Assembly: GCA_934045905.1 (NCBI GenBank)
Contig: OW203767.1
Coordinates: 20,711,073 to 20,775,072, forward strand
DNA length: 64,000 bases
Direction of reading: 5' to 3'
From: Leuctra nigra
Taxonomy: Eukaryota > Arthropoda > Insecta > Plecoptera > Leuctridae
Part shown: one piece after another, positions 1 to 64,000 of the stretch
Layout of the letters: the number at the start of each line of letters is the position of its first letter
Numbering within the stretch: position 1 is the first letter of the stretch
Notes under the pieces: generated by a model
What the model saw: the letters and a program-made list of their open reading frames with translations, nothing else
The model's database searches: none
Told to the model about the DNA's origin: nothing
Translations under genes and position numbers: made by a program

Positions 1-530
1 ACGGTAGATCTTCCAAATGAGAACACAACCAAATTACATGAAAACCCTTTCGTCCACATTTTGACCATCAAGCACACTGCTGTCTAAGAATGATCATCAC
101 ATCTCTGACATGCTCAATGATTCGCTACAATTCTCACACAACCAATAACTAATCCCCCAGCTCAATTAGCACCGCTATTTGCTAATTAATGTGTGTAATT
201 AGTATGTCATACATCGAGCGGATTCCCACGCGGTCAATGTGAAACTAGTTATTAAAGAACAACTCCAGAGCGGCGGCAGTTGATTGTTACAGAAAATTAG
301 CGAAGAATTGCCGACTCGTTCAGCTGGTCGGCTGCTGTGTGCAGATTACTCTCGCGAAGATGTGAAAGAATCTCGCACTGTTTCGATGTCGTTGACGATG
401 TTAGAGAGTCACAGTGGCGAAACTAATCGGGCCTCCCAGAAGTTGAGGGGGTGGGAAAGTTCTCCACTTGACTTGATTCATTAAAAGTAATTACTTATTA
501 ATTCTAACTATTCGAACAAATAAGCGATAC
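1..530. other. No gene recognised
   Basis: AT-rich sequence with no convincing coding frame. The only open frame (about 284-484, plus) has no recognisable motif, no family resemblance and no supporting splice or start context. Confidence 0.5.
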
Positions 531-1320
531 GTGATGGAGCCACTTCTGGCAGGAAACTTTTTAGATGCACATTTTTATTTTGAAGTTCGTGTTTCCATAG
601 GGCAGTGAAAAAGGAGAAACAATTTTACGTGGCGCGATCACTCGATATAGCACATTTTTATTTATTTTTGAAATTACTATTTCCAAAAACTTTTTACAGC
701 AGTTCAACTATATTTAAGTATAAAATCCTTTAGTTTGCAACTCCCGCCCAATAATGAGTTTTTAATTTTATGTCTTTTGAGAATGAACAAAACTTTAACA
801 TGGGAGGTATAGGAAAATCAGTTCGAATTTGGTTAATAACTTTTAAAATAGCACACGTTGGTATTGTTTTCAATTTTTTTCCCTGATAGTAAATCCATAT
901 GTCTACCAGAAAAAAAGTTTTTTGTTAAAATCTAACGGTACAAAAAAATTAGAACTTCATTTCAGCTAAAATATGACACGATTTTACTTGGCTGCCATAT
1001 GATAACATGGGAGATAAAATTCAAATTATCTCAGAAACGAGACACGAGAAGTGTTTAATTTTTTCAGGGAGGGTGTATGGCATGATTGTCAATAAGTAGA
1101 GAAAAATGTATGAAGATCTGAGACTATGCCTCGAGTGATCGCGCTACCTTAAATTTATATTAAGTTGCAAGTTTACTTTTTCAGCCAAAACAAACAACTA
1201 TAAAGCAAATTTAATAAAATGTATTTATTTAAATATCCCCGTGATATATCCCCCATGATCGCCGTTAAGGCTGTAGTATTAAATGAATCCACTTGAGGTC
1301 AGTCGTGTTCCTTATTTTCT
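531..1320 (+). repeat. Dispersed repeat family R1, long copy
   Basis: The segment beginning near 'acgtgatggagccacttctg' recurs at 29590-29870 and 40405-40690, each with the same run through the 'ttcgtgtttccatagggcag' block and an ending near 'ggtcagtcgtgttcctt'. A reverse-strand relative lies at 16620-17200 and a rearranged copy at 43461-43790. No coding capacity was seen, so it is probably a non-autonomous transposable element. R1 copies sit inside introns of CAP1, CAP2 and CAP3. Confidence 0.75.
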
Positions 1321-1344
1321 CGAAAAGGAAAACGCTCTGTTTAA

Positions 1345-1435
1345 AGCGTTGATGAGCGAGCCTTCGTACTGCATGCGGTTTGATATGAGTTTGCAAGTTT
1401 CTGCTCTCAAGGCCTTGGAACTGAAGTATCAGTGA
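1345..1435 (+). repeat. Dispersed repeat family R3 fragment
   Basis: Contains the block 'gcgttgatgagcgagccttc' followed by 'gtactgcatgcggtttgata'. Related blocks occur at 2705-2785, 4085-4160, 30690-30780, 31228-31330 and 53756-53840, in both orientations. The block next to it at 2649-2720 is tRNA-like, so R3 may be the body of a SINE. Confidence 0.6.
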
Positions 1436-1730
1436 TTAAAATAAATGAAATGTCTTGGCAAAAATGTGTAAATATTTCAAGATTATAGCATAAAATGTTC
1501 TTAAAATTACAATAATGTTTGAGGATAGTGACATATTTGTCTGAAAATTGGAAAAAAATACATACAATGTTAAAATATGTGTAAAATAAAAAGTTTTCAG
1601 TTGATCGGTAAAACGGTTCTAGTCAGGACCCTGCTCAAAACGATCCCAGATACCGCTCATATGAAGTTAGTGTGTGTATAAAATTGCAGATCGATCTGTT
1701 GAACGGGACCTGGACACTCCAGGCAAAAAC

Positions 1731-1772
1731 ACAAACAAACAAACAAACAAACAAACAAACAAACAAACAAAA
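1731..1772. repeat. (CAAA)n microsatellite
   Basis: About ten perfect CAAA/AAAC units in a row, followed by a looser A-rich stretch. Confidence 0.9.
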
Positions 1773-1839
1773 ATAAAAACAAGCAAAAACACAAAGAAAG
1801 TGCCATAAGAGTACCGTGGTGACGCTCGCTTAATAAGTG

Positions 1840-2015
1840 TTATACGATATTATATGGTCAGTTTTGATATCATTGTTATGCCCATTTGTGGAGCATTGTA
1901 CCTAGGTACTCTGTTGAATGACTCAATAAAAAATGAAAATAATAATCATCATCATCATCATCATCTCCTAATTACCTACAAATTTTCAAGTTACAGAACA
2001 GTGCAACGTTAAACA
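1840..2015 (+). repeat. Retroelement 3' tail joined to SINE 3' fragment
   Basis: A 'gactcaataaa' end with an A-rich tail runs into an (ATC)n stretch. It then passes into sequence like the 3' half of the tRNA-derived SINE seen at 48938-49190 (the 'cagaacagtgc(g/a)acgtta' block). This looks like nested or adjacent retroelement insertions. Confidence 0.5.
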
Positions 2016-2648
2016 CCATTAAAAATAAAATAATGATATCATTCACGAGCGTGAAAATAACCTAGCTGTCAAACCGCCTATAAACAACTTGCCTGTCAGT
2101 AAGGTAACTATCACCATCACCGACCATCATAAAGAACAATCCTTGCCACTAACAATATTCTTTATTATGATTTAAAAAAACTTCCAAGCCTCAATGTGAT
2201 CCATTATATCGCACAACGCCTGTACCTAATTTATTTTCTTTCTGTCGATGTATTGCTGAGAAATGCGACTTCTTATCGATACTGAATACATAATACCGAT
2301 CAGATGCGATCGCAATCTAGATCGTGAACGAAGAATAAGTAATTTAAATGGCTTCCGTAACCCAGGGGTATAATTGTACATAACTCACAGCTAAAGATGC
2401 TGCGCAGATTGGCTGTACCTAGAGTAGTTCGTTTTAATTCCAATATTTAAACTGGTGTAATTGCTTTATGACTATTAATTACATTCAAATTGGATTCGGA
2501 TTATCTTGAGTCAAGGTCTTGAGACCTTAAGTTACACGGGGCAATGTTTTGAACCACGACTCAAGATCAAGAAAACAGAGCAACAACCTAAGTCAAAACA
2601 ACCATTTATATTGGTGTCAGGAAGGGAAGTGCGTTGTGAAAGATATCC

Positions 2649-2720
2649 GACCGAACTGGGGCTTGAACCCGGGACCTCTCACTTGCCGGTCGAGAGCTCT
2701 ACCAACTTGATAAGCGAGCC
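2649..2720 (-). repeat. tRNA-derived SINE head
   Basis: Read on the minus strand it shows an A-box-like 'AAGTTGGTAGAGC', an anticodon-arm-like 'CTCTCGACCGGCAAGTGAGAG' region and a B-box-like 'GGGTTCAAGCCC'. It is followed by R3-type sequence. The cloverleaf is imperfect and the flanks are repetitive, so I call it a SINE head and not a working tRNA gene. Confidence 0.6.
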
Positions 2721-3410
2721 CTCGTACTGCATGCGATTTGATATGAGTGTGAAAGTTGCTGCTCGATAACAGGTCTTGGAAAATGTTGGGAAGATAATAA
2801 TAAAATGCGTCAATATAGCAGTGATACATTTCTATAATTATATTTTTGAATAAACGAGGCAAATATTTCAAAACGAGCAAAAAATCTGTGTGTAAAATGT
2901 CAAAAAATCTTGAAGTTTTTGGCAAGTAAAATAATTATTAAAAACTCCTCATTATGTTGCTTCCAAACAATGCAAAATTTGAAGTTGATTGGAGAAAAAC
3001 TTTACATTTTTAATTTTGTACCAATCACAGGATATCGTTCATAAACAATAACTGTAACCGCTCATGGCATTAGTGTGTGCAAAATTTGTCACTTCTTTAG
3101 TTTTTGGACCAGATCCTGTGATTGGTTGAAAATTATAAATGGAAACGTTGACCGATCAACTGAAAATTTTGGACCATAGAGGGCCAAACATTTTAGGATA
3201 TTTTTAACTACTTCCAGACTAATCTGCCCAAGTGCTATTTACATTTTACGTACATTTACGCTTAATGTGTTAAATATTTTGTAAAAATTATAGAAAATAT
3301 TTTCAAAGAATCGCTTCTCCTTCTCATTTAAGAGGCCGGGGTACGCTTCGCCCGAGAGCTTTTTTGAAATGTATCTTTTCGCTATCATAATGTCAAAAAT
3401 GAGCCTAAAA

Positions 3411-3830
3411 CAGCCTTAAAGACTAAACAGCCGCACACCTATGACCTCTGGTACGACCTCAAAGTGTTAAAAATACAATGTTAATCGAAAATTAATCGTA
3501 TTTAACACTTTGAGCTCGTACCAGCACTGCGATCGACAAACGATCGACAACTCTTATGAGAGATTAGCATTGACTCGACTTTGTAGTCGATCGGCTATGA
3601 CGTGTCAATGTTATTCTCCCATAAGAGTTGTCGATCGACTGTGGAGGAACGTTACACGATCCCAGTGCAGAGGTCATAAAGTACTCTAGTTTGTGGCATT
3701 AATTAGTTTATTTTACTGTTATGGGTCGCTTCTATCTGATTTTTTAAAATTCTGTAATGAGAAGACAAAATTAAAAAATAAATCACTTTGAGAAACAGTG
3801 CATTTCCAGTTCGCTTACCCAGGGTTGCTA
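3411..3830. mobile_element. Foldback/MITE-like element with nested hairpin
   Basis: Shares 'gacctctggtacgacctcaa' and the 'gttatgggtcgcttctatct' region with the foldback element in CAP1 intron 3 (31645-32036), so the two are one family. A second palindrome is nested inside at about 3530-3645, with 'aactcttatgagag' and 'ctcccataagagtt' facing each other around CGATCGAC motifs. No coding capacity was seen. Confidence 0.65.
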
Positions 3831-3879
3831 TTCTACAACTATATCTATTGCTGGGGGAATAGCAACCTGTTTAAGATAA

Positions 3880-3996
3880 ACAAGTTTATCTTATGCGGGC
3901 TTCAATTCAGTATTGTCATAATTGTGTTATATTGTATAAATGTATGTATACCTCTGAATTGAATAAAATTGTTTGAAATTGAATTGATTGAATTGT
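3880..3996 (+). repeat. Non-LTR retroelement-like 3' tail
   Basis: Ends in 'ctgaattgaataaa' and a degenerate (TTGAA)n tail, as is common at the 3' ends of insect non-LTR elements. Only the tail is present. Confidence 0.4.
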
Positions 3997-4084
3997 ATAA
4001 AGCTTATGACAAAATCTCATTGCTAACGAAATTGCTACCGCTTTGCAGTTATAGAATCCCAACCCAGCATTTTTAAGGTGTGTA

Positions 4085-4160
4085 GAGCAGTAACTTTCAC
4101 ACGCTTATTAATTCGCAATGCTCGCTTATAAACGCGTTACAAAGAGCGTTTCCTAGTATT
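4085..4160 (-). repeat. R3 fragment, reverse orientation
   Basis: Carries 'tgctcgcttataaacgcgtt' followed by 'agagcgtttcctag', the reverse complement of the R3 block. It is one of several scattered fragments. Confidence 0.55.
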
Positions 4161-4541
4161 ATTGGTTACAAGTTTGTCTCTCGATCTTTAGATCCTCAAT
4201 TCAAACCATTCGTCCGGTACGTCGGCAAATCAAGAAAAGACAAACAAAAGAAACAAACTTCCATGATACTTGTGCAGCCTGCCAAAGTAGTTGATAAGAT
4301 TCAAAGTTTAAAAGTATTTCTAGGTTCAAAACCATAAAAGGCATTCGAAAATCGATTAGCAAAATGTTTGTCTACTAAAAAAACCAGATTCTATTTATAC
4401 TTTTTTTGTTTGTCGAAAATCGCGTTCCCTAATTAGAAAGCAACATTTTTAGAGTCCTTGTAAGTTTTATCAATATTATAATTTATGCACGCATTGTTCT
4501 ATTAAGTCGACCGACGTATGTGGTGAGATAGCTGGCAGTGA

Positions 4542-4667
4542 TGACGTCAATCAGTTCTAACCTCGGATGCCCCGTTGGTGATGTGATACGTGGGTAGGCT
4601 ACCCGCAGCACACAGGCGTTAGTTTAGTTGCCTACCTTTCAGTCATAGCGTTTGACACTGTGAGAGG
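4542..4667 (+). promoter_or_regulatory. Possible promoter and non-coding first exon (weak)
   Basis: A perfect palindromic CRE-type site TGACGTCA lies at 4542-4549. An initiator-like 'TTTCAGTCAT' lies near 4638-4647, and a near-consensus splice donor GAGAG|GTGAGTT follows, with its GT at 4667-4668. The combination would fit a transcription start plus a short 5' untranslated exon, but no downstream plus-strand coding exon was found to go with it. Confidence 0.2.
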
Positions 4668-5417
4668 TGAGTTAGCGACTGATGTGTCTGTTTTCTTGAT
4701 TTATTGAGTATATTGAACCTTGTTAACAGAAACAGATTTATTGATCGATTTATCAGATTTGTACTTGTGGAGGTAATCCGTAAATAAAGGTTTAATAAAA
4801 TCATAGGTAATCGGGACAGAAATCGTTATTCTATTGATTTTCATGAACAATAAGCAATTCAATTATTAATTTACCTATAATTTTAGTATTTTTTTTAGCA
4901 GAAATGTAAAAGTAACGCTTGATTAGTTTTTATGATGATTAAACAACGATTAATTTTGATTGAAATATTGAAACTAACATTACTCCAGGTTTGTAATTGG
5001 CTGTTTCTAGATTCTATGATTAATCAAATGTTAAACTTGACAAATGATTGAACAGAACATTGAAAACCCGGCTCTATTATAGTAAAAATTAGTAAAATCA
5101 TGCAAATGATTGCAAACTTGTGATAAAAAAGGTTCAATACACTTTACATAACTAGGTAATTGATTTATATTATTATTTTTATAACTTCTGAAGTTTGTCG
5201 TAGATGAATAAATCTGTATTATAAATTAATTCACCGGGTAAACAACGCATATAAAAACTTATTTACAAACCGCTTAAAATAGTTTACATGTCTGCGGAAT
5301 TTGTTTTTCGCAATTTTATCCTTGAACGTCACAGACATTTGTTATCAGATACGTGTGAGTGGTGAGGATTTCACATACAATCTTTAAGAAAAGTAAAAGA
5401 AGATAGACGACTATATT

Positions 5418-5472
5418 CTTCTCCGGGCCTCGCTACCGGGCGAGTGCTCCAACACCTGAGCTATTCCGGAAG
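5418..5472 (-). repeat. tRNA-like fragment
   Basis: On the minus strand it reads 'ATAGCTCAGGTGTTGGAGC' followed by a 'CTCGCCCGGTAGCGAG' stem-loop, resembling the D arm and anticodon arm of a tRNA. No T arm or B box follows. It is a truncated tRNA-derived repeat. Confidence 0.5.
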
Positions 5473-5748
5473 TTTAGTTATAGTGATAATCGAGAAGAGT
5501 ATTTGTCATATTGCATGAAAAACAACATTGCCTAATGGGGAATATAATCTACATAAATGGGCCCCATTCTTGTTGTCGATACTCCATCATGGAAGTCAAG
5601 TTAATCTTGAGTGTTCGAGCTTATTGCTTCTAAGTAGAGACCAATTTGAAAGCTCTTAAAACTTTTGTACTCCAAAATTGATAGTTTTTAAGTACCTAGA
5701 TTCCGTTCAAACTGTATCGTGGTGATAGCTTATTCAGCACTTGTAGCA

Positions 5749-5994
5749 CTGGGGCTGAATTCACAAAGAATTATAACTTTATGACCGAAAAAACTAATAT
5801 CCATATTAGCTTTTTCCATGTTTAACCTGCATATCTTTATGAATATAATTATTCAGATCGCAATTTAAAATGATAAAATACCAAGTTTTAACATGATAAT
5901 ATCATGGTAAAAGATATATTGGTAGTTGTAATGCTATATCGGCATAGAGTTATGCCGGTATAGGGCTTAAAACCTTTTGTGAATCCAGCCCCTG
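5749..5994. mobile_element. MITE, terminal inverted repeat of the GGGGCTGGATTCAC type
   Basis: Opens with 'ctggggctgaattcacaaag' and closes with 'cttttgtgaatccagcccct', which are inverted terminal repeats. Shorter members with the same ends are at 11568-11708 and 43889-44032, and a decayed one is near 46211-46330. Non-coding. Confidence 0.75.
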
Positions 5995-6523
5995 CACAGC
6001 AAGTACATGTAATTTATATTATCATCTGTAGTCGTCAGCTACGTGTTTCTTTTATTAGCGTTATTTCCAGGAAATCATGTCAAATATTACATTCCGACTA
6101 AATATGTGAATATTAGAATATTATTAGAAATATTCAGCCTACTTACAACTAACTGCTAATTAATTTCCAATAATCGTAAGTCATCAGTCACTGATTCTTC
6201 CCCATTCGATCAAAATATTTATCATCCATGAAACATCTCCAGAATCTTCATGAGATTAGAATAACTTTATGTCCATCGGTAAAATCATTCCTCAATAAGC
6301 TCCAGTAACCAGACCCTTCGTACATGAACAATTGCTTCATTCTTATCCCAATAGTGATAAACTTAGACGTATAGAAAATAACATCTTTTCAATTCCAAAA
6401 TCTTGGCAGAGAAAGTTGATTTTATAAATAATTGTGAGTTTCTGACTAGTGTTCTAGTATTGACTGCATCATTGACAAGTGTTATTCAGGATGAACATTG
6501 ATCCTGATTGTTCAGGAGCTTAC
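5995..6523. other. No gene recognised
   Basis: AT-rich sequence with no supported feature. It would be intron or 3' flank of the minus-strand gene whose exon begins at 8648, because that exon ends in a splice donor at 6522-6523. No following minus-strand exon could be identified in 1-6523. Confidence 0.4.
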
Positions 6524-8648
6524 CTTGTTGACGGGATTGACAGACTGCAGCGGCTCCTCGCACACCTCCTCGTCCCCGCTCAACGTGCTGCACGAACTGC
6601 ACGACGACTTCCTGGACACCGGCGTCTTGAGCGCGCCAAAGTCCACGTCCAGCACACTCACACTGCTGCATCCGCTCCCCGTCCCCGTCGAGGAAGCGGC
6701 GTCCGACGGCGTCGTCATGCTACGGAACTGTTCGATCTCCTCCAAGGTCACCGCGAGCGTCTCGTCGGAGTAGTCGCTGACGACGACGCTCGGCGTCCGC
6801 CAGTAGCGATACGACGGCGTCGAGTCCTCGTCGTCGGTCTGGAAGCTCTGCGTCGACTGGCGCCGACAGTCGATCGAGAACGTCGATCCGCGTCGAGAGT
6901 CGAACGAATCCCGTCGATAATCGTAATCGAAGTCGTTGTCTTCGGTTTGAGTGGATTGTCGACGGAGCTCGATGCAGTCGGGTCGGAAGTAGATGGACTC
7001 TCGTCGAGAGTAAATCGCCTCGCTGTCGTTGTTGTCCGTCTGTATTGAGAATCGTTTCGAGTCCAACGAGCCACGACGGAACATCGGATCGACGTCGGCG
7101 GCGTCGCTGTTCGAGGAGTGCCGCCGCGGTGCGAAGAACGACGAGAGACCGCGGGGGTCGACGAAGTCATGCTCGTCGGTCTGCGTCGACTGCCAGCGCA
7201 GCTCGATCAACTCCTCGTCGCCGTCCACACTGGGGAACGCGCGGAGTCGGAAGTCGGGGGAGTTCTCGTCGTCGCCGGTGGACGGAGGCGGTGCGCGACG
7301 CCGCGCGGGGGCCGACGCTCGACGCCGGTTACGTCGACGCTTCTCCTCGAGTCGCGGATTCCTCAACTCCACGAGACTGTCTTCAACGTCCACGTCCTCA
7401 CTTCGATCACCGCTCTCCTCCACTCGAGTCTCCGTCTCGTAGTTATTATTAAAATAATCAAAGTCCCGCACTTTCGGATCGAGCTGCGCCAACTCAATCC
7501 GCGCTAGCCGCTCAGATCGAAACGCATCACTGTCAAAGTCACATGTCATCGTATTCGTGCTCCTCGTCTTCGTCGTGTAGCCGTCGCCGTCGCCGCAGTC
7601 GCATGGTTTGTCGCAGCAGAAGACGGACTCCTCGACGGCGTCGTCGACGGCGTGTCCGAGACTGACGGCGGAGTCGGAGCTGAGACAGCGCGTGTACGCG
7701 ACGAGGTCCTCCTCGCTGGAGTAGGGCGTCACACTGAAACTGCTGCCGGCCGGAGGTTGAACGGAGAAACCCTCGTCGGAGCCCGAGCTGCGAGTCGAGC
7801 TGCGAGAGACTGCCAATAGTTGGACTTCCGTCGTCGCCACTTCCTGTCGGGCGGCTTCCGTTGGCGTCACTCTCATTTCATCACCTCCCACCCGCGGTTT
7901 CATCACAACGCTCCTCGGGTCAGCGGCGCGCTCCTTCCTCGACGTGTACGATCGTCGCCTCTCCTCTTGCTCCTCGATCAGAGCCGTGTACTTGTTGATG
8001 AGTTGGCCGACAGAAGGAAACACGATGTCGCCTCCTCCGCCACCGCCTTCGTCATCGCCTTTCGCCGACTCCATCTCGACCCTGTGCCGCGTGTTGACGG
8101 CCCCCGTGCGCCGCTGCCGCGCGGTGGGCGTCGACGGCGTCGCACGGTTCACGTCGGCGTCTTCTTTCGAGAACGACTCAACTCTCGACGCTTTTGGGTG
8201 AGGATTTGAAGAGGTCATGACGTCACAGTTTTTAATGATCACATGATTGAGGGGGATGCCGTCAGACACTCGACATATTGTGTGAACTAAAGGTTTCTTA
8301 TCGGGAGGGCGGTCACTCGGCGTCACGGCGCCCTCCGCCGCCTCCGCGTCGGCGACGTCGGACGCCACGACGGTGACGGGCGCCTCCGAGAAGCCGGGAA
8401 GCGCGACGCTTCCTGCCAAAGGCCACGCCGTTGCGACGCCGCCGGTGACGCCGTCGTTGAACGGCGGCATGCGATGCTTGAAGTCGACCAGCGTCTCCGA
8501 CCGGATCAACTTGTTCATGTAGTGACGGTAGGAGCCGTCTCGACGCTGGTGGGGATGCGACGGCGCCGACGTGCGTCGGTTCTTGGAGGAGCCACACCAG
8601 GCTTTGCCGCCGTCCTCATCCATGCATCCACTCCAGAACCCCGGCATA
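6524..8648 (-). CDS. Large internal exon of an unidentified Ser/Arg/Asp-rich protein
   Basis: One open frame of about 708 codons, much richer in GC than its surroundings. The 5' edge is a strong minus-strand acceptor (pyrimidine tract, then CAG at 8649-8651, with the frame entering at 'T ATG CCG'). The 3' edge is a strong donor, AACAAG|GTAAGC, so this is an internal exon and the stop just beyond it lies in the intron. An ATG 42 bases upstream (8690-8692) keeps the frame open but would need the acceptor to be unused. The protein is probably intrinsically disordered. Its last third holds four TQT-type motifs (STQTDE near 7163-7193, SIQTDN near 7023-7053, STQTED near 6931-6965, SFQTDD near 6817-6865). 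These alternate with RRxS motifs (RRGS, RRES, RRQS, RRDS), which resemble basophilic kinase sites. TQT within an S/K-rich context is the core of the dynein light chain LC8 binding motif; binding here is inference. I do not recognise the family. No neighbouring exon was found. Confidence 0.75.
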
Positions 8649-8918
8649 CTGGAGGCAGAGAGAACACAATCAGATTTCGTGCTTTGGGACATAGCACTCA
8701 ATTGAACAGTTTGAATCGCAACTTCTCTGACACCCTACAATTTATAATTTACGTCTTAAAATTACTTCATTTTCAATAGAATACTCTGGCTTTTTAAGTC
8801 TTCTTATCACTATCAATACGTTAGATTTTGTAAACAAAAGTAAACAATATTGTTTATTGTATAATATTGTTTTATTAACAATATTACAATATGAACATCA
8901 AATTTAAAAGATTTTATC

Positions 8919-8978
8919 TCAGGTGGGATTCGACCCCATGACCTTTAAATTGCCGGTCTAATGCTCTACCAGTAAATC
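8919..8978 (-). repeat. Decayed tRNA-like repeat
   Basis: Reads on the minus strand as 'GGTAGAGCATTAGACCGGCA' ... 'GGTCATGGGGTCGAATCCCA', matching the better preserved copy at 56914-56985 but without an intact A box. It is followed by the same 'tttaaaag' flank, so it belongs to the same dispersed element. Confidence 0.6.
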
Positions 8979-8999
8979 ATTAAAATTTTATTAAAATGG

Positions 9000-11567
9000 G
9001 CATTTATATTATTTTCATTGGGTTGAGAATCAATAATCGCTTATGACGGTGGTTTAGATTGCATCTAAATTTAAGATTTATTATTAAATTGATAGCAAAT
9101 TAGTGACATCATCAATGACTAAACAAAAATTATCGACCATAAAAAAATCTTTGGTTTTATATCGTTTTCAGTAGTTTTATCAAATACTGATATCAGTGGT
9201 TTAATTGAACGAAATAAAAATGTAGACATATACACGTATACCAGACAAAATCCTTGCTTTCCAATATATAGGTACGTGCAAATTGAAGAAGAGAAGAAGA
9301 ATAAGGAATTGACTATTGAGATTATGACTCGATAATGGTTTTGCAACACTCGAGTAAAGAAGTGGTCATCAAAAGGTATTCATTTCTCTTTAAAACAACC
9401 ACAACGAAAACGTATTAAAGATATAACGTCATAACAATCGATCAAAATCATTAAATTGTCTAGAAAAAAACGATTGTCGATAGTAAAATGTCTTGAATAA
9501 TGGATTTTATATGAATTCAAGTACCTGCACAATAAAATCTATTTGCGTCAGAGAAATTGCTGGATTTCCTGGTAACACCTTACTTTATTGAAGTTATTAA
9601 TTTTAAGGTGGTTGTTGCACAATTTGCCTGCAATTACCCCTTCTCTTCTTTGCAAAGGATCAATATTAATATCATTACTGTTAATGAAAATATTCCGCAT
9701 TACATACCTGAATACAATTACTACTTGCTACATTGCAATTTGTGATGAATTAACTGTTTTTATTTGTCATATGGAATGCATAATCTGGGATATCCCATCA
9801 CTTCTATTAGTCTGTTTTCCTCTTTTATAAATATGATCTCCTGGTACAAATTAATTCTTATACCTACTTACATGATTCTTACGTACTCCTTATAATTGTA
9901 AAAATAAAAAATATCAATTATTGACAGCATTGCAACTTTTCAAAAATAACAAGACGCAGGTCAACTTTTCCGAGTCTTTTTATGTTACTATTGTTGAATA
10001 AATTAAATATCAGTGCCTCAGAGGTAAAAGACCGGAAGTCCATTTCGATGATTCTTGAGGTGAGCTCAAAAACCAGTAATTCTGCCTTTTTCCAATCATT
10101 TGTAATGCTAACATGAGTCATAGTGTAAGAAAATACTTCGATATAAATGTATTTTGACATCAGTCAAATGTAAATTGACAGGCCTTGATTACATCATTCC
10201 AAAAGTGTGCACCGCAAAATCGGAGATACTGATATTAGGACAAATGTAAAATGTCTTTGTTAACTTATGTTGGATAATTTTGAGTCCCAGTTTCATAAAA
10301 TGTATGATGATTGTGGGATATTGATACATGTCATTTGTCTGCCAAACTCCGGAAAACTATTTTTCTTATTGAATTATTCGAAAGTTGTATGTAGGTTTGC
10401 TCGCACCTATAATGTGAACGCGTTTCGTGCCCCACTTATTTTGTTTTAAAACAAGTGATAAAAGCTCAATGAAACCTCATGATTCTCATTATGATATGCT
10501 AATTAGTAAACTATTTGATAGCACTAATATGGTTGTTTTGTTTTGTACTTTGGATAATATGTCGTATTTTCATTATTTTCATTTCAACAATTATACTCTA
10601 AAATGTTTGAAATGTAACCTCAGTCAATGTTGTTGTAAATTGGACTTCTAAAAAAGAAAACATTATCTTATATTTGACTCTCATTTGTTCTAGGAACAAA
10701 ATTACCACATTTTCCCTGATAAATAATAATAGGTAAAATCACAATTCATGATTTCTGATATGAATACTCACTATGGCAATTCAAATCTTCAAAACTGAAA
10801 TTGTCAAAATCAAATCTTTCAATGTTTGAGGTTTTAATAGTTTTATACATTTTATAACCATCGTCCTAAGCATTCAATTTTTCTGTCCATATTTGATCTT
10901 TATACAAGTTGTGATTAAATATTACGACTTTGCGTCCTCTTTCACGAAGATTTGCTTTAATTCTAGTATCAATTCATCTCAAATTGTCCAATTCGTCTGG
11001 AAAACTAGAACAGTTGTAAACCAAGAATGTTCAAGAATTGGATTAGTTTCTACTATCACACCAGAGAAATTAGGCAATTGAAATCTGACGATTTGAGTTA
11101 CCCAATTTGAATTGTGTAGTGAAATACACACTTAATCTAAGTGATGAGTTTATGAAAATAAGATCAATAAATAAGTAAAAAGAGCTGTCAGCACAACACT
11201 CCAGTATATAGACTCTCATTTCTCATTAGTATGTGAGGTTGTTCACAACTACCTATGCAGTTATATTTAGCATCATAGTAAAAACTATTAATGACTAATT
11301 AATGCTAAGAATTGCACACGTCACTCCATGTATAAGGTTGAATACACGGGGAAGGTCAAGGTAAACAAATTTGCCTCTGATTTACGTCATTTTTTTTTTT
11401 AAGTTAATTATTGTAAGTTGATGACAAGGCGATTATTTGGGATGTCAGATTTTTAGCCACAAATGTGAATTTGGTAATTACTAATTTGGTATTTCTCTTT
11501 GATTTCCATGTATGTATTATTTGACTCACGTCGGATAGAATCGAATGTTCTAATTTTGAATACACCA
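9000..11567. other. Gene-poor stretch
   Basis: AT-rich with scattered short open frames of low-complexity composition and no recognisable protein motif. One identifiable item is half of an R5 element at about 10014-10195 ('cctcagaggtaaaagaccgg' ... 'ttacatcattccaaaagtgt'), shared with 13105-13290 and 18195-18373. Confidence 0.5.
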
Positions 11568-11708
11568 CAGGGGCCAGATTCACATAAAGTATTATCTCCT
11601 AGTACGTACTATATTTGGTATTATCTTTCATTTAACATGGTGTTTTTGATATTGAATCAAAAGATAATAAGTATTAGAAGATAATACCTTAAGTGAATCC
11701 AGCCCCTG
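11568..11708. mobile_element. Short MITE with CAGGGGC(C/T)-GATTCAC ends
   Basis: 141 bp from 'CAGGGGCCAGATTCAC' to 'GTGAATCCAGCCCCTG', near-perfect inverted termini with internal 'agataata' complementarity. The copy at 43889-44032 in CAP3 intron 3 is closely similar in reverse orientation. Non-coding, so mobilised in trans if at all. Confidence 0.85.
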
Positions 11709-13350
11709 GAATCAAATTGTGAAGCGATAGACATTCTTCTTTCACTTAGCTCTTTATAAAGTCTGAGCTTTTTGTCTTATCTTTAGACTTTTTAACCCAT
11801 CCACATATGCCTAAGCTACTGTAAATTTTGTACGGCTTTTAAACAGTGACAAGTCAGGTGAGTAGGAATGCATTTTTTAATATATTACTGAGATAATGCC
11901 AGAAGGTAAGTAGATAAATTGAAGGCACATAGAACGTTTAATCTACTTTAATCCTACTCCAAATTAGTCCATTTTCAAGTGTCGCCGTCATACCCAAAAA
12001 TTTGCATTAGTAAAAATTACTAATTAGCTAATTAAATGATAATAAACAAAACATTATTATCAGCTAATCTGCCCCCCTCGAGGAACTTCTATCTAACGAT
12101 AACAGGTAAGTCGGTGTGAAATCGTGCCAAGGTTTTCGAAGACTATACGGCATCAAACAGAGTGTGGTTGGAGTGAATCAAGTGTAATAACATGTAATTA
12201 GTAGAGACAATGCAGCTGGTGTACGTCATCTATACGCACCTAGATCAATTACATCATGTATTGTATTGATTTACGAGATGATATTGATAGGTGTGACAGT
12301 ATTAGCTTTGTATCTAGCCCAATGTTCTTGCTCACATTAGCTACAGATGAAGTCAGTTTACATTTAGAGCTAAGGTAAGGTTGAAGACTAGCTTGGGTTG
12401 AAGAGGGAATACAAAAGAAATTATTATTTAGTATAAGATTAGATTATTAGCTTTGTTTAGATTTAGTTTTGTTTTGTAAATTGATAAATATCTATTTAAA
12501 AAAGTCAGGAAATGTGATAAATTTAGTGACACAAAACAGTATAGCCAGAACTTTGTTCTTGAACAAGAGCGAAATTTAAAGGTTGAATGAAATATACAGA
12601 AGGTATGAAGGAAGAAATTAATATTGGAAAATTTAAAAATTAATAATATACTGGATTGAAAAAAAAATATTATCATTATTAAAATCTTGCATTACAGGAT
12701 CAATGCTCTGTTTTACGCTATTTATTAGATTCTTAAAACGGTTTGGTAATTTAAAATGTAAATAATCGATCCAATTTTAAGTTTGTTTGAAATAAAAATT
12801 ACATGATTAGGCTGAAGAAAGAAAGCCACATAAATTAAATGTATTAATTATTTTCACATCGTTTACTTTAAAATGATAAATATAGGTTTAAAAATATAAT
12901 TTATTTTTATCATTTAAAAATAAGTCAGGAAATGTTAATAAATTTAGTGACACGAAACAAAACGCCAAATTATCAGATAATAGCTGGTCGTAAAACCAAA
13001 GGAAGTGTTTGTAGATATCTTAGATATTTGTAATATAATATGGCAAAGATTACGTCAATTAAAGAATGTTGTAACCAACAATAAAATATTAACCTCAAAA
13101 GTAGAAGGCTTAATGTCATATTTCAATAATTCTTGAGGTGAGCTCAAAACCAGTAGGTAATTCTGTGTTCCTATCATAAGTATTTTACACCACTCATAAC
13201 ATAAGAGAAGAATCAATGTAACCGTAATTATTAACTTCAGTCAAATTGCAATTGATGTAGTTATGATTACATGATTCCAAAAATGTACAAGAAATTGCGA
13301 AATTTTACATCGAACCTTCTATCACTGATGTACAGCTTTGGAATAATACT
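11709..13350. other. Gene-poor stretch with a local repeat
   Basis: No coding frame is supported. A block of about 65 bases with 'aagtcaggaaatgt' and 'aaatttagtgacac' occurs twice (about 12485-12550 and 12905-12970). A half R5 element lies at about 13105-13290 and shares 'ttcttgaggtgagctcaaaa' with 10050-10085. Confidence 0.5.
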
Positions 13351-13455
13351 CGATCATCCCTACGCTTATACCCTCCCGCCATACAACGGAGATCGTACAG
13401 TGGTATACCAGCGCTCCATTGTATGGCGGGATGGTATGAGCGTAGTAATGATCGA
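13351..13455. repeat. Imperfect hairpin (inverted repeat)
   Basis: 'cgatcatccctacgcttata' and 'tccattgtatggcgggatgg...cgtagtaatgatcg' face each other, with arms of about 45 bases and a loop near 'gtggtata'. Probably the core of a small foldback element. An apparent short reading frame across it comes from the palindrome. Confidence 0.7.
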
Positions 13456-13694
13456 CACATTTTTCCACGACCCTACACTGTACTGAAATGTTTGCAAATA
13501 GCGGTCTTAGATTTTGACAAAATGGGACGTCTATTACCTACTTATTCATCAAAAATAATATTTCCACAATAATGTTGTAACAATTCGGTCATCTCAAAAG
13601 AAAGGAATGCCTTTGTTAAATTAACACGCCTAAATAAACACGTAACTTAATTCGAACATTATCACAATCACCAAAAACAAGGGCATCACAAAGC

Positions 13695-14129
13695 AAACAG
13701 CTTCAAGAATCTCTCTCAGTAACTTATGAGAGAAAAGGAATTGATCCACACAACATGCTTCATTTTTGGGGAAAATATTAGTACTTTTTATAGCTTTTAC
13801 TTGTCAAATCAAAAGTCCACATTATAGTCAGGTCATGTAAACCCAATTAATTGGAGTATTAGATACTTACATTTTTTGACATCTTAAAATATGTGAACAT
13901 ATAAAAATCGAAGAAAAGCAAACAGAAAAGCAAACAGCTTCAAGAATCTCTCTCAGTACCTAACTTATGAGAGAAAAGGAATTTATCCACACAAAAAGCT
14001 TCATTTATTGGGAAATATTACTTTTTTTTAGCCTTTACTTGTCAAAAGTCGACATTAAAGTCAGGTCATGTAAACCTAATGAGTTGGAGTAGGTACTTAA
14101 TTTTTTTTGACATCTTAAAAGATGTAAAA
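13695..14129. repeat. 200-bp direct duplication
   Basis: 'gcaaacagcttcaagaatct' starts at about 13695 and again at about 13929. The two copies stay collinear for about 200 bases, through 'aggtcatgtaaacc' and 'ttttttgacatcttaaaa', with small indels. A tandem direct duplication with moderate divergence. Non-coding. Confidence 0.85.
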
Positions 14130-15924
14130 CAAATCCCACGACCCGGAGCCTTTTATGTTTATTCTAATCCCAAATTTGCGAGTGACAGAAATAGTAGTTT
14201 GCAGAGAAAACTATTGTGATGTTGCCACAATATGTATTGTTAATTTTAAACCCAGATAATTACTTGTGTAGTCAAATATGCGACGAGTTCCTAAAAACAT
14301 TTAAATGTCAATTCCTCACCAAATATCGTCGAACAATTTGTCTACGTTTATTTTGTTAATAGTTATGTTGGTCAACAAGTCTCCATAGAGGCTGCATTTC
14401 ATTTGTAAACGTTCCAAGAGTTTCAAATCACAGCCTCACGATTCCTGGCACAACCTCAGAACTTCATTCAATGAAATTAACAATAAAACAATATTGTTGG
14501 GTAAGTGTTTAATGATAACTTACGAAGGATAAATGTTTACGCACATTGATTAAGTTTATTACAATAATAAAGTTAATAATTACTAGTCACGTGGTGTGTT
14601 TACTCAGTCACGTTTATGGTTTGAGATAATTGCCTTGAAACTGCTCCATCACGTATCACAAGATCGCGTACAAGATAATGATATTTGTTAGTAATTAGTA
14701 ATACGATTTTGCAATATCATCTCATCTTCCAGGTAAGAAAGTATGCCTGAGTTATGGGGATACAAATTTTGAATCAAGACTCAATGAAGATATAATTTAA
14801 TAAATATAAAAAAGCAAAGGGACAACTAATGGAAAATTATGAAAGTACGGTGAATTATATTATAATTTCGATTAAATATGATATAATTATTTGCAAAACT
14901 TTGCCTCAAGACTTGACATTGAGTATTGATGTAAAAACAAAAGATCCTTGTAAATTAGGTTGATTTAAATTACTAAATTAAAATTAAATGACAATTTCTA
15001 ATTTATAAAAAAATCTTTAAGATGAATGCTTCTTTTCTAACTGGAAAAACATGTAATTCATATTTTTTAAGTTGAACAAATTAAATATATGTGAGAGAAA
15101 TAAAAGAATGTATACCTATACCTACTCACGGTTTATTTGATAGATTTTGATTTTTAACACTCAAATATCGCAATTTACACGTAGATACGATTTTTTTCCC
15201 TATCAACCTATATAATGAGGTCTGCAAAATCTCCAATTACTCATCAATTTTCCGTTGAATTCACTTTTGTAATTAGGTTTCGAGTAATTAGTGTAATTAG
15301 GCATTGAGCTGTTTGAAAAAGGAGGCCGCCGCGTCAATTTGATTACATGTATTTGGAGCTTTCTTAAGGGCATCATAAATCTTACGCTCTCGATGGGTGG
15401 TATTTAATGGATTCATTTTGACCCCGCGCTCTAACATCATTGTGGTAATTAATAAACGATGTTAAACATCACTTTTACTTTAGGCGGTCTCATTTATTCA
15501 ATCATCCACGTTTATTTACAAAGCAAATAGACAAGTAGCTTTGTTGATTGAAAAAGGAGAGATAGCAGCACTTAACCCTATTCGATGTTTCGCAGTGTAA
15601 CTTTGCCTGTAATGTCTGAAGCTCAAATACTTTTTCTTTATTGCTGATGATTTTAAATAGTTACATTTTTCTTTTTCACATTGTTTTTCACAATGTTATT
15701 CGCGGGGGGTGGGGGGGGGGGGGGGGTGGGGGGTAGCGGTTGAAATGTATGGTGTAATCTACATTTGATTAGTAGAATAAGAATCTTGCTTTTAAACGGA
15801 TATTTTATTAACTGATTAGACTTTTAATAATTGTGACTCAATTACCTATGCACAAATTACGACAAATTGTGTATTTGAGTCCCAATATTTATTAAACCAA
15901 TATTTTAAAAGTATACTTTTACTT
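14130..15924. other. Gene-poor stretch with poly-G run
   Basis: No supported gene. An interrupted poly-G tract (about 30 G with single T or A breaks) lies at 15704-15736. Confidence 0.5.
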
Positions 15925-16202
15925 TTTTCTGGGGCTAACGTCGCACTGTTCTGCAGCGAGGCTATAATGGCGACGGATGAATGATTATGATGATGATTGG
16001 GAGATGAAGGTGAAGAGTAGGTCAGGATGGGAGGTGGGAAGGAGGCGGTCGTGGCCTATTAGTAGGGTACCTTCCCAGCATTTGCCTGTCGACTGAGGGA
16101 ATACCACGAAAAAAACCCAGTCAGGAAAATCGGCCGCGGGAATCGAACCCGGGGCTCCAGAATACAAGTTTAGAGCGTTACCACTCAGCCAACCTGTCCT
16201 GT
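15925..16202 (-). mobile_element. tRNA-derived SINE
   Basis: On the minus strand the head reads 'GGTTGGCTGAGTGGTAACGC' (A box) and 'CCGGGTTCGATTCCCGCGGC' (B box). The body shares 'AGGTACCC(T)' and 'TAATAGGCCACGACCGCCTC' with the copies at 48938-49190 (plus) and 57112-57392 (minus). It ends with 'CAGTGCGACGTTAGCCCCAG'. The A and B boxes would form an internal RNA polymerase III promoter. A short frame read across it is not a gene. Confidence 0.9.
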
Positions 16203-16619
16203 TTCGTTTTTTTCTGTTTGAACAGAAAAACAAAAATGTATCAATTTTTTACACGTTTTATAGAATTCTATCCTTGCTAGAATCATGGGATTATTTTATA
16301 ACAGTTATTTTCTGCTTGCACATGTACAGAATGATATTTTGAACAATGATGTAAAAATTGGGCTCTGTGCCAAATAGTTTCTGAGATAAAAGTACACAAA
16401 TATGAAAAAATGGTTTGAAGATAAGATACACAGAAAATATGCCCTATGAAACAGTCAGTAGCTTCTTAGTTTACTTCTTAGTTTGAATGAATAGGATTCA
16501 AAAAATTTAGAAAATTATTGTATACGTAAGTTATAGACATAATTTAGGTTGATGTTTGTAAAAATAATATTCTTTATACATTTAAAGACCTTGCTTCTAC
16601 AATAAATAAAGAAGCATAT

Positions 16620-17200
16620 TTTCTTTTGAAAAGTCACTACCACCTTGCCTTTAAGGTAGCACAACTGATATCTCATATCTTCTAAATAAGCCTATTTTTG
16701 GCAGAGGTATCAATAATCACTATTTACACGATACTGTGATATATGAACAACTTCTCGTGTCTAGATTTTGAGATATTGTAGTTATAAATTCCTATTTTTA
16801 ACATGTAGTCTTATGGGGGTCATTAAAATCATGAAGATTTTCATGCTATTTTTGAGTTTTTAATTTTATTGAGGTTCAACGTTATTTCAAAAAACTGATT
16901 TCTAGATAGATAGCTGGACATTCTATTAGGAAAAAAATTGAAAACAATACCAACGTGTGCTATTTTAAAAGTTATCAAGCAAAAAATAAATGATTTCCCT
17001 ATACCTCCTGTGTTACAGTTTTGTTCATTCTCGGAAGGCAATAAATTGAAACCTCGCTATACGACAGGGGTTGCAAGTTAAATGACATTTTATGATTCAT
17101 TTATACTTAAATATAGTTGAAATGTAGGAAAACGTTTTCTGAGCTTGTAATTTCAAGATTTTTATTTTTTTGTATATGTATAATGAAGGTACTACCTTAA
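16620..17200 (-). repeat. R1 relative, reverse orientation
   Basis: Contains the reverse complement of the 531-1320 copy's segment: 'aacaataccaacgtgtgcta' and 'tttccctatacctcctgtgt' answer 'tagcacacgttggtattgtt' and 'acatgggaggtataggaaaa'. Diverged, non-coding. Confidence 0.7.
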
Positions 17201-18190
17201 GAAAATAGTGCGGTGATAAATCTGGTACACCTATTATATTTAATCTCAATCAAAACATAAATGAAACCAATAATGACCTGTGCGTTAACAATTAGGTTAA
17301 ACACACATTAAAAAAGGGAAAAATGAATCTTTCCGTATGAAACTTTTTCCGTAAATACCCTTCCTCTTGCTCCAGAATACAAAAACACAATGCCAGCTGG
17401 AAAAAAGATCAGGAAAAAAAGTTTCTTAAGGTTGGATCATGCATAATTATCACATGCATCATTTAAGTAGTTTTTATGCAATAAACTGTCGCATAAATAT
17501 ATTATTCTAGAAATGTATATATTGAATATATTCATATTATATACCTACTTACACAAATTAATTATTTCAATAATTTCTAAGAAACCTCCATCAACATATT
17601 ATAATGCGTGCTAAATCGCAGTCTCACCACCACGACAAAAACAAAACACTCTTTACAGTCCTACATCTTAATCATTAACCACCATATAATTCCATTGAAC
17701 ACATCCAATTATCATAATAATACACACACAAGACGAGCTCAAGTCGCTCGATCAGTACAGGGTGCGACATTGCCCTCCATCCCACAAACATCGACTGCTC
17801 TCGTGTCATTGAACCGCTAGTATATCGCGGGGAGATGTTTTCAGGTGAGATGATAGCACGAGATTTGGGTCAGTGTTAAAGCTGCAAGGTAAACGATCTG
17901 AATAATATTCTTGTACTTCGACCTTGGGAGGCTGGGTTCGACTCTCTGCTGAAACACCCATATTAGGAGCAGACACACACATCTACACCGTCTGGCTAGC
18001 TTCATTCAAGCAAGGATCTTTTTAATCACGTTCGCAAAATAATACTTTTTATTTTTTAATTTATATAAAAAAGATTATAATTATGCAAGGATTGGATAAT
18101 ATAACGAATATAATCAATAAAGGCGATGTGTAGGTAACAGACAACGGATTAACCCCGAAGAAGCTGTCAAAATGATTAATTATCGAATAC
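17201..18190. other. Gene-poor stretch
   Basis: No gene recognised. A B-box-like 'GGCTGGGTTCGACTCTC' near 17928-17944, followed by 'agcagacacacaca', suggests a decayed SINE fragment, but no matching A box is clear. Confidence 0.35.
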
Positions 18191-18194
18191 CTGC

Positions 18195-18373
18195 ACCTCA
18201 GAGGAAGAAGGGCGGAAGTCAATTGTCTCGAATTTGTGTTGCACACTTTTGGAATGATGTAATCAAGCTACTGATATATTGAATGAAGTATTCTCTGACA
18301 AAATGACTGGTGTCACTTTTACAAGTGATTGGATGAAGACATTGAATTGGACTTCCGCCCTTCTACTACTGAG
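18195..18373. mobile_element. R5 MITE, complete
   Basis: Inverted termini 'cctcagaggaagaagggcgg' and 'ccgcccttctactactgag' enclose about 180 bp, including 'ttttggaatgatgtaatcaa'. A second complete member is at 28295-28498, and half elements are at 10014-10195 and 13105-13290. Non-coding. Confidence 0.75.
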
Positions 18374-18422
18374 TAGCAGACTTCCGAGACTTCTACTTCT
18401 GAGATCCCCACGTAGCAAACTA

Positions 18423-18640
18423 AGGGCCGGTCTTTCAATACTTTGCTGAAGTCTCAATTAGCTAATGAAACTTCATTGGACTTTCACAAACTATTTTATT
18501 ATTTATAAATGCAAAATTAGATCAATTAGCTGTTAACAGTTAGTTAGTACAAAACTCCGTCATTCAATTGGTTGTTGCCATGACAATACAGTCCTAATCA
18601 ACCGTTTAAAAGTTAGCAGAGTATTGAAGGACCGGCCCTA
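18423..18640. mobile_element. MITE with GGGCCGGTC termini, plus two decayed relatives downstream
   Basis: 'TAAGGGCCGGTCTTTCAATAC' faces 'GTATTGAAGGACCGGCCCTAA', giving near-perfect inverted ends with a possible TAA/TTA target duplication. Two diverged relatives follow at about 18715-18842 and 18900-19050. These share 'ggttgttgccatgacaatac' and 'ccgtttaaaagtt', making a small cluster of the same family. Confidence 0.8.
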
Positions 18641-20969
18641 AGTAAAATTAATAAATTTTTAAAATGTTGATGAACTTCATAAAATTCAATTAAAAAGGAA
18701 AGAAAGCTCTCTTCAGATTCTTCAACACTCTGCTAAAACCAGCTATTAAGTTAACACAGTCATTCTTGGAATGTCATTGGTTGTTGCCATGACAATACAG
18801 CCCTAATCAACCGTTTAAAAGTTCACAGAGTATTGGAAGACTGATTCGATTAATAACCAAATTAGACACATTTTACAAGTCTGTCGAAGTATTTTAATTA
18901 AAGTTTAGACATGGTTTTTCAAACCTCTGTTTATTTAACAGTTGATTAGAAGAATACCTGCTCGGTTGCCATAGCAACAATTCCATTGTAATTTCTAGAA
19001 TGACGCCTGTAAATGTTAAACACTTAACTAATGATATAACAGAGCACTGAATTGATACGTGAAATGTGAACAATAAGGCATTACAAATAATTTTCGAATA
19101 TAATATTTTGATTTATGCATATTATAATAAATTACTGGTTTTGTTAAAAAAAATGCAACATGACAGAACCAAAATTCATAGAAACACTCTTGGCAATTTC
19201 TTGCTCATCACGCATACTGTTAAAAATGTATTGACAATTTTATTTGACAAGACCTATTCTTAAAGTACGTCTGTACATGTACTTAAATCATAGCATTGAC
19301 GTCATTGTACATGCAAATTCAAATACTTAATAAGTTGCTGTCTACGCAGAATGCATTGCAAATCAATTTGAACAATTTTCGAAGAAAAATTATATTCATT
19401 AACTATTTATTGTCCTAACGTTTTCATCCAGAAAGTTGCTACATGGAAAATATCTATGTACATTAACATTTAAATTTTCGAACACAAATTTATTAATGAT
19501 TCATAAATAATAACACATTTTAGCGTTAGAAAATACCATTTTGTTAGAAAATTTAGATTTTCGATAATAAAATAAACGAATTCAAATGACTACTACTTAT
19601 ATTTTGGCTCCAGAAAATACCATTAAAACTTTACAATCTAAAGTTTCGAATTCAAAACAAAACCTTAAGCCAAAAATCGAGCGACTATAAAAAAAAATGT
19701 TCTAACAAAAATCACGCATTCCAAAAACCAATTGCATTTTGGCGCCAAAAAAAGACCGTTACCATCCAATTCAAATATTCAAACAAAACATTCCATAAAT
19801 TTCAAACCTAAAACATTCTGCTCCTGGCTCTACACTGCTCTCATTAACTCATCAATGAACATGCAAAGACAACATAAGCAATATGACGTTGCTGCACGCA
19901 AAAAACATGGCACGCTATGACGTACACACGTACCTAGGAGCATGTATTCCTTGTATCTTTGCACAAGTGCTTTTCACAGCCATGAGCAGTGATGTGCAAT
20001 CGCATTCATCGGGCATTGCAACTGTAAGATCGATGATTCATGGAATGGTTTTATTTATTTTACTTTGTGAGAGTAAATTTATGGTCTCTACTACATCATT
20101 TTAGATTGGTACCTAGCTGAAACGGACGTTCGATCGGTTTATTATGCGTATTGTGAATTTTAGACACAATCGAAACGAATTTGAAAAGATGAAGGGTACT
20201 TTTTGGGGTGAAAAAAAGTGGTTGACAACAAAAATAGGCCACTCAGCTCTGCCCCCTCCCCCAGGCCACTCCGCTGCGTAAGTTATCTGTGATATTGTAC
20301 TGACTCATTTACCTCTCGTTATTATGACTGTGTGTGGTGCTTTTAGTTTTGACTAAGGTGAGTCATGGTATCTGAATTGATTTGATAACGGTTTTTGATG
20401 GAAGGGGGGAAAGCTGGCAAAAGTAGTCAAATGCCTGATGACGATCAAAGGTTCAACGAAATATTGTTGTTAATTTGTTTTTAATTATGTATAATACCAG
20501 GTTTTCCAAGAGTTGAGTGGTTTTTAAATGTAAAATAGGGTTATAAAATAGGGTTATATATTCCAGTTTGACGTGGGTATAATGATGTACTGTGGAATAA
20601 AAAGTCAAAATCTGATATTATTTTAAAAGTACGATAAAGGATTGTTGAATTGGTGTTACGTACTTCTATGTGAAGCCCTTCTTAGTAAGTACTGCATTTT
20701 TAGAGTCATAATGATCATTGTTACTAAAAAATAAAAACATTCCTTGACTATACCCAGACATTAGTATTATTTTGCGTAGCTGGGAAATATATTTTTGCAA
20801 ACTTCAACATAAATGAAAGCGAATAAAAAAATGAGTCCAACCCAATATATGATAGTAACAACTTATCATATTATATGGTTAGCAAAATTGTAAATATACA
20901 TACAAAAGATTATGTTGACCAACGCTTTGATGATAGTGAGCCAAACTTTCGCGTTTTACTGAAAATAAT

Positions 20970-21092
20970 ATGTACAGTCAGAGAAACTAGATGGTTCATA
21001 CTCTGCCTCTCTCTGACCCATATAAAAACATGTTTATGTTATGGGTCAGAGAGAGGCAGAGTATGCACCATCTAGTTTCCCTGACTATACAT
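20970..21092. repeat. Near-perfect long hairpin
   Basis: Arms of about 57 bases: 'atgtacagtcagagaaacta' with 'ctctgcctctctctgaccca' opposite 'tgggtcagagagaggcagag' with 'tagtttccctgactatacat', around a short 'aaaaacatgtttat' loop. The high arm identity suggests a recent foldback element or a possible small-RNA precursor. A reading frame across it comes from the symmetry. Confidence 0.85.
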
Positions 21093-22776
21093 TGTAATTG
21101 CAGATCTGTATGATGGATTAAAAAATTGTATCTAAATCTAAATATTATTTGTAGATAATGCCTTTACACAATTGGTGTAAATTATAAAAAAATATAAACA
21201 CAAAATTCGTCTTTAAAATTACAGAGTGGTCGGTTCCAGTCAAGAAATTTTCAATCTAATTTAACGTTGATATGTTACAAGGATCAAAAGCTTCAGCAAA
21301 AATGCATATTGCACGTGCATTAAAATGCACCAAATTAGAAACAAGATCCAAGGAAATTTGTTGCAGAAGACGCAAACAAAAATACTAGACACAGACAAAA
21401 CTGGACCGTGGGGTTTGACATAAATTTAAGTCTAATCTTAATATCTACATACCTACTTGATAGAAATCAATTGATAAGAAAGAGATTTGATTTGCCTTAT
21501 GTAGCGTCAAAATCTTTAAGTGATGTAACGAATCACACTTTTCCTTATTACCGACTGTCAAACTTAGAAGCTGAGAACACACTAAATCTGATGACAAATT
21601 AATTTTATGTACAACAAAACCTTACAAGAAAAACGCTCAATCATGTGAGGTGTTGATTAAGAACATCTCTTGTTACCATCAGTTGTTACATAACTATTTT
21701 TTTGGGGTACATGCGTCACAAAGAAATTAATTTGTATAACTATAGACACAAAATGTATTACTTTAACCCAACATCATAATCTACCTATCATCTTTTTAAT
21801 GAACTCGCTGCCCAATTCACTGTGTTAAAAACAATTGTTTCTGCCAGTTGTTTTATAATCTAAAGAATTATGCTCCCCTTGCCTCCCACACCACTAGTTT
21901 TATTCAAATAAGATACTCAGCTTATCTAAATCTAATCTGCATACCGAGGAACAATGATTGATTCGAAAATGAATTATATGTTTTTCTTCTCATATATTTT
22001 TCATAAATGTCTTCATATATTTTTGTCCCAGGGAGTAAATATAAGAGTGTGATGGTAGATATAAAACCTATATAACCGATATAAAACTATAAAAAGTTAT
22101 GCCAAAGTATATTATTATCATTCATCGAACATATTAATGAACCGGCAGAATTGGCTGCAACCAGAGAAGAATTTGATCATCCGTCTATTCTTTGTAAAGA
22201 AAGAACTCTCGTGGCGCAAAATAGGTTTTGATATGAACAAAAATATTGTATGGAAGGAAGTCAAGAGTTGAACGTATAAAATATTATTTCGCCATTTTGA
22301 GTGCATCAGTTTGGACTATCGCGTTTTTTTACAACCAGTCACATGGTATCAGTCGAGGATGACCTATATACTCCAACACTGGCAAGTAATATATTATTTT
22401 CTTATTGTTGTTGTCATCAATGGTTTGGCTACAGTGACAGCTTCGTAATAACGCAAGGTCTCACCCACACGTATAGATTAACAATATCTCTTAGCTTCCG
22501 CTTGGAAACTGGATATAGTCGTCAGCAGCCACGGCCTCTAGATGTGAGAAATTGTCTCTAATACAGGTTGTGATCCTTCGTTGGTGGGCAATTTCAATCA
22601 ATCGACCTTGCTTCTATCAGATTATATGCATCAGGTGTGCGAACGTTTATTCCATCATACAGCAATGGTATTTCTCTCTTTGGGTGGCCATTTTCTAGAC
22701 CTATTAGTAGAACATGGTGCACATGTTATAAATTCACACCCACTCTAAAGTGTAACGTTACATTTTGTTAGTCACT

Positions 22777-22803
22777 TATATATATATATATATATATATA
22801 TAT
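22777..22803. repeat. (TA)n microsatellite
   Basis: About 13 uninterrupted TA units. Confidence 0.95.
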
Positions 22804-24689
22804 TGATTTCAAATATCATGATTCAAAGCGTGAATGACCTAAATATGAGGACTATTTCACACTTGTGGCTATCAAAATAACAAAAATGGCTTCACTCAGT
22901 TTTCCTTATCACAAATTAAAACTAATGCCTCGCATATACCCTACAATTTAAATTACTATACCTTTGTTTACGTCCACAAAAAAAGGTCTTGCTAAATTTC
23001 GAAATAGTAATGTCATTGTGAAGAATTAACTCACCAATTCTTCACTCTATTGAACACCATTTAATGTAAAATCAACTAATATAAAACTACGCGACTTCAC
23101 TTCTCGACGTCCATTGAAGAACTAGACGCCAACCCATAATTACCACTCAAACAATTGCTATCATAGTTATCACTAACACTTTTCATTTTCACTACTCACC
23201 ACTCCATACTGTGCTATCCTTCCCCCAAGGCCATTGTTTTATCACACCAACTCACGGTACAATCATATCTTGCGAATCCACCGAAAACGAACCACGTAGT
23301 AAAATTAGTACTGTTTATTTTATTTAACTATGACTTTGATACAATTAAATATTTCAACGTAAGAGATGACACTAAAAATTAACCGGATAAATAAACATCT
23401 GTATAAACATAGTTAGATAACTGTCATAAAAGTTAAGAGGTATTCAAATATTATTATTAGTTCGGTTTGACTTTGATTACAGCACACATGGAACGAAATG
23501 GAACGTTCTAGTCTCACTAACCTGCACTATTGTGCAGTAATACACGTGTTTACACATTCCCTATCCGCGAGCGACTAGTCAGATATTCAAATCAAGGTTC
23601 AATTACCCGCGTTCCATTTTCAATGCCAACCTAACAATAAAATATTCCCCCAAGAGTGGAATTGATTTGAATTGATCGGACGTTGATGCCTGCTCTTTAC
23701 ACCGTGCGAGGAATAAAAATACTCGATATGTTATGATATTGTGTGAGCATTGGTTTTGATATATCGTTAAAAGTGAAAGTAGTTTCTTTTAAGAGTTTGG
23801 CGTTCTAGTTGGTAGTACGACTGAGCGGTTGATTTTTTTACGATTCTTCAATTTGCTTGCATGACTTCTTTTGCTCTGTATTTATTTCACTAAGAAGCTG
23901 TCTCAACAATGGAAATACACATTTTTATAGTCAGTGACGTAAATTTTGCGTAAGAAAAAACGATTTAAAGTTTAAACAAAACAGTAATAATTTCAAGTGA
24001 CACTAATATTATTAAAATCTTCTTAAAAACTGGAGCTAGTAATTAATAATTATACAAAGATATTAGGCGTGCAATTTTATGGATATGCGATATATTTCCA
24101 GAACATCAATATTCGATCTACGAGTATTAACAGTTTCTTCATATTATCAAACTCAAAAGGCCAATCAATTCTTTAAATCTAATTTGACACAAAAGTTCCA
24201 TACATATTGAAAAATTCTCAATGTACAACCAACGACACATTCTTCATCAACACACCATTAAGTTTTGACACCTCCACAGCCTACATTTTCCCTCCCAGAG
24301 TGTTTCTAAACCCCCATGTCTGAAATCTTCCACGCGTACTCGAGGCTCTTAATCGAATGCAGCATTGGAATTGGGTTAAACGGAACGAGCGAGAAGATAA
24401 GATCATATTGAGATTTCGATGTTGGATGCTGGAAGGTTCAATTCAAGTGCGCCGAATGACTTTCAAGTGCAACCATTTCGTAACGCTATTAATCAACTCT
24501 TTTTCAGTTTTGCCGATTCATCGTTCAATAAAACAAAAGAGGTAACCGCAATTTTAATCGATTTACATTTGACTATTTATTGGTTGCACCTTCTGTTAAG
24601 TATTTAGTGGTCGCTCGAGGTCAAGTATAAATCCATATAATTGATTAGTTTCTTTCTCCATGACGATAAATTGAGTTTGAGTGTAATCT

Positions 24690-24870
24690 TATTTATTTTA
24701 TTTTAGTGATGAGTGATTATGATGACGAAGAATTGGTAAGGATAGGGTTGGAAAGGAATTGGTTGTGGCCTATTACTATGGAACCTTCCTAGAATTAGCC
24801 TCTCGAAACTTATCTACCACTTAAACCTTGGTCATGGAAGGACGGCTATGGGAATCAAACCTGGTACCAT
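24690..24870 (-). repeat. Decayed tRNA-derived SINE
   Basis: Diverged version of the 15925-16202 SINE: 'gtggcctattactatggaac', 'cttcctagaattagcct' and 'ggaatcaaacctggtacca' match the body and B-box region in order. Confidence 0.65.
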
Positions 24871-25327
24871 GTATACGGTCTAAATGTATAGAAGATTGAA
24901 TTCAGTTAATTTAGTTAGACAAATTCTTGTCAATAATGAGCTATAAATTGCCACACATTTGCATCTAGTAAAACAGTACACTAGAATCGCAAATTTCGAC
25001 TAACCAAACTAATGCACGAACATTATAATATACAGTTCATGCGCTCATTTATGTTGTATTGTTTTTATTGATTTGAATACTTAGTTCAAATATTTAACTA
25101 GGAATGAGGAAATCAATAATTTCTCTTTACTCTTCGATTGGGAAATATTAAGTAGAATTGTGTTTTCTATGAAAAGGTAGATGATTGCAGAGTGTTGACG
25201 TCATGAAATATTCCTATGAGGCTATAAACCACGGTGAACTCAATCTCTTATGGAATCAAGAAAGATGAACTCTATTCTAAATTCGACATTTAATATATTC
25301 GGTTGTAGTGGTCCACTATTGACATAG

Positions 25328-25968
25328 GCGTGCGCACAGGGGGGCCAGGGGGCCTTGCCCCCCCCCCCCCCTAATGGGTCAACCTCAACTACAAAATTAT
25401 AAAATGTGGTCCTTATAGTGTCAACATTTGTTTTAAAAGGGTTGACAACAAAAACATCTCCCTGCGGGGCAGACTGGAGTTGCTCAAATCACTGGAATCA
25501 AGTAAACTTGCTTGATCAAAAACAAAATATTTTGAAGAAAATACCACGAAAACAATGCCTATAAAGTACCTTCCAAAAACACGATTTTTCATGAATTTCT
25601 AGGCTTTTCCCATATTTTTTTTAATATGCCTCAAAATTGCTCTGATTTGTATGACATTCTCAAGGGCTTCGCCCCCGAACCCTCCAAAAAACGCGCTGCC
25701 GCCGACACCCACACCTTGTTGTAGTGAAAAGGTTTGTAAATTTAAAAAAATATGAATTTGTAAACAAAATACTCCTCAGAACGTCTCAAAATGGATTACA
25801 AAGTGTCAGAAAACCAAAAAACACCCTGCGGGGCAAGGTGGGGGGCGCCCCCCCACACCCCCCTTAATCCGTGGCAATTTTTTTAACTGGACTTTCCCCC
25901 CCTGTCATAAATCCTGCCGGCGCCCATTTTGGCACCCCCCCTAATGATTTTTCCTGCGCACGCCGATT
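25328..25968. mobile_element. Non-autonomous DNA-transposon-like element with homopolymer-rich ends
   Basis: Starts 'ataggcgtgcgcacaggggg' with a C14 run just inside and ends 'cctgcgcacgccgatta', giving GGCGTGCGCA inverted termini. The interior has several C- and G-rich segments and AT-rich spacers. A partial relative with a poly-G run is at 33091-33360. No coding frame was seen. Confidence 0.6.
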
Positions 25969-27779
25969 ATTATTGAATAGTCATTAATTTCAAATTCATT
26001 TCAAATAATTTCAAGCACTTTTGATTTAATTTTTTAAATTTGTATTTAGATTTTAGATTTTTTCCTTATTCATAGATTTCACGTGACGTCATCTCATTAT
26101 TGCCACCATCTTGTTGGCACTATTCAGAATAGCTGTGATTAAGTGTTATTTTATTGCGATATTCGATCATTTGAATTGCTATGGGTAATTTTATAGGCTC
26201 CGGTGGAATCTTTAGAACTAAGAGGAATCACTCCCATTACAAAAATAGATACATTGATTAACTTCCATTTATAAGTTATATTTGACCCGTCAAAGTGCCA
26301 ACATAATGTCCGTCATGGGGGGAAAACTGATTTTTTCATACTGACATAAAAGAAAAATGCTCATGCAAATGAATAGAAATTTTCTACTTGGGCTATCGTA
26401 ACAGAATAAGCCAACAAAGCTGTATTTTTTTAGACCGAGTAAAACTGGATTTAGTATTTTCACTCTTTCAATAAAAAGTAAATACACTCATATTTACTAT
26501 ATATTTTATTTTTGAATTAACTGATGAATGTGAATCCTACATATTTGTTAAAGTTGAGACATAGGAAGATAAATGATGTTTATACACAAAAAGTATAGAG
26601 CATCAACGTACCTACTGTAAAAATAAGATTCTTCACAAAAAATCTCAATATTCCATTTTTAGTTAAAGTACGTAAATGACTTTATGTTCAATTATTATAT
26701 CACCAAGAGATATTTTATTCAATACTCACACGTCATCTCCAATTTGCTGGTCCATGCATCATACGACACCATCAAAATATCCAATACACATTAACACTCT
26801 TAAGTCGTTCCATAATTTAAAAATTCAAAAATAACCGCCTAAATAATGGAATGAAAATCAAGTAACACATGAAAAACGGCTAAATTGAAACCGGTCAACG
26901 ACGAGCGAGGACCAACGACGAAGAAAGTTGAACGACGAGTCAGTGAGCCGATGACCCGTGGCTAGTTTGACACATTATTTATGACGTCAGACGGCACAGT
27001 GGGGCGCTGATAAGCTCAACGAGATAACAACCTCTGGACTTCTAGGATTAGATTTATCAAATCACATCTTCAATAGACTCGAGGCTCGTTTAATGTGAAC
27101 TGTGGAGCAAAGAACTGATATCAATAATACAAGATAAAATAAAAATAGTTTTTATTTTCAAATTTTATAGACTTGATGAGATTTGTTGACATTGTTTAGA
27201 ATTCCTGTCTGGATCAGAGTTAAATTTTTATTTAATATTTTGAAACGTTCAGTAGGAATAGAAAAAAAGTATGCAATTAAAAGTTACGTTCGTTGAAATA
27301 AAAAAGTATATTTTTTTGCAAAATATTAAATTAACAATACGAGCACAGATGTAAACATGAAGGTAAATGAAAAGGAACTAAGGAGACTAAATGTTTGGAA
27401 AACCTAATAAAAAACAGTAGAGAGTAACTGCATTTTTCAAAAATAAAACGCGGGAAACTTCGCATTGGAAGCCATGTCAATGGAGCGAAACCCTCAAGTG
27501 ACACGAAATATAACTGAACTATGGGCATCATGACAGTTCACAAATAATTGAAATAAAACGCGATTTATCTTCCGATACTCATAAGATGACGCGGGTGATT
27601 CCACTAATTCATTGTAAACTTTGAATCCTGACGTAAAAAATGACAAGAAAATGTTCTTTACCTAAAGCTCAGAGGACTTTAGCCGTTTAAAAATATGTTG
27701 TTTTAAAGAGAAAATCAATATTTGAATGTGACACTTCTCAAGTTAAAAAAACAATTAATAAAATACCAACTGACTAAAA
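25969..27779. other. Gene-poor stretch with one R4 repeat
   Basis: No supported exon. The block at about 26215-26490 ('gtcaaagtgccaacataatg' then 'tgctcatgcaaatgaat') recurs twice at 34480-34890 in CAP1 intron 5. A short (ACGACGA)-rich patch lies near 26896-26940. Confidence 0.45.
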
Positions 27780-28290
27780 TTAAGAATAAGAATAAGAATA
27801 ATAATTATTTATTGTTTTTCGGGCCACAACCCATAACAATGGCATACATTAATAAACAGAGTGAACATTTACCTTAAATTAACATTAAAAACTAAGACCT
27901 AGAAAAAAGACACGGAAATATTATTCACCCATGGCAAAGGCTCTTAGTCTTAGCCTGAGTGATTTTGTTATAAAACAATATATTCGAATCATAACATCCT
28001 TGTTGTCGACTCTCAATAATGTTAAAATATTTGTTGACAGGTTACATTGATGAACTAAATCAGATATATAATATTCTCTTATACAGTGGACACTTGATCA
28101 AGAAATGAAATAAATCTTCCGCCTCCCTTGTATTACATACTGTACAGTTATTTTCAGAGTCAAGCATAATACCTGTTGCCATGACTGTACCCACTGACTA
28201 AATATGTTTTACGCTGTTTTATCCAGAATTCTTTGTAGTTTTTCATTCTTTGAACACGTTCTATCTTGGTCGATGTTATGATATCAGCTG
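27780..28290 (-). mobile_element. 5'-truncated, decayed non-LTR retrotransposon (LINE) 3' end
   Basis: On the minus strand the segment 28060-28170 encodes a C-x2-C-x9-H-x4-C cluster (CTVC ... FHFLIKC) followed by PLYKRI, typical of the C-terminal zinc-knuckle of non-LTR reverse transcriptases. Upstream coding frames are broken by a frameshift. The 3' end runs through 'CCATTGTTATGGGTTGTGGC' to an AT-rich tail with repeated TTATTC units at 27780-27800. It is not functional. Confidence 0.75.
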
Positions 28291-28294
28291 TACC

Positions 28295-28498
28295 TCAGAA
28301 TCAGAAGGCCCGATATCCCTTTTCTAGATTATTCGGTGTACTACAATCATGTGATCAAGTTCTATCAATTGACATTTGACTGATGTAAACAAATACAATT
28401 ATATTGAAGTATTGTCTTCAATGACTAATGTCACTATTATAAATGATTATATTACAAATGATTGTAATGGACTTCCGACCTTCTACCACTGAAGTACA
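28295..28498. mobile_element. R5 MITE, second complete member
   Basis: 'cctcagaatcagaaggcccg' and 'ggacttccgaccttctacca' form inverted ends like those at 18195-18373, with related interior ('actgatgtaaa', 'actaatgtcactattat'). More diverged than the first member. It abuts the LINE remnant. Confidence 0.65.
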
Positions 28499-29193
28499 GA
28501 TATCTATTTTTGGCAAAAAATAAATAAATAAACAAGAAAATAAACACAATTTAATAAATAAATGGAGAACCACTGCATAGGATTATTTTAGACGTCAGAG
28601 CCCAAAAATGTATCAATTTGTCTATACTTTTCAGAAAATAGCTGAATATAATGAGTTATAGTGTAAAATATTTATTCTGGAAGTCGTGGGTTATCCAAAA
28701 TTTTACTTGTGAAATAGTTAATTATCATTCATTTTTATCTCTATATTTAGTGAAAACGGTGACCTCCGAATAAATTTGCATAATTTATTCATCATAGATT
28801 ATTTTACCGTAGCTGACAAAGCAAACCACCATAATTTGTGGTCGGAATTCACAAAACATCTGAAGTATTAAATTGTTCATGTTTCAATCAATGCATCGGA
28901 GCGAGTTGAAGTCAGCAACCCGCATTGCAGCGATGTAGCACAAGTTGCCTAACTACCAGGGTCACAAAATACTTCACAATGCAGAATACAGAAGGCACTG
29001 ACGATCTAATAATTCAAAAACAAATTCTTCTATAATTTTGAACATTCACGAGTGTCAAATTGTTGAGCAGCGACAAGTTGACAAGTTGTTGAGTTGACAA
29101 GTCACACATGATATTATTATTGAATTGAAAGAAGTTCTAACTATTTTTTGCCGTATTTTGTTTGTTCATTGTTCCAGTTATTTCGGCTTGCTA
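28499..29193. other. Upstream region of CAP1
   Basis: AT-rich. No promoter element could be assigned with confidence. The 5' untranslated part of CAP1 exon 1 should lie just before 29194. Confidence 0.35.
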
Positions 29194-32100
29194 ATGATAA
29201 AAAGTAAGTTTGTGACATGTGGTTTTGGTCTTAAAAAGGGTCGTTCAGCACGATAGGGGATGAGTAATACCATTGTCATGGGTGTTCTATCTCAGGAGAA
29301 TTTAAGTGCTGCTCAGATATTGTTGTAATGTTATAAAAATATGTCCGCAGATTTGATCTGGCTGTTTCTGGTGGCAGCTGTATGGACCCAGAACAACCCA
29401 TCTGGCGAGACCAACGTAGCGGGCGACACATCCAATCAGAACGCCACAACAAAGGATGCAGATGACTTGTTCTGCAAGGCGCCATGCTACAGCGAAGAGA
29501 ATGTGGGCGTCATCAATCACACGATGTGTATTTTCAAAGAAATAGTGAGTCCACATTTATCAGACACGATCAGTATCGAACAAATAGTAAGTGATACGTG
29601 ATGGAGCCACTTCTGGCAGGAAACTTTTTAGACTCACTTTTTATTTTGAAGTTCGTGTTTCCATAGGGCAGTGAAAAAGGAGAAACAATTGAAATTTTGT
29701 TTTAGTTACAAGTTTACTTTTTCAGCCATAACAAACAACTTAAAGCAAATATAATATAATTTATTTATCTAAATATCCCCCTGATATCCTCCATTATGCA
29801 CCCTATGTCTAGTACCAAAGAATCCGCCAGAGGTCAGTCGTGTTCCTTGTTTTCTCGAATACTCTTTCTACCACTCTATAAAAACGTCTCATATAAAAGT
29901 CAAATAAAATAAGGATTGCTGCATTATGATCAAAACGCCCAGACTTTCCTTTGCTTTAACATTGTCACGTGACAATCTGGGCGTGACCTTGAGTCGAATC
30001 GTGGTCGAAGATATGAAAATCCATCGATCACAAAGCCTGGCTTTTAAGTTGAGGCGCGGCAAGTTTAATTTAACCCGAAATCTTAAGGTGACGTCACACG
30101 CCCAACTCGCATCATTGTGGAACGCACCCAATATGAAGAAAGAAAATGATCATTGAGCGAACGTCACTACGGAACTCTTATGGCGCTTTCTCTGTATGAC
30201 TTTTTTTGTTAATTTTTTTGCCTTCACTGCCCAGGTCAAACAGTTCAACCAATCGATCTGAAATTTTGCACACATACTGACGTAGTCTAAGCTCCTCTGA
30301 GATCGTTTTTGAACAGGATCCTGTGAGTGGAAAATATCCTGTACTGAGCTCACACCGTTCGACCTACCAAATCAAAATTGTTCACACTTTGTTGTGACCG
30401 TCTTATTTTGTAGGGGTATAAACTACATGGAAAACCGTTGATTGGTTAAAACTAAAATCAATTATTATGTGATGTGTGAAATTTAAACTAGAACCGTTTG
30501 ACCGATCAATTAAGCCTTTGCAGGGCATTAAGACCATCATTTAAGTTATTTTGCCAATTTTCAGACTAATCTATCGTCATCTTCACAAGTTATTGTCATT
30601 TTAATGACATTTTATTCTAAAATCTTGAACTATTTGCAAATGTATGCCAAGAATGTCAATTATTTTATCACGGCTATCTTGATGCTCCAGTTCCACGGCC
30701 TGTAGAGCAATCAAATCGCATGCAATACGAAGGCTTGCTTATCAACGCGTTACTCAGAGCGTTTTCCAAGTTGATAGATAGATTAGATAGATTAATAGGG
30801 TTTAATGGCGCGTCAACGACGAGGTTATATTGCGCACATTAATTATTTTACTTTAAACTTTGTTGAATTAAGTGCATGACATGGGGAGGGGGTTGACCTA
30901 ACGGGCCCGATCCGGGGGAGTCCATCACTGATAGGATGGCCAGGCCGGAATGGGGACGGACCGGGGGGTGTGAGGATTCGGGCCGGCGGAACCCGATTTC
31001 AGGGGGATCACCATCTCGAGGGGGAAGGCCGGCCCGATTGGGACCGCAAATTCAAGGGAGGACATGGTTAGGCCGACCCTGGCTGCTCTTTGTCTGGACC
31101 TCACCACTGATCTGTCCGGCATGGGTAACCCTTACACATGAGCATATGCTCGCCGGCGTAGCTGCAATGGATCGTTGGCCAACACAAACCCGACCACCAC
31201 GGTAAGGTGGCAGCCGTCGGGGGGTTGATGCTCCAGTTCCACGGCCTGTATAGAGCAGAAACTTGCAAACGCATATCAAATCGCATACAATACAAATGCT
31301 CGCTTATCAACGCGTTACACAGCGTTTTCCTAGTTGACTGAACACATCTGTCCCCCTGTTAGATTCTGATCAGCTGTGACGTCAGATTAATTCTTTGAAA
31401 TCGCACAGGAACCTAGCGCTGCCTGCGATGTTGTCGTGAAACAGTCTCTGACGGACAGCCAAAAGGAAGGGTTGCTGGACAAACACAACAAGCTGCGCAG
31501 TAAAGTTGCGCTCGGCAATGTCTACTCGCAACCGCCAGCTTCCAACATGAGGATCTTGGAGTGGGATGAAGACCTCGAGGAGGTTGCAGAGCGTTGGGCG
31601 TTCCAGTGTAATACCAGCCACGACGGCTGCAGGAATACAGGTTAGAGGCAAACGGAAACGAAAGGGAATCGCACGGTTCGTCAGAGCGTCTTTTTTTTGA
31701 AATTTTGTCTTCCCACTAAATAATTTTAAAAAATCAGATAGTAACGACCCATAACAGCCCAATAGACTAAATAATGCCACACACTGGAGTACTTTATGAC
31801 CTCTGGTGCGACCTCAAAGTGTTAAATACGATTATTTTACTAAAAACATCGTATTTAACACTTTGAGGTCGTACCAGAGGTTATAATGAACTCCAATGTG
31901 CGGCATTATTTAGTCTATTGGGCTGTTATGGGTCGTTACTATCTGATTTTTTAAAATTATTTAGTGGGAAGACAAAATTTCAAAAAAACGCTCTGACGAA
32001 CCGTGCGATTCCCGTTCGCTTCCGTTTGCCTCCCTCTAGTGTAGCGAGCGTCACCACTGTACTCTTATGGCACTTTCTCTAGAGGTGTTTGTTCTATTTT

Positions 32101-35100
32101 GCCTGCACTGCCCAGGTCAAACCGCACAACCAATCGATCTGAAATTTTGCACACATACGAACGTAATCCAAGCGGTCTTTGGAGTCGTTTTTGAACGGGA
32201 TCCTGTGATTGGTTCAAATTTAAAAAAAAAATCGATTGGTTGGTCCGATCTATTTGAATTTTGCGAAGTCAATTGCAACCAACATTGTATCCAATTTTAC
32301 AAAGTTTCCGCCAAATCCTTCCATTGCTTAAAATTTAAAACCACCTATCTTGTGATTTTTGAAATTTAAACTAGAACCGTTTGACCGATCAACTTAAAAC
32401 TTTGTATGGTCATTGGGACCAATATTATCCGACATAAACCGCAAACAGAATTAATAAACCAGAATTTGGTGTATATTTTGGCCTTCAACACCAACGAAAG
32501 CTGCAGCTATTCATAATTTGCACGAGCTTCTCTTGTTTTGCATCAACAATGTAAAAAGCATATTTTCGGCCATTTTGGTGTATACATCTGTCAAGTCGAT
32601 TTAATTATTATCGGTTAGTCGAAGGTATTTGGTAAATGAGTGGTTTTATACCTATAAGAACTTCTTCTGCAGCATACAATTGCACCTGGGTAACCATCAA
32701 AAAAATACTGAGAAACAGATTGACAGCCGTTCTGACATTTTACACCAATATGGCCGCTCAACAATGAGATGATGTCACGTGCAAACTATGAATAATGGTA
32801 CAACAGAGTGATGCTGTGTTCCTTCTTTGCCAGTTGACGGCACAATAGTTGCTCAGAACATTGGGACGATCCCGTACACCAGCAACCGAACTGATTTGAG
32901 GAACCACGTGGACACTTGGTTCAACGAATCGATCAATATGCCGAGGAAGTATATCAAGAGATTCAAGGAACGACTGGACGTGTAAGCTGAACGTAAAAAA
33001 AGCTTTTTTAAGTCCTTCGCTTTTGTTGAGTTGTGGAGACATTCTTTAAGCTAAATAATGGCAAAGGTGCGTAAGAACTACTTTCATCATGGGGGGGGGG
33101 GGGGGGGGGGTCTAAAGGGCATTTTTTGTTTTCATTTCAACAATTTAAAAGTGATTCTGGGGCTCTAAAATGCACGAATTGAAGCAAACAACTTTCCAAT
33201 TGTTGCCCCGCAGGGCGATTTTTCGAATATAAACAATTTGAAAGTGACTCTGGGAGGCTAATGGCTATATTTAATTTTGTATGGTGAATGGGGAGTCAGA
33301 CTGCTCGAGTGGGGGAGGATAATCCCCCCACCCCCCACTCTTTTCTACGCACATGTAATGCCATATAGGTACAGGAGTAATTAAAGAAAAATTACGATTT
33401 TTATACTGGACCAAATGAATATTTTATGATTCCATATTAAAAAAAGTCATAAATCGTAGCTTTAATGAAAGGCCTTAGACACTCCATTATATTATGGGGA
33501 GTCTTTAGAAGTACTATCCAACGTTTTGACTAATTTCTTTGGCGTCTAAGTTACAATGCCATTGTGCCACTCCCCACACGAAGTTTCAAGTGTAAGAATA
33601 ACAAGAGGAGTAGCGAACGTCGTGGCAATCGTCGATAGTTACAATGTTTGGATACACACAAGAAACAGTACATAAAATGTGTTGTATTGTGTTGTGTGAA
33701 GTATTAGGTGAAAACTAGTAAATTTTTTTGTATGTTGTGCATTCTTTATCTTTTTTCTTACACAAAATATAAAATAATTACGTTTTTCACCCAAAAATTA
33801 TTTTCTTTTACTGTTTATTGCGTGATCCAAAAAAATTATCTAATTGACTTAGAGCCGGTATTACCAAAGTTAATCTGAGTCGGATTACCTAAATATTGGA
33901 CTAAATTGGCGGCACAGCCAATCAGATACCTCAAAAAGAATGAAACAGTTCAATTTAATCCAAAAGTTAGTTAATCCGGCACAATTTAACTTTGGCAATA
34001 CCGGGCCTTAACTATAGTTATTGCACTGTCCCCTTCATTTACCTCCAGAGGACCTTTTCCAGCATAGGGTAGAATCTTTTAAATTTGCAGTCCATACATA
34101 ACATACACATAACCATACATAGATCTGCGATTTTGAGCTGCTCTGTTTGAAATCGTCGACAGTGAGCGCTACATGAACATGGTATACGGCGACGCCAACC
34201 GAATGGGCTGTGCACGAGTCGTCTACACTCGGGATAACAAGAACATCAGCCATCTGGTATGCAACTACGAGACAGGCAACATGACTGGAAGACCAGTTTA
34301 TCTCGAGGGGAAAGCATGCATGAAGTGCCCCAAGGAACTGCCCAACTGCAGTACAAAGTACAGAGGATTGTGCGATAACACGAATGTCAATCTTTCTCGG
34401 GCGTTGCATGAGGATAATAATCGGGGGGCGAAAAGAGGTGAGGAGAGAAGTTTACCTTATTGTTGACATCATCTTTGGGACTATTCACACTAGCTGTAAT
34501 TCTCTGCTTTTTTGTCGATTTGATAGTTTTCCTAGGCTCTGGAAAAATCTTTAATATGAACGTACAAAAACTACAAAAACACATAGTTTTATACTTCCAT
34601 AAACAAACGTGCCAACATAATGCCCGTCTTCGGGGGAATCCTTTTTTGCATTGCTGATATAAAACAAATTAAGTTCGTTCAAGCATTCTGTGTTTTTGAG
34701 AAATTTTAAACTTTGCAATAATTGTAGGCTCCGGATAAAAGCTGTAAGGTATAATGAAGGAATCACTCACTTTACAAACATTTTGACCTGTCAAACGTGC
34801 CATCATAATGTCCACGCTCAGCTAATTTTAACTGCTTTGTATTGCTGATGTACTCAACAAAAGAAGTTCATGCAAACTATGAATTTAGAAAAATAATGTA
34901 TTAATTATATTTTGTGAGAAGGAGATCTATAGTAACATTTTTTTTACTTCTCAAATATTTTTGATCAAGTCCTAATGGCATTTTCAAGTACAAGCTACTT
35001 AGTCCGGGCGGGATGTGAAATGATTGTGCATTTTGGTATTAAAGCACCAAATTTTTACCACACATACTAGATACCCAACCATTCATTAAAAGACCGGGAG

Positions 35101-37994
35101 GCATCTCAGATATTGCCCATGTCACCCATGGCAGCCATTTTAAAAAATGGCGAATAATTGATGTGTTGTGCTAAATACGACGGGAATATGGCATGCAAAA
35201 ACATCTTTCCTACTAATTCGATCATGGTGAACTCGAATATAACATCAGAATTCTCCATTTGATCAACGCTTACCCGTGACGGCCATTTTTAAAAGTGGCG
35301 ACCATATTTGCTATGACGGCCAAGCGATGTGGGCAACATGACATGCGACACCATCTTTCCCACTAAATCGACCATGGAGAACTCGAATATGACATAAAAA
35401 TACTCGATTTGTTTACTGGTCACCCGTAACGGCCATTATAAGAAATGGCGCCCACTTAAAAATGTCACATGAATCTAAAATTGTCATGCGACACCATCTT
35501 TCCAACTAATTCGACCATGGAGAATTCGAATATGAAATCGAAATACTCAATTTGCTTACTGGTAACTCGTGGCAGCCATTTAAAAAAAATGGCACCACAT
35601 AAAAAACATATAAATCAAAAATTGTCATGCGACACAAATTTTCCTATTAAATCGGTCATGAGGAACTCGAATATGTCATCAAAATTTTCGATTTACTTAC
35701 TGGTCACCCGTAGCGGGCATTATTTAAATATGGCAGCTATTCATAAAATAAGATATTTGATAGAAAAGTCCATAGTATGTCACGTGACTTCATCCATGGT
35801 ACAAAATTGAAACTGGTATTGGTATTAGAGTATACTATTGGCTCATTATATCAATCATTTGGCCAATATAATTTTTCCTACCTCCGTGAAGAGCCATCCA
35901 TTGTGGATAACAACATTGTCTTGGGCTGGGCTGCGGAATATACGTACGAGGGCTGTACCGAAAGTATGCAACTTTAGCCATAACTTTGCTATTAATTGAA
36001 ACACATCGTTCAAATTGCTCATGGTGATTGAGTAACACTTCGTCTATACAACATTCGCTGAGTCACAAGAGATGTGATTGCGTGATGGTTGAACTCAACA
36101 CTCCAATTATATTTGCACCTGCCTATGTGCTGCTTTTTGGCAATAAGACAGGCATTCGGCAGATTGGGCCATTCAATCAATGTATTCCCATCCATGTAAC
36201 ATCCAGAATCTTACACCTTTCAACTTCTACCACTCAGTTTTACCAAGGTCAATTATTTGGGACACGATTTGAGTACGCTCTCATAGCATTGGCTGTGAAG
36301 AAGAGGGTAATAAACGGTAAACCCCACATAAATTAAATTATATTAAAATTGTTCAACCGCGCGTCGACAACTAGTAGGTCATTTTGCGCACATTATTTTT
36401 TTTATTTTTAGCTTAGTTGTTAATAAGTGAAGGACATGGGGAGGGGTCGATCTAGCGGACCCGATCTGGGGGAGTCTGCAACTGGTGGGAAAGCCAGTTC
36501 AGAATGGTGACAGACCTGGGGGAGGGAGACTTCGGGCCGGTGGGACCCGATTGCAGGGGGATCAGCATCTCGAGGGGGGGAGGCCGGCCCGAGGGGTCCG
36601 CGAATTTGGGGAGGGCATGGAACTAGGTCGACCCTGAACTGCACTAAGTTGGGGCCAACTAGTAATGTGAGTTGGCCCCTTAAGCCACCACCACCGCGTC
36701 AAGGTAGCAGTCTATCGGTTAGAAACCCCACATATTTTAACCCGAATATTATTGGAGTGTTGAGTTCAACCATCGTGCAATCGCATCTCTTGTGTTGTAT
36801 AGAAGAAGTGTTACTCAATCACCATGAGCAATTTGAACGATGTGTTTCAATTAATAGCAAAGCTATGGCTAAAGTTGCATACTTTCGCTACAGCCCTCGT
36901 ACGTATATTCCGCAGCCCAGCCCAAGACAATGTTGTTATCCACAATGGATGGCTCTTCACGGAGGTAGGAAAAATTATATTGGCCAAATGATTGATATAA
37001 TGAGCCAATAGTATACTCTAATACCAATACCAGTTTCAATTTTGTACCATGGATGAAGTCACGTGACATACTACGGACTTTTCTATCAAATATCTTATTT
37101 TATGAATAGCTGCCATATTTAAATAATGCCCGCTACGGGTGACCAGTAAGTAAATCGAAAATTTTGATGACATATTCGAGTTCCCCAATGACCGATTTAA
37201 TAGGAAAATTGGTGTCGCATGACAATTTTTGATTTATATGTTTTTTATGTGGTGCCATTTTTTTTAAATGGCTGCCACGGGTTACCAGTAAGCAAATTGA
37301 GTATTTCGATTTCATATTCGAATTCTCCATGGTCGAATTAGTTGGAAAGATGGTGTCGCATGACAATTTTAGATTCATGTGACATTTTTAAGTGGGCGCC
37401 ATTTCTTAAAATGGCCGCCACGGGTGACCAGTAAACAAATCGAGTATTTTTATGTCATATTCGAGTTCTCCATGGTCGATTTAGTGGGAAAGATGGTGTC
37501 GCATGTCATGTTGCCCACATCGCTTGGCCGTCATAGCAAATATGGTCGCCACTTTTAAAAATGGCCGCCACGGGTAAGCGTTGATTAAATGGAGAATTCT
37601 GATGTTATATTCGAGTTCCCCATGATCGAATTAGTAGGAAAGATGTTTTTGCATGCCATATTTCTGTCGTATTTAGCACAATACATCAAATATTCGACAT
37701 TTTTTAAAATGGCTGCCACGGGTGACATGGGCAATATCTGAGATGCCTCCCGGTCTTTTAATGAATGGTTGGGTATCTAGTATGTGTGGTAAAAATTTGG
37801 TGCTTTTATACCAAAATGCACAATCGGGCCGTTTTCTTGCACATCCCGCCCGGACTAACTCCCAGATGTGAGGTGGAGGTTCATTATTATATATTTGCAA
37901 TTTCAGATATTGATTTTAATCGTCCTTGTTTCCAGATATATCTTCCTGGATCATCGAAATACCGGTCTTCGTTCTCGCCTTCTTAAATATGTAG
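29194..37994 (+). CDS. CAP1: Ag5-like CAP protein with divergent GHYTQ motif and hydrophobic tail
   Basis: Six-exon model: 29194-29203, 29351-29544, 31409-31640, 32834-32981, 34163-34437, 37936-37994. Phases are 1, 0, 1, 2, 1 and the product is 305 aa. Exon 1 encodes MIK. Exon 2 continues with a hydrophobic signal segment (LIWLFLVAAVW) and a C-x3-C...HTMC block, the insect antigen-5 N-terminus. Exon 3 carries LLDKHNKLR (the HNxxR helix) and WDEDLEEVAERWAFQC. Exon 4 carries VAQN and WFNES. Exon 5 holds ERYMNMVYGDANRMGCARV where the paralogues have GHYTQLVW, so the CAP histidine is replaced by Arg. The hinge CNYETGN...CMKCP...YRGLC is intact. Exon 6 adds a hydrophobic end (ISSWIIEIPVFVLAFLNM), suggesting membrane or GPI anchoring. 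Introns are loaded with mobile elements, and intron 5 holds a 2.9-kb foldback. An in-frame ATG at 29341 could start exon 2 alone, but it lies in the pyrimidine-poor acceptor region. CAP proteins are usually secreted; the function here is unknown. Confidence 0.82.
29590..29870 (+). repeat. R1 copy in CAP1 intron 2
   Basis: 'gtgatacgtgatggagccac' through 'ggtcagtcgtgttccttgtt', collinear with 531-1320 but shorter by internal deletion. Confidence 0.8.
30157..30560 (+). repeat. R6 repeat, first copy
   Basis: 'cactgcccaggtcaaac' ... 'aaccaatcgatctgaaattt' ... 'ttgaacaggatcctgtgag' recurs at 32037-32420 in the same intron and orientation. A more diverged relative with 'gatcctgtgattggtt' is around 3000-3170. 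Confidence 0.75.
30795..31225. repeat. R2 repeat (about 400 bp, GC-rich), copy 1
   Basis: Begins near 'cgcgtcaacgacgaggttat' with 'attgcgcacatta', then a G-rich core ('gggggagtcca', 'gggccggcggaacccgattt', 'atctcgagggggaaggccgg', 'ctgtccggcatgggta') and ends 'gtggcagccgtcgggggg'. Other copies are at 36350-36720 and 49745-50195. Apparent frames on both strands are not conserved as proteins between copies. Confidence 0.8.
31228..31330 (-). repeat. R3 copy in CAP1 intron 2
   Basis: 'ctccagttccacggcctgta' followed by 'gctcgcttatcaacgcgtta' and 'agcgttttcctag'. A sister copy sits at about 30690-30780, so R2 copy 1 is flanked by R3 on both sides in the same orientation. Confidence 0.7.
31645..32036. 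mobile_element. 390-bp foldback MITE at the CAP1 exon 3 donor
   Basis: Left arm 'gaggcaaacggaaacgaaag', 'ggaatcgcacggttcgtcag', 'cgacctcaaagtgttaaata' mirrors the right arm almost completely, with a loop near 31845. The element starts within about five bases of the exon 3/intron 3 junction at 31640/31641, leaving the donor G|GTTAGA. Related to the element at 3411-3830. Confidence 0.88.
32037..32420 (+). repeat. R6 repeat, second copy
   Basis: Same order of blocks as 30157-30560 ('tcttatggc(g/a)ctttctct', 'cactgcccaggtcaaac', 'caatcgatctgaaatttt', 'gggatcctgtgattgg'). It directly follows the foldback element. Confidence 0.75.
33091..33360. repeat. Poly-G run and transposon-like fragment in CAP1 intron 4
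   Basis: A run of about 20 G is followed by 'tctaaagggc', 'tgccccgcagggcg' and C-rich 'atccccccaccccccact', and then 'ctacgcacatg'. It resembles the homopolymer-rich element at 25328-25968 and may be a decayed relative. Confidence 0.5.
33851..34009. mobile_element. Small MITE in CAP1 intron 4
   Basis: 'gagccggtattaccaaagtt' faces 'aactttggcaataccgggcc', an inverted repeat enclosing about 110 bases with further 'ggattac'/'gttaatcc' pairing. Non-coding. Confidence 0.75.
34480..34890 (+). repeat. R4 repeat, two tandem copies
   Basis: Blocks 'gtgccaacataatgcccgtc' and 'gtgccatcataatgtccacg' with surrounding 'attgctgat(a/g)ta' and 'gttc(g/a)tgcaa' occur side by side. The single copy at 26215-26490 matches. 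Confidence 0.6.
34999..37858. mobile_element. 2.86-kb foldback element in CAP1 intron 5, with nested R2 insertion
   Basis: Terminal inverted repeat TTAGTCCGGGCGGGATGTG at both ends. The arms (about 34999-36112 and 36745-37858) are nearly identical inverted copies of about 1.1 kb. Each arm contains degenerate internal direct repeats carrying 'ggaaagatggtgtcgcatga' and 'ggccgccacgggtgaccagt' modules of roughly 120 bp. The 630-bp centre holds an R2 copy and unique sequence. Open frames appear in mirrored pairs on the two arms, so they reflect the repeat and not genes. Some arm segments still encode no recognisable transposase. It lies wholly inside an intron, between exon 5 and exon 6 of CAP1. 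Confidence 0.9.
36350..36720. repeat. R2 repeat, copy 2, nested in the foldback centre
   Basis: 'gcgtcgacaactagtaggtc' and 'attttgcgcacatta', then the G-rich core ('gggggagtctgcaactggtg', 'cgggccggtgggacccgatt', 'atctcgaggggggg'). Diverged relative to copies 1 and 3. Confidence 0.75.
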
Positions 37995-38068
37995 AACATA
38001 CCATAACAGTAAGATTTGAGAGTTTGTGATGAAGAAAACTTATTCAAGCATGTTGTATATTCTATTTC

Positions 38069-38074
38069 AATAAA
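38069..38074 (+). other. CAP1 polyadenylation signal
   Basis: AATAAA 75 bases after the CAP1 stop codon, in an AT-rich 3' flank. CAP2 begins about 280 bases later. Confidence 0.7.
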
Positions 38075-38349
38075 TAATAAATAGAGATATATTGTATTTT
38101 CCGTATTTTGTTTTTGAGCTTATTTTCACGGCGCATTTGATCGTTGTCTAGGATTATCTAGGATGATATGAAATAACAAAATAAGAACGAAGTGACATAA
38201 CAGATTTTGTTTGACAGTTTCCATATCAATATTATTCATTGAGGTTGAATAAGAAATAAGGATATCAACCATAATAATATCCTGGCAAAATATACCTATT
38301 TAACTTTCGAATTAATTGAAATGATTTTCTGATGTCTACGCTACCTCCA

Positions 38350-41300
38350 ATGGCATCAAGTGAGTTGAGATCAAATTTAGTATACTCCCTGATATAAGAC
38401 TATTTTTCCACAACTTATTTTGACACTTATCTGACTCAGATCAGGTGTGGAAGGTTCTGGTTAGCTTGACATTGTCAGGAAACCTAATCTTCTTTGAGTC
38501 AAACGGAGCAGTAAAAGAAGCACCGGCTTTGCCCAGGGATTACTGCAAGGAACAATGCACGACTAACGAAGCATTGATACATGTGATGTGCAAGTTTTGG
38601 AAGGAGGAAGTGAGTACAAGGTCAGATCCTATACATGATATTGACTCAAGCAATAATAAAATACAGATGGAGAATGTTAAACTACATTTGGAAGTGGAAT
38701 AGCAGAGAAAGTAAAATAGCTTGATACCTTGCCTAATTTACCTAATTGAAATTATGATTATACCTAAATGCAACCAGGGGTGCGATCACATAAAATTAGA
38801 ACTATCTCGTCACGGTGACAAGCTTCTCACTCAATGTTATTCACGGACTTCTAGCATAGAGGTAAGAACCCTTCTTACCTCTATGCTTCTAGGGTCTTGT
38901 CACCGTGATAAGGAAGTTCTCATTTTATGTGATCGCGTCCCTGATCTCTTGTAGAGTACGTTGAAGATACCTACAATTAAACTGTGTTGGAATCACCACC
39001 TACTCGATCTAGCTCCCCCCCCCCCCCCCCATTCCATTGGTTGAAACATTGGAACACATAGGAAGCTTGATCGATTAAACGAAGTAGAGTACCTAAATGA
39101 AAGTCCATCATATGATAACTTGGCAAAGTTTTATTGTTTTTCTTCGATATCTTATAAAGTTTACATATTTTATTATTGCTTAGATCATGTTGACAGACAC
39201 ACGGGCCGCAGTGTCTGCTGCACGAGGATGCAGAGTTCCACCATGCCGACGCTCTGCTCTTCCTGGACCTCGTCAACCAGCGCCGGAGCTACATCGCCCG
39301 GGGCCTGGAGTCCAAGGGGGACGGGGGGCCCCAACCCGCGGCGGCGGACATGAGGCAGCTCGGGTGGAGTCTGGAGCTGGCGTACATTGCCAGACGCTGG
39401 GCCCTGCAGTGCAATGACTCAATGGATGAGTGCAGAGACCGTACGTGCTTTTAGTCACACCAGGGGGGCGTTTCTAGAACTTTCAAATTCCGGATTCTGT
39501 TAGAAATCGACTCCATACAACTTTAATCCGCCCTTTTTGAATCGAATTCCATCAGAAGGGAATTTTAATGTTAGAATCAGGGATTGGAACCCAAATGAAT
39601 ATCGGTTCCGGTACCGGTTCCAAGTTTTAAAAATCGGTTCCGGTTCCGGTTCCGGTTCCATTTGGGTTCCATAAAGGTTCCAAACGGTTCCATCAAATTC
39701 AGCCAATAATTCATTTGTTTTAAATCGACTTTTGGAATCATACATGGTCAGATATGTCTAACATTTGACACGGTGATAATTTATTTGAAAATATGTAAAT
39801 GGTAGTAGATAATTTCAGATTTGAATGGCAATGAAGTGAAAATTCAATGCATTTAAATATTTAAAGAACGCTTATGGAACAGTTATGGAACCCAAATAAT
39901 ATTTAATATTAATAAGGGTTCCGGTTCCGGTTCCTATACAAATAACGGTTCTTTTCGGTTCCGGTTCTAGTCCTTGTCTGGGGCCCCCTGCTAGTGCTAA
40001 CACACACATTGTGATGTTCTTCAACAGTGAATGGAAACTACTTCGGGCAGATGGAAGTGACTCTACGTAACAACGCCGGATACGACTGGGAGAGAGTGTC
40101 GATCTACGACGCAATCAACAGCTTCTACTCTGGAGTCGACTTCTTCCCGAGCCAGTATGCCGGGAACTACACACCGGTACCGCTCAGGTATGGCATTAAG
40201 TGTGGCGGTTTGTAAAGAGAAATATGCAATACCGTTGGTACGCTTGCTCTTAACAATTACCTAAATCAGATGTTGAGATGAAAAGACGGTATTTTATTTT
40301 TCACAGTCTGACTCAGACTGTTGTCACCCTTTAACTGGTTGTCTGGTCTCCACTTTTAGTTCAGAGAGAAACAGGAGAAACCACAGTTGTAAAGCCTACT
40401 TAGTTTATTCGAACAAATAAGCGATACGTGATGGATCCACTTCTGGCAGGAAACTTTTTAGATGCACTTTTTTATTTTGATGTTCGTGTTTCCATAGGGC
40501 AGTGAAAAAAGGGAAACAATTGAAATTTAGATTAAGTTATAAGTTTACTTTTTCAGCCATAACCAAATTTAATATAATTTATTTATATAAATATCCCCGC
40601 GATATCCTCCATTATTCCCCTTATGGCTAGTACCAAAGAATCCACCAGAGGTCAGTCGTGTTCCTTATTTTCTCGGATACATTTCAATGTTTCATTAAAT
40701 TCAATAAATTGAATAATTAATTATTTAAATAAAAATTATAGCTTGTTCTAATTAAAGGGCAAATTTTTCAATTTCGCGTCTACACTCACGACGCGTACTT
40801 GTTGAAACAAACGATCTCAAAGAATTAAATGACCCATTGAACCGTAAATACTAGGCTTAAGTCTAATACTTCTAGCTGGGTGCTTTAGTTTCACCCCAAA
40901 TTCTGGAAGGAACGATAAGTTTTATTTATCTGTAGCCCTCTCAACAATCAGACAATCAGCCCTTTCGATGTCCAATGCTAAACATTATGTCATTTGAAGA
41001 TTGCATTATTTCGCTTCTATAGAACCTCAAAATGATATCTCCAGAAAAGTAAACTATGTGTGTAAACTGTTGACTTTTGACATCTTCATAAAGTTTATTT
41101 ATTTTTGTAAACTGGTCATGTCACAATTATTTATGGTTTTTTAAGTCTTGATTTTATAAGATTACAGTTTAAGTTTTTATATTTTAACAAAAATGGGGCT
41201 CATATCATGAAGCGATTCTAGTTCTGCATAAGTTTTACCCCAAAGCTTACCCCATATGTTGCAGTATTTATTACGAGCAGCTGGTACGAGCCGCCTACAA

Positions 41301-42333
41301 CCGCATAGGATGCTCCAGAGTGCATTATTACGAGGAGGATCCGCCTGCCTGGTGCACACGGATCGTCTGCAACATCGGCCCCGGGGACAACACCCCTGGG
41401 AGGCCGTTGTACACCGTGGGGACGCCGTGCAGCAAGTGTCCCAAAGGCACTTCCTGCAGCTACAAGTACGCCGGCCTGTGTGAGGAGGCTGGCGGGGGCT
41501 CTAAGTCGTCTGCTGCCAGGACGGACACTCGAGGTATGTTGACTTGATGCTAAACGCGTTGATAAGCGAGCACCGGCACTGCAACACCGCGGACTGAAAT
41601 TCCGTGACACGGAAAACATGCCGAATTTAAAGCAAGTCCGAACCACTCAATAAACATAAAGGATCCGATATTCATTGATACTTTGAATTAACCACATTTT
41701 GGTACTGAAGAAAACCAGATCAAGCTGCAGTGAATTTGTTTTTAATACATCATTGATTGAGTATTGCCAGCTATTTAAGAAAAACTTTAAAAGACCTTGA
41801 AATGGAAATAAGTCTGTAAGGTTTAGAATTTGACCAATTTGGCTGACATTTAGTAAAAAAAGAGAAAATATTAGTCTACTAGCAAAAACTAGCAAAAAAC
41901 TAACATAATATGAATGTGATCTGATCATTTTGATTTTTGAACAAATCAGGAGACACATAACCTACTTAATTTAAGCTAATGAAAGGATTTCGATAAAATT
42001 TTGCATTGATCAAATTTTCAGCCTGATCGGAGAAAAGATATGACCAGTAGAGAACTAGGCCGCCAGAAAAGGTAGAAAAAACAAAAGAAATAACATACAT
42101 ATCCTTAATCAAAATAGGCAAAAGAAGTAACCGCTTCGCTCGCTCGACCGTCTCTGTTTGATTGAGACTGGTGTATCTCTTTTTTTGTCTAACACATTGC
42201 TGGTACTCCACATTATAGAAAGTTGAGTCCTGCATCTCCTATACATATTGCATCTCTGCTGATTCCAGGCTTGCTGATCTGGTTCATCGTGATCATCGCT
42301 TCCTATTTCAACCCAACTCCGAGAAGAGTCTAG
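38350..42333 (+). CDS. CAP2: Ag5-like CAP protein lacking both signature histidines
   Basis: Six-exon model: 38350-38359, 38440-38609, 39197-39440, 40028-40187, 41265-41533, 42269-42333. It has the cluster's phases 1, 0, 1, 2, 1, and the product is 305 aa. Exons 1 and 2 encode MAS plus a hydrophobic leader (VLVSLTLSGNLIFF) and C-x3-C...HVMC. Exon 3 has LDLVNQRRSY where HNxxR is expected, so the His is lost, then MRQLGWSLELAYIARRWALQC. Exon 4 (YFGQM ... INSFYSGV) replaces VGQN and WFDEV. Exon 5 has IYYEQLVRAAYNRIGC in place of GHYTQLVWAETDRIGC, so the second His is Tyr. The hinge CNIGPGDN...CSKCP...YAGLC is intact. Exon 6 encodes LLIWFIVIIASYF with a basic end (PRRV). Exons 3 and 5 are GC-rich. 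The open frame through six exons argues against a pseudogene; more likely the CAP cleft has changed function or serves only as a scaffold. Exon 1 is the least certain part (donor A|GTGAGT). Confidence 0.8.
38775..38942. mobile_element. Foldback MITE in CAP2 intron 2
   Basis: 'CAGGGGTGCGATCACATAAA' faces 'TTTATGTGATCGCGTCCCTG'. Arms of about 80 bases include 'cacggtgacaag'/'cttgtcaccgtg' and 'catagaggtaagaa'/'ttcttacctctatg', with almost no loop. Confidence 0.9.
39590..39975. repeat. GGTTCC-rich repeat tract in CAP2 intron 3
   Basis: Runs of (GGTTCC)n at about 39603-39690 and 39917-39968 flank an AT-rich middle. 'ttggaacccaaat' near 39587 recurs as 'tatggaacccaaataat' near 39886. This is a low-complexity element. 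Reverse-strand proline/glutamate-repeat frames across it are artefacts. Confidence 0.8.
40405..40690 (+). repeat. R1 copy in CAP2 intron 4
   Basis: 'cgaacaaataagcgatacgt' through 'ggtcagtcgtgttccttatt'. The opening block equals the sequence at 513-535, so this copy and the 531 copy share the same left boundary. Confidence 0.8.
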
Positions 42334-42399
42334 AGTCAAGATCCCAACCTTGTTGGCAGAGAAAACCCCTGAAAGTGGGAGTTCATTTTACAAGTTACA

Positions 42400-42405
42400 A
42401 ATAAA
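42400..42405 (+). other. CAP2 polyadenylation signal
   Basis: AATAAA about 67 bases after the CAP2 stop codon. Confidence 0.65.
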
Positions 42406-42722
42406 GTAATCTTATAAAGTTTTTATTTACGTGTCCCGTGCTGTCTTTGGAATACATGATACCATTCCGCACTTCGTTGGTGCAGGCAGTTTTTATATGA
42501 ATATCAGTTTCAATAAACCGTGGTCTCCGTTTAACCATGTTTAACTCTTTGATAATGTTTCCACTGGGCAGTGGTATTGTCAGAAACTAGTGTACGGCCT
42601 TAAAAATTACTTTGGAAAGCTTTTAGGTACCGAAGCAACACATATTTTGTTATTATATATCGTTGAAATAATAACTACAGGACTTCCGCTTATCACTTAC
42701 AATATTATCGAACAACTCCCTC

Positions 42723-45700
42723 ATGAAATTTGGTAAGAAAACTTTGAATACAACATTATTGTTCTCAAAGAATGTAATACTAACTTGATGTTATAGTCTT
42801 GATGTTTTAACTTGATATTTAAAACTACTCTTTTGTTGTCAAATTATTTAACATAACTTGATGAATCACCGGTTTCTTCCTGACTTCCAAACACAGCTAG
42901 AAAATAAAGTATCTTGTCAGTTACACCCCGTAAGGGAAGTTAATATTCAAGGGTTAAACAGGTTAAATTATACTTCAATCTGAATGTTAAATACATCTTT
43001 CTATCCTGTATTCAGTTTTCCCGTTGTTTGTGTTGTCCTTGCTTTCAACTGTCGGAACTGCCGTCGACTACTGTACGTTGGATTGCCACCAAGGTCTGAC
43101 GCATACGATGTGCACATACAAGGACGAGGTACGTCATTCTCCATGAAATTGGAGATAAAATCACGCCACTTTGCAATTAATGTTTATTATCCTGTTGTAG
43201 ACACCGGCGAAGGCGTGTACTGACTTGAAGAACAGTGACCTGACAGCGGCTGATCGCACAACCCTGTTGGATGCGCACAACGAGTACAGGAATACGGTTG
43301 CTCTCGGGAAGCAGCCAAAGCAGCCTAAAGCAGCGAACATGCGCCTTGTAAAGTGGGACAAGGAACTGGAAACTATTGCAAAGCGGTGGATAATTCAGTG
43401 TATTGACGGCCACGATAAATGCCGAGACCTAGGTTAGTGAATTTCCCCGGAGCATTCGCGCAAATAAGCATAATACGTGATGAAGCCACTTCTGGCTGGA
43501 TGGCTACTGTCAGTCTACAGAATTAACTTATTTGTTTTTACAGTTCGTGTTTCCAAATCAGTTAAAAAGGAGAAACAATTGAAATTGAAATTTAGCAATT
43601 CGAGAGGTATCTATTGTGGTACTTGGTAAATGGCGGCTATCAAGGGCGCATTTGTGTAAATATAAATATTTGTTTGTTATGGCTAAAAGAGTAAATTTAT
43701 AACTAATGAAAAATTTCAATTGTTTCTCCTTTTTTACTTCATTATGGTAACACGAATGTAAAACAAATAAATTATTATGTAGATTACGGTGTTACCGGGG
43801 GCGGCCAATGTTATTTCTTATGGCACTACGAGCTGACCCAAGCTAAACGCGCTTCGTGAATGAGGTCCCTGGATGCTCTATTTATTCACCTGGGGCTGGA
43901 TTCACGAAAGGTATTGCTCTGCTAATACGTATTATCTTTTGATTTAATACCAAAAAACACCATGTTAAATGAAAGATAATACCAAAGATAGTACGTATTA
44001 GGAGATAATACTTTTTGTGAATCTGGCCCCTGATTTCAGCTGCTGTCCCCTTTTTAAATTTAAATAATCCATTTGTAACGTCCATGTCCTGCAGATGACA
44101 AAACTTACGTCGGACAGAATCGGGCAACTCAGTGGAACTCGGATGAAGCTTCCCTCACCTTGAAAGCTTCTGTTCCAAGTTGGTTCGATGAAGTGAAAGA
44201 CTTTACAGGTCCTTCAGCGACAGCGGCGTTGGCGGCATTCGTTGATATCCCCGGGACGTGAGTAATTATGTTACGAGATAGATATTCTATAATGCAATCT
44301 TAATTTGTAATAGTAGTATTGGAGCTAAATGGGGTTCAACATTTACAGAATGTATTTATGTCCAGTGTTGTGATTAGATAATTTTATTTTTATCTAGATA
44401 AAGATAAAGATAACCTGCCAAAAATTTACCTAGATAAGATAATAGATAACTTTCAAAGAAATTATCTAGATAATAGATAAAGATAAAAAATTATTATCTA
44501 GATAATTGTTATAGATAATAGATAATTTTTTTACGAAATACTACTGTTCCCCAATTTTTTTCGAATCCTAAATTTGAAACTCAAGTTTTTGAAAAATGGG
44601 GCCGTCAAAACAAGCCAACTAATGTGACTAAATGAAGATGATTTTCCTTTTTCATATAATCGGACATTTGAGGCTTGTGCATGTTCATACACACAAATAC
44701 ATTTTGAATTTTATATTTTTTATCTAGATAATTGCAAATAGGTAACAATATTTTTATTTAGATAAATATAAAGATAACCAATTTTTTCATTATCTAGATA
44801 AGATAATAGATAAAAAATAATTATCTAGATAATTATCTAGATAATTTTATCTAGATAAGTCACAACACTGTTTATGTCCATCCTTTGAAATATTTTTACA
44901 AAATATCGCAATCACTCAATCGCTCTCTATAGTGTTTTTAATATATCTACATTTTGAAGCGAACAATCTGTTACAGAGTTCAAACCTTAAAACTTATCAA
45001 ACGCACACGCAATTTCATCAACACTATTCGGCGTACACTTCCACATGTATGGAAGACATGATTCTCTGTTCACAGTGGTCACTACACTCAGATAGTTTGG
45101 GCCGAGACGGACAGAATTGGCTGCGCACAGATCAAATACTCCGACAATATGCATAGACTTGACGTAGTATGCAACTACGCCGTTGGTGGGAACATGATGG
45201 GAGATCCAATTTACCAGACTGGTGAAGCGTGCTCCAAGTGTCCGGACAATCTCAAGTGCAGCAAGAAATACCCGGGTCTTTGTGGGGAGGATGTCGGAGA
45301 AGAGAAATCGAATGAAAATGAAGTGTCACCCGGCAATAAAGGTGAAGTGCATTCTTTCTCCATCATAAACTGAAAGGAATTATTTGAAATAAATATGACA
45401 AATGACATATTTCGTTATTCGCAGGAAAGACAGACTATCCATAAAAAAAACTCCGTGTAAAAATACCTGTCAAGTCTCAACTAAAAATAATTTATAAATA
45501 AAAAATAATCTCTGAAAAGTAAGTGAGATCAAAAAATTAGCCAAGTCAACACTTTATTATAAACATCAAAAAATGCTTGGCGCATCGTGTGCAGAAATAG
45601 TATGGAAATGTAAGCCTGAAAACAAATATACCTTAGGTATATACGATATGCCAAGTATTTTTTGAAACGCGTCATCTAACTTTATAATAATTGAGCTCTG

Positions 45701-46003
45701 ATTTCATTGATAATAACAAGGATTTCCAGCAATCAATCAGTTTCTTTCGAATATGTATCTATTGTTGAGTGATTTTATAATAAATGTGTTAGTTAATTGA
45801 GAAAATGATTTTGGATGCTTGACTAAATAATATTCCTTTCAGACATTGGCGGATTTATTTTTGCAACCAATGATTGAGGTTTACAATGCGCATGAACATA
45901 TTATACCTAAACAAATATGATTGTTACAGAAAGTGTGGGTTGGATCGAAGTAATATTCTGCAGCTTCATTGTTACATGGATCTGGATCAAGAAATTCATC
46001 TGA
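42723..46003 (+). CDS. CAP3: canonical Ag5-like CAP protein with transmembrane-type tail
   Basis: Six exons: 42723-42732, 43016-43128, 43201-43432, 44095-44257, 45076-45341, 45930-46003. All junctions are GT-AG with phases 1, 0, 1, 2, 1, and the product is 285 aa. The signal peptide MKFVFPLFVLSLLSTVGTA is followed by VDYC-x3-C...HTMC. Exon 3 has LLDAHNEYRNTVALG (signature His present), then MRLVKWDKELETIAKRW and the CxxxHDKC pair. Exon 4 has YVGQN and SWFDEV. Exon 5 opens GHYTQIVWAETDRIGCA, the full CAP motif, and has the hinge CNYAVGGN...CSKCP...YPGLC. Exon 6 encodes WIEVIFCSFIVTWIWIKKF, a single hydrophobic span ending in Lys-Lys. The family binds lipids or acts in secreted venom and salivary contexts in insects; what this member does is unknown. 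This is the clearest gene of the cluster. Confidence 0.92.
43461..43790. repeat. Rearranged, partly palindromic R1 copy in CAP3 intron 3
   Basis: 'cgtgatgaagccacttctgg' and 'ggagaaacaattgaaa' appear forward, then 'ttcaattgtttctccttttt' and 'gtaaatttataacta' appear in reverse. This gives a foldback of R1-derived sequence. Confidence 0.65.
43889..44032. mobile_element. Short MITE in CAP3 intron 3
   Basis: 'CCTGGGGCTGGATTCACG' to 'GTGAATCTGGCCCCTG'. Same family as 11568-11708, with the interior in reverse orientation. It ends about 60 bases before exon 4. Confidence 0.85.
44365..44870. repeat. TATCTAGATAA-rich tract in CAP3 intron 4
   Basis: Dense repeats of 'tagataa', 'ttatctagataa' and relatives at both ends (44375-44530 and 44720-44868) around a 200-base non-repetitive centre. 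Palindromic overall, and probably a degenerate transposable element. Confidence 0.7.
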
Positions 46004-46071
46004 ACATTAATTAATTGATGAAACATTGATTGATTGGTCATTTTTGAAGCGATTCGCTGAAAGTGTCATAA

Positions 46072-46127
46072 AATAAAACATAAAATATGTGATTTGTTCG
46101 ATTGTGAATGAAGGAGCAACGAATAAA
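46072..46127 (+). other. CAP3 polyadenylation signals
   Basis: AATAAA at 46072-46077 and again at 46122-46127, 69 and 119 bases after the CAP3 stop codon. Either could be used. Confidence 0.6.
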
Positions 46128-46210
46128 GATTTCCGCTAGTTGAACTAATATTCTTGAAGGTTGAAAGTTAGGTACTATAATTTTCTGAAATTGAAATTTT
46201 CAAAAAACCC

Positions 46211-46330
46211 TCTGAGGATGGATTCACTAACACAGTTATCTGCAGCTAAATTTTTCATTTATTATCAAAATCACTGTGAAATAAAATATAATACATGATA
46301 ATACGTACGTTTTGTGAATGCAGCCCAAGG
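46211..46330. repeat. Decayed MITE of the GATTCAC family between CAP3 and CAP4
   Basis: 'gaggatggattcactaacac' and 'cgttttgtgaatgcagccca' are recognisable but eroded ends. Confidence 0.5.
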
Positions 46331-46585
46331 GAGAGTTTTAGTAGAATTGTGGTTTCATTAATAAACCTTGGATTTCTTTATTAAACTTCTTGGTAACGTT
46401 TCCACAAGGCAGCGGTTTTGTCATTCTCCAAAGTTCCAAAAGAAATTTTAGTTGTCTTCAACTTTGCACAACAGCAACAGTAGTTGTTGTCTGATGCGTA
46501 TCCATGGGATATATTTTGAGCATAATTATTGTAATTGTAGATATTGGCCTCTTAATTTCACTAATATTGTGTGAGCATCTCCGTC

Positions 46586-49500
46586 ATGGAATCATGGACG
46601 AATATGGAATTATGTAAGAAAACTCTTCTGGCAATTTTAATGATCACCACGCATAGCTAGAGACAGCTTCTTTTCCTAAGTTCCAAATAGAACAATATTG
46701 AACTGAACGCTCTAGTCAATTAAAACAATACTACATATTAGAATGAAAATAGAACTGAGTCCTGGTTTACCTCAATTTATTTTACCAGTCTGTAACAACA
46801 AAGAAGGGCGATACAATAATATAAGTTATGATTTCATTTCTATGAGTTTCATAATCCACTTTGAGGTTAGTAAATCCACGATGGAGCATTTTTGCCTCTG
46901 GTAACCTCTTTTAAACATTACGCTGTGGAGTCGAGCTTTCTTATTTACAAGATTCTATTTATATTCTTCTCACTCATGGTACAGTAGAAAGGTTTAGTGG
47001 AAATCCTTCGTATCACAACTTGTAGGTAGATGTTAAGAGTAGAAGGTACGACATCGGTTGTGTGGAGATAAAGAACCCTATTCTAGAACTTGAAAATTCT
47101 CACCGATTCAATGTTTATCTATATGGCCGTGTTTTTAGTGAGGCCTAACACTCAATATTCATTTGAAAATGATTTTCTCTCCCGGATTCAGTGATCCGAT
47201 TGCCATTGTTGTCTCTTCTTGCAACTGCTTCTGCCTTCGACTACTGTACTATACCGTGCGATGGCGCCAATCACACGATGTGTCAGTACAAAGAAGAGGT
47301 ACGTCACTCTCCACAAGAAGCTAAAACCATATATTGTCTGTTTCCATTCCAAATGTATGGTACATATCTACCTTTCATGTTGTGCTTTTCGCAACAGGTC
47401 AAACGAAGTTGCGTAATAGGCTAATTTATTCACACAAAAATCATTCCGGTTCAACTTCCTATGAATTGATATCAAGAGGGTCTCATTGAAACTCATATTA
47501 TTTCCAACCATCTCTTATCAACGTGGTGTTCACTGTGCCAAGGAATGATAATCTTCTTGTATCTACAGGATCCAGGAGGGGCGTGTGAAGATGCCGTCAC
47601 CAGCAGTGACCTGACACATACTCAGCGAGAAGCCATGGTGAATGCCCACAACGAGTACAGGAACACAGTGGCGCTTGGGCAATGATTATCTTCCTGTACC
47701 TACAGGATCCAGGAGGGGCGTGTGAAGATGCCGTCACCAGCAGTGATCTGACACATACTCAGCGAGAAGCCATGGTGAATGCCCACAACGAGTACAGGAA
47801 CACAGTGGCGCTTGGGCAATGATTATCTTCTTGTACCTACAGGATCCAGGAGGGGCGTGTGAAGATGCCGTCACCAGCAGTGACCTGACACATACTCAGC
47901 GAGAAGCCATGGTGAATGCCCACAACGAGTACAGGAACACAGTGGCGCTTGGGCAATGATTATCTTCCTGTACCTACAGGATCCAGGAGGGGCGTGTGAA
48001 GATGCCGTCACCAGCAGTGACCTGACACATACTCAGCGAGAAGCCATGGTGAATGCCCACAACGAGTACAGGAACACAGTGGCGCTTGGGCAATGATTAT
48101 CTTCCTGTACCTACAGGATCCAGGAGGGGCGTGTGAAGATGCCGTCACCAGCAGTGACCTGACACATACTCAGCGAGAAGCCATGGTGAATGCCCACAAC
48201 GAGTACAGGAACACAGTGGCGCTTGGGCAATGATTATCTTCCTGTACCTACAGGATCCAGGAGGGGCGTGTGAAGATGCCGTCACCAGCAGTGATCTGAC
48301 ACATACTCAGCGAGAAGCCATGGTGAATGCCCACAACGAGTACAGGAACACAGTGGCGCTTGGGCAATGATTATCTTCTTGTACCTACAGGATCCAGGAG
48401 GGCGTGTGAAGATGCCGTCACCAGCAGTGACCTGACACATACTCAGCGAGAAGCCATGGTGAATGCCCACAACGAGTACAGGAACACAGTGGCACTTGGG
48501 CAATGATTATCTTCCTGTACCTACAGGATCCAGGAGGGGCGTGTGAAGATGCCGTCACCAGCAGTGACCTGACACATACTCAGCGAGAAGTCATGGTGAA
48601 TGCCCACAACGAGTACAGGAACACAGTGGCACTTGGGCAAGTGTCGCCACATCCCAAAGCAGCGAACATGCGTCTTGTCAAGTGGGACAAGGAACTGGAA
48701 GCCATTGCTCAGAGGTGGGCGATGCAGTGTACAGTCGGCCACGATCAATGCCGCGACCTAGGTTGGTCAATCTATAACTGTTCACGGCGGTATTATGCAC
48801 TAAGGTCCGTTGAAGTTTATACATTCAGAATATTGGAGAGTGAAGTTTTGGATCACCTCCACTCGACATTTTGGAAAAGTTGAAGTAGCTGAGAGGCCGA
48901 CTGCAATTGATACATTTACCTACCTTCTATGACGTATGAACTTGTATTCCGGAGGCCCGGGTTCGATTCCCGCGGCCGTCCTTCCTGACTGAGGTTTTTC
49001 GTGGTTTTCCCTCAGTCGAAAGGCAAATGCTGGGAAGGTACCCTGCTAATAGGCCACGACCGCCTCCTTCCCACCTTCCATCCTTACCTACTCTTCACCA
49101 TCATCTCCCAATCATCAACATAATCATTCATCCGTCGCCATTAGCCTCGCTGCAGAACAGTGCGACGTTAAGCCCCAAACAAAAAAAAACTATGACATAT
49201 GATCTCATTTTGTTAAGATGATTCTTGGTAAAGATCCAGTTCACCGTATCCAAGTCCGAGATTATTCTCCTCCCAACGAAAAAAAAAGTAATTTGGACTC
49301 CTTGCGTATAGTATCAAATCAGAGAAAAATACTGTGCAAATTTATTTGAAAATGCATTGGATCCAATATTGAAGTTAAGAATGATCCCCTACTTTCCTCT
49401 TCGACTCATAACTTCATGTCCTGCAGAGGACGGCACCCATGTCGGGCAGAACGTGGCCTCGCGTCCTGGCGACACAGAGCTCGGTCTCAAAGCGTCAGTC

Positions 49501-52500
49501 AAGATGTGGTTCGACGAAGTCAACGAATACCCAAATACAGGAGCCTTCAAATTCGCAAAGTATACGTGAGTAATCTGTAAATGGAGATGGAAATGGAGTT
49601 ACCATGGGACAGCAAGTAGCAATCTAACAGCAATTTAGATTGGTAGAGCCCAACATTGGAATTCAATTCTAAGGACAATAGGTAACGAGTGCCCCAACCC
49701 CTTACATCTACTTCTTCCTTTGTTCAATCATTGCTGATAAGATTCGATTCGATTCGATTATTACAGTTTAACACCGCGTCAACGACAAGGCTATATTGCG
49801 CACATTAAGATTTACATTTAACTTTGTTGATCATAAGTGGAGGACATGGGGAAGGGATCGACCTAACGGGCCGGATCTGGGGGAGTCCAGCACTGGTGGG
49901 AAGGCCAGGCCGGAATGGGGACGGACCGGGGGGCGTGAGGATTCGGGCCGGCGGAACCCGATTTCAGGGGGATCACCATCTCGAGGGGGGAGGCCGGCCC
50001 GGGGGGAGCGCCAATTCTAGGGAGGGCATGGTTAGGTCGACCCTGGCTGCTTTTGTCTGGACCTCACCACTGACCTGTCCGGCATGGGTAGCCCTTACAC
50101 TTGAGCATATGCTCGCCGGCGTAGCTGCAGTGGATCATTGGTCAACACAAATCCCATCCACCGCGTCAAGGTGGTAGCCGTCGGGGGGATTGCTGATTCG
50201 AAACAAATATTAATGTAACACTTTCATAAGGGTTTGTTTATAAGAACCAACCAACCACCTCATATCTAATTTCTCCATTCAAAAACTTGACGGTAATTCG
50301 AGCTCCAACTTAGCAGTTTACCGTCAACTTTTCTGACCATGGATGTACTAACCAGTCTTCCTGACGTAATGTTGGCAATGTTCACTGCTCAGTGGTCACT
50401 ACACGCAGCTAGTTTGGGCGGAGACGGACAGAATCTTCCTGACGTAATGTTGGCAATGTTCTCTGCTCAGTGGCCACTACACGCAGCTGGTTTGGGCGGA
50501 GACTGACAGAATCTTCCTGACGTAATGTTGGCAATGTTCTCTGCTCAGTGGCCACTACACGCAGCTGGTTTGGGCGGAGACGGACAGAATCTTCCTTACG
50601 TAATGTTGGCAATGTTCTCTGCTCAGTGGCCACTACACGCAGCTGGTTTGGGCGGAGACGGACAGAATCTTCCTGACGTAATGTTGGCAATGTTCTCTGC
50701 TCAGTGGCCACTACACGCAGCTGGTTTGGGCGGAGACTGACAGAATCTTCCTGACGTAATGTTGGCAATGTTCTCTGCTCAGTGGCCACTACACGCAGCT
50801 GGTTTGGGCGGAGACGGACAGAATCTTCCTTACGTAATGTTGGCAATGTTCTCTGCTCAGTGGCCACTACACGCAGCTGGTTTGGGCGGAGACGGACAGA
50901 ATCTTCCTGACGTAATGTTGGCAATGTTCTCTGCTCAGTGGCCACTACACGCAGCTGGTTTGGGCGGAGACGGACAGAATCTTCCTGACGTAATGTTGGC
51001 AATGTTATCTGCTCAGTGGTCACTACACGCAGCTGGTTTGGGCCGAGACGGACAGAATCGGCTGCGCACGAGTCAAGTCCAAGGCCAACACACTGGTTGT
51101 CTGCAATTACGCCACTGCTGGCAACATTGTCGGAGGCACGCTGTACGTGACGGGTGAACCGTGCTCCAAGTGTCCAGAAGATCTGCCGTGCAATGAGAAC
51201 TACAAGGGTCTATGCGGGGACGATGTTGGGGACACGACGGACAAGAAGGCTGACGGATCCAAATGCGGTGCAGGTTAGTCTCAAATTGCTTCGTTCGAGA
51301 ATCATCGCACAGAATGAAGAAAACACTTTTAATGACTTACAATGTGCCGAATATTAGGGGCTGTTTTTGCTAAATTTTAAACAGTTGATTGGGATTATAC
51401 CGGGTGGCGCAGAAAACGCACAATGGGCGAGACATCGCTGTGACGTAACAACTGCACACATCTGACTGAAAATTTCACATAATATAAACAACAAACTGTG
51501 GTTTAATGTGTGAAAGTTTCAAACACATTACTTTTGTGAGAAAAAAGTTACAGTGGATTGAATTTGGTTCTCGAAAAATCGATTATACGGATCTCAAATA
51601 AGACGCGTCCAGAAAACGTGCATTGGATTGGACGCTTTTTCTTCAAAACTACGCATGATAACTAGCTGAAAATTTCAAATTTTATGCACAATATATTGCC
51701 ATCATATATGTAAAGATTTCATTAAATTTTAATTAATGGAACAAAAGTTATGGTACCTTGAAGCTGAGCTTAAAAGCAGAATTAGCGTGTGATAATTTCA
51801 CTTTTTGAAAATATTGAGTGTAATAAAACTTAGAAATTATATTCTACTTTTAGGCTCAACTTCCCGACACCATAACTTTCGTTCCATTGATCCTAATGTA
51901 TTGAAATTCTTACATAATTGATAGAAATATATTTTCCTTATAATTTCAAATTTTCAGCTTGTTATCATGTGTAGTTTTGAATAAACAGCTTCCCAACCAA
52001 TTAACGGTTTCTGGACGGGACCTATTTGAGGTTCGTATAATCGATTTTTCGAAAACCAAATTCGAACAACTGTAACTTTCTTTCTACAAAGGTAATGTTT
52101 TTGAAACTTTCACACATTAAACCATAGTATGTTGTTTATATTATGTGAAATTTTCAGCCCGATGTATATAGTAGTTTCGTCAAAGCGATGTCTCGGCCAT
52201 TGTGCGTTTTTTATGCGCCACCCCGTATTACCATGGCTGCAACCAATGACATATCAAATAGCAATTTGATTTCAATGGAATATATCTCACTATCACTATA
52301 TTAATATTTTTATCGGACAGAAGGTTTTGTGGCAATAATCCTGAACGTAAATGCTTCAGTTTTATTATTCTACAAATTACGAAACTATTATGAACGTATT
52401 ATATAATATAAACAATAAAGCAATGTGCTCCAATTTATGTAATATAAAGGTGCAATAATTTATGCAAAATCCAACATTTATTGTTTGTAATTAAAATGTA

Positions 52501-52599
52501 TTGAAACATAATCGTGAGCTACATATTATATTATTTGTTTCAGGTGGTTTGTTATGGTTCGCAGTTGTCTTCGCCTACTTCATCGTTCTAATAATCTGA
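46586..52599 (+). CDS. CAP4: canonical Ag5-like CAP protein with two decoy-acceptor arrays
   Basis: Six exons: 46586-46613 (or from the second in-frame ATG at 46604), 47192-47298, 48527-48761, 49427-49565, 51017-51273, 52544-52599. Phases are 1, 0, 1, 2, 1 and the product is 273 (or 267) aa. The leader LIRLPLLSLLATASAF precedes DYC-x3-C...HTMC. Exon 3 has MVNAHNEYRNTVALG and WDKELEAIAQRW. Exon 4 has HVGQN and MWFDEV. Exon 5 has GHYTQLVWAETDRIGCA and the hinge CNYATAGN...CSKCP...YKGLC. Exon 6 encodes GGLLWFAVVFAYFIVLII and ends with the hydrophobic stretch; after the small residues before it (GAG), this fits a GPI-attachment signal better than a transmembrane anchor. Exons 3 and 5 are the last units of tandem arrays of partial exons (137 bp x 8 and 78 bp x 9), so a complete mRNA requires skipping seven and eight upstream acceptors. 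Both signature histidines are present. Closest in the cluster to CAP3. Confidence 0.88.
47544..48640 (+). repeat. Array 1: 137-bp partial-exon tandem array at CAP4 exon 3
   Basis: Eight copies. The exon parts start at 47569, 47706, 47843, 47980, 48117, 48254, 48391 and 48527. Each unit is 23 bases of intron 3' end ('tgattatcttcctgtacctacag' in most) plus the first 114 bases of exon 3, up to CTTGGGCAA. Copies 1-6 run straight into an in-frame TGA; copy 7 lacks one G and is out of frame. Only copy 8 continues (CAAGTGTCGCC...) into the complete exon. The decoys keep the AG acceptor but have no donor at their 3' edge. Copies differ by only a few bases. Confidence 0.95.
48938..49190 (+). mobile_element. 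tRNA-derived SINE in CAP4 intron 3
   Basis: B box 'CCGGGTTCGATTCCCGCGGC', then the family body and an A-rich end ('ccccaaacaaaaaaaaac'). The head before the B box is poorly preserved. Same family as 15925-16202. Confidence 0.85.
49745..50195. repeat. R2 repeat, copy 3, in CAP4 intron 4
   Basis: Preceded by a short (GATTC)n run, then 'ccgcgtcaacgacaaggcta' and 'attgcgcacatta'. It has the same GC-rich core as 30795-31225 and ends 'ggtggtagccgtcggggg'. Confidence 0.85.
50356..51059 (+). repeat. Array 2: 78-bp partial-exon tandem array at CAP4 exon 5
   Basis: Nine acceptors in register. The exon parts start at 50393, 50471, 50549, 50627, 50705, 50783, 50861, 50939 and 51017. Each unit is 35 bases of intron end (TTCCTGACGTAATG, pyrimidine-rich TTCTCTGCTCAG) and the first 43 bases of exon 5 (the GHYTQLVWAETDRI codons). 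In the first eight copies the frame meets TAA in ACGTAATG four codons past the exon part. Because 78 is a multiple of 3, long open frames appear on both strands; they are artefacts of the repeat. Copies vary at only a few sites (GAGACG/GAGACT, CTGACG/CTTACG). Confidence 0.95.
51398..52227. mobile_element. 830-bp foldback element in CAP4 intron 5
   Basis: TACCGGGTGGCGCAGAAAAC at the left faces ATGCGCCACCCCGTA at the right. The arms of about 400 bases match throughout, with blocks such as 'aacacattacttttgtgaga' and 'tttctacaaaggtaatgttt'. No coding frame. Confidence 0.85.
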
Positions 52600-52603
52600 A
52601 TTT

Positions 52604-52609
52604 AATAAA
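52604..52609 (+). other. CAP4 polyadenylation signal
   Basis: AATAAA four bases after the stop codon. It is unusually close, but no better signal lies just beyond. Confidence 0.45.
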
Positions 52610-52739
52610 TAATTATCTAATCATTAATGGTTTTTATGTAGCGTAGTGTGACACTGAGGTGAAATATAAATTGTTTTTCAATTAATGGTCCTTGGTGTGA
52701 AATACATATTTTTTAAGAACACAGTGATTTGTTCAATTA

Positions 52740-52945
52740 TTTTTAAACGGAACATATTGGCTGAGCAGGTGCTTTTTATTCGATTCCCTCAGTCGACCTT
52801 CCCGACTGAGGTATTTCTTGTCCGATTACCTGATTGTACCTGATTTTAATTTGTTTTGTTTTAATTGTTATGTTAAGAACGTGTCCAATATCATTTTTAT
52901 ATCAAATAGGGAATAATAAATAAAAACTTGAAACTTGAACTTGAA
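52740..52945 (+). repeat. SINE fragment and retroelement tail between CAP4 and CAP5
   Basis: 'attccctcagtcgaccttcc' and 'cgactgaggtatttctt' are from the SINE body. This runs into 'ggaataataaataaaaactt' with a (TTGAAAC)n-type tail typical of non-LTR 3' ends. Confidence 0.55.
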
Positions 52946-53718
52946 ATCATTATTGTCATCATTACTCATTTGCATTAATCATAATTTTTCACAAAATATA
53001 TCTCGCTTTCTTATTTCAAAGTAAAATCCTATAATTATTTGTATTAATTGTTTATGTAAGTTTTCATTGTAAAAAGCTTTACAAATATTTATAAAATTAT
53101 TGGCTCAGAAAATGGGCTCATAAAAGAAAACAGACATTTAATCCATAGTAAAATGGATGCTGTACACAAGTCTTAGGCAACAAATTAATAACAGTTTACA
53201 ATACGTTTACAATTTTAAGAAAATTCTGTCAAGATATACTTATTTTGAAATATTTGGCCCATGATCGATGGAATGAGATCAATTATCAAGATTAGGCAAT
53301 TCGAAGAGAGTTAAAAGACGCTTATCTGTGATCTCGATAGCAAAAACGAGCCTTTGTCGAGTTTAACACCTCAAAATCATGTGGGGCACGTGTCGTCTCT
53401 TATCATAATGCGTTAGTGCAAGAATGTTTGCTGCCTGTAAATATTGACATTGGCAGTGATACAAAACTAAATCAACTAAGCCTATCTTTATGCAGTTTTT
53501 GTCATGTTCGTTTTGGGTGTGTAAAAAACGTTAAAAATATAATCTAATGCACTGGTTGGGTAACTAGTATATTACTCTCTGTTTATTCTTGATAAGATTA
53601 AAGCAATTATTTTTTATAATATTTTTACAGCTGTGTGTCTAAATGAGAAGGATTATCCCAAGGTATCGCCAAAACCATATCTCTGTTGCAATTCGTTGGG
53701 TACACTTCCTCTGTCATC

Positions 53719-56700
53719 ATGAAATACGCAGGTAAGTTAAAATTTAAAAATACTAGGAAAACGCTCAGTGTAACGCGTTGATGAGCAAGCCTTCGTATTG
53801 AATGTGAATAAGTGTGAAATTTGTTCCTCTACAGTCATTGATCTAATGAATTTGTCAAAGAAGCCGTGAAAAAAATCTTTGATAGATTCATTGTGACATT
53901 GATATTTTAATTTTACTGATTATGATTCTTTTGAAATATATAACTCTTGAAGCTCATTACAGATTTAAGTCTGAGAGTGTCAAAAATATACTTATCTAAT
54001 GCTGGTTCTATAATGACCATGCAAAATTTGGTGATGATCGGTCAAACAATTGCAATTATATTGACACACAGAGTTTCTTTCATCCCATTGCCAAGCTAAA
54101 ACTACTAAGTTCCCAATGAAACCAATGGAGTGAACTTGCTGAAAATCATTTTGACCACAACCAAAAAAGTAATATAAGTTTTGTGAAAAAATTGGCCTGA
54201 TCCGCTACTTCGTTTGGCAGGAGACGCCAAATACACAGATAAAAAACAAAAGTGATTCGAGACATAAGTTTCAAGTGGAGACGCTCGCTCCACTCGCTTG
54301 ATTAGGACATTTTAAAATATCGTCGAAGTTTTAACAAAAGTTTTTATTTTAATTATACTCACTATTCATTCCATAAGAGAAATGAATTAGATTTCAACGG
54401 AAAATATCTTCGAGACGGCAGAAAACGACACTCACCAGTAATTTCTTTAGTGAAATGGATATTACATGCATCGTAATACCATGCAAACAATCATGGTTTC
54501 AACTGATATTTAATTAAATATTATGACATTCCAATGTAACGACTAAACGTTTGATACATTTGCTTCTATTTCAGTGTTTCAGTTGATTACAATGGTGGCA
54601 GTTGTGGGTCGAACTTCTGCGCAGGACTACTGCGCAAGTCCATGTGTAGACTGGATGGGCGTGGCTGAAGTTCATACAATGTGTCGCTTTCCAGAGGTAA
54701 GCTCATGAGTTATGATTTATGAGAATATGTTGGAAATTGTTTCATAAGTGAGTGTAACTTTGATAGGACGTTCACATGATTGGACTGAATGCATATTAGT
54801 AGCACTTTTTAATTTTTGCTTCTTGCATTGTTAATTAGGCGCCGGTTTTTAAAAAGCAAACGCTAAAAAATATGAAATTTCTGATAAGATTGGAGATCAA
54901 ACCCGTTCACCAATTGATCTAAAAATTTAATCATGATTAGATAAAAGACAAACTTAGGGTTTAGCTTGGCACATTTTTAAAAAAAAGTTTCATACGGCAC
55001 CCATTGAGACAAGAAAATAGACTATTTTTCACCAAAAATGAACTAATTATTACTAATTATTAACGAAGCAAAAAATAAAAAATCTTGCAAAGGATAACCC
55101 TAATTTTTTTTTATCTATTCATAGTTAAAATTTAAAACCATTTCGTCAACTCATTTTGTCGAATACCATTTACGTATACGAATACCATAAAAGATGGAAT
55201 GATAGCACCCAAACACAACAACATTATAGTGATCATGGAACACAAAATAATTGAACAATTGTATCTATAGTTTAACAACGAGAGATAAAGTTGGGAAGGT
55301 TCCCCACTAATAGGCCACGATTGTCTTCTTCCCATCATTGTTCTTCATGCATCTTCATAATCTTTCATTCGTCCCCATTAACCTCCTTGCAGATCAGTGC
55401 GTCGTTGCCTATTATAAAAATACCTTCGTAAGTGTCAGGTATGAAATGCTCTCTGATTCTGATTTTAACAAATCCGGAGAGGAAAAAATTTTCATCTTGC
55501 AGTTGGTATTTATTCATATCAATCTATCATAAGAAAAACCCATATTATATTTCATAAGAATATAAGACACCTATATATTATGCAGTTATATTACGCGTTG
55601 CGTCTATATTACGTAAAAATGTGCTCACTTAATTTTAGTGCATCATTTTGCATCATTTGTACTCTAGACTCCAAGAGTATTCAACTTTTGGTCAGGCCTA
55701 TAAAAATAAATAATTTCGGGTTAAATGTTATCGTGACAAATACAATACACTTTTCTAGCTTTGATTCACACTGACGATTTTATTACAGTGCAAATGATAT
55801 CTCAATGATAAATTAGTTGTAAATGCCAACATTGGGCGCTGTTCTCCTCCAACTACTTTACCGACTCATCTCATGTTGTTCACCAGCACGCCGTGGGAGA
55901 GCGCTGCGGTAGTCTGTGGCGGTGGATTTCTCCAACTACTTTACCGACTCATCTCATGTTGTTCACCAGCACGGCGTGGGAGAGCGCTGCGGTAGTCTGT
56001 GGCGGTGGATTTCTCCAACTACTTTACCGACTCATCTCATGTTGTTCAGCAGCACGGCGTGGGAGAGCGCTGCGGTAGTCTGTGGCGGTGGATTTCTCCA
56101 ACTACTTTACCGACTCATCTCATGTTGTTCACCAGCACGCCGTGGGAGAGCGCTGCGGTAGTCTGTGGCGGTGGATTTCTCCAACTACTTTACCGACTCA
56201 TCTCATGTTGTTCAGCAGCACGGCGTGGGAGAGCGCTGCGGTAGTCTGTGGTGGTGGATTTCTCCAACTACTTTACCGACTCATCTCATGTTGTTCAGCA
56301 GCACGCCGTGGGAGAGCGCTGCGGTAGTCTGTGGCGGTGGATTTCTCCAACTACTTTACCGACTCATCTCATGTTGTTCACCAGCACGCCGTGGGAGAGC
56401 GCTGCGGTAGTCTGTGGCGGTGGATTTCTCCAACTACTTTACCGACTCATCTCATGTTGTTCACCAGCACGCCGTGGGAGAGCGCTGCGGTAGTCTGTGG
56501 CGGTGGATTTCTCCAACTACTTTACCGACTCATCTCATGTTGTTCACCAGCACGCCGTGGGAGAGCGCTGCGGTAGTCTGTGGCCGGTGGATTTCTCCAA
56601 CGAGGAGAAGACGCTAATCCTGCACCACCACAACATGTACAGAAGCCACGTGGCAATGGGGCTGGAGACGCGAGGCATGCCGGGACCGCAACCGCCGGCA

Positions 56701-59700
56701 GCGAACATGCGACAACTGTGGTGGGACGAGGAACTAGAGACGATTGCGCGCAGATGGGCGAGACAGTGCACCTATGAACATGATAAATGCAGGAACAGAT
56801 GTTAGTTGTGTATATTGAAGAATTAGTTCAAGGTTATCATATGAAATGTAGAAATTTTCTGACAATCTCAGATGGGATGATGTTATGTATGAACTGCAAA
56901 TTTAAAAGATTTGACCTCCGGTGGGATTTGAGCCCATGACCTTTAGATTGCCGGTCTAATGCTCTACCAACTGAGCTACGGAGAATCCTTCAAATTTGCA
57001 GCTTTTATAACCCATATGACTTGTACAAGCTCAGGAAGTGATGATGCAATCTAAAGGTCATGGGCTCAAATCCCACCGGAGATCAAATCTTTTAAATTTG
57101 CAATTTTTTTTTGTCTGGGGCTTAACGTCGCACTGTTCTGCAGCGAGGCTAATGGCGACGGATGAATGGTTATGAGGATGATTGGGAGATGATGGTGAAG
57201 AGTAGGTAAGGATGGAGGGTGGGAAGGAGGTGGTCGTGGCCTATTAGTAGGGTACCTTCCAAGCATTTGCCTGTCGACTAAGGAAATACCACGAAAAAAC
57301 CCCAGTCAGGAAGGACGGCCGCGGGATCGAACCCGGGCCTCCGGAATACAAGTTCAGTGCGTTAACCACTCAGCCAACCTGCCAACCCTTATACTTAATT
57401 TAACTCAATTTTAACCATTTTGGAACGTTTTTGACATGATGTGTGTATTTAGAATGTTTTTTCACATATTATTTTAAATGGGCTTATTTTCTTAGATCAT
57501 CTGATCATCTCATCTTATCATCTGACCTTTGTGTGCACAAACGGTTGTGTAAAAACAAATGTTGGTTACGTTCTTACGCCACCATTTGTAGTATTGAAAA
57601 TAATATTAGGTCCACCATTGATAATGATAAATTCAGGAACAGATGCTAGTTGAATATGAAAGAATAGTGACCATATTATAATTAATTCAAGATTATCTTT
57701 AGCTACACATTTCGCCTTTTGCGTGAACAAACGGTTGCGTAAAAACAAATATTGGCTACCAACTTCTGCCACCATTTGTTATATTCTAAAAAAAAAAAAA
57801 AATCATGTTTACCATATTTTTATGACTTTTTACAATGAAGTTAAATTAACGGTCATTTTACACGGTTCATTACAGGTTTTCATAATTACACAAATCTTCA
57901 TTTATATAATTTGTTTTAGTATTTGTTTCCTTTATAACCATCTGCGTTTGAGTATACCTACTTGAACATGTACTTTTGAACCATCAAACACGTTTAAACA
58001 TGAAAAATACGTTATTTAACATCTTTAGTCGAAATAAGAAGTCAACATCGATATTCAAAGTTTGTGCTACTAGAAGCAAAAGTGGACAAAATTTAGACAT
58101 TATTCGTTTTGGCACAAATATTTCAATTAGAAAGAGTAATTAATATTGCCTAGGCAGACTCAAGAAGCAGTAATTTAATATTTAACACGTTCTTACTAAT
58201 TCTGATGATTAAAAAGCTATGACGTTAGCAATATTAACTTAGGCGTCCAGTCGACGAGTCATTCATATGGGCAGCTGGGGGAAATGTGGTATCATCTAAT
58301 ATTCACAGCATCCGTACCAATACACTGAGCGACCTGCGGTTGCACTGAGTAATTAAGAACATATTTGATGAAAACTATAAAATTAATATTTTAAAGTTGA
58401 AAATGACTGCATTCCACATGATTCAATAAAACATCAAATAAAATTATATTTTGTGAATGTCATAATTATGTCACAAACTTATAATTTGGGACTAACCATG
58501 TTGACCGAGCAATTACCTCTAAACTTTGAATGATATGTACTAAGTGACTTGCATGTCTGTGTAGTCTACGGTGACTCTGTGGGACAGAACCTGCTGCTAA
58601 CATACCTGAACCTGGACGGAGGCCCCAACCACCCTCTCAGCAACCTCATCAGGGTGTTCTATGAGGTCTACATGATATGTACTTGCATGTCTGCGTAGAC
58701 TACGGTGACTCTGTGGGACAGAACCTGCTGCTAACATACCTGAACCTGGACGGAGGCCCCAACCACCCTCTCAGCAACCTCATCAGGGTGTTCTATGAGG
58801 TCTACATGATATGTACTTGCATGTCTGCGTAGTCTACGGTGACTCTGTGGGACAGAACCTGCAGCTAACATACCTGAACCTGGACGGAGGCCCCAACCAC
58901 CCTCTCAGCAACCTCATCAGGGTGTTCTATGAGGTCTACATGATATGTACTTGCATGTCTGTGTAGACTACGGTGACTCTGTGGGACAGAACCTGCTGCT
59001 AACATACCTGAACCTGGACGGAGGCCCCAACCACCCTCTCAGCAACCTCATCAGGGTGTTCTATGAGGTCTACATGATATGTACTTGCATGTCTGTGTAG
59101 TCTACGGTGACTCTGTGGGACAGAACCTGCTGCTAACATACCTGAACCTGGACGGAGGCCCCAACCACCCTCTGAGCAACCTCATCAGGGTGTTCTATGA
59201 GGTCTACATGATATGTACTTGCATGTCTGTGTAGTCTACGGTGACTCTGTGGGACAGAACCTGCTGCTAACATACCTGAACCTGGACGGAGGCCCCAACC
59301 ACCCTCTCAGCAACCTCATCAGGGTGTTCTATGAGGTCTACATGATATGTACTTGCATGTCTGCGTAGACTACGGTGACTCTGTGGGACAGAACCTGCTG
59401 CTAACATACCTGAACCTGGACGGAGGCCCCAACCACCCTCTCAGCAACCTCATCAGGGTGTTCTATGAGGTCTACATGATATGTACTTGCATGTCTGCGT
59501 AGTCTACGGTGACTCTGTGGGACAGAACCTGCTGCTAACATACCTGAACCTGGACGGAGGCCCCAACCTCCCTCTCAGCAACCTCATCAGGGTGTTCTAT
59601 GAGGTCTACATGATATGTACTTGCATGTCTGTGTAGACTACGGTGACTCTGTGGGACAGAACCTGCTGCTAACATACCTGAACCTGGACGGAGGCCCCAA

Positions 59701-62700
59701 CCACCCTCTCAGCAACCTCATCAGGGTGTTCTATGAGGTCTACATGATATGTACTTGCATGTCTGCGTAGACTACGGTGACTCTGTGGGACAGAACCTGC
59801 TGCTAACATACCTGAACCTGGACGGAGGCCCCAACCACCCTCTCAGCAACCTCATCAGGGTGTTCTATGAGGTCTACATGATATGTACTTGCATGTCTGT
59901 GTAGACTACGGTGACTCTGTGGGACAGAACCTGCTGCTAACATACCTGAACCTGGACGGAGGCCCCAACCACCCTCTGAGCAACCTCATCAGGGTGTTCT
60001 ATGAGGTCTACATGATATGTACTTGCATGTCTGCGTAGACTATGGTGACTCTGTGGGACAGAACCTGCTGCTAACATACCTGAACCTGGACGGAGGCCCC
60101 AACCACCCTCTCAGCAACCTCATCAGGGTGTTCTATGAGGTCTACATGATATGTACTTGCATGTCTGCGTAGACTACGGTGACTCTGTGGGACAGAACCT
60201 GCTGCTAACATACCTGAACCTGGACGGAGGCCCCAACCACCCTCTCAGCAACCTCATCAGGGTGTTCTATGAGGTCTACATGATATGTATTTGCATGTCT
60301 GCGTAGACTACGGTGACTCTGTGGGACAGAACCTGCTGCTAACATACCTGAACCTGGACGGAGGCCCCAACCACCCTCTCAGCAACCTCATCAGGGTGTT
60401 CTATGAGGTCTACATGATATGTACTTGCATGTCTGCGTAGACTACGGTGACTCTGTGGGACAGAACCTGCTGCTAACATACCTGAACCTGGACGGAGGCC
60501 CCAACCACTCTCTCAGCAACCTCATCAGGGTGTTCTATGAGGTCTACATGATATGTACTTGCATGTCTGTGTAGTCTACGGTGACTCTGTGGGACAGAAC
60601 CTGCTGCTAACATACCTGAACCTGGACGGAGGCCCCAACCACCCTCTCAGCAACCTCATCAGGGTGTTCTATGAGGTCTACATGATATGTACTTGCATGT
60701 CTGTGTAGTCTACGGTGACTCTGTGGGACAGAACTTGCTGCTAACATACCTGAACCTGGACGGAGGCCCCAACCACCCTCTCAGCAACCTCATCAGGGTG
60801 TTCTATGAGGTCTACATGATATGTACTTGCATGTCTGCGTAGACTACGGTGACTCTGTGGGACAGAACCTGCTGCTAACATACCTGAACCTGGACGGAGG
60901 CCCCAACCACCCTCTCAGCAACCTCATCAGGGTGTTCTATGAGGTCTACATGATATGTACTTGCATGTCTGTGTAGACTACGGTGACTCTGTGGGACAGA
61001 ACCTGCTGCTAACATACCTGAACCTGGACGGAGGCCCCAACCACCCTCTCAGCAACCTCATCAGGGTGTTCTATGAGGTCTACATGATATGTACTTGCAT
61101 GTCTGCGTAGACTACGGTGACTCTGTGGGACAGAACCTGCTGCTAACATACCTGAACCTGGACGGAGGCCCCAACCACCCTCTCAGCAACCTCATCAGGG
61201 TGTTCTATGAGGTCTACATGATATGTACTTGCATGTCTGTGTAGACTACGGTGACTCTGTGGGACAGAACCTGCTGCTAACATACCTGAACCTGGACGGA
61301 GGCCCCAACCACCCTCTCAGCAACCTCATCAGGGTGTTCTATGAGGTCTACATGATATGTACTTGCATGTCTGTGTAGACTACGGTGACTCTGTGGGACA
61401 GAACCTGCTGCTAACATACCTGAACCTGGACAGAGGCCCCAACCACCCTCTCAGCAACCTCATCAGGGTGTTCTATGAGGTCTACATGATATGTACTTGC
61501 ATGTCTGCGTAGACTACGGTGACTCTGTGGGACAGAACCTGCTGCTAACATACCTGAACCTGGACGGAGGCCCCAACCACCCTCTCAGCAACCTCATCAG
61601 GGTGTTCTATGAGGTCTACATGATATGTACTTGCATGTCTGCGTAGACTACGGTGACTCTGTGGGACAGAACCTGCTGCTAACATACCTGAACCTGGACG
61701 GAGGCCCCAACCACCCTCTCAGCAACCTCATCAGGGTGTTCTATGAGGTCTACATGATATGTACTTGCATGTCTGTGTAGACTACGGTGACTCTGTGGGA
61801 CAGAACCTGCTGCTAACATACCTGAACCTGGACGGAGGCCCCAACCACCCTCTCAGCAACCTCATCAGGGTGTTCTATGAGGTCTACATGATATGTACTT
61901 GCATGTCTGTGTAGTCTACGGTGACTCTGTGGGACAGAACCTGCTGCTAACATACCTGAACCTGGACGGAGGCCCCAACCACCCTCTGAGCAACCTCATC
62001 AGGGTGTTCTATGAGGTCTACATGATATGTACTTGCATGTCTGTGTAGTCTACGGTGACTCTGTGGGACAGAACCTGCTGCTAACATACCTGAACCTGGA
62101 CGGAGGCCCCAACCACCCTCTCAGCAACCTCATCAGGGTGTTCTATGAGGTCTACATGATATGTACTTGCATGTCTGCGTAGACTACGGTGACTCTGTGG
62201 GACAGAACCTGCTGCTAACATACCTGAACCTGGACGGAGGCCCCAACCACCCTCTCAGCAACCTCATCAGGGTGTTCTATGAGGTCTACATGATATGTAC
62301 TTGCATGTCTGCGTAGTCTACGGTGACTCTGTGGGACAGAACCTGCTGCTAACATACCTGAACCTGGACGGAGGCCCCAACCACCCTCTCAGCAACCTCA
62401 TCAGGGTGTTCTATGAGGTCTACATGATATGTACTTGCATGTCTGTGTAGACTACGGTGACTCTGTGGGACAGAACCTGCTGCTAACATACCTGAACCTG
62501 GACGGAGGCCCCAACCACCCTCTCAGCAACCTCATCAGGGTGTTCTATGAGGTCTACATGATATGTACTTGCATGTCTGCGTAGACTACGGTGACTCTGT
62601 GGGACAGAACCTGCTGCTAACATACCTGAACCTGGACGGAGGCCCCAACCACCCTCTCAGCAACCTCATCAGGGTGTTCTATGAGGTCTACATGATATGT

Positions 62701-64000
62701 ACTTGCATGTCTGTGTAGACTACGGTGACTCTGTGGGACAGAACCTGCTGCTAACATACCTGAACCTGGACGGAGGCCCCAACCACCCTCTGAGCAACCT
62801 CATCAGGGTGTTCTATGAGGTCTACATGATATGTACTTGCATGTCTGCGTAGACTATGGTGACTCTGTGGGACAGAACCTGCTGCTAACATACCTGAACC
62901 TGGACGGAGGCCCCAACCACCCTCTCAGCAACCTCATCAGGGTGTTCTATGAGGTCTACATGATATGTACTTGCATGTCTGCGTAGACTACGGTGACTCT
63001 GTGGGACAGAACCTGCTGCTAACATACCTGAACCTGGACGGAGGCCCCAACCACCCTCTCAGCAACCTCATCAGGGTGTTCTATGAGGTCTACATGATAT
63101 GTATTTGCATGTCTGCGTAGACTACGGTGACTCTGTGGGACAGAACCTGCTGCTAACATACCTGAACCTGGACGGAGGCCCCAACCACCCTCTCAGCAAC
63201 CTCATCAGGGTGTTCTATGAGGTCTACATGATATGTACTTGCATGTCTGTGTAGTCTACGGTGACTCTGTGGGACAGAACCTGCTGCTAACATACCTGAA
63301 CCTGGACGGAGGCCCCAACCACCCTCTCAGCAACCTCATCAGGGTGTTCTATGAGGTCTACATGATATGTACTTGCATGTCTGTGTAGTCTACGGTGACT
63401 CTGTGGGACAGAACTTGCTGCTAACATACCTGAACCTGGACGGAGGCCCCAACCACCCTCTCAGCAACCTCATCAGGGTGTTCTATGAGGTCTACATGAT
63501 ATGTACTTGCATGTCTGCGTAGACTACGGTGACTCTGTGGGACAGAACCTGCTGCTAACATACCTGAACCTGGACGGAGGCCCCAACCACCCTCTCAGCA
63601 ACCTCATCAGGGTGTTCTATGAGGTCTACATGATATGTACTTGCATGTCTGTGTAGACTACGGTGACTCTGTGGGACAGAACCTGCTGCTAACATACCTG
63701 AACCTGGACGGAGGCCCCAACCACCCTCTCAGCAACCTCATCAGGGTGTTCTATGAGGTCTACATGATATGTACTTGCATGTCTGCGTAGACTACGGTGA
63801 CTCTGTGGGACAGAACCTGCTGCTAACATACCTGAACCTGGACGGAGGCCCCAACCACCCTCTCAGCAACCTCATCAGGGTGTTCTATGAGGTCTACATG
63901 ATATGTACTTGCATGTCTGTGTAGACTACGGTGACTCTGTGGGACAGAACCTGCTGCTAACATACCTGAACCTGGACGGAGGCCCCAACCACCCTCTCAG
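53719..64000 (+). CDS. CAP5 (partial): Ag5-like CAP protein, cut by the window end
   Basis: Exons seen: 53719-53731, 54575-54696, 56551-56800, then exon 4, whose first portion is repeated from 58565 to the window end. Phases are 1, 0, 1. The leader MKYAVFQLITMVAVVGRTSAQ is followed by DYC-x3-C...HTMC. Exon 3 gives ILHHHNMYRSHVAMG (signature His present), MRQLWWDEELETIARRWARQC and HDKC. The start of exon 4 reads YGDSVGQNLL ... LIRVFYEVY, the counterpart of VGQN...WFDEV in CAP3 and CAP4. Exons 5 and 6 lie outside the window, so the GHYTQ motif cannot be checked. Exon 3 is the last unit of a 9-copy 83-bp array, and exon 4 is preceded by at least 41 acceptors 134 bp apart. Exon 1's ATG (TCATCATGAAA) and donor (GCAG|GTAAGT) are strong. 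Confidence 0.85.
53756..53840 (+). repeat. R3 copy in CAP5 intron 1
   Basis: 'aggaaaacgctcagtgtaac', 'gcgttgatgagcaagccttc' and 'gaatgtgaataagtgtga'. It begins about 25 bases after the exon 1 donor. Confidence 0.7.
55280..55410 (+). repeat. SINE 3' fragment in CAP5 intron 2
   Basis: 'gggaaggttccccactaata', 'ggccacgattgtcttcttcc' and 'cagatcagtgcgtcgtt' match the SINE body. The tRNA-like head is missing. Confidence 0.75.
55847..56601 (+). repeat. Array 3: 83-bp partial-exon tandem array at CAP5 exon 3
   Basis: Nine acceptors. The exon parts start at 55887, 55970, 56053, 56136, 56219, 56302, 56385, 56468 and 56551. Each unit contains an intron end (TTTACCGACTCATCTCATGTTG with CACCAG or CAGCAG) and the first ~50 bases of exon 3 to CTCCAAC. 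Decoys read TGTGGCGG (one TGTGGTGG) where the last copy reads TGTGGCCGG, so decoys leave the CAP frame and stop at a TAG in the next copy. The unit is 83 bp (not a multiple of 3), so identical peptides appear in rotating frames; these are not genes. Confidence 0.95.
56898..57108. repeat. Palindromic tRNA-like element in CAP5 intron 3
   Basis: The minus-strand block 56914-56985 folds as a near-complete cloverleaf: D arm GCTCAGTTGGTAGAGC, anticodon arm TTAGA-CCGGCAA-TCTAA, T arm GGG-CTCAAAT-CCC. The acceptor stem is 5-6 pairs. The loop lacks the usual T33 and the end pairs are mismatched. The 3' part is repeated inverted at about 57049-57108 ('gcaatctaaaggtcatgggc' ... 'ttaaatttgcaatt'), and a decayed relative is at 8919-8978. 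I call it a tRNA-derived repeat. Confidence 0.7.
57112..57392 (-). mobile_element. tRNA-derived SINE in CAP5 intron 3
   Basis: The most complete copy: minus-strand A box 'GGTTGGCTGAGTGGTTAACG', B box 'CCCGGGTTCGATCCCGCGGC', body and end as in 15925-16202. It directly abuts the palindromic tRNA-like element. Confidence 0.9.
57500..57800 (+). repeat. Duplicated intron block enclosing a dead copy of the exon 3/intron 3 junction
   Basis: 57624-57700 ('tgataaattcaggaacagat' then 'gctagttgaatatgaaagaa') is a diverged copy of 56779-56840, which holds the last exon 3 codons and donor. Its donor GT is changed to GC. Around it, 'acaaacggttgtgtaaaaac' (57539) and 'acaaacggttgcgtaaaaac' (57728), each followed by 'gccaccatttgt', form a direct repeat. 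Confidence 0.75.
58538..64000 (+). repeat. Array 4: 134-bp partial-exon tandem array at CAP5 exon 4, at least 41 copies
   Basis: Exon parts start at 58565 and then every 134 bases without exception to 63925 (40 intervals); the array continues past the window. Each unit has 3' intron sequence (about 'tatgtacttgcatgtctg(t/c)gtag') and the first ~110 bases of exon 4. Within each unit the CAP frame is open for 43 codons and ends on TAG, which is the acceptor AG of the next unit with its preceding T. Diagnostic single-base variants show a block of about 21 units repeated 2,814 bp away. No copy in the window continues into a full exon. Confidence 0.97.

Follow-up and report, generated by a model that had tools for sequence, protein, structure and literature searches.

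Mirages of amphioxus are tandem repeats composed of the 3′ end of an intron and the 5′ start of an exon (PMC3087553; PMC3902484). The original report is Canestro et al. 2002, as cited in PMC3087553, and the loci described include Adh3, the globin genes BflGb6 and BflGb9, troponin C (TnC), and PGBD5 (PMC3087553; PMC3902484). The mirage of BflGb6 contains the 3′ intron end and the 5′ part of exon 2 in units of 150–160 bp, and was reported with 6 and 3 copies in two haplotypes (PMC3087553). The copies of the PGBD5 mirage are imperfect (PMC3902484). Mirages are described at 5′ splice sites too (PMC3087553), RT-PCR of a globin mirage suggested regular splicing (PMC3087553; PMC3902484), and mirages are reported as possibly general among cephalochordates.

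Two other systems are related in part. In the Rogers model, with cases described in Drosophila (PMC2891723), introns are gained when an AG/GY proto-splice site is duplicated in tandem, and splice signals are likewise doubled through an intragenic duplication. The tandem dual-specific splice sites of UBC and VCX3A likewise lie in repeat units with a usable splice site; according to the description in PMC10809524, those of UBC (AGGT) bound coding monomers and serve as donor or acceptor.

Here, four tandem arrays, each spanning a 3′ splice site, were recognized in two CAP (PF00188) genes that lie next to each other in Leuctra nigra, using TRF on a 64 kb window, which is the whole stretch of DNA analysed. 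They are designated A1 to A4, and the genes CAP4 and CAP5. Although the original prediction knew of no named system with this layout, it is the layout of the amphioxus mirages as presented in PMC3087553 and PMC3902484. Common to both are the minisatellite-like tandem duplication of an intron-exon boundary, an authentic exon at one end (here in A1, A2, and A3) with the duplicates on the intron side, a homogenised middle with excluded edges, and the retention of splice signals, in many amphioxus copies and in all copies here. Unlike the described amphioxus cases, these arrays are in an insect genome, four of them in two adjacent genes, only at acceptors, and with up to at least 41 copies versus those of the BflGb6 haplotypes. 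Regular splicing and allelic or somatic length changes are reported for amphioxus, whereas A1–A4 are known from one assembled sequence alone. A non-exhaustive search of the open-licence literature found no insect mirage in print.

The other two systems differ in the unit. In the Rogers model, as outlined in PMC2891723, the unit contains an AG directly followed by GY, and the resulting intron has the length of the unit, whereas AGGT is absent from the units of A1–A3 and occurs once in A4; proto-splice-site intron gain was rejected for lack of this AG/GT. In contrast to the UBC sites, the units of A1–A4 are acceptor-only and lead to stops.

Array Inventory

TRF recovered all four arrays at the places and periods originally predicted, with 8, 9, 9, and at least 41 copies (Table 1). 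Overall, the units join 25–40 nt of intron end to 41–112 nt of exon start. Copy spacing, counted on the acceptor, is constant at 137 (one 136) in A1, 78 in A2, 83 in A3, and 134 in A4. A4 was placed in CAP5 exon 3 by homology, and its first copy has 8 extra intronic nt compared with the other A4 copies (35 versus 27 nt). Copy 41 is cut by the window end; the remainder of CAP5, with the true last copy of the array, falls beyond it, so that the layout of A4 is only half seen.

Table 1. Arrays and exons of CAP4 and CAP5 (positions in the window).
Feature	Position	Strand	Description
CAP4 exon 1	47192..47298	+	signal-peptide tail, DYC...HTMC motif; donor GAG/GTACGT; start inferred from acceptor and phase like those of CAP5
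Array A1	47544..48640	+	137 bp x 8; unit = 25 nt intron + 112 nt exon
A1 first exonic bases	decoys 47569 ... 48391; last copy 48527	+	
CAP4 exon 2	48527..48761	+	opened by last A1 copy; dN 0.25, dS 0.75 vs CAP3 (NG86)
CAP4 exon 3	49427..49565	+	without array
Array A2	50356..51059	+	78 bp x 9; unit = 37 nt intron + 41 nt exon
A2 first exonic bases	decoys 50393 ... 50939; last copy 51017	+	
CAP4 exon 4	51017..51273	+	GHYTQLVWAET motif; opened by last A2 copy; dN 0.25, dS 0.74 vs CAP3 (NG86)
CAP4 exon 5	52544..52599	+	hydrophobic C-terminal tail; without array; read from sequence
CAP5 start exon	53719..53731	+	MKYA, phase 1; inferred from sequence
CAP5 exon 1	54575..54696	+	DYC...HTMC; donor GAG/GTAAGC
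Array A3	55847..56601	+	83 bp x 9; unit = 40 nt intron + 43 nt exon
A3 first exonic bases	decoys 55887 ... 56468; last copy 56551	+	
CAP5 exon 2	56551..56800	+	opened by last A3 copy
Array A4	58530..64000 (window end)	+	134 bp x at least 41; unit = 27 nt intron + 107 nt exon

With 500 as the longest period searched, A1–A4 are the sole TRF repeats with a period >36 bp in the 64 kb, except for 141–150 bp pieces at 35–38 kb, which are inside a long inverted-repeat element. TRF reported no comparable array over CAP1–CAP3, in agreement with the prediction. The longest word common to units of different arrays is 9 bases; this bears out the claim that the arrays share no sequence, and a common seed for all four was dropped for the same reason. 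G-quadruplex seeding was dropped too, as the pattern used gave no motif in any array. Elsewhere in the window, a 729-aa ORF at 6512–8701 had a single match, from Tenebrio molitor, which covered 16% of the ORF; scoring was limited to the 7990 candidates with most words in common.

The CAP4 product obtained through the last acceptors scored 83 bits against PF00188 (cut-off 21.1), and it is collinear with the 7 homologues aligned, out of 40 found. Among the 22 solved structures matched, 2vzn and 1qnx were the best relatives. Ten of the 40 matches were named by organism: Ceutorhynchus, Apolygus, Exocentrus, Euwallacea, Anabrus, Dendroctonus, Molorchus, and Rhamnusium, all insects, and one snail and one fish, whose matches were weaker. 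By its PF00188 match, the last-acceptor CAP4 product is a CAP/SCP domain protein of the insect venom-allergen-5-like kind. The dN/dS between CAP4 and CAP3 is about 0.33.

Splice Signals and Reading Frames

The AG is intact in 67 of 67 copies (A1 8, A2 9, A3 9, A4 41), and all 63 readable copies preceding the last one (decoys) meet an early stop when read in the phase of the upstream exon; both properties had been predicted. The stop follows after 38 codons in six of seven A1 decoys (14 in the remaining one), 18 codons in all eight of A2, 63 codons in seven of eight of A3 (49 in the remaining one), and 44 codons in 40 of 40 of A4, copy 41 being incomplete. As also predicted, in A1, A2, and A3 no copy but the last leads on into the open exon in the CAP reading frame. 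No special mechanism is needed for this layout, because any tandem duplication across an acceptor yields it.

The claim that decoys contain no donor was correct for strong donors, none of which was found in the units when the second copy of each array was scanned. It was not correct for weak donor-like sites: ATG/GTGAAT is present in each A1 unit, and ACG/GTGACT accompanies the AGGT of A4. In the scanned decoys, a branch-like motif is located 19–29 nt upstream, and the pyrimidine content (0.59–0.76) is inside the range of nine control acceptors (0.53–0.82). Branch-site loss as a rule for silencing decoys was dropped; it holds for A4 and partly for A1, but branch-like motifs persist in the units of A2 and A3.

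Variation Among Copies

The inner copies are homogenised and the edge copies less so, most clearly in A1 and A2, which is the concerted evolution characteristic of mirages. The edge copies have 3 and 2 changes in A1, and 3 and 3 in A2. The inner copies of both have at most 1, except for copy 7 of A1, with 2 substitutions and 1 nt deleted. Relative to the consensus, the last A1 copy has 2 altered sites. In A3, the last copy alone stands out; the first copy is identical to the consensus, the inner copies vary at up to 3 sites, and the decoys have a common 1-nt deletion causing a frameshift in the exon part, absent from the last copy. In A4, the first copy alone stands out, and 10 of 134 sites vary among the inner copies.

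Position 4 of A2 is T in the edge copies, as in CAP3, versus C in all 7 inner copies, which indicates growth from inside. Copies 2–4 of A2 are identical to copies 5–7. In A4, a 17-unit block is present twice; the pairs (4,25)...(21,41) are identical in 16 of 17 cases, versus 15% among inner unit pairs overall, and unit 15 has no partner in the repeated block. The inner homogenisation and the duplicated multi-unit blocks point to minisatellite turnover, not assembler stutter.

Origin of the Arrays

A1–A4 are probably mirage-type minisatellites, which originated as separate acceptor-spanning duplications, grew by exchange or slippage, and are largely neutral under exon definition. Among the three options in the original prediction, the local duplication process fits best. 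Each array would have started when an acceptor-spanning segment was duplicated in tandem, with a short homology at the junction, namely AA (2 nt) in A1, TC (2 nt) in A2, and CTCCAAC (7 nt) in A3, and would have expanded by unequal exchange or replication slippage. Exon definition favours the splice sites nearest each other across the exon (PMC9225289). The flanking introns are about 270–1764 nt, and if the last acceptor and the donor of its exon are recognized as a pair across the exon, as introns of at least 270 nt would permit, the decoys would remain part of the intron and the array would be largely neutral. Mostly normal splicing may be accompanied by some leakage, variable in extent, to nonsense transcripts. 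The clustering may derive from the GC richness of the exon DNA within an AT-rich region, unstable alleles, and acceptor tolerance, or from a local mutation bias.

Several observations count against this explanation. PMC9225289 describes an overall preference for the upstream 3′ site, which exon definition lessens, so the first decoys could well be used. No donor-site arrays were seen, though they should be equally tolerable. The edge divergence is clear in A1 and A2 only. A neutral process acting uniformly would predict a weaker acceptor bias than the one observed: the placement has a probability of 4e-6 under uniform placement and beats chance only modestly (0.003) given exon overlap, both values being rough, post hoc, and based on an assumed 140-nt exon for A4.

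A broader reading is that a mutation process of the insect lineage favours 3′ splice sites and repeatedly copies the segment between the vicinity of the branch point and the exon, so that some gene families accumulate long decoy-acceptor arrays, the length of which tunes productive splicing. It is unlikely. A process aimed at 3′ splice sites, through copying of splicing intermediates or transcription-linked repair, would explain why the units start about 25–40 nt before the AG. The intron parts are 25, 37, 40, and 27 nt (35 in the first A4 copy), close to the usual branch-point distance. All four arrays are at acceptors, A2 starts directly after TACTAAC, and the A4 decoys are devoid of 8 nt containing the end of TACTAAG. 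However, the scan revealed no strong branch motif near the A3 start, further branch-like motifs remain within the A2 unit, the junctions are plain short homology, and amphioxus mirages are reported at 5′ splice sites as well (PMC3087553). Such a process is improbable.

We also consider it improbable that the arrays act as a splicing rheostat, in which decoys divert some transcripts to nonsense products, array length sets CAP output, and selection keeps the AG and the stops. The universal AG and early stops, as well as the branch-like motifs and control-like pyrimidine content, are compatible with it. However, untouched AGs are expected anyway at such identity, as the few variable sites of the A4 inner copies illustrate, and unit lengths and intronic stops explain the loss of frame without selection. 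The intron lengths permit exon definition, and amphioxus mirages reportedly leave splicing normal (PMC3087553; PMC3902484).

An assembly artefact, the third original option, with excess copies or false joins that would be most severe in A4, where haplotypes may be stacked, is very unlikely. The repeated 17-unit block could be read in its favour, and one mirage in an amphioxus draft genome was reported as mis-assembled. The private variants, the edges diverged from the middle, the differing block sizes across the four arrays, and the unpaired unit 15 of A4 speak against it. Copy number could be wrong even with real arrays. Finally, use of ATG/GTGAAT would make A1 decoys small in-frame exons of 69 nt (23 codons) with 68-nt introns; the donor letters match at 5 of 6 and 69 is a multiple of three, but the true exon must read through an identical GTGAAT and no such site is present in A2 or A3, making this extremely improbable.

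Implications

The arrays appear to be an occurrence of mirages outside cephalochordates. If the splicing-linked mutation process were real, mirages would be a general product of it, not a lancelet peculiarity. The arrays offer a natural test of competition among successive near-identical acceptors, setting the first acceptor against the one nearest to the donor, and may mislead gene predictors. Four apparent mirages in about 17 kb of an insect genome, one of which reaches at least 41 copies, suggest that mirages can arise beyond cephalochordates and be extreme.

Tandem Arrays in the CAP Genes

Four tandem arrays (A1–A4), each with a unit spanning a 3' splice site, were found with TRF at the places named in the original prediction. 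Copies were counted on the acceptor anchor, and their spacing is constant. In the rest of the 64 kb, TRF returned no tandem repeat with a period over 36 bp apart from pieces of the inverted-repeat element at 35–38 kb. Five CAP (PF00188) genes, CAP1–CAP5, were recognized by searching exon pieces against the window. Read through the last acceptors, CAP4 encodes a CAP-domain protein (83 bits to PF00188), nearest to venom allergens 3 and 5 among 22 solved matches and collinear with the seven homologues aligned out of 40. Insects account for eight of the ten CAP4 matches bearing an organism name and for the sole match of a second gene.

A1–A3 sit in CAP4 exons 2 and 4 and CAP5 exon 2, and homology assigns A4 to CAP5 exon 3, the 3' part of CAP5 lying outside the window. 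CAP4 exons 3 and 5 carry no array, and neither do the located exons of CAP1, CAP2, and CAP3, as predicted. Between CAP3 and CAP4, dN and dS are 0.25 and 0.75 for exon 2, and 0.25 and 0.74 for exon 4, which indicates that the exons that begin in the last copies evolved as coding, at least before array formation.

Arrays and other elements in the window
Feature	Position	Description
A1		8 copies; 25 nt intron + 112 nt exon
A2		9 copies; 37 nt intron + 41 nt exon
A3		9 copies; 40 nt intron + 43 nt exon
A4		41 copies up to the window end; 27 nt intron + 107 nt exon, 8 further intronic nt in first copy
First A4 copy	58530–58564	TACTAAGTGACTTGCATG; 8 nt absent from 40 later copies, which read TACTTGCATG there (two read TATTTGCATG); loss lies between ACT repeats and removes a branch-like motif
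A3 copies 3, 5, 6	56053, 56219, 56302	C-to-G at -4 gives CAGCAG, a tandem (NAGNAG) acceptor, in these three decoys only
Frame antisense to A2	50412–51209	266 codons, open because 78 is divisible by three; gene predictors may call it
Inverted repeat	35022–37825	arms 638 and 395 nt, 98–99% complementary; 141–150 bp tandem pieces inside; between CAP1 and CAP2; looks like a foldback-type mobile element
Palindrome	31692–31988	near-perfect; 148-nt arms, 95% complementary, 1-nt gap; directly past CAP1 exon 2
tRNA-Ala-like gene	56913–57390	CAP5 intron 2; anticodon GGC, minus strand; then partial inverted copy and SINE-like element
Similar elements	~48950–49190; 15990–16250	by eye; the second weaker
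Dispersed GC-rich element	30884–31052; 36438–36606	76% alike
Third copy of GC-rich element	~49830–50170	by eye, from translation
GC-rich open frame	6512–8701	minus strand, 729 aa; no Pfam family; one protein match (Tenebrio molitor, across 16% of its length)

Growth and Placement of the Arrays

Departures from the consensus number three and two sites in the edge copies of A1 and three and three in those of A2; inner copies of both have at most one, except A1 copy 7 (a 1-nt deletion and two substitutions). The first A3 copy equals the consensus and the inner ones are up to three sites off, so the last copy alone stands out. A T common to the first and last A2 copies and CAP3 is C in the seven inner copies. 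A2 copies 5–7 repeat copies 2–4, and A1 variants are common to copies 2 and 6, and to copies 3 and 7 (with copy 1). A4 units 25–41 repeat units 4–21, unit 15 having no partner; of the 17 block pairs, the last of which was compared along 103 nt, 16 are identical, a share that is 15% for inner pairs generally. As read from the sequence, this pattern is that of a minisatellite turning over through unequal exchange or slippage, and it speaks against simple assembly stutter. The arrays are real; the total copy number of A4 could be wrong. Breakpoint homology, readable for A1–A3, is 2 nt (AA), 2 nt (TC), and 7 nt (CTCCAAC), respectively.

The common layout does not call for a shared mechanism, as any tandem duplication across an acceptor gives decoys (the copies before the last) first and the true exon last. 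A post hoc test took segments of one unit length and put them at uniform positions in the closed-up region (9.3 kb, seven acceptors), the A4 exon being set to 140 nt. In it, the chance of all four arrays spanning an acceptor with at least 20 nt on each side and the donor not reached was 4 × 10−6, or 0.003 given that each overlaps an exon. The GC content of the array exon parts is 55–65%, against 31–45% in 27 of 32 two-kilobase windows, and thus the exon bias may be compositional. A moderate preference for acceptors is still to be explained.

Decoys and Likely Splicing

All 63 followable decoys, read in the phase of the upstream exon, run into a premature stop at 14 to 63 codons, as had been claimed for every decoy; the window ends within the 41st A4 copy. 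One nucleotide of the last A3 copy is missing from all eight A3 decoys. The AG, claimed to be intact, is present in 67 of 67 copies, which is no sign of selection since only 10 of the 134 sites vary among inner A4 copies. Branch-like motifs and pyrimidines of the scanned copies are comparable to those of nine control acceptors from the same genes, making it plausible that decoys can serve as acceptors.

The introns flanking the arrays are ~270 to 1764 nt long, and the acceptor-donor distance is ~234–258 nt for the last acceptor versus 882–1192 nt for the first. The data of PMC9225289 show a gain, with long introns, for the sites closest across the exon, the overall preference still being for upstream 3' sites. 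From the intron lengths, this behavior, and the shorter distance to the donor, we infer that the last acceptor would be mainly used, with some leak. A regulatory role of the arrays is improbable.

Relation to Known Mirages

Mirages are amphioxus minisatellites whose unit spans an intron-exon boundary; a passage of PMC3902484 adds PGBD5 to the mirage genes and cites troponin C. In anatomy, A1–A4 match them. The host taxon differs, the organism-named matches here being mostly to insects. Judged by their structure, the arrays are probably a mirage cluster, one that would be notable against the known mirages for its host group, array number, and array length.
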